Both the position numbers and the translations under genes were made by a program. 44,292 bases of DNA from Candidatus Gastranaerophilales bacterium (GTDB taxonomy: Bacteria > Cyanobacteriota > Vampirovibrionia > Gastranaerophilales > Gastranaerophilaceae). Numbering within the stretch: position 1 is the first letter of the stretch; every line of letters begins with the position of its first letter. The stretch is from NCBI GenBank assembly GCA_944326545.1, contig CALVEH010000012.1:1-44292 (forward strand), given 5' to 3'. Of the stretch, positions 1 through 44,292 are shown in pieces. Below the pieces are notes generated by a model. That model worked only from the letters and a program-made list of their open reading frames with translations. It searched no databases and was not told the DNA's origin.

Positions 1-1047
1 TTCTTTGACAGAGTCATGTCAGGCTCAGGAAGCAATGGTAATGCAAGTGATGCATTCAACCCTGCAGTCTTAGCACCTAGCGTGGCAACTCAAGCAGGTG
101 CATACACAACTCAATTACAAACATTTAACTATGCATTCCAACATTCTGATACATTCATGAACATCCCATATCTTGAACGTGTAGCAATGAAAAACACAGG
201 AAGATATGCAGTATCTCCAACAGGTGATGCAACAGATGTAGGAACATTCTCACCACTTTTAACAAAAGAAGATACATCAGGCTTCTGGGTAAAACCATAT
301 GCAAGCTTTGAAAGTATTCCATTAAACAACGGTCCAAAAGTATCAAACATCAACTACGGTACATTAGTCGGTTATGATAGCTCACTCACACCAATAGCCA
401 AAGGTTGGGAAAGAGTATTAACAGGATACATAGGATACAACGGAGCATCACAACGTTATAGCGGAGTAGATGCATATCAAAACGGAGGAATATTAGGCGG
501 AACAGCAACAATGTATAAAGGCAACTTCTTTAACGCAACAACATTATCAGTTGGAGCAACAGCAGGAGATGCAAGTACAATGTACGGTAATGAAAACTAT
601 GCAATGCTGTTAGCAGGTGTAGGAAACAAAACAGGATACAACTTTGAATTTAAAGATGGAAGAATAATATTACAACCGAACTTCTTAATATCATATACAT
701 TTGTAAATACATTTGATTACACAAACGGAGCAGGTGTCCGCATCAAGTCAGACCCGTTAAATGCAATCCAACTTGCCCCCGGATTAAAACTTATCGGAAA
801 CACAAAAACCGGATGGCAGCCGTATTTAAGCGTAGCAATGGTATGGAACCTGTTAGATGACAGTAAGGTAACAGCAAATGATGTAAGATTACCAGAGATG
901 AGTATCGACCCGTATGTACAATATGGAGCAGGTATTCAAAAGAGATTCAAAGACAGATTTATAGCTTTTGGCCAAGCAATGATACACAACGGTGGTCGTA
1001 ACGGTATATCACTCACTGGTGGTTTACGTTGGTCTGTTGGTAAATGA
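1..1047 (+). CDS. Autotransporter-like outer-membrane beta-barrel protein, C-terminal part
   Basis: The reading frame is open from the first base of the window, so the gene starts upstream; the first internal ATG is at 16. The visible 348 or so residues alternate short polar and aromatic strands (for example YNFEFKDGRIILQPNFLISY) and end in a strand with alternating hydrophobic residues, GGLRWSVGK, the pattern of an autotransporter translocation barrel. This would sit in the outer membrane, with the missing N-terminal part as passenger. The final residue is Lys rather than the usual Phe or Trp. Coding sequence is unusually rich in A-ending codons (aca, gca, gga), unlike the T-ending preference of the genes to the right, consistent with strong expression selection or a repeat-rich gene. 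Family assignment is from overall pattern only; the passenger function is unknown. Confidence 0.6.
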   Translation, partial: FFDRVMSGSGSNGNASDAFNPAVLAPSVATQAGAYTTQLQTFNYAFQHSDTFMNIPYLERVAMKNTGRYAVSPTGDATDVGTFSPLLTKEDTSGFWVKPYASFESIPLNNGPKVSNINYGTLVGYDSSLTPIAKGWERVLTGYIGYNGASQRYSGVDAYQNGGILGGTATMYKGNFFNATTLSVGATAGDASTMYGNENYAMLLAGVGNKTGYNFEFKDGRIILQPNFLISYTFVNTFDYTNGAGVRIKSDPLNAIQLAPGLKLIGNTKTGWQPYLSVAMVWNLLDDSKVTANDVRLPEMSIDPYVQYGAGIQKRFKDRFIAFGQAMIHNGGRNGISLTGGLRWSVGK

Positions 1048-1153
1048 TACTCTGGTATTTTGAAGGATTAAATTGACTGAAGAATCTCACAAACTAGACG
1101 TGAAAAGATTATGAAATTTTTCGATTTTCTTGGAATGAAGTTTTTTATGATGA

Positions 1154-4087
1154 CTAACCGTTGTATGACAGCTTAATATTGTCCAATGTCTTTTGGCTTG
1201 CGAGAATTGATGTGATTGAGTTTGAGTTAAATATATAATTAGCTGCGTTTAAGATGTCTTGAGGCGTTACTTGGTCTATGAGTTTAATGTTTTCATTTAC
1301 CGCAGCAATGCCCATATTGTTGTCTTTAGCAGAATTTAAAACAAGTGTTTGCGCTCCTGATGATTCGAGCGAGTTTAGTATTTGTGTTTTTACTCTTAGT
1401 TTTGCAGCATCGAGTTCTTCTTGTGAAACAGGTTGAGTTTTTATCAAATCAACGTGCTTTTTAAATCCGTTAAGTGATTTTTCAATGTTATCGAATTGTT
1501 GAATATTTTCCAACGGGTTGTCTGTTGTAGTTTTAATGCTTAGAGCCATTACACCTGTGTTACCTACAAAATCGATATTCGATTCTACTCTGTAAGCAAG
1601 TTTTTGTTTTTCTCTAAGGTCTTCAAAAAGTCTTGAAGAAGGACCGCCGCCAAGTATTGTATTCAATAAGGCAAAAGTTGCATGGTCTTTTGGGTTGTGG
1701 TTTGTTTTGAATTTGTAATACTGAATAATATCAGCTTGGTTTCTTTGTTCTGCTTTTGTTAAAATTTTGTTTTGCGCGATAGGCTCAAAAGATTTAAAAG
1801 ATTCTGTATTAAATGTTTTATAGTTGTCTAAGCCTACAGAAAGTTTTGAAGTGATTGTTTGTTCAAGGTTGGGGATTTTATCTGTAGGTGCAGTGATTAT
1901 ACCTTTTGCCATTGCGTTAGCTTTTATGTAGTTAAAAAATCCTTCGATATCTGCAAGTGTTGTTGTGTCTATAGATTGCAAGATTTCTTCTTTAGTTGCA
2001 TATTCGTTAAGGTTTGGGAACATTTCTTTTAATGCTGAATCTGAAGCTGTTTCGTCTAAGTTTAAAATAGCTTCTTTTACAAGATTTTTTGCATATTTTA
2101 ATGAGGCTTCATTAAATCTTGGTTGCATAAAGACTTCTTTAATCAGGTCGAGTGTGTAACCTGTATCTTGAGCAAGTGCCTCAAATGTCGCATTAATTGA
2201 GCGGAAACTGGAGTCGAATTTTAATGTGATTCCTGATTTATGCACATCTTTATAAAACTGTTCGTAATTTTTGTTTTTAGAACCTTCGTTTAAAATAACG
2301 GCAAGTATGGCAGGTACGGCAGGTTTTACGTCAGCAGGAGCGGTTGTTTGTAATGTGATTTGACCTGTTGCTATGTCTGACTTGTTTGGGTTTATAACAA
2401 GTTCCATGTTGTTTGCAAGACGGTACTGCTTAATCTTTGATAAATCAAGCATCTTGTCTTCTAATCTCGCTTTAAACGATAACTTTGGCGAGGTTTTATT
2501 TGTATTTACTGCTGCAGTGTTTTGTTGGTTAACTTTTTTATAACTTTCTATAATTTCTGCATCATTTTGGCTTTGCGGATGGACAACAGAAAGAGAAGCT
2601 TTGTTTAAGTCGAGATATTTTTTTGCAAACTTGCTTACATCTTCGCTTGTAATGTTGTTTAAAATTTCAAGATAATTTTCTACGTAATTGATATCGTCAT
2701 CCAAGAGAGCATTGCCTAACATCATGTTGAGCATTTGAGAGTTTTCTGAAATCTTAGAAAACGCCATTGTTAATATTTTCTTGGCCGTATTAAGCTCTTC
2801 TTGTGTAAGTGGTTGTTGTTCAAGATTTGCAATTTGTTGATAAATATTTTTTATTATAATTTCTGTTTTTTGAGGTGTTGATTGTGAAGCTATCAGAATT
2901 GTTTTTGGGTCAGTTGGTCTGTTTCCGACACGTTCGATGTTCATGATAGCGGAAGATTGGATTTTGTTTAGTTCTTTACTTATTCTTGCGTTTTTATAGC
3001 CTAAAAGCGCAGTCATAAGAACTTCCATTGTGATATTTTCTTTTGTGGAATTGTTGCTGGGGCCTGCAAAACCCAATGCCATGATTGTTGATTGAGCTTT
3101 TGGCATTTTTACATCAACACGTACAGGCTGTTGGATTCCGTTAAAGTCTTGATACTTACGCTTTTCAATCGGGGCTGATATGTTTTTGTTGAAATATTTT
3201 GCAACAGTGTTTATTGCCTCTTGTTCAGGGACTTCTCCTGTTACAACTGTCGCACAGTTGTCGGGCGTGTACCAAAGGTTGTAGTAGTCTAAAGTATCTT
3301 TATTTGTCAGCTTGTTTATATTTGAAATAGAGCCCGCTACCAAATCTTGAGATGTTGTTTGTATTTGATAAAGGTTTTTAATACAGTTGGTAAAAGCTGC
3401 ATTTTCGGGCTGGTCACCTACCATTGCTATTTCTTGGGTAACGGGGCCTTTCTCTTTTTCTATCATGTCTTGAGAGTGGGTAGGGTATTGAAGCTGTTCT
3501 GATTGGATGTAAGTACTTGTGTCAAAGTCGTCTTTGTTGAGAAGCTGGGATGAAATGTAGTAATTTGTTTGAGAAAAGCCTGTAGATGCGTTTGTCATTG
3601 CACCCATCTTATTTACTATTTTGAAAAAATCACCTGAGCCAAGGCCGCCTTTTGGCCCGTTAGAACCGTTAAAAGCCATGTGTTCGTTGAAGTGGCTTAT
3701 TCCTCTTTGATTGTCTTCTTCGTTCATCGAACCTACGTTGTAGTACGTTTGAAGAACTGTTGGACCTTTTTTTTCTAAAATAGCAACTTTTTGTCCGTTA
3801 GAAAGTTTGTATAACTTTGCAGGAGCAGAAAATGGAAGTTTTATGTCTCTTATATACTTATATGAAACAGGCGCCTGAGCCAGGGTTTGTGCTTTTAATG
3901 CTTCTGCCGCTTTAGCTTCTGTTTTTTGCGAATCGTTGCTTGGGATCTCTTTCTCAGGTCTTTGAGATTCAATCTGTGTCGGCACCGTCATTGCAGAGTT
4001 GTTTATAGTGTTAGAAACATTATTTCGCACATTACCTGATTCAGGCGTTTGAATATAATTTCTTAGGTTAAGAACATCCAGCTTCAT
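1154..4087 (-). CDS. M16 (pitrilysin/insulinase family) metallopeptidase, two M16 units in one chain
   Basis: This 977-residue protein has the inverted zinc motif HFNEH at residues 132-136, followed about 75 residues later by the Glu-rich segment EKEKGPVTQEI that supplies the third ligand in M16 enzymes. The C-terminal half has the substrate-binding signature GGGPSSRLFEDLREKQKLAY, and a second non-catalytic M16 unit occupies roughly residues 550-977, as in PqqL-type single-chain enzymes. These enzymes form a clam-shell chamber and cut peptides. Residues 1-75 are polar, low-complexity and lack a signal peptide, whereas most bacterial PqqL-like members are exported, so this one may be cytoplasmic or exported by another route. 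It stands alone on the minus strand. A Shine-Dalgarno-like AAGGAAG lies about 17 nt before the ATG, which is too far to be convincing. Confidence 0.9.
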   Translation of the reverse strand: MKLDVLNLRNYIQTPESGNVRNNVSNTINNSAMTVPTQIESQRPEKEIPSNDSQKTEAKAAEALKAQTLAQAPVSYKYIRDIKLPFSAPAKLYKLSNGQKVAILEKKGPTVLQTYYNVGSMNEEDNQRGISHFNEHMAFNGSNGPKGGLGSGDFFKIVNKMGAMTNASTGFSQTNYYISSQLLNKDDFDTSTYIQSEQLQYPTHSQDMIEKEKGPVTQEIAMVGDQPENAAFTNCIKNLYQIQTTSQDLVAGSISNINKLTNKDTLDYYNLWYTPDNCATVVTGEVPEQEAINTVAKYFNKNISAPIEKRKYQDFNGIQQPVRVDVKMPKAQSTIMALGFAGPSNNSTKENITMEVLMTALLGYKNARISKELNKIQSSAIMNIERVGNRPTDPKTILIASQSTPQKTEIIIKNIYQQIANLEQQPLTQEELNTAKKILTMAFSKISENSQMLNMMLGNALLDDDINYVENYLEILNNITSEDVSKFAKKYLDLNKASLSVVHPQSQNDAEIIESYKKVNQQNTAAVNTNKTSPKLSFKARLEDKMLDLSKIKQYRLANNMELVINPNKSDIATGQITLQTTAPADVKPAVPAILAVILNEGSKNKNYEQFYKDVHKSGITLKFDSSFRSINATFEALAQDTGYTLDLIKEVFMQPRFNEASLKYAKNLVKEAILNLDETASDSALKEMFPNLNEYATKEEILQSIDTTTLADIEGFFNYIKANAMAKGIITAPTDKIPNLEQTITSKLSVGLDNYKTFNTESFKSFEPIAQNKILTKAEQRNQADIIQYYKFKTNHNPKDHATFALLNTILGGGPSSRLFEDLREKQKLAYRVESNIDFVGNTGVMALSIKTTTDNPLENIQQFDNIEKSLNGFKKHVDLIKTQPVSQEELDAAKLRVKTQILNSLESSGAQTLVLNSAKDNNMGIAAVNENIKLIDQVTPQDILNAANYIFNSNSITSILASQKTLDNIKLSYNG

Positions 4088-4186
4088 ACAGTCTTTTTTG
4101 ACACTTCCTTGGTTCTTATAAAACGGCTAAAGTAAAAAATTTACCATGTTTGAATATTTGTTTTATAAATCTTAACAAAAAAGTAT

Positions 4187-4221
4187 AAAAAAAGACAGAG
4201 ATTGTTAAATAATCCTCTGTC
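4187..4221 (-). terminator. Rho-independent terminator of the rhodanese gene
   Basis: On the minus strand GACAGAG (4221-4215) and CTCTGTC (4200-4194) form a 7-bp stem with a 14-nt loop, directly followed by seven Ts. It lies 22 nt past the rhodanese stop codon. Confidence 0.8.
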
Positions 4222-4242
4222 CTCTTATTATATAGATTGAAT

Positions 4243-4659
4243 CTAGCCGGGATAGTCTGAAACGTCATCTTCGACGATTTCAAAATCTCGTTTTTTCCAT
4301 CCTTTAAAACCTCCTACCAGCTCTATGACAGGATAACCTTTTTCTGCAAGCATATAGGCTGTTTTTTTAGCTCTTTGACATAATATAGAATAACAATAGA
4401 TGATGTTTACTTTGTCTTTAGAAAATTTTTCAAGTTGTTCTTCGATTTGTTTAAATGGTATGTGGGTTGCGTATGGAATATGTCCTTTTATGTAGTCATC
4501 GTAATCTCTGACGTCAAAAAGATTGAAGTTTTCAAGACAATTTTTTTCCATTTTTAAAAGTCTGTCAGGGCCTATAGAAAATGTTATTTGATCAAGAAAA
4601 TAGTCACGAGCTTTGCGGGTATCTTTGACCGCATTCAAAAATTCTTTGTCATTCATCAT
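4243..4659 (-). CDS. Rhodanese-like domain protein
   Basis: A 138-residue single-domain protein. The core shows FDVRDYDDYIKGHIPYATHI (CH2A-type motif) around residues 48-67, then VNIIYC with Cys89 at the usual active-site cysteine position, and GGFKGWKKRDF near the end, the typical rhodanese C-terminal signature. The active-site loop after Cys89 is YSILCQRAKK rather than the usual Gly-containing loop, and carries a second Cys (Cys94), so sulfur transfer or a redox or binding role are both possible. An AGGAG lies 9 nt before the chosen ATG; a second ATG follows immediately. The gene has its own terminator, so it is probably monocistronic. Confidence 0.85.
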   Translation of the reverse strand: MMNDKEFLNAVKDTRKARDYFLDQITFSIGPDRLLKMEKNCLENFNLFDVRDYDDYIKGHIPYATHIPFKQIEEQLEKFSKDKVNIIYCYSILCQRAKKTAYMLAEKGYPVIELVGGFKGWKKRDFEIVEDDVSDYPG

Positions 4660-4779
4660 GTGCGATACTCCTTTTTTTGATGAATCTAAGATAAAAGAAA
4701 CTATAGCTTTTTACATTACACAACAGAGCTAAGACACTCAGTTTTAATACGGATAATGTATTAATTGATTTTTTAAAAA

Positions 4780-4800
4780 TGTTAGAATTTGTTTATGGCA
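4780..4800 (+). promoter_or_regulatory. Extended -10 promoter, apparently leaderless start
   Basis: TGTTAGAAT (TG-n-TAGAAT, 4780-4788) is followed by 6 nt and then ATG at 4795. No Shine-Dalgarno sequence is present. Transcription from this -10 would begin at about the start codon. Confidence 0.5.
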
Positions 4801-7293
4801 AGTTTGACAGAAAAAACAAAAAATGTGCTGCCTGCTGATTTTTTCTTTAGAGGCAAATGGCGATCTTATCAACAGAATTTTCTTGATGACATTTCTGTTC
4901 ACATTGACGATAAAAAGCTTAATGTAGTTGCTGCTCCGGGTGCCGGCAAAACCACATTGGGGTTAGAAATTTTAAAACGACTTAACAAGCCTGCTTTGAT
5001 ACTTGCACCTACAATAACTATCAAAAATCAATGGAAACAAAGAATTTTAGAAGGCTTTTTATCCCCTGAAAGCAATACGAATTGGGTGAGTACAAATATA
5101 AAAAATATTTCTGTTGTTACCTCAACTACTTATCAAGCTGCGCACACTCTTTTGAAAAATCCTGATTATGCTGATTTATTTATCGCAGAGTTAAAAAATC
5201 ATGGCGTGAAAACTTTGGTATTGGACGAAGCGCATCATTTACGCACAGAGTGGTATCATTCTCTTGATTATTTGTGTAGAAAGCTTGATGCTCAGGATTT
5301 TACGGTAGTGTCATTAACAGCAACTCCGCCTTATGATGTTTCTCAAAGTGAGTGGAATAATTATCATTCGCTTTGCGGGCCTGTTGATGCTGAGATTTCT
5401 ATTCCTGAATTGGTTAAAAACGGTGATTTGTGTGTTCATCAAGATTTGATATGGTTTTCTGATTTAAGTGCAGAAGAAAAAAAGTGTGTTTTTGATTACG
5501 AAAAAAACAGGCATGATTTTTTTGAATATATTAAAAACGAGGCTGATTTTTCTTATTCTATAAAAACTTCTGCTTTTGTGGCAGATTATGAAAACAATAT
5601 TGAACTTATTTATGATGATACAGATTTTACGATTTCTGTTATTTCTTACTTATTATATCTTGATGATTTAAGTATAGAAGCCAAAATTTTAACGGAGTTT
5701 TTGGCGGTACCTAAAGAAAGCATTCCTAAGTTTGATTATTCTGTTGCAGAGATTTTGTTGAACGGTTTTTTGGGGAAATATAAAAAACATTTTAAAAACG
5801 TACCTCTTATCAAAGGCAAATTAAAAGAATACGGGCTTTTGAAATCATCAACTTCCGTAGATTTAAAGGGTGAAGTTGATTTAAAAAAACTGTATGCAAG
5901 AAGTGTAAATAAACTTGATGCTGTTTTGGATATAACTTTGTTGGAAAACAAACTATTGGGGCAGAATTTACGAGAGGTTGTTCTGCTTGATTATATTGGC
6001 GGTAAAAACTTGCTGGCTTTAAATGTTTTATCAGTATTTGATAAACTGATTAACTCAGTCAGCCAAGGTGTAAAATGTGGTATTTTAACAGGTTCTGTAG
6101 TTGTTATCCCACAATCGGCGGAGGAAATATTATACAAGCTTGTTGAAAAATACAAAATAGATAAAAAAAATGTTTTAACTTCTGCGTTTGATGCTAATCA
6201 TATCAGAGTAGAAACTTACGGTTCTGTGAGTATTGTGCCGGTTATTACAGAACTTTTTTCTTTAGGTGAGATAAATATTCTTGTAGGTACGCAATCTTTG
6301 CTTGGAGAGGGTTGGGACGCGCCTTGTATTAATTCATTAATCATAGCAAGTACCGTAGGCTCGTTTATGTTATCCAATCAAATTAGGGGTAGAGCGTTGA
6401 GAATAGACAGAAACTGTCATAAAAAAGCTGCAAATATTTGGCACCTTGTATCTCTTTCTCAAGGTGATGCAAGTACCGATTTAGATATTGTAGAAAAGAG
6501 ATTCAATACTTTTGAGGGTATAAGTTTTGTTGATGATAAAATTCAAAACGGTATTTTTAGACTTGGATATGATTCTGAAAAGATAGATTCTGCCGATTGT
6601 AAAAGTTTAAATGATTATTCTTCTAAAAAGGCTGAAGAACGTGCTTTTCTTTTTGATAAATGGAAACAGGTTTTTGATGAAAGTGAATTAATAGAATCTA
6701 AGATTCGTCCTCAGGTTTACGAAACGATTCAAACTCATGATTTTAAATTACCTGATATTTTTTATCATGATAGTCGGAATTCCTTGTATAAAGCATTTAG
6801 AAATATATTGGGCAAAGCATATGTTTATTTTACGCAGAAAGATTTTAATGCTATAGCAACAGCTCTTTTAAAATCTATGTGCGAAACTGGAATAATTTTA
6901 TCACCTTATGAAAATATACAAGTGATAAATAAAATCGGTTTTGACTGTAATACAAAGACATCTTCTCATTTTTTAACGGTTTTGAATTGTTCAAATTATG
7001 AAAGAAATCTTTTTGTCAAAACACTGAATGAGATGTTTACTCCACCGAAAAAACAGAGATATATTTTACGAAAAACAGACCCTAAGACAAAACAGGTTAA
7101 GTATCTTTGTGTACCTGAAATTATAGCTTCAAAAAAGAAAAAGGTGACTGTTTTAGAAAAGAATTTAGAGCCTGTTTTAGGTTATATGGAGATTATTTTT
7201 ACCAAAACACCCGAAGGCAGAAAAGAGCTGCTAAAAGCAAGATTTAACGCATTAGAACTGGCAAAATTAAAACAGGGTAAAATCTGGATTTAA
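4795..7293 (+). CDS. DEAD/DEAH-box superfamily 2 helicase
   Basis: An 832-residue SF2 helicase of the XPB/SSL2-like or restriction-helicase type. Visible motifs (counted from ATG 4795): Walker A AAPGAGKTT 46-54, Walker B DEAH 144-147, motif III LTATPP about 171, motif V LLGEGWDAP about 503, motif VI QIRGRALR 529-536. All catalytic motifs are intact, so ATP-dependent DNA or RNA translocation is expected. Between the two RecA lobes there is a long insert (about residues 215-420), and the last 250 residues match no domain I recognise. A TTG at 4789 is in frame, but ATG 4795 is preferred because a -10 box sits exactly 6 nt upstream of it. The end overlaps the converging TPR gene by 4 bp. It stands alone, so a role in defence or repair cannot be decided. 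Confidence 0.85.
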   Translation: MASLTEKTKNVLPADFFFRGKWRSYQQNFLDDISVHIDDKKLNVVAAPGAGKTTLGLEILKRLNKPALILAPTITIKNQWKQRILEGFLSPESNTNWVSTNIKNISVVTSTTYQAAHTLLKNPDYADLFIAELKNHGVKTLVLDEAHHLRTEWYHSLDYLCRKLDAQDFTVVSLTATPPYDVSQSEWNNYHSLCGPVDAEISIPELVKNGDLCVHQDLIWFSDLSAEEKKCVFDYEKNRHDFFEYIKNEADFSYSIKTSAFVADYENNIELIYDDTDFTISVISYLLYLDDLSIEAKILTEFLAVPKESIPKFDYSVAEILLNGFLGKYKKHFKNVPLIKGKLKEYGLLKSSTSVDLKGEVDLKKLYARSVNKLDAVLDITLLENKLLGQNLREVVLLDYIGGKNLLALNVLSVFDKLINSVSQGVKCGILTGSVVVIPQSAEEILYKLVEKYKIDKKNVLTSAFDANHIRVETYGSVSIVPVITELFSLGEINILVGTQSLLGEGWDAPCINSLIIASTVGSFMLSNQIRGRALRIDRNCHKKAANIWHLVSLSQGDASTDLDIVEKRFNTFEGISFVDDKIQNGIFRLGYDSEKIDSADCKSLNDYSSKKAEERAFLFDKWKQVFDESELIESKIRPQVYETIQTHDFKLPDIFYHDSRNSLYKAFRNILGKAYVYFTQKDFNAIATALLKSMCETGIILSPYENIQVINKIGFDCNTKTSSHFLTVLNCSNYERNLFVKTLNEMFTPPKKQRYILRKTDPKTKQVKYLCVPEIIASKKKKVTVLEKNLEPVLGYMEIIFTKTPEGRKELLKARFNALELAKLKQGKIWI

Positions 7294-7865
7294 AATCTTT
7301 CTTTGTCTTTTTGGTCAATGAAGTTTTTAACCCCGATAGTGATTATAAGATCAGGCTCTGTATACGCAAATTCTTGTAATTTTGCAAGTCCTGCATCTTT
7401 TTTACCTTGTTCTATGAGTATCATTCCTTGCATAACTTGTCCAACAGGATTTTTGATGCTTTCTTTTTTCCAACGTCTAAGTTGTGTATCAAGTATTCCA
7501 AGTCTTTTGTATACAACTGCCAAATCCTGATAATAGTTAAAGTTCATAGGGTTGAGTCTTATTGCTCTTTGCAAGGTATCTTGTGCAAGTGCAGGGTATC
7601 CGATTTTCATATAACAATTTGCTAAGTTTGCATAATATGAGGCACTTGCCTGCGTGTCAGGGTCTAAAAGCACTGCCATTTGGAATTCTTTAATTGCAGC
7701 TGCATAGTACCTGTCTTGCATATAGATTACGCCCCTATTGTTGTGGTTTATGGCGTTTTTTTGTGCGTCGATAGAAACTACCCCGTACTTTGTCGGTACG
7801 CCATAGGCCATTGAACAAGGCATAACTATAAGACATATTATTGTTATAATTTTAGCGAAGTACAA
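7290..7865 (-). CDS. Secreted TPR-repeat protein
   Basis: A 191-residue protein beginning with a hydrophobic signal peptide (MYFAKIITIICLIVMPCSMAYG, cleavage probably near residue 22). At least three tetratricopeptide units follow: NNRGVIYMQDRYYAAAIKEF, SASYYANLANCYMKIGYPAL and NFNYYQDLAVVYKRLG, with the canonical small-aromatic-Ala spacing. TPRs act as protein-protein scaffolds; here it would be in the periplasm or attached to a membrane. The start is TTG at 7865, with AAGAAGG about 8 nt upstream, and the gene overlaps the upstream hydrolase gene by 14 bp, so the two are probably translated together. Confidence 0.8.
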   Translation of the reverse strand: MYFAKIITIICLIVMPCSMAYGVPTKYGVVSIDAQKNAINHNNRGVIYMQDRYYAAAIKEFQMAVLLDPDTQASASYYANLANCYMKIGYPALAQDTLQRAIRLNPMNFNYYQDLAVVYKRLGILDTQLRRWKKESIKNPVGQVMQGMILIEQGKKDAGLAKLQEFAYTEPDLIITIGVKNFIDQKDKERF

Positions 7866-8787
7866 TTTCCATACCTTCTTTTGGCATAATGCAATTTTTA
7901 CAATTATTAGTATAATGTTTTTCTATCTCAAGTAAAAATTCATCATTGTAGTTAGGGTCAAAGTGGAAGAATGCAAGAGATTCTGCCTTTGATTGTTTAA
8001 ATGTATCTATTGCCATATCAAAAGTAGAATGGCCGTATCCTTGTTTGGGTTGGCAGGTGTTTAAGTATTCTTCCGTAGTGTATTGTGCATCGTGTATAAG
8101 AAGGTTTGTTCCTCTTGCAAACAGAGCAAGTTTTTGGTTTGCACCGATATAACCTTCTGTATCTGTTGCGTAAACAAGAGATTTGTCTTTGTATGCAATT
8201 TTATAAATCATAACACCTTCTTTGGGGTGTGAGCTTGATTTTAGACAACTGATAACAACTTCTTCATCTTGCGGGATTGCGTCTTCTTCTTTTTCAATTT
8301 TTATCATATCAGGTGTGTCGTCGTTGTCGTCAAAGATTAGTGCGTAGCTGTCATTGATATCATAAAAACTTAATTTTGCGTTGATTTCATTTAAACCGAG
8401 GGGAAAGGATTTTTCAAACGCAAGTTGAGAAATAACTGCATCGAGTCCTTCTTCATAAGCTGAAAAGCCTACTATATTTATATTTGCATTGTTCAGGTGG
8501 ATTGGTTTAAAAAACGGCAATCCTTGGATATGGTCGTTGTGCAGGTGGCTTAATAAAATAGTTGCATTAATTGGCTCTTTATGGAATTTTGCGACATATT
8601 GTTGCATTATGTCGTTACCGCTGTTGATTATTCCTGTACCTGCATCAAGAATGATAAGATGATTGTTCACAAGAACTTCGACACACGCAGTATTGCCACC
8701 GTATTCCATATAATTTCTGTCAGGTTTGGGGTGACTGCCTCTTACACCACGGAATCTAACTATGAATTTGTCTTTTGAATCTAACAT
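7852..8787 (-). CDS. Metallo-beta-lactamase-fold hydrolase
   Basis: A 311-residue MBL-fold protein with the dinuclear metal motif HLHNDH at residues 81-86, the preceding strand LIILDAGTGI, and downstream metal residues in LVYATDTEGY (Asp) and GYGHST (His). The opening RFRGVRGSHPKP...YGGNTACVEV is typical of the PhnP/RNase Z-like branch that acts on phosphodiesters or cyclic nucleotides; the true substrate cannot be read from sequence. GGAG lies 6 nt before the ATG. It heads a small minus-strand pair with the TPR gene (14-bp overlap). Confidence 0.85.
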   Translation of the reverse strand: MLDSKDKFIVRFRGVRGSHPKPDRNYMEYGGNTACVEVLVNNHLIILDAGTGIINSGNDIMQQYVAKFHKEPINATILLSHLHNDHIQGLPFFKPIHLNNANINIVGFSAYEEGLDAVISQLAFEKSFPLGLNEINAKLSFYDINDSYALIFDDNDDTPDMIKIEKEEDAIPQDEEVVISCLKSSSHPKEGVMIYKIAYKDKSLVYATDTEGYIGANQKLALFARGTNLLIHDAQYTTEEYLNTCQPKQGYGHSTFDMAIDTFKQSKAESLAFFHFDPNYNDEFLLEIEKHYTNNCKNCIMPKEGMEIVLR

Positions 8788-8841
8788 CTTAAACTCCTGT
8801 TTTTTGTCAAGTCGAATCGACCCTAATAACCTTATTTTACA

Positions 8842-9843
8842 CTATTTGTCCATAATAACAACCGTATTTTGGTCGGAGTCTTCTCCTTTTAAGGTTGAAG
8901 AAGAAAACGTTAGCAGTTTTGATTTTTTTTGTATGTCTTTTAATCTTGTTTCTCTAAAATCAAAAGTGAAAATTACCTTGTTCGGCATATTGTTGATAGT
9001 AACTATTCTGAAAGCATTGGGATATGTTACAAGAGATGGTGTGCTTACGTGTAATATGTGACCTTCTTTATAAATCTTTGTTGCATGATAATGTCCGCTG
9101 AATACGGCAATTGGCATATCATATTTGTCTAATATTGTTTGCAATTCCTGTGCATTAATCAATCTGTGATGAAAGCTCGGGAAGGGTTCGTGCAAAGGGT
9201 TGTGCATAAATATTAGGGGAATTTGTTTTTGATAACTTGCCTTAGATAATTCTGTATCCAGCCAGTCAAGCTGCTCTTTTGGGAGTTCCCCGTTTGCTGT
9301 AATTCTTGTGTCTATTGTAGGGTCGAGAACTATTGCTCTGTAGCCTTTTTTAGGAATAAATGAGTAGTATTGCTTGTCTGATTTTATGTTTTTGTTGTTT
9401 TGTTTTATAAATTCAAAATAATCATCTTTTTTAAAACTTGTACCGACAGCTGCATCGTGGTTTCCAAATGCAAAATACCAAGGGGCTTTTAGTTTGTTCA
9501 TTTGTTTGCAAGCGTCATCCACAAGGCTTTTTCTCGGTTTATCGACTAAATCGCCTGTTACTATTACAAAATCAACGTTTGGTGTTTCGTTTATTTGTTC
9601 TATTTCGTCTTTAAAAAGTTCATAGGAGCTTGCAAGTACTTTATAGCTTGTATCAACGGTTTTGTCAGATAAATGAACATCAGATATTTGTGCAAATTTT
9701 AATGTTTCTGCATAAGTAAGTGTGTTCATTCCGAAGTATAAAATTACTCCCAAAAACAAACAAAATATGAGCTTTCCAAAAAATCCGCCGCTTTTTTTCT
9801 TTTTTCTTGGTCTGTGTTGGGGAGTTCTTTTCTTTTTAGGCAT
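8842..9843 (-). CDS. Membrane-anchored metallophosphoesterase
   Basis: A 333-residue calcineurin-like phosphoesterase. Metal-binding motifs appear in order: ISDVHLS (Asp55, His57), VTGDLVD, AFGNHDA, IFMHNPLH and FSGHYHA. Before them is a strongly basic tail (residues 1-19, mostly Lys, Arg and Pro) and one membrane segment (about 21-43), so the catalytic domain should face the outside of the inner membrane, either anchored or cleaved after TYA. The family cleaves phosphomonoesters or diesters, including UDP-sugars and cyclic nucleotides; substrate is unknown here. AGGAG lies 6 nt before the ATG. It follows tlyA by 9 nt. Confidence 0.88.
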   Translation of the reverse strand: MPKKKRTPQHRPRKKKKSGGFFGKLIFCLFLGVILYFGMNTLTYAETLKFAQISDVHLSDKTVDTSYKVLASSYELFKDEIEQINETPNVDFVIVTGDLVDKPRKSLVDDACKQMNKLKAPWYFAFGNHDAAVGTSFKKDDYFEFIKQNNKNIKSDKQYYSFIPKKGYRAIVLDPTIDTRITANGELPKEQLDWLDTELSKASYQKQIPLIFMHNPLHEPFPSFHHRLINAQELQTILDKYDMPIAVFSGHYHATKIYKEGHILHVSTPSLVTYPNAFRIVTINNMPNKVIFTFDFRETRLKDIQKKSKLLTFSSSTLKGEDSDQNTVVIMDK

Positions 9844-9852
9844 TACTTTCTC

Positions 9853-10671
9853 CTAGAAATCATTTTTATTTGCTTCTTCTACAATTTTATCAATTAATTC
9901 CATATCAAAATCAGTCTTATGGTTGACTAATTGCACAAGATATTCTATATTACCTGCCGGCCCTTTTATTGGAGAAAAAGTCAGTTGTTGCGGGTATAGG
10001 TTAATTGTTTCTGCGTATTCTATAACGTCTTTAATAACTTTTAGGTGAGTGCTTTTTTCTCTTACGACACCGTTTTTGCCGACAAGCTCTTTACCTGCTT
10101 CAAATTGCGGTTTGATAAGAGAGACAATCTCTTGGTTGTCTTGGTTCATAAGCCTTTTTATGTTATCTAAGACTTTTGTTATTGAGATAAAAGACAAATC
10201 CATTGCACAAAAATCAGGCAAAATATCGTCTTCTGTGTAAATTTCAGAAGGTTCACAGTTTTTGATATTGGTTCTTTCTACTGTTTTTACTCGGTTGTCG
10301 CTTCTTAATTTCCAAGCGAGTTGACCGTAACCTACATCAACCGCATAAACTTTTTTGGCATTGTTTTGCAGCATACAGTCAGTAAAACCACCTGTTGAAG
10401 CACCTGCATCAAGACAGATTCGGTTTGTTAAGTCTATTTCAAAGGCTTTGACTGCTTTATCAAGCTTTAACCCGCCTCTTGAAACAAAAGGAAGAGATTT
10501 AATTTCTATTTTGGTGTTTTCTTTGAGCTCTAACTGGTAACCTGATTTTGTAATGACTTCGTCGTTTATTTTAACGTCGCCTGCCATTATTGCACCTTGA
10601 GCTTTGCTTTTTGTTTCAAAAAAGCCTTTATCAACAAGTATTTTATCTAAACGTTCTTTATTCTTCGCCAT
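9853..10671 (-). CDS. tlyA: TlyA-family RNA 2'-O-methyltransferase (S4 + FtsJ domains)
   Basis: A 272-residue protein with an N-terminal S4 RNA-binding domain (RLDKILVDKGFFETKSKAQG onward, residues 8-60) joined to a Rossmann FtsJ-like methyltransferase. SAM-binding motif I is CLDAGASTGGFTDC, and the family motif RGGLKLDKA precedes it. TlyA methylates cytidine 2'-OH groups in 16S and/or 23S rRNA; the older label 'hemolysin A' is a misnomer. No Shine-Dalgarno sequence is visible; TGACATAAT (extended -10 type) ends 6 nt before the ATG, so a leaderless transcript starting inside the tatD-tlyA gap is possible in addition to read-through from tatD 42 nt upstream. Confidence 0.92.
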   Translation of the reverse strand: MAKNKERLDKILVDKGFFETKSKAQGAIMAGDVKINDEVITKSGYQLELKENTKIEIKSLPFVSRGGLKLDKAVKAFEIDLTNRICLDAGASTGGFTDCMLQNNAKKVYAVDVGYGQLAWKLRSDNRVKTVERTNIKNCEPSEIYTEDDILPDFCAMDLSFISITKVLDNIKRLMNQDNQEIVSLIKPQFEAGKELVGKNGVVREKSTHLKVIKDVIEYAETINLYPQQLTFSPIKGPAGNIEYLVQLVNHKTDFDMELIDKIVEEANKNDF

Positions 10672-10713
10672 AGGTTTATTATGTCATGAACACGGAAAAA
10701 GGTTTCTGTAATT

Positions 10714-11478
10714 TTAAATGTGTAATAGTCTTTGCGCATTTTCTGTTGTTGCTTGAGCTACTTCTTCAAAACTTATGCCTCTTAGGTCTGCGATTTCTTG
10801 GGCAACAAATTTTACGTATGCAGGTTGGTTTTCTTTCCCTCTAAAAGGAGTTGGTGCCATATACGGTGCATCTGTTTCTAAAAGTAATTTATCAAGTGGT
10901 ACAACTTTTGCAACTTCTTTTACTTTCTTAGCGTTTTTAAAAGTAACAACACCGCCAAGTGCTATATAAAAGCCTTCTTTAACGCATTCTAAGGCGAACT
11001 CAGGGCTTCCTGAAAAACAGTGCATTACAACTCCTGTTTCTTTGGCGTTTGTCTTTTTTAATATTTCAAAACTGTCTGCGTGTGCATCTCTGTCGTGAAC
11101 AAGTATCGGCTTTTTAGCTTGTTTTGCTATTTCTATTTGGCGCTCAAAAATCTCTTTTTGACGTTCTATTTGTGACTTGTCCCAGTAATAGTCAAGTCCT
11201 ATTTCGCCAACTGCAACAATTTTGGGGTGGTTTAAAAGTTCTTTGATTCTGTTTTCTGCTTCATCACTGTAAGAATTTAAGTCTTCAGGGTGGATACCAA
11301 CTGCACCAAAAAGGTTTTCGTATTTTTCGCACAGTTCTACAATCCTGTCAAAGCCTGATGGAGCTGTTCCCGGGATTATAACTTTGCCTACACCATATTC
11401 TTGTGCATTTTTTAGAATTTCATCAAAGTGGTCTTTAAAATTGTCTAAGTCGATATGTGAATGGGTGTCTATTAGCAT
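10714..11478 (-). CDS. TatD-family metal-dependent hydrolase/DNase
   Basis: A 254-residue TIM-barrel amidohydrolase. Metal ligands and signatures: DTHSHID (His6, His8), AVGEIGLDYYW (Glu), LVHDRDAH, MHCFSG and LLETDAPYMAP (Asp). Length and motif order match TatD/YcfH, magnesium-dependent 3'-5' exonucleases acting on damaged DNA or RNA and on D-aminoacyl-tRNA in some members. The start overlaps the end of the HEAT-repeat gene by 7 bp, so translation is probably coupled. Confidence 0.93.
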   Translation of the reverse strand: MLIDTHSHIDLDNFKDHFDEILKNAQEYGVGKVIIPGTAPSGFDRIVELCEKYENLFGAVGIHPEDLNSYSDEAENRIKELLNHPKIVAVGEIGLDYYWDKSQIERQKEIFERQIEIAKQAKKPILVHDRDAHADSFEILKKTNAKETGVVMHCFSGSPEFALECVKEGFYIALGGVVTFKNAKKVKEVAKVVPLDKLLLETDAPYMAPTPFRGKENQPAYVKFVAQEIADLRGISFEEVAQATTENAQRLLHI

Positions 11479-12701
11479 ATTAAACTCTGTATAAGTGCTT
11501 TTTTGTTCTCGTCTTTAACCTTGCCGATGATTTCATCTTTGTTGATTCCGTCAAGCATATTGAGATTTTTTAAAGCTATGACAGCTTCGCACAAGAGGAT
11601 TTCGTTTTCAGAATTAAGCAAAGATTTTACTTCGTCTGCTGCTTGTGTCAGGTTATATTCTGCTATTACCCTTAAAGCGCTGCTTGTCCTGTAGTTTGGC
11701 AAGCTAGGGTTAAGTTCATTTTTTACAAGATTTTTTTGTGCGTTCCAAAAGTATTCCTGTTGGTTTTTTAGCAGATTATAAATTTCGTTAATCTCTTGTT
11801 TTGTATTTTTATCTTCGTCAAAAGTGTACTCTTCATTTTCGTTTAGCATTTCAAACTTAGAAAGCGCTTTTAATAAAATTGCTGCAGCTTGAGAGTCTTT
11901 GTTTTTGATATTGTATTCTATCAAAAAAGACAAAACTTCAAACAATTCAAAGCAAAATATTTGATTCAGCGGCAAAATTTCTCCAAGTCCCGAAAGAATA
12001 TTATCTACACACAAAAGTACAAGGCTCTTGTCATCGTAAGTTGTTAAAAGTTCCATAATACTTTGTATGTATGGTATTTCGCCTGCAATGTTTTCGCTCA
12101 TTGATGAGTGTTCCATTGCTTTTAAAATCGGTTCTACCGCATTTTTGTTTTCATAAGCAACGAGAAATTTTACGGCCTTAAGAACAGTAAACTCATCATC
12201 AGAGTTTAAAAGTTCTATTGCTTTTTGATATGCAATATTAGCATTCATTGCACCAAGCGCTTTTGCTGCGTTAAATGCTAAAGCTTCATTGTCTTCAAAA
12301 GCATACTGTATAAGATCATCGATAGCTATTGTGTCAGGAATGTATGAAAAATACTTAGCTGCGTAGGCTTTTTCTTCATCAGAACCTTGTTCTAAAAGCT
12401 CAAGCATTTCGTCTGTCATTTCTTCGTTTGCAAATTTTGCAAGTGAACCTATTATTACATCTTCAAAATCAGGACAGTAGATTTTTAAAAACGCAAAAAG
12501 GTTTCTGTAATTGTTTTGGTTTATTGCTTTATTCAAACGTTTACACACATTGTTTTTTACGAAATCAAAAAGAAATTCGCTTTTGTCGGCAAGAAGTTTG
12601 AAGGCTTCCGTATTTGTTTTATTGATTATTTCCTGAGCCGCACAGAAGGCTTTTTGCTCGTCTTTTGCTGTCAGATCTTTTACAAGTTGTTCGTTATTCA
12701 T
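11472..12701 (-). CDS. HEAT-repeat protein
   Basis: A 409-residue, almost wholly alpha-helical soluble protein. Repeated pairs of amphipathic helices can be seen, for example EEKAYAAKYFSYIPD, EALAFNAAKALGAMN, EFTVLKAVKFLVAYENKNAV and EILLCEAVIALKNLNML, with the HEAT-like pattern of Ala/Leu and acidic turns. HEAT arrays bind proteins; no catalytic motif is present. It is packed between pheT (6-nt gap upstream) and tatD (7-bp overlap downstream), so it belongs to a pheT-HEAT-tatD-tlyA-phosphoesterase transcript. No specific role can be assigned. Confidence 0.75.
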   Translation of the reverse strand: MNNEQLVKDLTAKDEQKAFCAAQEIINKTNTEAFKLLADKSEFLFDFVKNNVCKRLNKAINQNNYRNLFAFLKIYCPDFEDVIIGSLAKFANEEMTDEMLELLEQGSDEEKAYAAKYFSYIPDTIAIDDLIQYAFEDNEALAFNAAKALGAMNANIAYQKAIELLNSDDEFTVLKAVKFLVAYENKNAVEPILKAMEHSSMSENIAGEIPYIQSIMELLTTYDDKSLVLLCVDNILSGLGEILPLNQIFCFELFEVLSFLIEYNIKNKDSQAAAILLKALSKFEMLNENEEYTFDEDKNTKQEINEIYNLLKNQQEYFWNAQKNLVKNELNPSLPNYRTSSALRVIAEYNLTQAADEVKSLLNSENEILLCEAVIALKNLNMLDGINKDEIIGKVKDENKKALIQSLIC

Positions 12702-12707
12702 TGATAA

Positions 12708-15164
12708 TTACTCTCTAAAGCTTAAGTTTGCCACTGATTTTTTAAGGTTGTTTCTTATTGAATTCATTTGTTCTTCAACAGTTTCATCAGTCAGTGTAGC
12801 TTCTTTGTCTTGTAATTTGATTCTGAAAGCCATACTCTTGTAACCGTCTTCTATGTGTTCACCTTGGTAAACGTCAAAGAGTTCTTCTCCGTTAAACAAA
12901 TTGTTTTTAACAGATTTTTTGATGATTTTTGAGATTTCTTCGCAGCTAACGTTTTCAGGTACGATAAATGCCAAATCTCTTTGTACCTCAGGGAATTGAG
13001 GAAGTTTTTTGTATTTAACGGTTGAAATATGTACTGCTTTTAAAAGTTCTTCAAGATCTATTTCAAAAAGATAAACGTTTTGTTGGAATTTTTCTTTATC
13101 TTTTAAAATAGGGTGAACTTCACCGAAGAAGCCCACTTCTAAAGGTTGTTTACCTAGCATAACAAGTTTTGCGCATTTTCCTGGATGCAAGAAATCTTTG
13201 TCTTTGCATTCTCTGAATTGAACTCGGCTTTCTAATCCCAAAAGTGTAAGCAAGTTTTCAATGATTCCTTTTACTGTATAAAAATCAGTTTCTGGCTTTT
13301 TAATCCATTTTTCGTTGCTTACGTCCCCTGTCAGAGCACCTGCGATAATTCTTTTTTCTACAACACCTGTATTTTTTTCATCTGCCGGTTTTTCAATAAA
13401 GTACGTACGTCCGATTTCATAAAGGCGAAGGTTCTTTTGTCCGTTTGAAATATTTGTTTTTACAACATTAAGAACGCTTGGTATCATTGACTGACGAAGC
13501 ATTGTGTGTTCTTCACTTTGAGGGTTGCAAACTTTTACAGCTTTTGCATCGTCGTATTTAACAGAAAATTCTTTGTAAATAGGATCTCCTACAAGAGAAG
13601 AAGTTACTGCTTCACAGAATCCTGCGCCTAAGAACATGTTGTTAATCTTTTTAAGAAGTTTTGATTCTTCGCTGATTTCAGGAGATTGTGTGTTTTTAGG
13701 TAAGGTAGGGTCAATTTTATCATAGCCGTAAATTCTTGAGATTTCTTCAATAAGGTCAATTTCTCTGTACACATCAACCATTCTGAAAGAAGGTACTTTG
13801 AATTTTGCAGCAATTTCGTTTTTACCTAAAAGTTTAAATCCTAAATTTTCTAAGATTTCTATACATTTTTGAGCAGGTATTTCTGTTCCCAAAATACGTT
13901 TAATTTGAGCAAATCTTAGAGTTATATCGATTTCCGGTAATTTGTTGTTTCCTGTTTCTACAATACCGTCAACTTTTGCTTCTGCAAGTTCTACAAGAAG
14001 CTGCATTGCTCTCATCAAAGCAGGTTTTACCATTTCTATGTCAACGCCTCTTTCAAATCTTGCGCTGGCTTCGCTTCTGTAACCTATGCTTCTTGCTGAA
14101 CGTCTGTTTTGTGCCGGTGTAAAGTATGCTGCTTCAAGAGCTATATTTTTGGTATTGTCATCAACTTCGCTGTTTGCAGAACCGAATACACCGCCTACGC
14201 AAACAGATTGTTCTTTTGTTGCGATTAATACAGTGTCGCTGTTAGTTTTTCTTTCTACTTCGTCAAGAGTAACGATAGTTTCGCCTTCAAAAGCACGTCT
14301 TACGCAAAGGTAGCCGTTAAGTTTGTCTCTGTCAAAAGCGTGTAACGGACATCCGTATTCAAGAAGAACGTAGTTTGTGATATCAACAACGTTGTTTATT
14401 GCTCTGATTCCGCAAGCTGTAAGACGTCTTTGCATCCAATCAGGAGACGGTTTGATTTTTACGTCGTTTAAAAGACCTACACTGTAGTATTTGCAGCCTT
14501 CTTTGTCTATGATTTCTACTTTGAATTTGTCTGTAGAGTTATCTTGTGTGCTTTGTAGCGGTGAGAAGTTTAGTTTTTTGTTGAATATTGCAGACAATTC
14601 TCTTGCTACACCTATTACAGACATTTCGTCCCCTCTGTTAGCAGTAGGAGCAACATCAAATACGATGTCTTCTTTAATTTGCAATAATTTTTCCAGAGGT
14701 TCACCAAGTTTTACATTGTCATAGAGTCTGTTTAATATAAGTATGCCGTCTTCTTCCTGCATATTTTCAAGACCAAGTTCGTCTTGAGAGCAAAGCATAC
14801 CTTGAGATTCTACCCCTCTGATTTTAGCGGGTGTAAGTTCAAATTGTTCACCTGTTTTTCTGTCTAAAACTTTTGAACCAACAGAAGCATAAGGGATTAT
14901 TTGACCTTCTTTAATATTTTGTGCACCGCAAACAACTGTTTTAGTTTCTGTTCCCAAATCAACAGTAACAAGGTGAAGCTTGTCAGCATTTGGGTGTTGG
15001 TCTATCAATTTGATTTGAGCTGTTCTTATATTTGAAAATTTCGGGCCTGTCTTTTCGATTTCTTCTACTTCAAGTCCGCTCATAGTGAGTTCGTGAGCGA
15101 TTTGTTCGGGTGTTACGTCCGAAAGATCAATGTATTCATTAAGCCATTCCAGTGAAATTTTCAT
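12708..15164 (-). CDS. pheT: Phenylalanine--tRNA ligase beta subunit
   Basis: An 818-residue protein with the full PheT layout: EMAP-like tRNA-binding domain (about residues 40-150), B3/B4 editing domain, B5 domain with EISRIYGYDKI, the catalytic-like core with SEEHTMLRQSMIPS, and a C-terminal anticodon-binding ferredoxin-like domain (about 725-818, KYKKLPQFPEVQRDLAF). It pairs with PheS to charge tRNA-Phe. The pheS gene is not next to it; the upstream neighbour is the divergent flagellar operon, so the subunits are split in this genome. AGAAGGG lies about 7 nt before the ATG. Confidence 0.97.
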   Translation of the reverse strand: MKISLEWLNEYIDLSDVTPEQIAHELTMSGLEVEEIEKTGPKFSNIRTAQIKLIDQHPNADKLHLVTVDLGTETKTVVCGAQNIKEGQIIPYASVGSKVLDRKTGEQFELTPAKIRGVESQGMLCSQDELGLENMQEEDGILILNRLYDNVKLGEPLEKLLQIKEDIVFDVAPTANRGDEMSVIGVARELSAIFNKKLNFSPLQSTQDNSTDKFKVEIIDKEGCKYYSVGLLNDVKIKPSPDWMQRRLTACGIRAINNVVDITNYVLLEYGCPLHAFDRDKLNGYLCVRRAFEGETIVTLDEVERKTNSDTVLIATKEQSVCVGGVFGSANSEVDDNTKNIALEAAYFTPAQNRRSARSIGYRSEASARFERGVDIEMVKPALMRAMQLLVELAEAKVDGIVETGNNKLPEIDITLRFAQIKRILGTEIPAQKCIEILENLGFKLLGKNEIAAKFKVPSFRMVDVYREIDLIEEISRIYGYDKIDPTLPKNTQSPEISEESKLLKKINNMFLGAGFCEAVTSSLVGDPIYKEFSVKYDDAKAVKVCNPQSEEHTMLRQSMIPSVLNVVKTNISNGQKNLRLYEIGRTYFIEKPADEKNTGVVEKRIIAGALTGDVSNEKWIKKPETDFYTVKGIIENLLTLLGLESRVQFRECKDKDFLHPGKCAKLVMLGKQPLEVGFFGEVHPILKDKEKFQQNVYLFEIDLEELLKAVHISTVKYKKLPQFPEVQRDLAFIVPENVSCEEISKIIKKSVKNNLFNGEELFDVYQGEHIEDGYKSMAFRIKLQDKEATLTDETVEEQMNSIRNNLKKSVANLSFRE

Positions 15165-15349
15165 TTTTATGCCCTTCTCTATTAACTTTATTTATTTGTT
15201 TACATAGAAAATTTTATAATAAATAGACGCTAATGTCATCTTTATCTGTTTTTTGATTAAAATACATCGGATAAATGATGTTAAAACCTCTCGAGATTTC
15301 TAAGATTACTATAGGGGAAGTTGTAGATTAAGGGATAAACTTTGCTGAT

Positions 15350-16591
15350 ATGCAAATAAGGGAAGAGGAAGAATACATAACATCAGAATTTTCAAATAAT
15401 CTTGACCATACGTTTGAATGGTTTGATAGCCATTTTACAAACATTTTGGCTGATACATTTGCAGAATTTTGGGGTGTTGAAGCCGATGTAAAACTTGTGA
15501 GCGTCAGTGAAAACGTTAATATATTGGCAGAAAGAGATGAATTTTTTGTTACTCAAATAAGATTAAACAGAGAACTTTCTGTCTTTATAAGATTGTCTAA
15601 AAAACTTGTTAAAGCTTTGTTGGAAAAGATTTTGGGCGACAACGGCAAACCCTTTAATATCGATAAACTGACGGATTTAGAGGCAAAAATTCTTACAGGT
15701 TTTGACGATTTTCTTTATCAAAATTTTTGTGAAATGGTAAAATCAGGCGAGGCTTTGCCTGAAGATAATAATAATTATAACGAATGTAATTTGACATTTT
15801 TCTTAAGAGTTAACAATTTTACTATGGGTAGAATTGTTATTAAACTTCCCGTAATATCAATAGACCCCGTTCCTTTGGAAAACAGTACAGAATCTTTTTC
15901 AATTTCTGATTTTGAAAATTCAAAAGCAGAAGTTGACTTGAGCGTTGGTACAACAAGAATCAGACTCAGTGAGCTTAAACATCTTGAAAAAGACGATATT
16001 GTTGTGCTTGAAAACAGTAAATCTTCTCTTATGCAACTAATCTACAACGGAAAATCTATCCCGATGAGGGTTCTTCCTAACCCTGCAATAATTGTGGATT
16101 ATGACAACAATTTTGATGAAACTTCATACAACTCGAAAGGAGATAAAGCAATGCCCAATTCTGATATGTATAACATGTGGGATACTATTCAGGTTGAAAT
16201 AAATGCTGAATTTGAAAAAGTAAAATTGACTTTAGGAGAATTAAAACAAATCTCAGAAGGTCTTGTTGTTGATATAGGTTCCGTTTATGACAACAAAATT
16301 GATCTTAAAGTTGAAGACAAAATTGTTGCCTCCGGCGAATTAATCATTATAAATGACAGGTACGGAGTTAAAATTAATCAAATATTTACAGAAGAAAAAA
16401 ATCAAGCTTCTCAAAATGCACAGCATTATGAAGAACATCCTGTTGAAGAAGAACAACAACAGCCTTTATATGAAGAACAACCTGTTGAAGAATCTTATCA
16501 GGAACAACCATTAACTCAAAATGAAGAGTCTGAAGTAAATGAAGAAGACTTTGACTACAGTGATTTTGATGTAGATGAAGATGACTTGTAA
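15350..16591 (+). CDS. FliM/FliN-family flagellar C-ring protein with two SpoA domains
   Basis: A 413-residue protein. Residues about 1-185 resemble the middle domain of FliM/FliY (SVFIRLSKKLVKALLEKILG, then LTDLEAKILTGF). Two SpoA/FliN-like beta domains follow: about 195-255 (SVGTTRIRLSELKHLEKDDIV) and about 280-350 (VEINAEFEKVKLTLGELKQI). The last 60 residues are a very acidic Gln/Glu-rich tail ending in DVDEDDL. The architecture fits a C-ring or sorting-platform protein merging FliM and FliN roles; injectisome SctQ also has two SpoA domains, but the adjacent fliO favours a flagellum. A second start inside the frame (ATG near 16151, before the second SpoA domain) could give a free FliN-like product, as in some SctQ proteins. 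AAGGGAT upstream is 15 nt from the ATG. Confidence 0.8.
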   Translation: MQIREEEEYITSEFSNNLDHTFEWFDSHFTNILADTFAEFWGVEADVKLVSVSENVNILAERDEFFVTQIRLNRELSVFIRLSKKLVKALLEKILGDNGKPFNIDKLTDLEAKILTGFDDFLYQNFCEMVKSGEALPEDNNNYNECNLTFFLRVNNFTMGRIVIKLPVISIDPVPLENSTESFSISDFENSKAEVDLSVGTTRIRLSELKHLEKDDIVVLENSKSSLMQLIYNGKSIPMRVLPNPAIIVDYDNNFDETSYNSKGDKAMPNSDMYNMWDTIQVEINAEFEKVKLTLGELKQISEGLVVDIGSVYDNKIDLKVEDKIVASGELIIINDRYGVKINQIFTEEKNQASQNAQHYEEHPVEEEQQQPLYEEQPVEESYQEQPLTQNEESEVNEEDFDYSDFDVDEDDL

Positions 16592-16616
16592 GCAACTAAT
16601 TAGTAAAGGGAAATAA

Positions 16617-17108
16617 ATGGGAACGTATCTGATTAATTTTATAGTTTATACAATGGCAATGGTAGGTTTGCTGTTTATTGGTGTTATGGTTTATAAAAAA
16701 ACTATGCTTGGTAATAATTCTGCCCAAAATTCAAACGGTTTAAAGGTGGAAAATGCTTTAAGTTTATCGCCGAGAAAAACAATATACGTTGTTAAAGCAG
16801 GCAATGAAAAATTTTTAATTGCTGCCGATACAGAAAGAACAACTTTTCTTGCAAAACTTAACAATGATGAAAAGCTTGCCACAGTTGATGTTGAACCTGT
16901 TAAAACTTTTAAGGAAGAAATAGCTTTTTCTGCTCCTTTAAAAGCAAAAGAGGAAAAAACATACAGTATTGAAAAGGGAAATCAAAAATCTTCCAATGTA
17001 GATTATACAGAAGTTATGAGAGTGCTTGATGATAGCACTAACCTTAAAAGGCCTGTTATGAGAGAACTTTTAAGAAAACTTGATGAAAGAGTAACAACAA
17101 AAGACTAA
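16617..17108 (+). CDS. fliO: Flagellar biosynthesis protein FliO
   Basis: A 163-residue protein with one N-terminal membrane segment (about residues 5-26) followed by the FliO pattern LSLSPRKTIYVVKAGNEKFL with later LLAKLN-like sequence, and a charged cytoplasmic tail. FliO helps assemble the FliP/FliQ/FliR export gate. Position directly before fliP supports it; FliO is absent from injectisomes, so it argues for a flagellar system. AAGGGAAATAA precedes the ATG. Confidence 0.75.
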   Translation: MGTYLINFIVYTMAMVGLLFIGVMVYKKTMLGNNSAQNSNGLKVENALSLSPRKTIYVVKAGNEKFLIAADTERTTFLAKLNNDEKLATVDVEPVKTFKEEIAFSAPLKAKEEKTYSIEKGNQKSSNVDYTEVMRVLDDSTNLKRPVMRELLRKLDERVTTKD

Positions 17109-17139
17109 TAACTAAAATAAAAATAAGGGATATAAAATA

Positions 17140-17781
17140 ATGGAAAGTATATTAAAGGATATGAATCCTGTTTTACAGATGTTGTTTGTAATGACGGTAT
17201 TTTCAATGTTACCGTTAATCTTCACCTGTATGACAAGTTTTTTGAGATATACAATTGTATTTTCTATGTTAAAACAAGCTCTTGGTACTCAACAAGTTCC
17301 ACCTGGGATTGTACTTGTCGGTTTATCAATGATTTTGACAATTTATACTATGAATCCTGTTTTTAGTAAAATGTGGGAGATGGGGTCTGTTCCTTATCAA
17401 AAAAACGGTGACATAGTTGCTGCTGTAGCCGAAGGCTCTAAACCGTTAAAAGAGTTTATGATGAAGCAGACAAGACAATCTGATATGACTTTCTTTATAC
17501 AGTTGTCAGGTGCTCCAAAACCTAAAACTCCTGATGATATAACAATATGGCAAGTGGCTCCGGCTTACATTGTTAGTGAACTTAAGACAGCCTTTGAGAT
17601 AGGTTTTGTTATATATGTTCCGTTTATTGTACTTGACCTTGTTGTTGCGAACGTGCTGTTGGCGTTAGGTATGTTTATGTTATCGCCAACTATTATTTCT
17701 CTGCCGTTTAAGCTGCTTATATTTATAGCGGTTGACGGATGGAGCATGATTGTACACGGTCTTGTTGCAAGCTTTAACTGA
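17140..17781 (+). CDS. fliP: Flagellar type III export pore protein FliP
   Basis: A 213-residue polytopic membrane protein carrying FliP signatures: FLRYTIVFSMLKQALGTQQVPPG near the start and FEIGFVIYVPFIVLDLVVANVLLALGM with LPFKLLIFIAVDGW near the end. FliP forms the pentameric core of the export gate in the inner membrane. It lacks the cleavable signal peptide found in many FliP proteins, so it is shorter and close in size to SctR. AAGGGATATAAAATA precedes the ATG. Confidence 0.95.
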   Translation: MESILKDMNPVLQMLFVMTVFSMLPLIFTCMTSFLRYTIVFSMLKQALGTQQVPPGIVLVGLSMILTIYTMNPVFSKMWEMGSVPYQKNGDIVAAVAEGSKPLKEFMMKQTRQSDMTFFIQLSGAPKPKTPDDITIWQVAPAYIVSELKTAFEIGFVIYVPFIVLDLVVANVLLALGMFMLSPTIISLPFKLLIFIAVDGWSMIVHGLVASFN

Positions 17782-17822
17782 TAAAGAGTTAGATTAATGA
17801 GTTCTAAATAAAGGGATAAAAT

Positions 17823-18320
17823 ATGTTAGAAGTATTACTTGAATATATGGGCAAAGGGCTTATTACAATGCTGATGATATCTATGCCTTGCGTACTTGTT
17901 GCAGCAGGTGTGGGTCTTGTTGTTGGTATTTTGCAGGCTGTTACTCAGGTTCAAGAACAAACTATTGCTGCTGCACCTAAGATTCTCGCCGTGTTTTTGG
18001 TGCTGATGATAATGGGTATGGGATACATAAAGCTTTTGACAAACCTTTTGTTGGAAGGTTATCAAATGGCATTTAACCATATTCCTGCAACAGAGAGTTA
18101 TGTACTTTCTGCTAATTACCATAAATATACACGTCCTTTTGATGCAGAATTTAAACAAAGTGCAACAAGATTTGATAAACAGGAAATCGGTGATATTATG
18201 AGAAATCCCGGTAAAATTCCTTTTATAGATTACAACTCTAAGACAAAACATTATCCGTCTGACAGAATGCCAAATCCGACACCAAATCTTATTGAACGTA
18301 ATGCAATTATGAACAGATAG
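17823..18320 (+). CDS. fliQ: Flagellar export protein FliQ with a long C-terminal extension
   Basis: Residues 1-88 are a normal FliQ: two membrane hairpins with the signature VGLVVGILQAVTQVQEQTI and APKILAVFLVLMIMG. FliQ is usually about 89 residues, but this reading frame continues to 165. The extra 75 residues are polar, rich in Lys, Asn, Pro and Tyr (TRFDKQEIGDIMRNPGKIPF), without a membrane segment, and would hang on the cytoplasmic or periplasmic side of the gate. AAAGGGATAAAAT precedes the ATG; the next gene starts 8 nt after the stop. Confidence 0.92.
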   Translation: MLEVLLEYMGKGLITMLMISMPCVLVAAGVGLVVGILQAVTQVQEQTIAAAPKILAVFLVLMIMGMGYIKLLTNLLLEGYQMAFNHIPATESYVLSANYHKYTRPFDAEFKQSATRFDKQEIGDIMRNPGKIPFIDYNSKTKHYPSDRMPNPTPNLIERNAIMNR

Positions 18321-18328
18321 AGGTATAA

Positions 18329-18691
18329 ATGAAAAAATTACTTGCTATATTTTGTTTGTTAATCGCTTCGACAGGTTCTTCAGCTTTGGCTCTTGAACCT
18401 CAAAAGACAATTAATTTACACTCTGATGGGGTGTATATTCTTAGCATTGAAAAGAGACCGATTGATATTCAAGTGACAAATCCGAGAATTCTTGAGGTTA
18501 CTTCTACAAGTGATATATTTTCTACAAGTTCACAGCTTGTTATGACAACTCAAGAGGAAGGTATTTCTTATATCACATATAAACAGGGGAATGTCACTTA
18601 TACAATTAAGGTTTTAATTGATAATCAGCAAGATGTTGATTCTTCTGTAATTGAATTGGATTCTATAAAGGACATTACAAAAGATAAATGA
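18329..18691 (+). CDS. Exported 'pilus assembly protein N-terminal' (secretin N-like) domain protein
   Basis: A 120-residue protein with a clear signal peptide (MKKLLAIFCLLIASTGSSALA) and then one beta-rich domain: SDGVYILSIEKRPIDIQVTNPRILEVTS followed by LVMTTQEEGISYITYKQGNV. This matches the domain found at the N-terminus of CpaC/RcpA-type pilus secretins, which docks secretins or binds peptidoglycan-side partners. Here it is free-standing, periplasmic, and placed between fliQ and fliR; it overlaps fliR by 4 bp (ATGA), so it is translated with the export gate. A role in building or anchoring the flagellar rod or ring is an inference from place only. Confidence 0.7.
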   Translation: MKKLLAIFCLLIASTGSSALALEPQKTINLHSDGVYILSIEKRPIDIQVTNPRILEVTSTSDIFSTSSQLVMTTQEEGISYITYKQGNVTYTIKVLIDNQQDVDSSVIELDSIKDITKDK

Positions 18692-19470
18692 TAGAAACTG
18701 TATTAGAAGCATTTCCTAAATATTTTCCAGAAATAAATGCGGCTCTTGGCGGCGGTATATTTATCTTTGCGCGTGTAATAGGCTTTATAAGATTTGCCCC
18801 TGTATTGAACAGAAAAGAAATCCCCGGCGTGGTTAAGCTCGCATTTGCTTTGATTCTTACAATAATTTTAATGATGACAGTTCATACAGGGCCTGTACCT
18901 TCCGGTTCGTCATTGATTTTAGGTTTGATTCTTAACGTAGTTGGAGGAATGTTGGTAGGCTTTATTGCCAATTGTATAGTTTTAGCAATTTCTGCTGCAG
19001 GGGATATGATTAATATGCAGATGGGTCTTTCTTCTGCAATGGTTTTGGACCCTACAGTCGGTACTCAGGTCTCTATATTGGGGAACTTTTTTGGCTTGCT
19101 TGCTGTTATTTTATTTATAGATGTCGGTGGATTGTACTGGCTAATCAATGCTTTGCACAGAAGTTTTGAGATTTTTCCAATTTATGCAAACGCTATTCCT
19201 ATGGATAGACTCGTAAATAAAGAATATCTTGTTACTATTACATCAAATGTTTTGTATATAGGTTTGCAGATAGCTTCTCCTGTTTTATTGGCAACGCTGG
19301 GTCAAGACTTAATCTTGGGTATAATTTCTAAAACTGCTCCACAGGTTAACGTTTTTCAATTAAGCTTCCTGTTTAAACCTGTATTGGGTGCAGCAATTCT
19401 TTTATGGATTATGCCTGTAATTGTTAATGTGATTAACGATTACTTTATGTCTTTTGCAAAAATATTTTAA
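18688..19470 (+). CDS. fliR: Flagellar export protein FliR
   Basis: A 260-residue polytopic membrane protein. FliR signatures include FARVIGFIRFAPVLNRKEIP near the N-terminus, ISAAGDMINMQMGLSSAMVLDP in the centre and LATLGQDLILGIISKTAPQVNVF toward the end. It completes the FliP5Q4R1 gate. It overlaps the secretin-N-like gene by 4 bp and, at its end, the converging pth gene by 4 bp. flhB and flhA are not in the window. Confidence 0.95.
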   Translation: MIETVLEAFPKYFPEINAALGGGIFIFARVIGFIRFAPVLNRKEIPGVVKLAFALILTIILMMTVHTGPVPSGSSLILGLILNVVGGMLVGFIANCIVLAISAAGDMINMQMGLSSAMVLDPTVGTQVSILGNFFGLLAVILFIDVGGLYWLINALHRSFEIFPIYANAIPMDRLVNKEYLVTITSNVLYIGLQIASPVLLATLGQDLILGIISKTAPQVNVFQLSFLFKPVLGAAILLWIMPVIVNVINDYFMSFAKIF

Positions 19471-20027
19471 TTAAACTTTGTTTGAGCTGCTTGTATGCCT
19501 TCGGTTAAATATGTTTCAACAGCAGCTTGTGCATTTTTGAGAACGTTTTTTAGTTCTGTCAGTTGTTCGTCATTAAAGTTTTGAAGAACATAAGCTTCTG
19601 ATGGTATAGGCGGCTGCGGGCCGATTCCTATTTTTAGACGGTCAAAATTATTGTTACCGCCAAGTACGTTGATGATTGATTTTATTCCGTTGTGTCCGCC
19701 ATCAGAACCTTTTGCACGGAATCTCATTTTGCCTACAGGCATTGCAATATCGTCATATATTATCAGTATGTCTTCTCTGTTTATTTTATAGAAATTCATA
19801 ACAGCGATGAGCGATTGCCCTGAAAGATTCATAAATGTGTGAGGCTTTAACATAATAATTGATTCGCCTGATTGGTTAATCTTAGCAACTTCTCCATTGA
19901 ATTTTGATTCGAACTTAAAATCAAACCCCCATTGGTAGCTCAAATAATCAAGAACCATAAATCCTGCATTGTGTCTTGTGAATTTGTATTTGTCTCCCGG
20001 ATTGCCCAGACCTGCTATGAGTTTCAT
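19467..20027 (-). CDS. pth: Peptidyl-tRNA hydrolase
   Basis: A 186-residue Pth with all signatures: GLGNPGDKYKFTRHNAGF (catalytic His), MLKPHTFMNLSG, IYDDIAMPVGKMR (Asp) and GSDGGHNGIKSI. It frees tRNA from peptides that drop off ribosomes. It sits alone on the minus strand; no strong Shine-Dalgarno sequence is visible. Confidence 0.97.
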   Translation of the reverse strand: MKLIAGLGNPGDKYKFTRHNAGFMVLDYLSYQWGFDFKFESKFNGEVAKINQSGESIIMLKPHTFMNLSGQSLIAVMNFYKINREDILIIYDDIAMPVGKMRFRAKGSDGGHNGIKSIINVLGGNNNFDRLKIGIGPQPPIPSEAYVLQNFNDEQLTELKNVLKNAQAAVETYLTEGIQAAQTKFN

Positions 20028-20205
20028 TGTTTAACTTTCTATATAAATCGGTGTTTAACTTTATAGATAAATAAGATTGCTCCAAACGTTACATACTTGT
20101 TACCAATAACAAAAAGATTGAAACAGTTTATCAATATAATAGAAAAAATAATATTTCAAATAAATTTTCGAAATACTTTTTATATTTTAGGGATGGAGGG
20201 GACTA

Positions 20206-20772
20206 ATGTCAACCAAAAGTAAAGCTATAGTGAATCTTAAAAGCAGTGAAAAGGTGTCTAATTTTTTAGAGTCAAATCATCTGCATAAAAAAGATTTTGC
20301 TGAGATGATAGGTGTTACTCTCTCTTATGTTTATAATCTTATAGACAATGCGATACCCTTTTCGACAAGAGGGATAACGCTTGAGAGAATTGCTACAGTT
20401 ATGGATATAGAGCCTGAGGAGTTTGTTGAGTACAAAATTCCTCAAGAGCCTATTCTTATTGACGAATCTATTGAGTTTTTACGAGAAAAACAAAAAGATA
20501 AAGGAATTTCTACTGTTCAGCTTTTAAAAAGTTTTCCTCGTAAAAAAAGAGTGGAAATTGTTGATATTTTAAGAGGCGCAAGGCCGATACCTCTTGATTG
20601 GAAAGAACTCTCTCTGGTGGCTCAAGTTTTGGATATTGATAAAGAAGAAATTTATCCATACTGGGAACAAAGAGCAAGACAACTTTTGCAAACTTCAGGC
20701 ATGAATTTGCAGGCCAATCAAGGGCTTGTAGATGCAATGTTTGATTGCGCAAGAAACTATGTTGATAAGTAG
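20206..20772 (+). CDS. XRE-type DNA-binding protein with two HTH-like units
   Basis: A 188-residue protein. Residues about 17-75 form a Cro/CI helix-turn-helix (KKDFAEMIGVTLSYVYNLID, then ITLERIATVMDIEPEEFVEY). A second, more diverged unit (about 95-152) ends in the matching LSLVAQVLDIDKEEIYPYW, suggesting an internal duplication. It is likely a transcription regulator. GGAGGGG lies 6 nt before the ATG, the strongest Shine-Dalgarno in the window, and the gene is not in an operon with either neighbour. Target unknown. Confidence 0.75.
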   Translation: MSTKSKAIVNLKSSEKVSNFLESNHLHKKDFAEMIGVTLSYVYNLIDNAIPFSTRGITLERIATVMDIEPEEFVEYKIPQEPILIDESIEFLREKQKDKGISTVQLLKSFPRKKRVEIVDILRGARPIPLDWKELSLVAQVLDIDKEEIYPYWEQRARQLLQTSGMNLQANQGLVDAMFDCARNYVDK

Positions 20773-20797
20773 TTTCTTGTAGCGTATGACGTTATTT

Positions 20798-22135
20798 TTA
20801 TTTTCCAATACAAAAATGCTCAAAAATATTTTCTAGGATTTCATCGGTGATAACCTCACCGGTGATTTCGTCTAAAGCGAGTAATGCTGACTTTATGTCA
20901 ATAGAAATAAGGTCTTGTATCTCTCCGTTTTGTGTTGCAATCATTGCATTTGTTAGTGCTTTTTTTGCATTTATCAAACATTCCTGTTGCCTTTGGTTGG
21001 TTACAAATTCTGTTTCCATTGCATCTTTATCAAGAATTGTTTCTTTTATTTTTGCTTTTAATTCTTCTATGTTGTAACCTGTTTTAGAAGAAATATTCAA
21101 AGCTTCAGGGTTTGGAACTTCTGCTAAATCAGATTTTGATGCGATTTTGATATGAGGTTTGTCCATAATCATCTCATAAATCAGTGCATCGTTTTCGTCA
21201 AAACCTTTGCTCCAGTCAAAAAGGAATAGTATTAAATCGGCATTTTCTACACAGTTTTTAGTGTATTCAATTCCTATTGCTTCAACTTTATCAACTTCTT
21301 CGTTGTCTCTGATACCCGCAGTGTCTATTAATGTTGCAGGGATTCCGTCAAGGTCTATTGATTCTTGGATAACATCTCTTGTAGTACCAGGGATTTCTGT
21401 TACAATAGCCCTTTCAAGGTTTAGTAATGCGTTGAACAATGATGATTTACCCGCATTAGGACATCCCGCAATAGCGATTTTTATACCTTGACGCATTATG
21501 TTTGAGGCATTTGCGTTTTTTAAGATTTTATCTATAAGTTGTGTGTTTGTTTCTATTTCTTGCTGTATGTATGAATATTCAGGCTCTGCAACGTCTTCAG
21601 GAAAATCAACCGCAGCTATGATTCTTGAATAAAGCTTGAAAAGCGAAGATTTTATATTGGCTATTTCTTTTGTTAGTGCCCCTGAAAGGTTGTTTGCGCT
21701 TTTTTGCGCAAAGTTTGATGTTTTTGCGTGGATTAAATCAAGCACAGCTTCTGCTTGAGATAAGTCAAGTTTTTTATTTAAAAATGCACGTTTGGTGAAT
21801 TCACCTCTTTGTGCCAGTCTGGCACCGTTTTTTATTGTTAAATCAAGGATTTTTTTAACTACTTTAGGGCCACCGTGACATTGAAATTCAACAATGTCTT
21901 CGCCGGTGTAACTGTTAGGGTTTTTAAAAGGGAGAACTACAACTTCATCAATTTTATTGTTGTCTTCCATTACCCAGCCGTGGTTTATTTGGCCTGCTTT
22001 TAGTTCTTTTTTAGAAAACATTTTCAAAGCGACTTCAAAAGCTTTATCGCCTGATATTCTTACAATGCCTACACCGCCCATTCCAAGAGGTGTGGCTATT
22101 GCGCTTATTGTTTCAAATTCGTAGTTAATATTCAT
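20798..22135 (-). CDS. mnmE: tRNA modification GTPase MnmE (TrmE)
   Basis: A 445-residue protein with the N-terminal folate-binding domain (ISAIATPLGMGGVGIVRISG), a helical domain, a G domain (G1 GCPNAGKSS, G2 TT in PGTTRD, G3 DTAG) and the C-terminal CIGK. With MnmG it makes the cmnm5 modification at wobble uridine. The G4 motif reads SKSD rather than NKxD, a non-canonical but tolerable change. The ATG lacks a Shine-Dalgarno sequence; TAAGAT ends 6 nt before it, with TTGCAA 17 nt further upstream, suggesting a leaderless mRNA. Confidence 0.96.
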   Translation of the reverse strand: MNINYEFETISAIATPLGMGGVGIVRISGDKAFEVALKMFSKKELKAGQINHGWVMEDNNKIDEVVVLPFKNPNSYTGEDIVEFQCHGGPKVVKKILDLTIKNGARLAQRGEFTKRAFLNKKLDLSQAEAVLDLIHAKTSNFAQKSANNLSGALTKEIANIKSSLFKLYSRIIAAVDFPEDVAEPEYSYIQQEIETNTQLIDKILKNANASNIMRQGIKIAIAGCPNAGKSSLFNALLNLERAIVTEIPGTTRDVIQESIDLDGIPATLIDTAGIRDNEEVDKVEAIGIEYTKNCVENADLILFLFDWSKGFDENDALIYEMIMDKPHIKIASKSDLAEVPNPEALNISSKTGYNIEELKAKIKETILDKDAMETEFVTNQRQQECLINAKKALTNAMIATQNGEIQDLISIDIKSALLALDEITGEVITDEILENIFEHFCIGK

Positions 22136-22390
22136 ACTAAAATCTTAGTATTAACAAGGTTTTGTTGCAAATATTAAGAAATGTTACGCTGTTTTGAATC
22201 AAAAAGGCAATTATTTAAGAAGTAAATACTTTATATATATACGAGAGATAAAAAAGAGAAAGAGAAAAAAGTTTATCACTTGTAAAGAGAATTAAGAGAA
22301 ATAGATTTTTTTATAACATACACACTGACCTACCAAACACTAACCTACACTTACACTTACTTACACACGAGGAATCAAAAAAGATTCGAC
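22136..22390. other. Gene-free, A/T-rich lead-in to an orphan terminator; possible small RNA
   Basis: No credible coding frame. A purine-rich stretch (22226-22275) is followed by a pyrimidine/CA-rich stretch of ACTTAC-like repeats (22335-22370). The only hairpin-prone part is GAATC-AAAAAA-GATTC at 22372-22387, next to the terminator. The region could encode a short plus-strand RNA ending at 22417. Confidence 0.3.
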
Positions 22391-22417
22391 GGGATTCATT
22401 ATGAATCCCTTTTTTTT
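22391..22417 (+). terminator. Perfect rho-independent terminator without an upstream plus-strand gene
   Basis: GGGATTCA-TTA-TGAATCCC forms an 8-bp perfect stem followed by eight Ts. The nearest gene upstream is on the minus strand, so what it terminates is not obvious. Confidence 0.75.
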
Positions 22418-22430
22418 GCGGATTTTGGCA

Positions 22431-22500
22431 AGTGCGCCGAGTGAGGCTATGCCGAACCCAGCACGTCCTGTGAGGCGGGACGGTGACTCCCGCCGAACTG
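22431..22500. repeat. GC-rich hairpin block
   Basis: A block much richer in G and C than its surroundings. It contains GGCGGGA-n7-TCCCGCC (7-bp perfect stem) and, overlapping, CGTCC...GGGACG. It looks like a REP/MITE-type intergenic repeat, and leads directly into the tandem repeats. Confidence 0.4.
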
Positions 22501-22968
22501 CCAATAATCCAAGATTTTAGAAAATGGCGTCACGGAAATGCAATGAAAAAACAAAGAATCATGGATTATTAAATAGTGACTTTGTTTCGAACTACCATCC
22601 AAGATTTTAGAAAATGGCGTCACGGAAACACAATGAAAAAACAAAGAATCATAGATTATTAAATAGTGACTTTGTTTCGAACTACCATCCAAGATTTTAG
22701 AAAATGGCGTCACGGAAATGCAATGAAAAAACAAAGAATCATAGATTATTAAATAGTGACTTTGTTCCGAACTGCCAATAATCCAAGATTTTTATAAGGT
22801 TTCAATATCTTTGCGGACTATTATTGTGAAACACTTCAATTGTTGACGACAAGTCCACCATTACTTGTTCAGGGCCACAGGCCTACGCACAATTTTGTAA
22901 TGTATTAATCTTTTCGAACTGCCAATAATCCAAGATCTTTATAAGGTTTCAATATCTTTGCGGACTAT
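22494..22968. repeat. Three copies of a CGAACTGCCAATAATCCAAG repeat, two extended
   Basis: The 20-mer CGAACTGCCAATAATCCAAG starts at 22494, 22768 and 22915. The second and third copies continue, nearly unchanged, through a further 34 bp (TATAAGGTTTCAATATCT and TTGCGGACTAT), so they are about 54-bp direct repeats. The first copy runs into the 90-bp array. Confidence 0.75.
22509..22778. repeat. Tandem array: three 90-bp repeats
   Basis: Units begin at 22509, 22599 and 22689 with CCAAGATTTTAGAAAATGGC and have an exact 90-bp period with only a few substitutions. Each contains GCGTCACGGAAA and AAATAGTGACTTTGTT. Because 90 is a multiple of three, a minus-strand frame stays open through the array by chance. 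No spacers are present, so it is not a CRISPR. Confidence 0.9.
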
Positions 22969-23135
22969 ATTAATCAAACACATCAAATATTGATACCCAA
23001 GTTAGCATGTAATTGTTTAGCGGCACAGCCGTTTCCACTATTTAATACTATTAGTTGTCGTATTTATGTGGCTTAAATATCTTGGCTGGCTATAAGTTTC
23101 AAATACCTCGTTTATAGAAGACTAGCTCGTATTTG
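22822..23135. other. Gene-free region after the repeats
   Basis: No credible coding frame. Apart from the third 54-bp repeat copy (22915-22968), the sequence is AT-rich with isolated GC patches such as AGGGCCACAGGCCTACG at about 22871. No promoter or RNA fold was recognised. Confidence 0.4.
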
Positions 23136-23879
23136 TTATTTTAAAAATTCTTTTAGAACCCAATATCCCATATAATATCCTGCAACAGCAGGGACAAAAG
23201 GTGTAGAACCCGGGGTGATTTTAGTAAACTCTATTTTTTTGCCTTCGTTTGTTTCTATATTTTCAACTACAGAAATTTTTTCAAGCACATTTGGAGCTTC
23301 TTTACTGCATACGGCGGTTATACCTGAATCGATACCTCTTTTTTTTAGTTGATACAAAACATTTTTTGTAAACGTGCATTTTTTGTTTTCTATATCTTTG
23401 ATGTCTGTTATGTATAGCTTTGTAGGGTCTAGTCTGTTGCCTGCGCCCATTGAGGTTATTACAGGGATGTTGTTTTCTTTGCAATAAACCAACAAATCTA
23501 TTTTTGAGCGCATAGTGTCAATTGCATCTATTACATAATCAGGTTTTGTTGCAAAAATTTTTTCTTTTAAACTTTCATTATAAAAATCACAAATACTATT
23601 AACCTTGATATTAGGGTTAATATCTAAAAGTCTTTGTGTGAATAATTCTGCTTTTTTTTGTCCTACGGTAGAATTTAGAGCTATTATTTGTCTGTTTATA
23701 TTTGAATCAGATACTTCGTCAAAATCTACAATGGTAAAATTTTCCACTCCGCTTCTTGCCAATGCTTCGAGAGCAAAACCACCCACACCTCCAAGACCAA
23801 AGACAAAAACAACTTTGTTTTTTAACAAAGCTTGTTTTTCTTTTCCCCAGATTAATTCATTGCGGCTAAAATCTGTCAT
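23136..23879 (-). CDS. tcdA: tRNA threonylcarbamoyladenosine dehydratase (ThiF/E1-like)
   Basis: A 247-residue E1-like protein. The nucleotide-binding motif is VFGLGGVGGFALEALARSG, followed by VDFDEVSDSNINRQI, then DAIDTMRSKIDL. Length and the C-terminal GSTPFVPAVAGYYMG are typical of TcdA (CsdL), which cyclises t6A37 in tRNA to ct6A using ATP. Together with mnmE, pth and tlyA it adds to a tRNA/rRNA maintenance theme in this backbone. The start lies 6 nt after the stop of the upstream 107-residue gene, so the two form an operon. Confidence 0.9.
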   Translation of the reverse strand: MTDFSRNELIWGKEKQALLKNKVVFVFGLGGVGGFALEALARSGVENFTIVDFDEVSDSNINRQIIALNSTVGQKKAELFTQRLLDINPNIKVNSICDFYNESLKEKIFATKPDYVIDAIDTMRSKIDLLVYCKENNIPVITSMGAGNRLDPTKLYITDIKDIENKKCTFTKNVLYQLKKRGIDSGITAVCSKEAPNVLEKISVVENIETNEGKKIEFTKITPGSTPFVPAVAGYYMGYWVLKEFLK

Positions 23880-23885
23880 TGTGAC

Positions 23886-24209
23886 CTACTTTAGGGACAT
23901 ACATATACCTTCCATGATGTTTAGATAATCACTTTCAGGTAATGTTGATGCTGTTTTTATCGCTGCAGATAAATCAGGCTGTTTGTCATACCAGCGTCTG
24001 CCTTTGTTTGTTTGATATAGACCAAGAACTCTTTCAAGCCCAATGCTTAACGGAGCTGTGTCGTTTTCTCTGTGCACAGTTTTTATTGCACTTGCAACGC
24101 TGATTATATCATCTGTTAATTTTTTTCTGACTGCAGGGTTTAGCGTTCTTAGCATATCCAATGCCATTTTAGATTCTCTATGTTTATCATACCAGCGTTT
24201 ATTTTCCAC
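23886..24209 (-). CDS. Small protein with duplicated RWYDK motif, function unknown
   Basis: A 107-residue soluble helical protein, not recognised. It has two related segments: KRWYDKHRESKMALDMLRTL (residues 4-23) and RRWYDKQPDLSAAIKTASTL (about 71-90), i.e. an internal duplication of R-W-Y-D-K followed by an amphipathic helix. The start is GTG with GGGAGA 5 nt upstream. It is the first gene of a pair with tcdA. Confidence 0.7.
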   Translation of the reverse strand: MENKRWYDKHRESKMALDMLRTLNPAVRKKLTDDIISVASAIKTVHRENDTAPLSIGLERVLGLYQTNKGRRWYDKQPDLSAAIKTASTLPESDYLNIMEGICMSLK

Positions 24210-24326
24210 AATTTTCTCCCGAGTCTTGTCAATTTTATATTAATTATTATATTTCTTTTTTTACAAAATACAAATGCGTTACATTGTTATGATAAAATTT
24301 TTATATATAAAACTTGAGGGGGAAGT

Positions 24327-25442
24327 ATGAGTATAGTTGCAGCTATAATAATATTTTTAATAGGTATAAAAATTGGTGCTATTGTTACCTTTTTTGTGAT
24401 GAAAAAAATTCAATCTAATAAAGAAGAATCTGTAAATAAGGCATATAGTGATGTCTATGAAAAAATGCAGCTACAGTTTGAAAATTTATCTAACAAAATT
24501 TTTAAAGAAACTACTCAAGATTTTTCTAATATGTCTAAAGAAAGAATAAACGAGATACTTGAGCCGTTCAAAGAAAAGTTTGAGGAACTTAAAAAACAAT
24601 CAACATTTAACAATCAACAATATGCTCAACTTGATATGCATATTAAGGATGTAATTCAAACAGGTACAAAAATTTCTAACGACACTAATACTTTGGCTGC
24701 TGCGCTAAAAGGCGATAATATGAAGCAAGGCAAATGGGGCGAGCTTATTTTAGAAAAAGTTCTTGAACTTTCAGGTTTAAGAAAAGGTGAAGAATACCTC
24801 GTTCAAGCAGGTTTTGATTCTAAAAAACCTGACGCTACAATACTTCTTCCTGAAAATAAAGCAGTCTTTATCGATGCTAAAACATCATTGGCGTCTTATG
24901 ATGCATTTTTGAATGCTGATAATGAACAAGATGCAATTTATGCTTTGAAGCAGTTTAAAGATTCTATAAAAACTCATATTTCTGGCCTTGCCAAAAGAGA
25001 GTATTTTGAGATTGAAGATTTTGCTTCTCCTGAATATGTGCTAATGTTTATACCTATAGAAAGCTGTTATGCAATGTTGTTTGCAGACAATGGCGAGTTG
25101 TGGGAATTGGCTTGGAAAAACAAAATTATGCCTGTTTCTCCATCAACTTTGCTTGCGGCTTTAAAAATCATTAACAGCTTTAATATGGTTAACAGACAGA
25201 ATAAAAACGCGCAAGAGATTGCAAACCTTGCTGGCAAAATGATGGACAAGTTTGCTGATATGGTTAAAGATTTAAACGGTGTTCAAACAAATCTTTCAAA
25301 AGCTATGACAAAATTGTCCGGCCGTGACAATCTTGTTCGTCAGTGTGAAAGATTGACTGAGCTTGGTGCAAAAAACAGTAAACAAATTCCTCAGCCTTCT
25401 ATTGTAGAAGAGGAACAACAACAAATTTCTTTAGTTCCTTAA
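24327..25442 (+). CDS. rmuC: DNA recombination protein RmuC
   Basis: A 371-residue protein with an N-terminal membrane segment (about residues 3-24), a coiled coil (30-130), and the RmuC nuclease-like domain (about 130-320): MKQGKWGELILEKVLELSGL, then PDATILLPENKAVFIDAKTSL, with the D...E/D-x-K arrangement of a PD-(D/E)XK fold. RmuC limits recombination between inverted repeats. GAGGGGGAAG lies just before the ATG. Confidence 0.93.
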   Translation: MSIVAAIIIFLIGIKIGAIVTFFVMKKIQSNKEESVNKAYSDVYEKMQLQFENLSNKIFKETTQDFSNMSKERINEILEPFKEKFEELKKQSTFNNQQYAQLDMHIKDVIQTGTKISNDTNTLAAALKGDNMKQGKWGELILEKVLELSGLRKGEEYLVQAGFDSKKPDATILLPENKAVFIDAKTSLASYDAFLNADNEQDAIYALKQFKDSIKTHISGLAKREYFEIEDFASPEYVLMFIPIESCYAMLFADNGELWELAWKNKIMPVSPSTLLAALKIINSFNMVNRQNKNAQEIANLAGKMMDKFADMVKDLNGVQTNLSKAMTKLSGRDNLVRQCERLTELGAKNSKQIPQPSIVEEEQQQISLVP

Positions 25443-25487
25443 AATTAGCAATTTTTTTTATTTTTTGTTTTACATGTTTTAGCTGAC

Positions 25488-26684
25488 ATGAATATAAGAA
25501 ATATAAGAACAGTTTTTAATCAAATGGTAAAGCCCTTGCGAAAAACTCAAACGCCAAGGGTTAAGCCTTATGAATTAATATCTAAAGAAGTTGGGTTGAG
25601 TGCTGATTCTCTTAAAATCAGTGCAGAAAGAATCGGGATTGAAGATGCGGCAACTGCTGATATTGTTGTGATAAGAAAAACTCAACAGCCTGAACAACAA
25701 AAAGTAATAACAACATTTAGAGATTCTGCCGGTAGTATTGTTGAAAGAGTGTTTGAATATATTGGTGTTAATCGTCCGGAAAAACACAGATTGTATAGAC
25801 CTTTGCATTCTTATTTCCCTGAAAAAGTTACGGGTAAATTGGTTCAAACCTTTGAAAATATAAATATAAACGGTACACCTAAGGCGTGGTGTAAAACTGC
25901 TTCTGAAAAATTTTTTGTAAACAGAAATGAATTTGGTCAAAAAGATTATGTAACTATTGCAAAAGTTACAACTGATGAAAGATCAATATATCCTATAAAA
26001 GTTCATAAGCATTCTTTGACTCAATATCCTGTTCCTATTGCTCATGTTGATCAAAATATAAATAAAAAAAATCTCTCTTTTGTAACTAAGATGGATGAAA
26101 ATGGTATACCTCAAATTCAAAAAATAACGTCGGATAGAGATGTTCTTATTCCTCGTGATGATGAGTATTTGGCTTTTAGAATGTTTGATTCAGAAGATGC
26201 CAAAAAACCTGTCACTAATTATGCATTAAAAAAACGCAATTTACATGATTTAGGAATTAGGGTAGAGGACAATTTTTATTCGTCTGAAAAAACAACGGGT
26301 TCTTTTAATCATGATAAAGGGGTAATTTTTTATAACTACAGATATCTTACAAAAGAAGAAGTTGTTGATACCGCTTTTCATGAAACAACTCACGCTAAAC
26401 AGTATGAAGTTATGGGTAGAACAAAAACATTTGGTTCGAAATATTCTACAGATTGTTTGATAAAACACGGAGAAGATAATTCACCGGCAGCTGTTGAAAA
26501 AGGCAAAGCCTATTACGAGGCGCACAAAAACTATGTTCCCGCTGAAGTTGATTATGAAAAATACAGAAAAAATCTGCTAGAAAAAGAAGCTTGGGCAGAA
26601 GGTGAAAAAGCCGTTGATGATTATCTTGAACAAGGCTGGGAGTTAAGATATGAGTTTCCAAATACAATACCTGAAGAATTATAG
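25488..26684 (+). CDS. Putative zinc metallopeptidase (HETTH motif), uncharacterised
   Basis: A 398-residue protein without signal peptide or membrane segment. Residues 298-302 are HETTH, a true HExxH zinc motif in a helix (VVDTAFHETTHAKQYEVMG). About 60 residues later NLLEKEAWAEGEKAVDDYL resembles the gluzincin third-ligand helix (E-x-E-A-x-x-x-G/E). The first 290 residues match no family I recognise. Start ATG has no clear Shine-Dalgarno. It is 45 nt after rmuC and may be co-transcribed. The last 6 bp overlap the converging Nfo-like gene. Substrate unknown. Confidence 0.65.
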   Translation: MNIRNIRTVFNQMVKPLRKTQTPRVKPYELISKEVGLSADSLKISAERIGIEDAATADIVVIRKTQQPEQQKVITTFRDSAGSIVERVFEYIGVNRPEKHRLYRPLHSYFPEKVTGKLVQTFENININGTPKAWCKTASEKFFVNRNEFGQKDYVTIAKVTTDERSIYPIKVHKHSLTQYPVPIAHVDQNINKKNLSFVTKMDENGIPQIQKITSDRDVLIPRDDEYLAFRMFDSEDAKKPVTNYALKKRNLHDLGIRVEDNFYSSEKTTGSFNHDKGVIFYNYRYLTKEEVVDTAFHETTHAKQYEVMGRTKTFGSKYSTDCLIKHGEDNSPAAVEKGKAYYEAHKNYVPAEVDYEKYRKNLLEKEAWAEGEKAVDDYLEQGWELRYEFPNTIPEEL

Positions 26685-27509
26685 ACTCAAGTAATATTCT
26701 TTTAATAAAACAGCATCTTCTTCCATAATAGGGCTTTCGCAAACTACAACGCCTTTTACGTTGAATTTTTTGAATGCTTTCATTAAGTCTTGGTAGTTCA
26801 TATCACTTTCTTTTAACATAAGATGCTTTTTCTCACCTTTTGGGCCGTATTCTATACCTGCAATGTGTGCGTGAAAGTTTTCAAGTGCGTAGTCGCCAAT
26901 TTCTTTTCCTATAGTTTCAAAGATATTGCAAAAATCGTCATAGGTGTTATAAAGCCCGTTTGTTCTGGCATGTAAATGCGAAAAATCTACACAAGGCAAA
27001 ACTTGTTTAAAATCTTTTGACAGTTTAACAATTTCTTCTAAATCGCCCCATTGTGTCGGTTTGCCTGTTGTTTCGGGACGTACCCAGATATCAATGTCTT
27101 CACTATCTAGTGTTTTGCAAATTTCTTCCATTGAGCTTTCAACTTTTTTGTAGACGTCTTCTTTACTCATTCCCATATAAAAAGCTGCGTGATATGTAAC
27201 AGAAAAAGCGCCGAGGTCTTTTCCCATTCTGGCGGTATCAAGAACTCTTTTTATACTTGCTTCGATTTTTTCTTCTTCTTTGGAATTTAAGTTTATATAG
27301 TATGGTCCGTGCGCAGTGAGAACCATATTTTTTGATTGAGAAACTTCTTTTACAAGCTTTTGGTTTGCGGGACTCATCCTGACGCCGTGAACAAATTCAA
27401 GCTCCATTCCGTCAAGTTTTAATTCTTCTAAAATATCAAAAGCTTTTTCGTATCCGTTAGAACCGTTACAAATTGGCTGACCCGCTGTTACAAATTTTAG
27501 TGTATCCAT
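26679..27509 (-). CDS. TIM-barrel protein of the AP endonuclease 2 / endonuclease IV family
   Basis: A 276-residue TIM-barrel protein. Metal-site segments match endonuclease IV in order: TAHGPYYIN, VTYHAAF, VRPETTGK (Glu), PCVDFSHLHAR (Asp, His), FHAHIAG (His) and VVCESP (Glu). Endonuclease IV nicks DNA at abasic sites; the same superfamily also holds xylose-isomerase-like sugar enzymes, so the activity is not certain. The ATG overlaps the stop of the upstream formyltransferase gene by 1 nt (TAATG), so they are coupled. Confidence 0.8.
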   Translation of the reverse strand: MDTLKFVTAGQPICNGSNGYEKAFDILEELKLDGMELEFVHGVRMSPANQKLVKEVSQSKNMVLTAHGPYYINLNSKEEEKIEASIKRVLDTARMGKDLGAFSVTYHAAFYMGMSKEDVYKKVESSMEEICKTLDSEDIDIWVRPETTGKPTQWGDLEEIVKLSKDFKQVLPCVDFSHLHARTNGLYNTYDDFCNIFETIGKEIGDYALENFHAHIAGIEYGPKGEKKHLMLKESDMNYQDLMKAFKKFNVKGVVVCESPIMEEDAVLLKEYYLSL

Positions 27510-28450
27510 TATGCTCCGAATTTTTCTCCTATTCTCGGTCTGAATTTTTCTATAAAACTTTTTGCGTCTGATATCATATAAGAGCCGAATTGCAAAGATT
27601 TTATGTATAAAATGCCGTGGCCTGTGGCAATTCCGATATCATCTTTAATTCTGCAGATTGTGCCGGGTTCTTCTTTAACTTTTTTATCTACAGCTTCGGC
27701 TGTGTAGATTTTAACAAACACGCCTCTAAAACTTGTCATTGCAGTGATAAACGGATTTAATGCTCTGACAAATCTTTCTAAGTATGCCGCATCTTTTGAC
27801 CAATCAACGTAGTTTTTGTAGTTTTTAGAATCAATAGCAGGAGCTTTTTTAAATTCTCCTTGAGGTTGTGGCAGTGATATTATGTTTGAATTGTTTTCGT
27901 ATTGAGCAAGGAATTCGCACAACAATTCTGCACACATATAGTTCATTCTGTTAAACAAAGTTCCCATTGTTTCTTTTTTTTCAATGGCAACTTTTTTTTG
28001 CGCAATTATGTTGCCTGTGTCAAAGTTTTCGTCCATAAAATGGAGTGTTATGCCTGTTTCTTTTTCGTTGTTTATTAAAACATTGCTGTACGGATTTGCG
28101 CCTCTGTACTCAGGTAAAAGAGAAGGGTGGCAGTTTACAAAACCATCTTTTGTCGTTCTCAATAACTCAGGCGGAAATTTTTTGTTGTATGAACAAACAA
28201 CCGCAATGTCTGCGTTTAGTTGACGTATTGCATGCAAAAAGTCAATTTCGTCCATTCGTTGATTGTATTTTATCAAAGGAAGCTTCAAACTTTCTGCAAA
28301 ACTGCACATAAGCTCGTAAGTGCCTTCACTTTTGTGTGGTGGAACTACTCCGACAATGTTAAATCCGCTGGAGAATAATCTGGATAAGCAAACCAGAGCC
28401 ATATCAGGCATTCCGATAAATAATACTCTTTTTTGGAAATTTGTGTTCAA
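27509..28450 (-). CDS. Formyltransferase family protein (Fmt-like)
   Basis: A 313-residue protein with the formyltransferase core: Asn106, His108 in FVNCHPSLLPEYRG and Asp144 in ENFDTGNII, the catalytic triad of 10-formyl-THF transferases. A C-terminal OB-like domain (about 210-313) follows, as in methionyl-tRNA formyltransferase. The active-site loop HPSLLPEYRGANPYSN differs from the usual Fmt loop (HASLLPRWRGAAPI), so a sugar or other amine substrate is possible. The start is TTG with AAGGAAG 5 nt upstream. Confidence 0.75.
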   Translation of the reverse strand: MNTNFQKRVLFIGMPDMALVCLSRLFSSGFNIVGVVPPHKSEGTYELMCSFAESLKLPLIKYNQRMDEIDFLHAIRQLNADIAVVCSYNKKFPPELLRTTKDGFVNCHPSLLPEYRGANPYSNVLINNEKETGITLHFMDENFDTGNIIAQKKVAIEKKETMGTLFNRMNYMCAELLCEFLAQYENNSNIISLPQPQGEFKKAPAIDSKNYKNYVDWSKDAAYLERFVRALNPFITAMTSFRGVFVKIYTAEAVDKKVKEEPGTICRIKDDIGIATGHGILYIKSLQFGSYMISDAKSFIEKFRPRIGEKFGA

Positions 28451-28601
28451 AATATCTTCCTTTTGATTCTTTTTAATTATTATATCATCGTTTGATGTAG
28501 TTTTAACATACCGTTATATTCTTTTGAATAATAGCAATTTTTTTATTGTTTTGTTTTTATCTCACTAAGTCCCAGAGTTTTTTGCGAAGAAAGGTTGATA
28601 A

Positions 28602-28892
28602 ATGTTAGACAAAATCTCAAGCGTGAAAGTTGCGAATATTAACTCATCTCAAAAATCTAAAGAAAAACCCGTGTTAAGTAAAACAAAATCTGATGAAAAT
28701 AAAACAAAAAAAGATGAGCAACTTTCTTGGTTTTCCAAAGCAATGAAAAATTTGGCACTTGCTAACATTAAAATATCTCAAAATCAAAACCAATGGTGGC
28801 AGCAACAGATTGCGCAACAAATCGCTCAACAGGCATTACAAGACCATTTGTCAGTAGTGAGAATGACAACACCGGGTATGGGAATTATTTAG
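28602..28892 (+). CDS. Small Gln-rich protein, function unknown
   Basis: A 96-residue protein not recognised. The N-terminal half is Lys/Ser/Asn-rich and probably disordered; the C-terminal half (about 46-80) is a helix rich in Gln and Trp (QNQWWQQQIAQQIAQQ). GAAAGG lies 7 nt before the ATG and a strong terminator follows the stop, so it is a self-contained transcription unit. Confidence 0.65.
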   Translation: MLDKISSVKVANINSSQKSKEKPVLSKTKSDENKTKKDEQLSWFSKAMKNLALANIKISQNQNQWWQQQIAQQIAQQALQDHLSVVRMTTPGMGII

Positions 28893-28924
28893 ATTGTAAG
28901 TTGGATGCAAATTCCAAACATAAT

Positions 28925-28955
28925 AAAAAAGAGAGGTCAAAGCCTCTCTTTTTTT
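28925..28955 (+). terminator. Strong rho-independent terminator
   Basis: AAAAAAGAGAGG-TCAAAG-CCTCTCTTTTTT forms a perfect 12-bp stem with a T run through 28955, 32 nt after the 96-residue gene. It also marks the last backbone feature before the mobile element; as the A/T ends are symmetric it may work both ways. Confidence 0.9.
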
Positions 28956-28977
28956 ATGGTGTCGTTAAGGTTACTAT

Positions 28978-28986
28978 ATTGGAACC
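28978..28986. other. Candidate left attachment site (attL core ATTGGAACC)
   Basis: ATTGGAACC is repeated at 40659-40667 in the same orientation, inside the end of the large serine recombinase gene. Joining the element sides gives GATTGG-AA-CCAATC, perfect 6-bp arms around a central AA. Confidence 0.55.
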
Positions 28987-29175
28987 AATCGTACCTGATA
29001 AAAACACCTGTTCAACAGCAGGCATGAGTGTTTACGCCGAACTTGTCCGTATTATGAAAGAGTCAACAACGGAATACTATAACATGCGAATAGCTCTGAG
29101 GCTGGAGTGTGCGTAAATAATACTATTTTATAGTAAAATTAGGGATAATAACTCTTAATACGGAGAATAAATACA

Positions 29176-29892
29176 ATGAATAATAATTTGAAAAGATTTA
29201 TATATAATCCGACTTTATGGATTGCCTCGATATTAGTGCTTGCCATAATATTAATCCTAGTTTTTTTTCATAATGATGAATACAAGGCAAACATTGTTAC
29301 GGAACTAGCTAGCATACTTATTACAATCGCTTTTATCGATGTAATCTTTGCATTCAAGAAAGAACACGATACTGTACAGAAACAGAAACTTGAAATTATA
29401 CGATTAAATAACTTATTTTACATTTATCTCAGTCAATATAAAGGTGCATATGATAGAATTTTCGGTAATGGTACACTCAAATATTCAGATATAAGTAAAC
29501 TTCTTAAGCCAGCACCATCGATTATAAATTTATCCTTACAGCCTGCTTATATAGATTTCTTTAGAGTCTGGATTATGTTACTTTATCAAGCTGAAAATTT
29601 TATTGCGAAGTTAGATTTAGGAGAAAAGACCTCATTAATTGAATTATTAGAGAACTTTATAATTGATAATATGCTCATAGAAGAATTACGTGTATCTTTA
29701 GATAATACGCAAAAACTGAACCTGTTTAATGAGGATATAAAACGTTTAGAAAATACGGAAACAGTACCGAGTATAGATGAAAAACATAATTCACATATCA
29801 AGTACGCAGTGATTTACAATCTTCTTGTGAAAAATAATTCTTTCATTAATGAATACGAAAGAATTATTGATACATATAAAGCCATAAAATAG
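29176..29892 (+). CDS. Membrane protein with two N-terminal transmembrane segments, unknown function
   Basis: A 238-residue protein not recognised. Membrane segments lie at about residues 14-33 (LWIASILVLAIILILVFF) and 44-63 (ASILITIAFIDVIFAF), with a short loop between; residues 65-238 are a helical, charged cytoplasmic domain (KKEHDTVQKQKLEIIRLNN). CGGAG lies 10 nt before the ATG. It is the first gene inside the element and sits 204 bp before the restriction-modification gene, in the same direction, so it is probably cargo. The layout, two helices plus a helical soluble domain, is also seen in abortive-infection effectors, but no motif proves this. Confidence 0.65.
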   Translation: MNNNLKRFIYNPTLWIASILVLAIILILVFFHNDEYKANIVTELASILITIAFIDVIFAFKKEHDTVQKQKLEIIRLNNLFYIYLSQYKGAYDRIFGNGTLKYSDISKLLKPAPSIINLSLQPAYIDFFRVWIMLLYQAENFIAKLDLGEKTSLIELLENFIIDNMLIEELRVSLDNTQKLNLFNEDIKRLENTETVPSIDEKHNSHIKYAVIYNLLVKNNSFINEYERIIDTYKAIK

Positions 29893-30061
29893 CCCCTCAT
29901 ATCTAATATCCATTGTATAAATAAAAATTATTATACCCTTACCTTAAATCCTCTTGTCTTTCTTTAATATCAATCCTTTACACCTTACGAGCCATTACGT
30001 AAGTAAAAAATTTTACCCCTGAATAACCTTAAAATTTTTCAGCCTCATATCTTAACATAAG

Positions 30062-30100
30062 ACCTATATAGGTAATGTTCATGCTATAATCCATTTATGA
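30062..30100 (+). promoter_or_regulatory. Palindrome plus extended -10, leaderless start of the RM gene
   Basis: TGCTATAAT (TG-n-TATAAT; -10 at 30085-30090) ends 6 nt before the ATG at 30097, with no Shine-Dalgarno. The perfect palindrome ACCTATATAGGT (30062-30073) lies at the -35 position, a likely operator. Confidence 0.6.
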
Positions 30101-33100
30101 CAGAAAAGTATCTTGATGGAATTATCAGAAAGTTTAAGACTGGAAAGACTACAGAACACAGCTTTAGGGGTGACTTACAGGACTTTATTGAAAGAACCGT
30201 TACAGGTGTTCAGGCTATCAATGAACCAACAAGACAAAAATGCGGTGCTCCTGATTATATAATACAGAAAAAGAACATTCCTATAGGATACATTGAAGCT
30301 AAGGACATTGATAAAAATCTTGATGTTGTTGAAAAGTCCGAACAGCTCGACAGATACAGAGCAAGCCTCGATAACCTGATACTTACCAATTATCTTGAAT
30401 TTCGTTTCTTTGTGAATGGGGAGCATGTTGATACCGTTAAAGTTGCTGATATTGTAAACGGCAAGATTAAAGTTTATGAGAAAGAGTATCAGAAACTGAT
30501 TGACCATATCCGCAATTTCTGTGACTATCAAGGGCAGACTATAAAATCACCTAAACAGCTTGCAAACCTTATGGCTCAAAAAGCGGTTATGATACGTGAT
30601 GTTATTATTAATGCTCTTGAGTGTGATTGCGCAGGCTCTTTATCTAGCCAGAGAAACGCTTTTAAACAAATCCTGTTACACGATTTAACCGACCATACAT
30701 TTGCCGATATGTACGCTCAAACGATAGCATACGGCTTGTTTGTAGCAAGACTGAATGATACTACACTTGATGACTTCACAAGACAGGAAGCAAGGGAACT
30801 TGTATCAAAGAATAATCCGTTTCTAAGGCAGTTGTTTGATTATATATCCGGTGCAAACCTTGATGATAACCTTGTATGGATTGTCGATGATTTGGTTGAA
30901 ATCTTTAGAGCAGTTGACCTGAATAAACTCTTGAAGAACTACGGTAGAACGACTCAGATGTCTGACCCGTTTCTGCATTTTTATGAAACATTCCTTGAAA
31001 GCTACGACAAAGTAAACAAGGAAAAGAGAGGCGTATATTATACACCTCAGCCTGTTGTAAAGTTTATTGTCTCAGCTGTAGACAGTATTTTGAAAACAGA
31101 ATTCAACCTGTCTCATGGTCTGGCTGATGATACAACTATAAAACACACACGCACTCTATATTATGAGAAAAAGAAGAAGAAAGTTAAGGGTGAAACAGTA
31201 TATGAAGATGTACCCGTTACAACAGATGAGAATGTGTACAAGGTGCAAATCCTTGACCCTGCTACAGGTACGGGAACATTTTTAGCTGAAACAATCCGTA
31301 AGATATATTCCTATTTTGTAAACCAGCAGGGGATATGGTCTCAGTATGTTGATAATGCTCTGATACCCAGATTAAACGGATTTGAAATAATGATGACGCC
31401 TTATGTAATGTGTCATCTTAAACTTGACCTGTTATTACAGGAAACAGGCTACACAACAACGAAACAGACAAATAGGTTTAATGTTTATCTGACAAACGCA
31501 CTGGAGAAAGATGAAACAACAAAATACCCGTTGTTTGACTGGTTATCGGAAGAAGCACGCTATGCAGGCATGATAAAGTCTGAAAAGCCTATTATGGTGG
31601 TGCTGGGCAATCCGCCTTATAGTGTCAGCAGCTGCAACAAGAATGACTACATAGATGAACTTATGGAAGTTTATAAACAGGATTTAAACGAAAGAAACAT
31701 ACAGCCTCTTTCTGATGATTACATCAAGTTTATCCGTATGGGTGAAAGTTTTATTGAGAAAAACAATGAGGGCGTACTTGCTTACATTTCAAACAACAGT
31801 TTCTTAGACGGTGTAATCCATAGACAGATGAGAAAACACCTTATGCAAACGTTCGATAAAATCTACATCTTAGACCTGCATGGCAATGCTAAGAAAAAGG
31901 AAACCTCACCTGACGGCTCAAAAGATGAGAATGTGTTTAATATTCAGCAGGGTGTAAGTATAAATATCTTTGTTAAAACAGGTAAGAAAAACCCTGATGA
32001 ATTGGCGAAAGTGTATCATACAGAGTTGTTCGGAGAAAGAGAGAAGAAATACGAATACCTGAACGCTAATGACCTATCAACAGCAGGCTATAAAGAACTG
32101 ACTCCGACAGAACCGTATTATTTCTTTGTGCCTAAAGATTTCAGCGTACAAGAGGAGTATGATAAAGGGTTTAAAATTGATGAGATGATGTTAATTTCTT
32201 CAAGCGGTATTACAACACATCATGACAATGAATTAGTCTCTTTTCATATGTTTAACACTCCATACAACTACAAATATCTATATCGCCCATTTGATATAAG
32301 ATATATAGATTATGACCTAACAAAAGTAGAGCGTGCAAGATATACAGTAATGAAGCATTTATTGAGTCATAATAATATTTCCTTGATAACAACAAGACAA
32401 TATGCCGAGGATACATTGTTCAATCACGTATATGTAAGCTCTAATATAGTAGATAGAAGAATAACGTTAAGTAATAAAGGTGCAGCTAATATCTTTCCGC
32501 TATACCTTTATGAAGAAAACTCAAACCAGACATCATTCTTTGACCAGAACCGTAAGCCTAACTTGAATATGGATATTGTGCATGAACTGGAACAGAAACT
32601 GGGCTTAACCTTTACTCCTGAAAAGGAAGATACAACAGGAACTTTTGCTCCTATAGATATATTGGATTATATATACGGCGTTCTGCACTCTAACAAGTAT
32701 AGAAACAAGTACAAGGAGTTTTTAAAGATTGATTTTCCACGCATTCCATACCCAGAGAATGCTGACTATTTCTTTAAAGTTGCTCAACTTGGCAAACAAC
32801 TGAGGGAAATACACCTGCTTGAGTCTCCTATAGTAAATGAATTTGTAACCTCATATCCTGTAGGCGGTGATAATGAGGTTGTAAAGCCTGAATACAAAGA
32901 CAACAAGGTGTATATCAATAAGACCCAGTATTTTGATAACGTGCCTGAAATTGCATGGAATTTCTATATAGGCGGTTATCAGCCTGCACAAAAATGGCTC
33001 AAAGACCGCAAAGGTAGAATCCTAAGCTATGAAGAGGTTATGCACTACCAGAAAATCATAAAAGCCCTCTTAGAAACCCACACCCTCATGCAACAGATTG

Positions 33101-33120
33101 ATGAAATTATTGAGGTGTAA
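30097..33120 (+). CDS. Single-chain restriction-modification enzyme (type IIG / ISP-like: nuclease, N6-adenine methylase, specificity domain)
   Basis: A 1007-residue protein. An N-terminal PD-(D/E)XK nuclease is visible as PDYIIQKKN...GYIEAKD (Asp53, Glu67, Lys69). The methyltransferase core has SAM motif I DPATGTGTFL from residue 387 and catalytic NPPY at 505-508, indicating N6-adenine methylation. Residues about 640-1007 match the type ISP specificity domain (YRPFDIRYIDYD, then YIYGVLHSNKYRNKYKEFLKIDFPRIPYP). There is no helicase domain, so it is unlike full LlaGI-type ISP enzymes and closer to type IIG. It would cut foreign DNA and protect host and element. Residues look intact. No separate methylase or S gene is needed. 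Its end overlaps the converging 305-residue gene by 14 bp. Confidence 0.88.
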   Translation: MTEKYLDGIIRKFKTGKTTEHSFRGDLQDFIERTVTGVQAINEPTRQKCGAPDYIIQKKNIPIGYIEAKDIDKNLDVVEKSEQLDRYRASLDNLILTNYLEFRFFVNGEHVDTVKVADIVNGKIKVYEKEYQKLIDHIRNFCDYQGQTIKSPKQLANLMAQKAVMIRDVIINALECDCAGSLSSQRNAFKQILLHDLTDHTFADMYAQTIAYGLFVARLNDTTLDDFTRQEARELVSKNNPFLRQLFDYISGANLDDNLVWIVDDLVEIFRAVDLNKLLKNYGRTTQMSDPFLHFYETFLESYDKVNKEKRGVYYTPQPVVKFIVSAVDSILKTEFNLSHGLADDTTIKHTRTLYYEKKKKKVKGETVYEDVPVTTDENVYKVQILDPATGTGTFLAETIRKIYSYFVNQQGIWSQYVDNALIPRLNGFEIMMTPYVMCHLKLDLLLQETGYTTTKQTNRFNVYLTNALEKDETTKYPLFDWLSEEARYAGMIKSEKPIMVVLGNPPYSVSSCNKNDYIDELMEVYKQDLNERNIQPLSDDYIKFIRMGESFIEKNNEGVLAYISNNSFLDGVIHRQMRKHLMQTFDKIYILDLHGNAKKKETSPDGSKDENVFNIQQGVSINIFVKTGKKNPDELAKVYHTELFGEREKKYEYLNANDLSTAGYKELTPTEPYYFFVPKDFSVQEEYDKGFKIDEMMLISSSGITTHHDNELVSFHMFNTPYNYKYLYRPFDIRYIDYDLTKVERARYTVMKHLLSHNNISLITTRQYAEDTLFNHVYVSSNIVDRRITLSNKGAANIFPLYLYEENSNQTSFFDQNRKPNLNMDIVHELEQKLGLTFTPEKEDTTGTFAPIDILDYIYGVLHSNKYRNKYKEFLKIDFPRIPYPENADYFFKVAQLGKQLREIHLLESPIVNEFVTSYPVGGDNEVVKPEYKDNKVYINKTQYFDNVPEIAWNFYIGGYQPAQKWLKDRKGRILSYEEVMHYQKIIKALLETHTLMQQIDEIIEV

Positions 33121-34003
33121 TTTGATTTCCGTGTATATTTAGTTGGCGATGTTGATTATAAGGTACAACTTTATAAACCTTAGTCACCGTATATATGACT
33201 TCTGTTTTAATGCCTGTTATGTCTTTAGTCTGTATTTGCAAATCACATTCAATACAATCTTTAGCCTGTATAGATATTTCTCTGTTCTGAAATTTAGATA
33301 GCCAGTCACTATCCTCAATTCTTGCTTTTATACAGTTATCATTATATTTAAACTCCCATTGGCTACTATCGCTTAAGAGGTCAGGTTTTTTCACAACTAA
33401 TATTGCTTTATATGTTTTCGTCATATTCTGCTCTATAAGTTGTGTCTTTTCATACGCCATAGAAAATGCAGCATTAAACTTTGTATCAAGACTCGATTCT
33501 TTAGTAATATATTTAACTTTATCCTTTACAGTGAGATAGCCTAATGCATTATTTGTACCTTCTAAACACTTAGCTAGTTTTATTGGTGGTATATACTTTG
33601 CGGTCTGAAGTTGATTGACTCTAACGTCTTTCGACATCTCAAATATATCCTCCTGTAAAAGTTTTATATTTGATGTCGTATCCTTTTGCTCTTCATTTAG
33701 TACTTCTAATAATTTATGTTTACCTTTAACAAGTATGTGTCCTACTATACCTTTCAAATCCAAGTTAGCTAAAGACTCGTCATCTACTAACTCAATCAGT
33801 TGTCTAAATACAGCTTTTACAGAACCGTCTTCAACTTTGTCTAAGACAATTCTATTATTAACTTTAACGGGCAAAGACTCACAGACTAAATTATCAAAGT
33901 TTGAAAACTCTGAAACCAACTTTGCTAATGATAGAAAGACCCTTTCAGGATTTTCAGACTCTTTATCATAATCAATATATATTTCAAATTGATTATCATT
34001 CAT
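33107..34003 (-). CDS. Unrecognised protein beside the RM gene
   Basis: A 298-residue soluble protein; I do not recognise the family. The N-terminal half is acidic and helical (ENPERVFLSLAKLVSEFSNFD; KVEDGSVKAVFRQLIELVDD), the C-terminal half is beta-rich (QWEFKYNDNCIKARIEDSDW; ECDLQIQTKDITGIKTEVIY). A TTG seven codons further upstream is in frame, but ATG 34003 is preferred because TATAAT (34015-34010) ends exactly 6 nt before it. It faces and overlaps the RM gene by 14 bp. It could be an accessory or antagonist of the RM system, but only position suggests that. Confidence 0.7.
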   Translation of the reverse strand: MNDNQFEIYIDYDKESENPERVFLSLAKLVSEFSNFDNLVCESLPVKVNNRIVLDKVEDGSVKAVFRQLIELVDDESLANLDLKGIVGHILVKGKHKLLEVLNEEQKDTTSNIKLLQEDIFEMSKDVRVNQLQTAKYIPPIKLAKCLEGTNNALGYLTVKDKVKYITKESSLDTKFNAAFSMAYEKTQLIEQNMTKTYKAILVVKKPDLLSDSSQWEFKYNDNCIKARIEDSDWLSKFQNREISIQAKDCIECDLQIQTKDITGIKTEVIYTVTKVYKVVPYNQHRQLNIHGNQITPQ

Positions 34004-34015
34004 ACTACAATTATA
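34004..34015 (-). promoter_or_regulatory. -10 box, apparently leaderless start
   Basis: Minus-strand TATAAT (34015-34010), then 6 nt, then ATG at 34003. No Shine-Dalgarno sequence. Confidence 0.5.
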
Positions 34016-34066
34016 GCTGAACAATACATAATTTCTTAAATAATGAAGTTTTGTTAAATACTATAT

Positions 34067-34675
34067 TTATCCGGCTTTAGTTTCGTTAAGTCTGTTTAAA
34101 AAGTTATTCAAATTGCCTACTGAACAATCAAACTGTCTAGCAATCATTATTTTTGGTACATGTAGCGAGACAAGTTTTAGTATATCGTCCTTGTGAACAT
34201 CCAACTTAGATTTTCCTTTACCTCTCGGACGTCCAAGCCTTACTCCTGCAATCTTTTTGGCATGCAATGCCTCTTTAGTCCTCATGCTAATCAATTCTCT
34301 TTCAATCTGTGCAACAAGTGCAAATATTGTAGATGTAACGGTAGCAGAGATTGAGTCTTCATTATTACAGAAGTTTTCTTTCAGTGAATAAAGAGTTATA
34401 CCCTTATCTTTAGTAATCTTTATAACTTCCAGTATCTGTGTGATTGAGCGTGCAATCCTTGACAATTCCGGTACAATCAACACATCCCCTGATTGCATAG
34501 AATTAAGTAATGCTCCTAACTTCCGCTCTTTATAGCTAATTTTTCCTGAACATTGTTCTTCTGTAAAATCAACGTTACCAAGTTTCATGCGATTGGCGAA
34601 TTGCAATATATCAATCTTATTCTTTTCAGTGTCCTGTTCTAATGTGCTGACTCTAATAAATGCGTATGTACTCAT
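34067..34675 (-). CDS. Small serine recombinase (resolvase/invertase family)
   Basis: A 202-residue protein. The catalytic serine is Ser10 in FIRVST; further signatures are SGDVLIVPELSRIARS and ALVAQIERELISMRTKEAL, followed by a short C-terminal HTH (about 165-202, ARQFDCSVGNLNNFLNRL). Size and architecture match DNA invertases (Mpi, Hin, Gin) and resolvases. It could invert a promoter inside the element, resolve dimers of the replicating circle, or act elsewhere. AAGGAAAAATT precedes the ATG, which overlaps the stop of a small upstream frame (ATGA). Confidence 0.92.
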   Translation of the reverse strand: MSTYAFIRVSTLEQDTEKNKIDILQFANRMKLGNVDFTEEQCSGKISYKERKLGALLNSMQSGDVLIVPELSRIARSITQILEVIKITKDKGITLYSLKENFCNNEDSISATVTSTIFALVAQIERELISMRTKEALHAKKIAGVRLGRPRGKGKSKLDVHKDDILKLVSLHVPKIMIARQFDCSVGNLNNFLNRLNETKAG

Positions 34676-34842
34676 AATTTTTCCTTATATTCAATAAAAA
34701 CCTTAATAACGGATTTTCTTTGTATGTGTTCAATCAATAAAATACAGTCCTTTTCATTGCATGAAATGCCATAATAAATACGGTCGTTTTTATTGTTATA
34801 GACATTCCAGACAAACCTTAATGTTGTAACTGTTTTGCTCAA
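34672..34842 (-). CDS. Possible 56-residue small protein, TTG start
   Basis: A frame of 56 codons without ATG, first possible start TTG at 34842 inside the end of the upstream 62-residue gene. It ends in TGA that overlaps the recombinase ATG (ATGA), the classic coupled-gene arrangement. The product, ending IEHIQRKSVIKVFIEYKEKL, is basic and could be a small regulatory or DNA-binding protein. The evidence is the overlap only. Confidence 0.4.
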   Translation of the reverse strand: MSKTVTTLRFVWNVYNNKNDRIYYGISCNEKDCILLIEHIQRKSVIKVFIEYKEKL

Positions 34843-34984
34843 TAATATCTATCAGTGCAAGCATGCCTGTAAATTTACGTTGGTTATCCTTACTAAATCC
34901 CTCAAATTTCCAGAGAATGTCTTTCAGCACAACTATAAGCCCGTATGTTGTCTCAGCAAGTTCCTGTATATCTTGTTTTTCCAT
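34796..34984 (-). CDS. Small helical protein, function unknown
   Basis: A 62-residue protein (MEKQDIQELAETTYGLIVVL...), not recognised; ends in NIKVCLECL with two cysteines. The chosen start, ATG 34984, has GAGGGA 7 nt upstream and lies just after the stop of the DUF2958-like gene; upstream in-frame ATGs at 34999 and 35020 would overlap that gene. Confidence 0.6.
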   Translation of the reverse strand: MEKQDIQELAETTYGLIVVLKDILWKFEGFSKDNQRKFTGMLALIDIIEQNSYNIKVCLECL

Positions 34985-34988
34985 AGTT

Positions 34989-35396
34989 CTATCCCTCATA
35001 CTTTCTCTTATAATCTGCAATGGTTTTCGGTGTAAAATTGAAATCTAGGTTAAGTTCTGGTAATTCTTTGAAGATATAATTAAGGTCAATGTATCCAGCT
35101 TCTAAATATCCCATACCAAGACTCGTATATCCGAAATGTTTATTATTTCTGCTCTGGTCTATCTCTGTTATATAGATGTCAACATTGCCGTAAAAGTAGT
35201 GAAGAACCGGTTTAACTTTATCCCTTTTACCCTCTGTCTCATAAATTGCAGGCGCATTCTCTATAATTTCAGCAATTTTATTAGCGATTCTCTTAAAATG
35301 TTCCTGTTCTGCTCCATTGAGTCCAGCTATAAAACACATTGCTTGACTTTTTGGCATGAACTTTAAAATTGTATTGATATTATCTTTGTTATCCAT
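34989..35396 (-). CDS. DUF2958-like protein
   Basis: A 135-residue protein whose C-terminal two-thirds match the DUF2958 pattern: KPVLHYFYGNVDIYITEIDQ, then FGYTSLGMGYLEAGYIDLNYI and LDFNFTPKTIADY. DUF2958 proteins are common on plasmids, ICEs and phages; their activity is unknown. It is in a minus-strand run with the coiled-coil gene before it and the 62-residue gene after it. Confidence 0.7.
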   Translation of the reverse strand: MDNKDNINTILKFMPKSQAMCFIAGLNGAEQEHFKRIANKIAEIIENAPAIYETEGKRDKVKPVLHYFYGNVDIYITEIDQSRNNKHFGYTSLGMGYLEAGYIDLNYIFKELPELNLDFNFTPKTIADYKRKYEG

Positions 35397-35432
35397 TGCC
35401 TTAACCTCTTAGGAGCGTGTAGGGGCTATCCC

Positions 35433-35723
35433 CTACACAATCTCAAATTTGATGTAACTAGAAACCTTTAATAATGCCTTGTATAATTCTGCATATTTTG
35501 TTTTCAAAGTCTTAGTATCAACATTATTTCTTGTAATTTCTTTGAGAGTGAAAGTGAATGCTCCAGCCTGTAATTCCATAACATTAGCTTTATTCATAAT
35601 TTCTTTAACCTCTGCTATTTTCTCGTCTCTCAACTCCTTTAATTCAGCAATCTTGCTGTCTAAAGACTTGATAACCTTTGCGTTGTCTTCTAAATTGATG
35701 TTTGTAGTGATTACTTGTGCCAT
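35433..35723 (-). CDS. Small coiled-coil protein, phage/plasmid-like
   Basis: A 96-residue protein. Residues about 10-47 form a coiled coil (KVIKSLDSKIAELKELRDEK), followed by a small domain (AGAFTFTLKEITRNNVDTKTLKTKY). Comparable small coiled-coil proteins occur in phage and ICE early regions, without known activity. AAAGGAGAAAA lies before the ATG, and a consensus promoter is upstream. Confidence 0.6.
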   Translation of the reverse strand: MAQVITTNINLEDNAKVIKSLDSKIAELKELRDEKIAEVKEIMNKANVMELQAGAFTFTLKEITRNNVDTKTLKTKYAELYKALLKVSSYIKFEIV

Positions 35724-35755
35724 AATTTTTCTCCTTTGTTTTTGCTTATATATAC

Positions 35756-35784
35756 ATAATACATGAAATAGTTTACTTTGTCAA
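35756..35784 (-). promoter_or_regulatory. Consensus sigma70-like promoter for the minus-strand small-gene operon
   Basis: Minus strand TTGACA (35784-35779), 17-nt spacer, TATTAT (35761-35756). It drives the 96-residue gene, then the DUF2958, 62-residue, possible 56-residue and serine recombinase genes. Confidence 0.75.
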
Positions 35785-35825
35785 TAGTTTAGAAAACTGT
35801 CTCGTTACATTTGTTTACATTACTA

Positions 35826-35854
35826 TTGATTATGTTCACTATATAGTGTATTAT
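35826..35854 (+). promoter_or_regulatory. Promoter with a palindromic operator in its spacer
   Basis: TTGATT (35826-35831), 17-nt spacer, TATTAT (35849-35854). The perfect palindrome CACTATATAGTG (35837-35848) fills the spacer between the two boxes, the classic place for a repressor. It is 23 nt before the HTH gene that probably regulates it. Confidence 0.65.
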
Positions 35855-35871
35855 TAAAATAGAGGTAATAT

Positions 35872-36129
35872 ATGGACATAAATAACGAACTTGAACAGAA
35901 AGCAAAAGAGCTTGACGAGCAAGCTACAGAAGCCCTAAAAAGGCAGGTAAAATCCATGATTGTAGCCAAAGGATACACTATGGAAAAACTTGCAGAGGAA
36001 ATGAATGCTAAATATTACACAAAGGAGAGCAAAGCAAACCTGTCAAATAAGTTGAAACGAGGCTCTTTAAGATTTATTGACATGCAGAGAATAGCGGATA
36101 TATTAGGGTACAAAATAGACATTCACTAA
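35872..36129 (+). CDS. Small HTH regulator
   Basis: An 85-residue protein with an N-terminal helix of polar residues and a helix-turn-helix-like region (MIVAKGYTMEKLAEEMNAKY, then ANLSNKLKRGSLRFIDMQRIADILGY), the layout of small XRE-like / DUF6471-type regulators in mobile elements. It is divergent from the small-gene operon, so it is placed to control both. AGAGGT lies 6 nt before the ATG, and the palindrome CACTATATAGTG sits in its own promoter, suggesting autoregulation. Confidence 0.7.
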   Translation: MDINNELEQKAKELDEQATEALKRQVKSMIVAKGYTMEKLAEEMNAKYYTKESKANLSNKLKRGSLRFIDMQRIADILGYKIDIH

Positions 36130-36140
36130 ACCTACATAGA

Positions 36141-36184
36141 GGACATTGTTAAAAATCAGTCTGGACATTGATAAAAAAGGCTGA
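36141..36184. repeat. Two 22-bp direct repeats (iteron-like)
   Basis: GGACATTGTTAAAAA starts at 36141 and GGACATTGATAAAAA at 36163, exactly 22 bp apart, about two DNA turns. They lie directly after the HTH gene, in front of the replication genes. Confidence 0.55.
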
Positions 36185-36185
36185 G

Positions 36186-36212
36186 AAAATTTCCTGTATT
36201 CTGGGAATTTTT
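36186..36212 (+). terminator. Possible weak terminator of the HTH gene
   Basis: AAAATTTCC and GGGAATTTT pair over 9 positions with one G-U around an 8-nt loop, followed by a few Ts. Confidence 0.4.
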
Positions 36213-36231
36213 ATCCCTGTAATGTGCATGA

Positions 36232-36265
36232 TAAATGAAGTTGAAGCGAGCTTTAACTTCATTTA
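36232..36265. repeat. Long dyad: 16-bp arms around a 2-nt centre
   Basis: TAAATGAAGTTGAAGC and GCTTTAACTTCATTTA differ from perfect symmetry at one position only and are separated by GA. No T run follows, so it is unlikely to be a terminator. With the direct repeats 50-90 bp upstream and the initiator gene downstream it is a candidate replication or nicking site. Confidence 0.6.
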
Positions 36266-36368
36266 AGCCTTTCATAAAATAACATATATAGTATAACGGT
36301 TTCACATTGTCTCTAAACACGTTTACATATAAATTTTTCGTTTCACTGAAATTTTTTCTTGTTTACGG

Positions 36369-36383
36369 TATAACAGAGACATG
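36369..36383 (+). promoter_or_regulatory. -10 box, apparently leaderless start
   Basis: TATAAC (36369-36374), 6 nt, then ATG at 36381; CTGAAA lies 17 nt upstream as a poor -35. No usable Shine-Dalgarno. Confidence 0.4.
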
Positions 36384-37250
36384 AATTATATCGACAACGT
36401 TACTCTTTCTATATTTATACGTCTTTTATTGGGCGGGAATATTCTGCTAAAAATAAGTGACTCAGAGTCTATTTCTCAGCTTATAACATTTTGCAGTACA
36501 TTAACTTCTACTCTCTCTTGCATAGAGCGTAAAAAGACCATAAGTGGAGTCAATATATCTTGCAACAATAATGAGCAGTTAAGAGCATTCCTTGAAGAAT
36601 ATAGTGATTTATACAGTAAAGGAGAACTGATAGAAACGGAAAATTCCAACGAGTCCATTGAAGCATTAAATAAAGACCTTATTGACATAACAAAGGATAT
36701 AAAGACTAACAAAAAACGCTATATAACGGATAAGACAGAGTTCGCACCATTGATATTAGCTAGATACTTTGAAAATAAAGAGTTTATCAAGGATTTGAGT
36801 ATTAGCCTCGCTCCAGAGGGTGAAATGCCATATCCTATGGAACTATACGAAGATAACGAGTTTGGAGACGTTGAGAGAACGCAATACTGGCAAGATTACT
36901 TTATCTGTATATATACGCTTGACATGGAGTGGTATCTGGATAAGTTTAACAGACCTGCAAATAAAACTGTTACCGTTAAAAGACGCACAGATTACTCCCC
37001 ACAACAAAGGAAATTACTTGATGTTATAACCGATTGGGTAAGGGGCGAAAATAGTTACAGAATAGACCCTGAAAGTTTATTTAACAGAGCAAAATTGAAA
37101 TTAAAAGCAAAAAATGAAGATATGGCAATATCACGGCTGAATAAGTGTTACAAAGAGATAAATAATACAACTACAGCACTCATTGAAAAGAATAAGGGTA
37201 CTGGCTTTTACGAGATTTCAAGAGAATTTCAACCTAATACTGAAAACTAA
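36381..37250 (+). CDS. Unrecognised protein, element replication region
   Basis: A 289-residue soluble protein not recognised. It opens with a helical, hydrophobic stretch, has an acidic middle (ESNESIEALNKDLIDITKDI), and a C-terminal helical part (LFNRAKLKLKAKNEDMAISRLNKCYKEINN) of the kind seen in winged-helix or replication-associated proteins. It lies between the regulator and the replication initiator, ends in a terminator, and could be a replication partner; this is from position only. Confidence 0.6.
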   Translation: MNYIDNVTLSIFIRLLLGGNILLKISDSESISQLITFCSTLTSTLSCIERKKTISGVNISCNNNEQLRAFLEEYSDLYSKGELIETENSNESIEALNKDLIDITKDIKTNKKRYITDKTEFAPLILARYFENKEFIKDLSISLAPEGEMPYPMELYEDNEFGDVERTQYWQDYFICIYTLDMEWYLDKFNRPANKTVTVKRRTDYSPQQRKLLDVITDWVRGENSYRIDPESLFNRAKLKLKAKNEDMAISRLNKCYKEINNTTTALIEKNKGTGFYEISREFQPNTEN

Positions 37251-37294
37251 TGGTTAGTGTAGTTATAAAGTAAGCTTTACAAATATTTACATAT

Positions 37295-37329
37295 ACCTGC
37301 TGTTCAATACCTGACAGCAGGTTATTTTT
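37295..37329 (+). terminator. Rho-independent terminator
   Basis: ACCTGCTGT (37295-37303) and ACAGCAGGT (37314-37322) form a 9-bp stem with a 10-nt loop, followed by TATTTTTG. It ends the 289-residue gene's transcript. Confidence 0.8.
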
Positions 37330-37407
37330 GCGGAGACTAACCAAGTTAGAAATCCGTTAGGAAGTTAGTTTAGAGGTTGTCAAATAAGAATATGGGAGAC
37401 ATATTCA

Positions 37408-38889
37408 ATGGCAAAAACTTCTAAAACATCTAACTCAATAACTCACGATATATCAAGTACAGGTGATTTAAAGACTGATGACTTCAACCTCAATGGAGAA
37501 AAAATTCCTGCTCTTAGTACATTAAAAGCTCAAATTAAGGTTGTAATGAGCATTATCAATACACAAATTCTTTCGGCTCCAAGAGTAGAATTTGACCGTT
37601 TAAGAATAGGCATTAATATCGGACTTTATGGGCGCATAATACATTTTGAAGATTTTGGCATGGAAGATGTTGAAAATCCGAAAGAACCGCCGTCATACCT
37701 TAATAAGAATGAGGGAGATACTCTAACCAGACGCTCATTTATGCATGAAGAAGATGACGATGAAGAATACGATATATCCGATTTGTTTGACTCAGAAGAA
37801 GAATATAAGGAATATTTAGAGACAGAAAAATCGGAAAAGCCAAGTAGCCAAGAATCAGAAGCAGAACCTGATATTTTTTCAGATTTTAGCATAAAACGCC
37901 GTATCAGATATGACGACTATAAGAGAGTTGTCGGTTTAAACAATATGTTTCTATTCAAAGGTTACTTTGTTGTTGATATTACAGGCAAATGGATGGCGGA
38001 TAGTGGTGTACTCGGAAGCCTGCATAGAGATAATATTAGAGAAGCCCTGCAAAAGGTTATAGAACTAGGAATAGTTAACTTTAACATTGATGAATTTATT
38101 AGACATGCTCAAGTATTCATTTGTGATGTAGTTGTTGATATTCAATTAGAGTCACAAAAACGGGTCAGCAAACACATAGATGGTATTAGTTCATTCTGCC
38201 CGATTCCGACAAACAGGTATAACATCGCTAAATATGGCAGGCATGGATTAATGTTAAAGCCTAAAGCTCAAAAGGCTGGTTTTTCGCTTGTGATTTATTC
38301 TAAAGGTCAAGAACTCGATTACAGTTATAGAAGAACAACTAAAGCAACCTTATACACTGATATGATTGGGGATACAGGTGTTGAACTTGCTGAGAAAACA
38401 TTACGATTTGAGTTAAAACTCTTTTCTTTAGCAAGTATACGCAAGAACCTTGATATTGCTATGGATGAGGTACGTATAGTGAGATTGACAGATGTTCTCA
38501 ACTGTACTGTTCCTGTTTTGTTGAAGCAGATAGAGCTGTTTACGGGCAAGCCTGAACAGTTATTGGAACGTCTGAACTGGTTACAGAATATTGAGACAAC
38601 AACAGACGACTTGACTCTCAATGAAATCTTCATAGCAGAAAGATTTATTGAAATACTCAGAGATAATAATTTCGACATTAACATAGCACGCAGTCACATA
38701 AGGACTGAATACGCAAATGCGACAGACAAGGAGCTTGAAGAGTTTACTCGTTTGGCTAACATACGCAGAAATATTCTAACGTTTCTGGTTTACCGTAAAC
38801 CTAAATCAGTAACGATAATGTTGGATATTCTTTGTAGGTTACATGCTTATTATCAAGCAGAAACAGTAAATAGGGGGAATAATGGCTAA
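37408..38889 (+). CDS. Replication initiator of the phage II/X family type
   Basis: A 493-residue protein. The central part carries features of the gene II/gene X replication family: VFICDVVVDIQL, FSLVIYSKGQELDYSYRR (Tyr-containing) and TLRFELKLFSLASIRKNLDI. Residues about 110-170 are an acidic, Ser/Glu-rich insert (EEDDDEEYDISDLFDSEEEY). Relatives nick one strand to start rolling-circle replication and are found in phages, plasmids and mobilizable elements. It suggests the excised circle replicates. GGGAG lies 9 nt before the ATG. The next gene overlaps its last 8 bp. Confidence 0.7.
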   Translation: MAKTSKTSNSITHDISSTGDLKTDDFNLNGEKIPALSTLKAQIKVVMSIINTQILSAPRVEFDRLRIGINIGLYGRIIHFEDFGMEDVENPKEPPSYLNKNEGDTLTRRSFMHEEDDDEEYDISDLFDSEEEYKEYLETEKSEKPSSQESEAEPDIFSDFSIKRRIRYDDYKRVVGLNNMFLFKGYFVVDITGKWMADSGVLGSLHRDNIREALQKVIELGIVNFNIDEFIRHAQVFICDVVVDIQLESQKRVSKHIDGISSFCPIPTNRYNIAKYGRHGLMLKPKAQKAGFSLVIYSKGQELDYSYRRTTKATLYTDMIGDTGVELAEKTLRFELKLFSLASIRKNLDIAMDEVRIVRLTDVLNCTVPVLLKQIELFTGKPEQLLERLNWLQNIETTTDDLTLNEIFIAERFIEILRDNNFDINIARSHIRTEYANATDKELEEFTRLANIRRNILTFLVYRKPKSVTIMLDILCRLHAYYQAETVNRGNNG

Positions 38890-39061
38890 GAAACCCTCTG
38901 TTATGTTTGTACCTAATAATGACGCTAACGATATAGCTGTAAATAACGCCTTATTGGCGCAGTTAATGATAACGGTAACACGAATTGGTATCAGGGTTGA
39001 TAATCCTGAGCGTAATAATAGTATAATAAAAAAGGAGAACGAACATGACCAAACAAAGTAA
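38882..39061 (+). CDS. 59-residue small protein between rep and recombinase
   Basis: Starts at ATG 38882 with a GGGGGA Shine-Dalgarno 3 nt upstream, overlaps the end of rep by 8 bp and the recombinase start by 17 bp. Product MAKKPSVMFVPNNDANDIAV... is not recognised; the C-terminal part is charged. The tight overlaps at both ends make it likely to be real. Confidence 0.55.
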   Translation: MAKKPSVMFVPNNDANDIAVNNALLAQLMITVTRIGIRVDNPERNNSIIKKENEHDQTK

Positions 39062-40703
39062 CACAAAAAAAATCGTTGTAGGCTACGGCAGAGTAAGTTC
39101 TGCTGAGCAGGCTAACAGTGGGCTTAGTCTTAACATGCAGCGAGAACAATGTGAACAAAAAGCAACCAAAGATGGTTATACATTTGTTTACTTTGAAGAC
39201 GCAGGGAAAACAGGCTCTAATACTAACAGAAAAGGACTTAGAGCAATGCTTAAATACGTAAAGGAACACCGTAACGAAGTTGCCTATGTTGTTGTATGGA
39301 AACTGGACAGACTCTCTCGTTGCCTTGAAGATTTTTTCGCTGAGATATTAAAACCCATCAAGAAATACGGTTGTACTATTGCAAGTATCATGGAAAACTT
39401 TGACGATATAAGTAAGGTAAAAAAAGTTCTTATAGGAGTTTATATCGGGCAGGCAGAGGATGAGCTTGACAATATTAAGGATAGGACAAGTTCAGTATTA
39501 AGAAACCGAGCTGAAAAGGGATACAAACTCGGTAAAGCTCCGATAGGGTATATCAATACAAGAGATGAACACCGACATGGTATAATTAAACCAGACCCAG
39601 ATAAGACTCCTCATATCAAGCGTTGTTTTGAACTGTATGGAACAGGAGTATTTGCATACGAAAAGTTAGGTAAAGAACTTGCTAAATATGGGTTTGTTGA
39701 CAGTAAAGGAAACCCATACTCAAAGAAGCGCATTCAAGATATTCTCAAGAACCCCGTATACATCGGAAAAGTTACCCATGGCGATGATATTTTTGATGGT
39801 GTACACGAACCTATTGTGTCAGAAGAATTGTTCTACAGAGTTCAACTCTTGTTAAAAGGTGAGGATGTAAAAAGACCTAAAGGACTCGTTTACACATATT
39901 CAAACTTTATTAAATGTGCGAAATGCGGTTACTCAATGGTAGCCGTAACTAAGCGAGGTGAACACAATAGTGGTACATATATTTATTACCACTGTACTAA
40001 CTACACGAAAGCTCATGCTAGAGAAAAGAATATTAACGAAAATCTGATAGATGAAGCAATACAGGAAGTAATTGACAGCTTTGATATTACAGAAAAAGAG
40101 ATAAAATGTATAAAGAAGCAGATAAATAACGCTATTACAGACCTGAAACAATATGAACATAAGTCTATTGATGATTTAAAGAAAGCATATGACCAGATAG
40201 TAGATGACATTACTGAAAAGTTAACTCAGAAGAATACTGATAAACTAGGCATTAGTGAATCCACACGTGCTGAGGTGTTACAGAAATTGGTAGCCCGTAA
40301 AGACGATATAAAACGTGAGATTGACAATCTCACTGAAAATTCTAAAGATACCGTGAAACGAATAAGTATTCTGATTGATTTTGCCAACCGTCTTCCTGAA
40401 CTTTATTTGAAAGCAACTTTGGATGAGAAAAGGTTAATACTCAATACTATAATTGAAAGTATTACCTATAATGAAGATGATAACACTCTGTCAGTTAAGT
40501 TAAGACCTGTATTTGAACATTTGAGACAGTTAAAACTCAAACAGAAGCAGGAGTTTAAAGAAGAGCTAGAAACATTGACAGGAACCCTTAAAACTCGCTC
40601 AGGAAGTGCAAAACAGGCTCTTGAAAATAATCGATTAGATTTAAGCAATATTGCAGTGATTGGAACCCGCTGTAATTTAACATACAGAACAAGATTAAAT
40701 TAA
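39045..40703 (+). CDS. Large serine recombinase (element integrase)
   Basis: A 552-residue protein. Catalytic domain 1-150 with Ser18 in GYGRVSSAEQ, VVWKLDRLSRCLEDF; recombinase domain about 165-270 (KAPIGYINTR, KRIQDILKNPVYIGKVTH); zinc ribbon about 285-325 with CAKCG and YYHC (the fourth Cys is absent, the position is taken by His or lost); coiled coil about 340-450. It integrates and excises the element using short att sites. AAAGGAG precedes the ATG. The last codons, after VIGT, lie beyond the candidate attR core and would differ in the circular form (NRT then stop). Confidence 0.95.
   Translation: MTKQSNTKKIVVGYGRVSSAEQANSGLSLNMQREQCEQKATKDGYTFVYFEDAGKTGSNTNRKGLRAMLKYVKEHRNEVAYVVVWKLDRLSRCLEDFFAEILKPIKKYGCTIASIMENFDDISKVKKVLIGVYIGQAEDELDNIKDRTSSVLRNRAEKGYKLGKAPIGYINTRDEHRHGIIKPDPDKTPHIKRCFELYGTGVFAYEKLGKELAKYGFVDSKGNPYSKKRIQDILKNPVYIGKVTHGDDIFDGVHEPIVSEELFYRVQLLLKGEDVKRPKGLVYTYSNFIKCAKCGYSMVAVTKRGEHNSGTYIYYHCTNYTKAHAREKNINENLIDEAIQEVIDSFDITEKEIKCIKKQINNAITDLKQYEHKSIDDLKKAYDQIVDDITEKLTQKNTDKLGISESTRAEVLQKLVARKDDIKREIDNLTENSKDTVKRISILIDFANRLPELYLKATLDEKRLILNTIIESITYNEDDNTLSVKLRPVFEHLRQLKLKQKQEFKEELETLTGTLKTRSGSAKQALENNRLDLSNIAVIGTRCNLTYRTRLN
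40659..40667. other. Candidate right attachment site (attR core ATTGGAACC)
   Basis: Same 9 bp as at 28978-28986, same orientation. It lies in the last codons of the recombinase gene, 36 bp before its stop. Confidence 0.55.
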
Positions 40704-40717
40704 CTATGAGATGGAGA

Positions 40718-41614
40718 TTAGAAATATAAAGAATATTCACTTGTATCAACTAGTTCTAAAAATGTAATTATACTTGGACCAACCTTAAAAGCCCATTCAT
40801 TAATATATGCATTATCATTGCCATAAAATTTTGGGAACCAACCTTTCGGATCATCATATCTTTGATAACAGAATCTATCATCACCTCTCATTAATAAGTT
40901 TGTAATAGAACCACTATATATTTGAGAATTTCGATCAAAAAACAAGCCTCTTTTATAATCTCTGAATGAATCTGAATACTTGAATTGTATTATTTGTTTT
41001 GTATCAGCATCAAATTGGATACATATACAGTTAATATCTTTGAGAAGTTTTACAACTTTTAAAGCGGTTGCGGTGAAGGATGTATCATATTTTTTCGATA
41101 TATTTTCAACTATTTGTTTAAAATCAGAACCATACTGTTCTATTTTACCAATAGTACTTGATGGAATTAATAATTCAGAGGCAAAAGTATTTGCTTCATA
41201 TTCTTTAGTAAATAAATATTTCTTAGAATGTATGTTGCTTTTGTCTAGCATTAACTGCTGTGTTAAATAATCGGCATGTGCAGGAATAAAACAATGACCT
41301 AATTCATGTGCAAGCGTAAATCGGCAATGCCTTCTTTTAGTAGTATCTGTTATATCCTGAAATGAACTTCCATAAAATTTTGAATTTATATAAATTCGTC
41401 GTTGACCGTCTTTTGAGAGTTCAGTAATTGCATATTCAGAATTATCTACAAATTTTTCATCTGTAAACTTACAAGTAATGCCTAATTCTTCAATGTATTC
41501 TAATATTTCAAATACATTTATTGGTATTATTTCTGTACCAACTGTATCAGATAACAACTTGATTGCACAATTAGATACGTCTACATGTGGAAGAAAATAA
41601 GGATTAGTTGTCAT
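40718..41614 (-). CDS. ImmA/IrrE-family metallopeptidase
   Basis: A 298-residue protein with zinc motif HELGH at residues 103-107 (FTLAHELGHCFIPAHADYL) and the third-ligand helix EYEANTFASELLIPSS about 30 residues on. ImmA proteases cut the paired repressor to induce mobile elements or stress genes. The C-terminal 100 residues (about 200-298) form an extra domain of unknown role (GSITNLLMRGDDRFCYQRYD). The ATG overlaps the end of the XRE gene by 11 bp, so this is an ImmR-ImmA pair. Confidence 0.92.
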   Translation of the reverse strand: MTTNPYFLPHVDVSNCAIKLLSDTVGTEIIPINVFEILEYIEELGITCKFTDEKFVDNSEYAITELSKDGQRRIYINSKFYGSSFQDITDTTKRRHCRFTLAHELGHCFIPAHADYLTQQLMLDKSNIHSKKYLFTKEYEANTFASELLIPSSTIGKIEQYGSDFKQIVENISKKYDTSFTATALKVVKLLKDINCICIQFDADTKQIIQFKYSDSFRDYKRGLFFDRNSQIYSGSITNLLMRGDDRFCYQRYDDPKGWFPKFYGNDNAYINEWAFKVGPSIITFLELVDTSEYSLYF

Positions 41615-41927
41615 TTTTTATCATCTTTCTATAAACTTTGATAATTTCATCTGTTGTTGCATTTTTAGTAAAATTATTTGAACATTCTTGTAAATTTTTG
41701 ATTGCCTGTTCTCTTACTTCATCTGTATAAATATCGTCCATAGAAACTCCCATTGCTTCTACAATTTTAGAAAGAGTTTTTTCCGACGGGTAGCGCTGCC
41801 CATTTTCAATCATGGGAATTACCGTTCTTGCTAATTTCGACTTTTGAGCCAATTCTGTTTGTGTAAGTCCAATTGATTCTCTAAGTTCTTTTATCCTCAG
41901 CCCTATAGCACTTTTTGAATTTTGCAT
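41604..41927 (-). CDS. XRE-family repressor (ImmR-like)
   Basis: A 107-residue protein. HTH at about residues 9-60: LRIKELRESIGLTQTELAQKSKLARTVIPMIENGQRYPS. The C-terminal tail is helical. Start ATG 41927 chosen over ATG 41945 because AGAGGT lies 6 nt upstream of it. Paired by 11-bp overlap with the ImmA-like protease, and two matching operators lie directly upstream, so autorepression relieved by the protease is likely. Confidence 0.9.
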   Translation of the reverse strand: MQNSKSAIGLRIKELRESIGLTQTELAQKSKLARTVIPMIENGQRYPSEKTLSKIVEAMGVSMDDIYTDEVREQAIKNLQECSNNFTKNATTDEIIKVYRKMIKNDN

Positions 41928-41943
41928 AATGTTACCTCTTGAC

Positions 41944-41966
41944 ATGTAACAAAAAAAGTGTTACAT
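41944..41966. promoter_or_regulatory. Operator 1 of the XRE regulator
   Basis: ATGTAACA-n7-TGTTACAT: perfect 8-bp arms. It overlaps the minus-strand -10 TATAAT (41970-41965). Confidence 0.7.
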
Positions 41967-41971
41967 TATAC

Positions 41972-41994
41972 ATGTCACATAATTCTTGTTACAT
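41972..41994. promoter_or_regulatory. Operator 2 of the XRE regulator
   Basis: ATGTCACA-n7-TGTTACAT: the same arms and spacing as operator 1 with one mismatch, centres 28 bp apart. Confidence 0.65.
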
Positions 41995-42093
41995 TAGTAT
42001 AAAAGAAAAAACAATAGAAAGCAAGAGGAGGTGAGAGAATAAACAATACAAGAATTGTGGTAGAGATATAGTACAAAGTCAAAAAGGAGACAA

Positions 42094-42414
42094 ATGATGG
42101 CATTAAATACATTAACAAAACAAAATGCATATGACGAAATTAGAAACTATATTGTTTCAAATACATTAGGTTTTAATTATAGTTCATGGTATGTAGGAAT
42201 TGCAAATGATCCAGAACGCCGATTATTTCAAGAACATGAAGTTAACAGGGAAAATGGACGTTGGATATATGCAAAATGTTATAGTGACTCTTCTGCAAGA
42301 GAGGTAGAAAATGCTCTTATAGAGAATTTAGGGACACATGGCGGTCCTGGCGGTGGAGATGATTCTACAATATTTGTGTATGCATATGAAATAAAAAGTT
42401 ATACAAATGAATAA
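42094..42414 (+). CDS. Small GIY-YIG-like protein
   Basis: A 106-residue protein. WYVGIANDPERRLFQEHEV resembles a diverged GIY-YIG core (YVG, then Arg), and AREVENALIE provides a candidate catalytic Glu; GTHGGPGGGDD is a Gly-rich loop typical of this small family. GIY-YIG enzymes cleave DNA, but the first GIY tripeptide is lost (SSW), so activity is unsure. AAGGAG precedes; a second ATG at 42097 is equally likely. It is divergent from the XRE gene and under the two operators. Confidence 0.6.
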   Translation: MMALNTLTKQNAYDEIRNYIVSNTLGFNYSSWYVGIANDPERRLFQEHEVNRENGRWIYAKCYSDSSAREVENALIENLGTHGGPGGGDDSTIFVYAYEIKSYTNE

Positions 42415-42426
42415 GGAGCAAATACC

Positions 42427-42645
42427 ATGTTTGATGAAATTGAAATAGATATACCATGTCCAAATTGTGACAATAAATTACGAACGACGGTCAAAAAATT
42501 AAGAACAAATCCTATTTTGTACTGTAAGCATTGTAGTAATGATATCAAAATAAATACCGATACAAGTAAGTTTGATAGGGAAACACAAAAAGTTGAAAAA
42601 AGTCTTAAAAAATTAAAGCAAACACTTAAGAAATTCGGGAAGTAA
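42427..42645 (+). CDS. Small zinc-ribbon protein
   Basis: A 72-residue protein with CPNC (residues 11-14) and CKHC (33-36), a two-knuckle zinc ribbon, then a basic helix ending LKKLKQTLKKFGK. It may bind nucleic acid or a partner. AAGGAG lies 8 nt before the ATG; it follows the GIY-YIG-like gene by 12 nt in one operon. Confidence 0.65.
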   Translation: MFDEIEIDIPCPNCDNKLRTTVKKLRTNPILYCKHCSNDIKINTDTSKFDRETQKVEKSLKKLKQTLKKFGK

Positions 42646-42671
42646 AACACTCTCAAAAGAGTGTTTTACTT
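42640..42671. terminator. Bidirectional terminator
   Basis: AAGTAAAACACTCT-CAAA-AGAGTGTTTTACTT: a 14-bp perfect stem between the converging zinc-ribbon and tyrosine recombinase genes. It overlaps the zinc-ribbon stop codon. Confidence 0.85.
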
Positions 42672-43628
42672 TTATAACAAATCATTCAGCAAATTCATGC
42701 ACTTGATTTTTTGTTGAAGATTTGCTCTGCCGTAAACATTTAGAGTAAACGAAACATTCTTATGCCCCAATATTTCAGACAGGGATTTTATGTCAAAATC
42801 TGATATTTCTATTGCTCTAATTGCAAATGTATGCCGAAGTTCGTGGAATTTCACAGGTATCAATTTATGCTTCTTCACAAATCTTGAGAAAAACTGCCTG
42901 TAAACACGCGGTTCGGTTGGTTTTATTCGACCTGTTAAAAAGAAGTGATTAGGATTAGCTGTATAAAATTTTTTGATAATATTCATCAATAAAGAAGGAA
43001 CAGGGATTGTTCTTTCAGAACTCTTCGTCTTTGGCGAGCCTATGTGGATATAAGATTTCTTTTTTGATTTATCATAAATTCGCTGAACAGTTTTGTTTAC
43101 AGAAATTGTTTTATCAGTCAAAGAAATATCAGACATCTGAAGTCCGCAAAGCTCACCTATTCTTAATCCTGTAAATAAAGTCAATAATATTCCGACTGAT
43201 TTTCTTGTTAAGTTCAAATATATAGCCTGAATTAGCTTTTGTTCTTCCTCTTTTGACAATGCAACAACCTTTTTTATTTTTAAATCTTTAGGATATTCAA
43301 TTAAATCCCAGTTTAGAGCTTCAATTACTTTCGATCTATACGCAAAGTTTAAAGTAAGCCTTAATACAAGAATAATATCTCGAATTGTTTTAACAGTTAA
43401 ACCTCCTGCATTATCCAGCCGCCCATTATAAAATAAATAAAATATAAATTCTTGAATTTTAGACTCTGTTATATCACAGATTTTTTGTAATCCAAAATAC
43501 GGAATCAAATGATTTTCTACAATAAGCAAAAATCCGGCATAAGTTGACGGGGTTACTAAAGTTTGTTTTTCTTTTAGCCATAAATGTACGAGTATCGCAA
43601 AAGTAGTGTTTTTGGTTAAATTTTTCAT
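42672..43628 (-). CDS. Tyrosine recombinase
   Basis: A 318-residue site-specific recombinase with SAM-like N-terminal domain (about 1-110) and catalytic domain. Active-site residues are all present: Arg in LFTGLRIGELCGL, Lys in the SPKTKSSE turn, HELRHTFAIRA (His-x-x-Arg), His in LGHKNVSFTLNVYGR and its Tyr. Start ATG 43628 has GGAGG 8 nt upstream; an ATG 39 codons further upstream is in frame but runs into the hsdS sequence. It lies next to an hsdS cassette, head to head, an arrangement that fits an invertase of type I specificity genes. Confidence 0.92.
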   Translation of the reverse strand: MKNLTKNTTFAILVHLWLKEKQTLVTPSTYAGFLLIVENHLIPYFGLQKICDITESKIQEFIFYLFYNGRLDNAGGLTVKTIRDIILVLRLTLNFAYRSKVIEALNWDLIEYPKDLKIKKVVALSKEEEQKLIQAIYLNLTRKSVGILLTLFTGLRIGELCGLQMSDISLTDKTISVNKTVQRIYDKSKKKSYIHIGSPKTKSSERTIPVPSLLMNIIKKFYTANPNHFFLTGRIKPTEPRVYRQFFSRFVKKHKLIPVKFHELRHTFAIRAIEISDFDIKSLSEILGHKNVSFTLNVYGRANLQQKIKCMNLLNDLL

Positions 43629-43735
43629 AATAAATACCTCCATATAGTTATTAAATAAGGTATTTAGAAGATTTTCTGACCTCAAGTTATCATCTTGGGG
43701 GTGAATGCAGTAATGAGTGTAAAAAAGATTCTCTA

Positions 43736-44292
43736 AACGTTCCAAAACTACGATTTAAGGGATATAATGATGAGTGGAAACATTATAGGCTGAAAGATAT
43801 CGTGCAAATTTATGATGGAACTCACCAAACTCCTAATTATATTGATGATGGAATAAAATTTGTAAGTGTTGAAAATATTAATAACCTTGATAAAACAAAT
43901 AAATATATATCAAGAGAGGATTATGAAAAAGATTTCAAAATAAAACCTGAAATAAATGATATACTAATGACTAGAATTGGTGATATTGGAACCCCTGCAA
44001 TAATAAATACAAATGAAAGATACGCTTATTATGTTAGTTTGGCTTTATTAAAATCAAATTATGCAATTTTGTCTCCAAAGTTTTTGATTCAGCGAATTTC
44101 GTCAGAACAATTTCAGCATGAACTATGGAAAAGAACTTTGCATGTTGCATTTCCAAAGAAAATCAATAAATATGAGATTGGAGAATGTAATGTCTTTATA
44201 CCACCCTTACCCGAGCAAGAAAAAATTGCAGCATTTTTAACATTAATTGATAAAAAAATAGAAAAACAGAAAGAGCTTATAGAACTCCTCAA
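43736..44292 (+). CDS. hsdS: Type I restriction specificity subunit (HsdS), 5'-less and cut by window end
   Basis: The frame reads VPKLRFKGYNDEWKHYRLKD, the standard opening of an HsdS target-recognition half, and includes one TRD (DIVQIYDGTHQTPNYI; ILMTRIGDIG) and the conserved linker PPLPEQEKIAAFLTLIDKKI with a following coiled coil. There is no ATG, GTG or TTG start between the last stop (43652) and the homology start, so it is a silent cassette or gene fragment. The preserved frame argues for a storage cassette activated by recombination. The end is outside the window. Confidence 0.8.

What the first reader, a model, noticed from the sequence alone, without database searches (positions are those of the whole stretch)
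42672..44292. Probable phase-variable type I restriction locus with a silent hsdS cassette
An in-frame hsdS sequence without any start codon begins at the conserved VPKLRF segment, next to a complete tyrosine recombinase in the opposite direction. In known shufflons, silent hsdS copies lack the 5' end and swap by inversion at repeats at this point.
Basis: partly seen in the sequence, partly recalled or inferred. Interest (0 to 1): 0.65.

Follow-up and report, generated by a model that had tools for sequence, protein, structure and literature searches.

The report
Silent cassette of switchable restriction system
The window ends inside a silent spare copy of a gene that tells a bacterial restriction enzyme which DNA sequence to recognise, next to the enzyme that probably flips it into the active gene; complete relatives show a DNA-shuffling defence system of a known kind, here in gut Gastranaerophilales.

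Summary
The window is the whole contig C12 and stops inside hsdS. A complete tyrosine recombinase (42672-43628, minus) lies head-to-head with the first half of an hsdS (43739-44290, plus) that is in frame but has no ATG/GTG/TTG before residue ~22. The prediction "extend right: hsdR, hsdM, active hsdS" cannot be checked in this genome: no matching hsdM or hsdR is in its assembly. It holds in relatives. Gastranaerophilales and Clostridia genomes with the same recombinase carry hsdM (and hsdR), an active hsdS, silent hsdS copies and the recombinase, with perfect inverted repeats of 81 and 93 bp in the closest relative with both copies. One relative's active hsdS starts at the same 16-bp core (window 43680-43695) and is 97% identical to the window's silent 5' end over 99 bp. 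Another carries the window's silent recognition domain in active position. Two genome pairs with 97-99.98% identical flanks differ by permuted hsdS halves. Inversion in this strain is inferred. It is a new member of a known kind (inverting type I R-M), new for this lineage as far as I found, with a recombinase and core site shared across phyla.

The parts
42672..43628 (-). Tyrosine recombinase (318 aa), the probable hsdS invertase; ATG at 43626-43628 behind GGAGG
   Evidence: PF00589 E 1.6e-22 and PF14659 E 1.7e-12; 55 homologues at the same place next to hsdS
43680..43695 (+). Core CCTCAAGTTATCATCT, probable recombination site (arms CTCAAG/CTTG around a 7-bp spacer, inferred)
   Evidence: Outer edge of identity between active and silent hsdS; same 16-mer once per hsdS copy on opposite strands in relatives; CCTCAAGTAACGGTCT at this place in most Clostridia
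43680..43778 (+). 5' repeat of the silent hsdS
   Evidence: 97% identical over 99 bp to the 5' end of an active hsdS in G220, starting exactly at the core
43739..44290 (+). Silent hsdS, first half (VPKLRF, first recognition domain, start of central region), no start codon
   Evidence: PF01420 E 6.2e-13; 96.6% identical over 551 bp to an active hsdS in L020
44213..44292 (+). Beginning of the central conserved repeat, in which the contig stops
   Evidence: 85-90% identical to central repeats of active and silent hsdS in L020-L027; 93-bp perfect inverted repeat in L020 overlapping this place

Best explanation
This is the recombinase end of an inverting type I restriction-modification locus (EcoR124-like by the HsdR of its relatives). 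The fragment is a silent hsdS cassette. In complete relatives it lies opposite to the expressed hsdS, the last gene of hsdR-hsdM-(RhuM/Fic)-hsdS. The neighbouring tyrosine recombinase most likely inverts DNA between a 16-bp core at the 5' end of each hsdS copy (43680-43695 here). This puts a different first recognition domain behind the only start codon and ribosome-binding site and so changes the sequence that is methylated and cut. A second exchange point in the central conserved repeat lets the second recognition domain be swapped independently, by the same enzyme or by homologous recombination. Shown: anatomy, missing start codon, repeats and active/silent exchange in relatives, assembly breaks at both repeats. 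Inferred: that this recombinase acts at this core, that inversion is active in this strain, and that this strain has the rest of the locus.
For: Silent copy without start, divergent complete recombinase. Constant layout in relatives. Active copies beside hsdM have ATG or GTG with a Shine-Dalgarno before the core; most silent copies have no start codon with a Shine-Dalgarno there. Perfect 81-bp and 93-bp inverted repeats in L020. Active hsdS in G220 shares 99 bp from the core on. The window's silent recognition domain is active in L020. Permuted halves between L036/L037 and L029/L030. Contigs break at the two repeats: 25 of 51 on the hsdS side within 740 bp against 5 of 51 on the other side; G161's two contigs end in the same 77 bases.
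Against: Own assembly lacks hsdR, hsdM and the active hsdS. No reads, so no direct sight of inversion. Recombinase activity on the core is inferred from position and conservation. Some silent copies in relatives hold a GTG or TTG near the motif.
Confidence: 0.9

Rival explanations
1. Orphan remnant: this strain kept only the recombinase end of a formerly complete locus, so nothing switches here now.
For: No hsdR or hsdM of this kind in a genome rated 99.95% complete.
Against: The hsdS frame is intact and 96.6% identical to an active gene. The contig stops at the repeat where G161 also breaks, and G161's remaining genes sit on a 7.2-kb contig that binning could easily lose.
Confidence: 0.08
2. 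The copies exchange only by homologous recombination between repeats; the neighbouring recombinase serves another purpose, such as integration of the island.
For: Both the 5' and the central repeats are long enough for homologous recombination in some loci; the central repeat has no evident core.
Against: The recombinase sits at the silent hsdS 5' end in all loci with enough flank; the outer edge of the 5' repeat is precise, and the perfect 5' repeat is only 26 bp in L026.
Confidence: 0.1
3. The fragment is an expressed hsdS from a non-standard start (CTG or GTG 43802), not a silent copy.
For: An in-frame CTG lies just 5' of the core, and start-like codons occur there in some relatives.
Against: No promoter-like site on the plus strand in 43600-43900. 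Active copies use a separate upstream leader with GTG or ATG and a Shine-Dalgarno. GTG 43802 would cut off the conserved N-terminus.
Confidence: 0.03

Closest known systems
Pneumococcal cod / SpnD39III / Spn556II locus with PsrA (PMC4948785, PMC7096588)
   Same: hsdR-hsdM-hsdS with silent hsdS copies, a tyrosine recombinase in the locus, and inverted repeats of several lengths; only the copy after hsdM is expressed.
   Different: There the 15-bp PsrA repeat IR1 swaps the 3' half of hsdS; here the probable core lies at the 5' end and swaps the first domain. Here the recombinase is at the end of the array, divergent from the last silent copy, and Gastranaerophilales loci have a RhuM/Fic gene between hsdM and hsdS.
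Inverting type I systems with duplicated hsdS from REBASE (PMC7394358)
   Same: Second hsdS on the opposite strand without a start codon, inverted repeats, recombinase often present.
   Different: Gastranaerophilales were not named in the passages read; that survey searched REBASE entries.
Gut inverton group 145, subunit S genes (PMC11892184)
   Same: Subunit S genes overlapping invertible DNA next to tyrosine recombinases, with repeats conserved between phyla, from sequencing reads.
Mycoplasma pulmonis hsd loci (Dybvig and Yu 1994, from own knowledge and cited in PMC11892184)
   Same: DNA inversion in hsdS genes changes type I specificity.
   Different: Recombinase and site not compared here.

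Membership tests
[quoted passage not shown]
   No ATG/GTG/TTG between the upstream stop and 43802; PF01420 match
[quoted passage not shown]
   Complete tyrosine recombinase 42672-43628; same position in relatives
[quoted passage not shown]
   Absent from the own assembly but the contig ends inside hsdS; present in relatives L027, G161 and G220 (families)
[quoted passage not shown]
   Second copy not in the own assembly; perfect 81-bp and 93-bp inverted repeats in relative L020 and repeats in twelve further loci
[quoted passage not shown]
   No reads; proxy only: permuted halves in near-identical genome pairs
PsrA-type recombinase of the pneumococcal cod locus | Closer sequence kinship to PsrA than the general tyrosine-recombinase fold | not tested
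   PsrA sequence was not compared; NCBIfam gives only general recombinase matches below cut-off
Type I R-M, EcoR124-like (type IC) | HsdR with the EcoR124-type C-terminal domain and standard HsdM | tested here: met
   In relative L027, not in the window: PF12008 E 2e-54, TIGR00348 and TIGR00497 over cut-off

The most novel reading that the evidence does not exclude
One recombinase lineage with its own core (CTCAAG-N7-CTTGAG type) is a specificity-switching module shared by Gastranaerophilales, Clostridia and gut Alphaproteobacteria. It acts only on the first recognition domain and leaves the second to a separate mechanism at the central repeat; in Gastranaerophilales it is coupled to a RhuM/Fic gene that overlaps the hsdS start.
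Probability: 0.35. Interest if true: 0.45.

Novelty: new member of a known kind. Interest (0 to 1): 0.32.

Why it matters
It extends specificity-switching restriction to Gastranaerophilales, a gut lineage for which I found no earlier report of phase variation in the held library. It gives a short, precise candidate core site that can be tested directly. It also suggests why such loci are under-counted in metagenome assemblies: about half of the related contigs stop at these repeats, so hsdM/hsdR and the recombinase end up on different contigs.

Tried and rejected
Second hsdS copy in the own genome: only an hsdS on C3 at 28% identity, part of a different R-M operon with a 787-aa fused M protein. 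Own-genome hsdM/hsdR: absent. Overlap of the contig end with another contig: none with up to 3 mismatches. Same genus: none of the 22 other genomes carries the recombinase at E <= 1e-40. Plasmid collection: only relatives under 60% identity. Hairpin at the core: weak, z -1.8. Promoter on the plus strand for the silent copy: none. Serine-codon test for DNA-level constraint at the core: confused by a register shift in my motif, not used. Recombinase translation was out of frame and not used.

Full report
What is in the window. The window is the complete contig C12 (44,292 bp) of a 2.19-Mb, 19-contig genome. Its nearest relatives by recombinase are Candidatus Gastranaerophilales MAGs. At its right end a tyrosine recombinase (42672-43628, minus) passes the Pfam cut-offs for PF14659 and PF00589 and has the R, K, HxxR, H and Y signature in its translation. 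Divergent from it, an hsdS frame runs from 43655 to the contig end without a stop; 43736-44290 matches Methylase_S (E 6e-13). The first ATG/GTG/TTG in that frame is GTG at 43802, inside the recognition domain.

The own genome does not contain the rest. PF02384 finds three N6-methylase places, none a standard hsdM of this system. The hsdM and hsdR of a complete relative find only a 30%-identity piece and nothing, respectively. The fragment has no second copy, and the last 50 bases occur nowhere else with up to 3 mismatches.

Relatives. A scan of the species genomes with the recombinase gave 58 loci: Gastranaerophilales, many Clostridia, a few Erysipelotrichaceae and three gut Alphaproteobacteria (a record labelled Saccharibacteria may be a mis-binned contig). 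Where flanks are long enough the layout is constant: hsdM, active hsdS (+), silent hsdS (-) meeting it tail-to-tail, sometimes more copies, then the recombinase divergent from the last silent copy. L027 is nearly complete: hsdR 93-2879, hsdM 2883-4457, RhuM/Fic 4460-5443, hsdS 5436-6674 (GTG start overlapping the Fic gene), silent hsdS ending at 6667, and a recombinase that runs to the contig end (families).

The inverted repeats. In L020, the closest relative with both hsdS copies, active and silent hsdS share perfect inverted repeats of 81 bp at their 5' ends and 93 bp in the central conserved region. The outer edge of the 5' repeat is the same in the Gastranaerophilales-type loci: CCTCAAGTTATCATCT, on opposite strands in active and silent copies, window 43680-43695. 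In most Clostridia the same place reads CCTCAAGTAACGGTCT. Both fit short inverted arms around a 7-bp spacer, the usual form of a tyrosine-recombinase core (general knowledge; arms and spacer are inferred here). In L026 the perfect 5' repeat shrinks to 26 bp, as expected if the exchange is site-specific.

The predicted active partner. A family-level search (383 genomes, 12 with matches including this one) led to a 4,283-bp contig in G220 with the end of hsdR, hsdM, RhuM/Fic and an hsdS start GAGGAGGAGTTTGTGACT. From CCTCAAG on it is 97% identical to window 43680-43778 for 99 bp; upstream of the core the two are unrelated, and the contig stops where the recognition domain would begin. The window's silent recognition domain is found in active position in L020, 96.6% identical over 551 bp.

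Rearrangement. L036/L037 and L029/L030 have flanks 97-99.98% identical, yet their hsdS halves are permuted and inverted with breakpoints at the 5' and central repeats. Assemblies break at these places: 25 of 51 loci end 0-740 bp on the hsdS side of the recombinase, clustered at 60-220 bp and 540-740 bp, against 5 of 51 on its other side. In G161 a 415-kb contig and a 7.2-kb contig end in the same 77 bases of the central repeat; the small contig holds hsdR, hsdM, RhuM/Fic and the active half. The window's contig stops in the same repeat; the equivalent small contig was probably lost in binning (inference).

Mechanism. Shown: anatomy and silent cassette in the window; repeats and exchange in relatives. 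Inferred: the recombinase recombines the 5' cores and so replaces recognition domain 1 behind the sole start; the central repeat allows a second exchange, by the recombinase or by homologous recombination. In pneumococcus PsrA strictly drives its 15-bp repeat, while the longer repeats still recombine, at lower rate, without PsrA (PMC4948785, PMC7096588).

Place among known systems. It works like, and by anatomy belongs with, inverting type I R-M systems (PMC7394358, PMC4948785). What could not be tested in this strain is marked in the membership table. A read-based study of gut invertons describes subunit S invertons with tyrosine recombinases shared between phyla (PMC11892184), possibly the same lineage. 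No paper in the held library joins Gastranaerophilales with phase variation. The quick recombinase tree keeps Gastranaerophilales and Alphaproteobacteria as single groups apart from Bacillota, so it shows no recent transfer between phyla.

Verdict. The finding is real and well explained. It is a new member of a known kind, with interest mainly in the lineage, the conserved core and the way it fragments assemblies.

Noticed in passing
40671-40727: A 48-57 bp sequence at the end of the large serine recombinase gene recurs downstream of the hsdS recombinase in eight Gastranaerophilales-type loci (90-96% identical), with variable genes between the two. It may be an island edge or attachment site; it also occurs in two other same-genus genomes without the recombinase.
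   Followed up: partly
L020 4832-8200; L018 1753-5349; L022 2396-5995: The slot between the hsdS recombinase and that repeat holds different large genes: a PDC-S53 candidate defence protein in L020, a ~1200-aa protein in L018, L022 and L069, and HTH, ImmA-like, GIY-YIG and Cys-rich genes in the window. It looks like a variable defence cargo slot.
   Followed up: partly
30097-33120: A 1007-aa type IIG/ISP restriction-methylation enzyme (PADLOC REase_MTase_IIG, Pfam Type_ISP_C), about 10 kb from the hsdS cassette.
   Followed up: no
L027 4460-5443; L020 186-1202; L103 5525-6508: A RhuM-Fic fusion gene (PADLOC PDC-S23) sits between hsdM and hsdS and overlaps the hsdS start by a few bases in Gastranaerophilales loci. 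Its N-terminal half differs between genomes while the Fic half is conserved.
   Followed up: no
15350-19470: A cluster with FliP- and FliR-like export genes, flagellar or type III-like, in a gut Gastranaerophilales genome.
   Followed up: no
L025, L026, L027 (ends): Three near-identical MAG contigs all stop about 150 bp past the matched part of the recombinase, whose C-terminus diverges there into a repetitive stretch.
   Followed up: no
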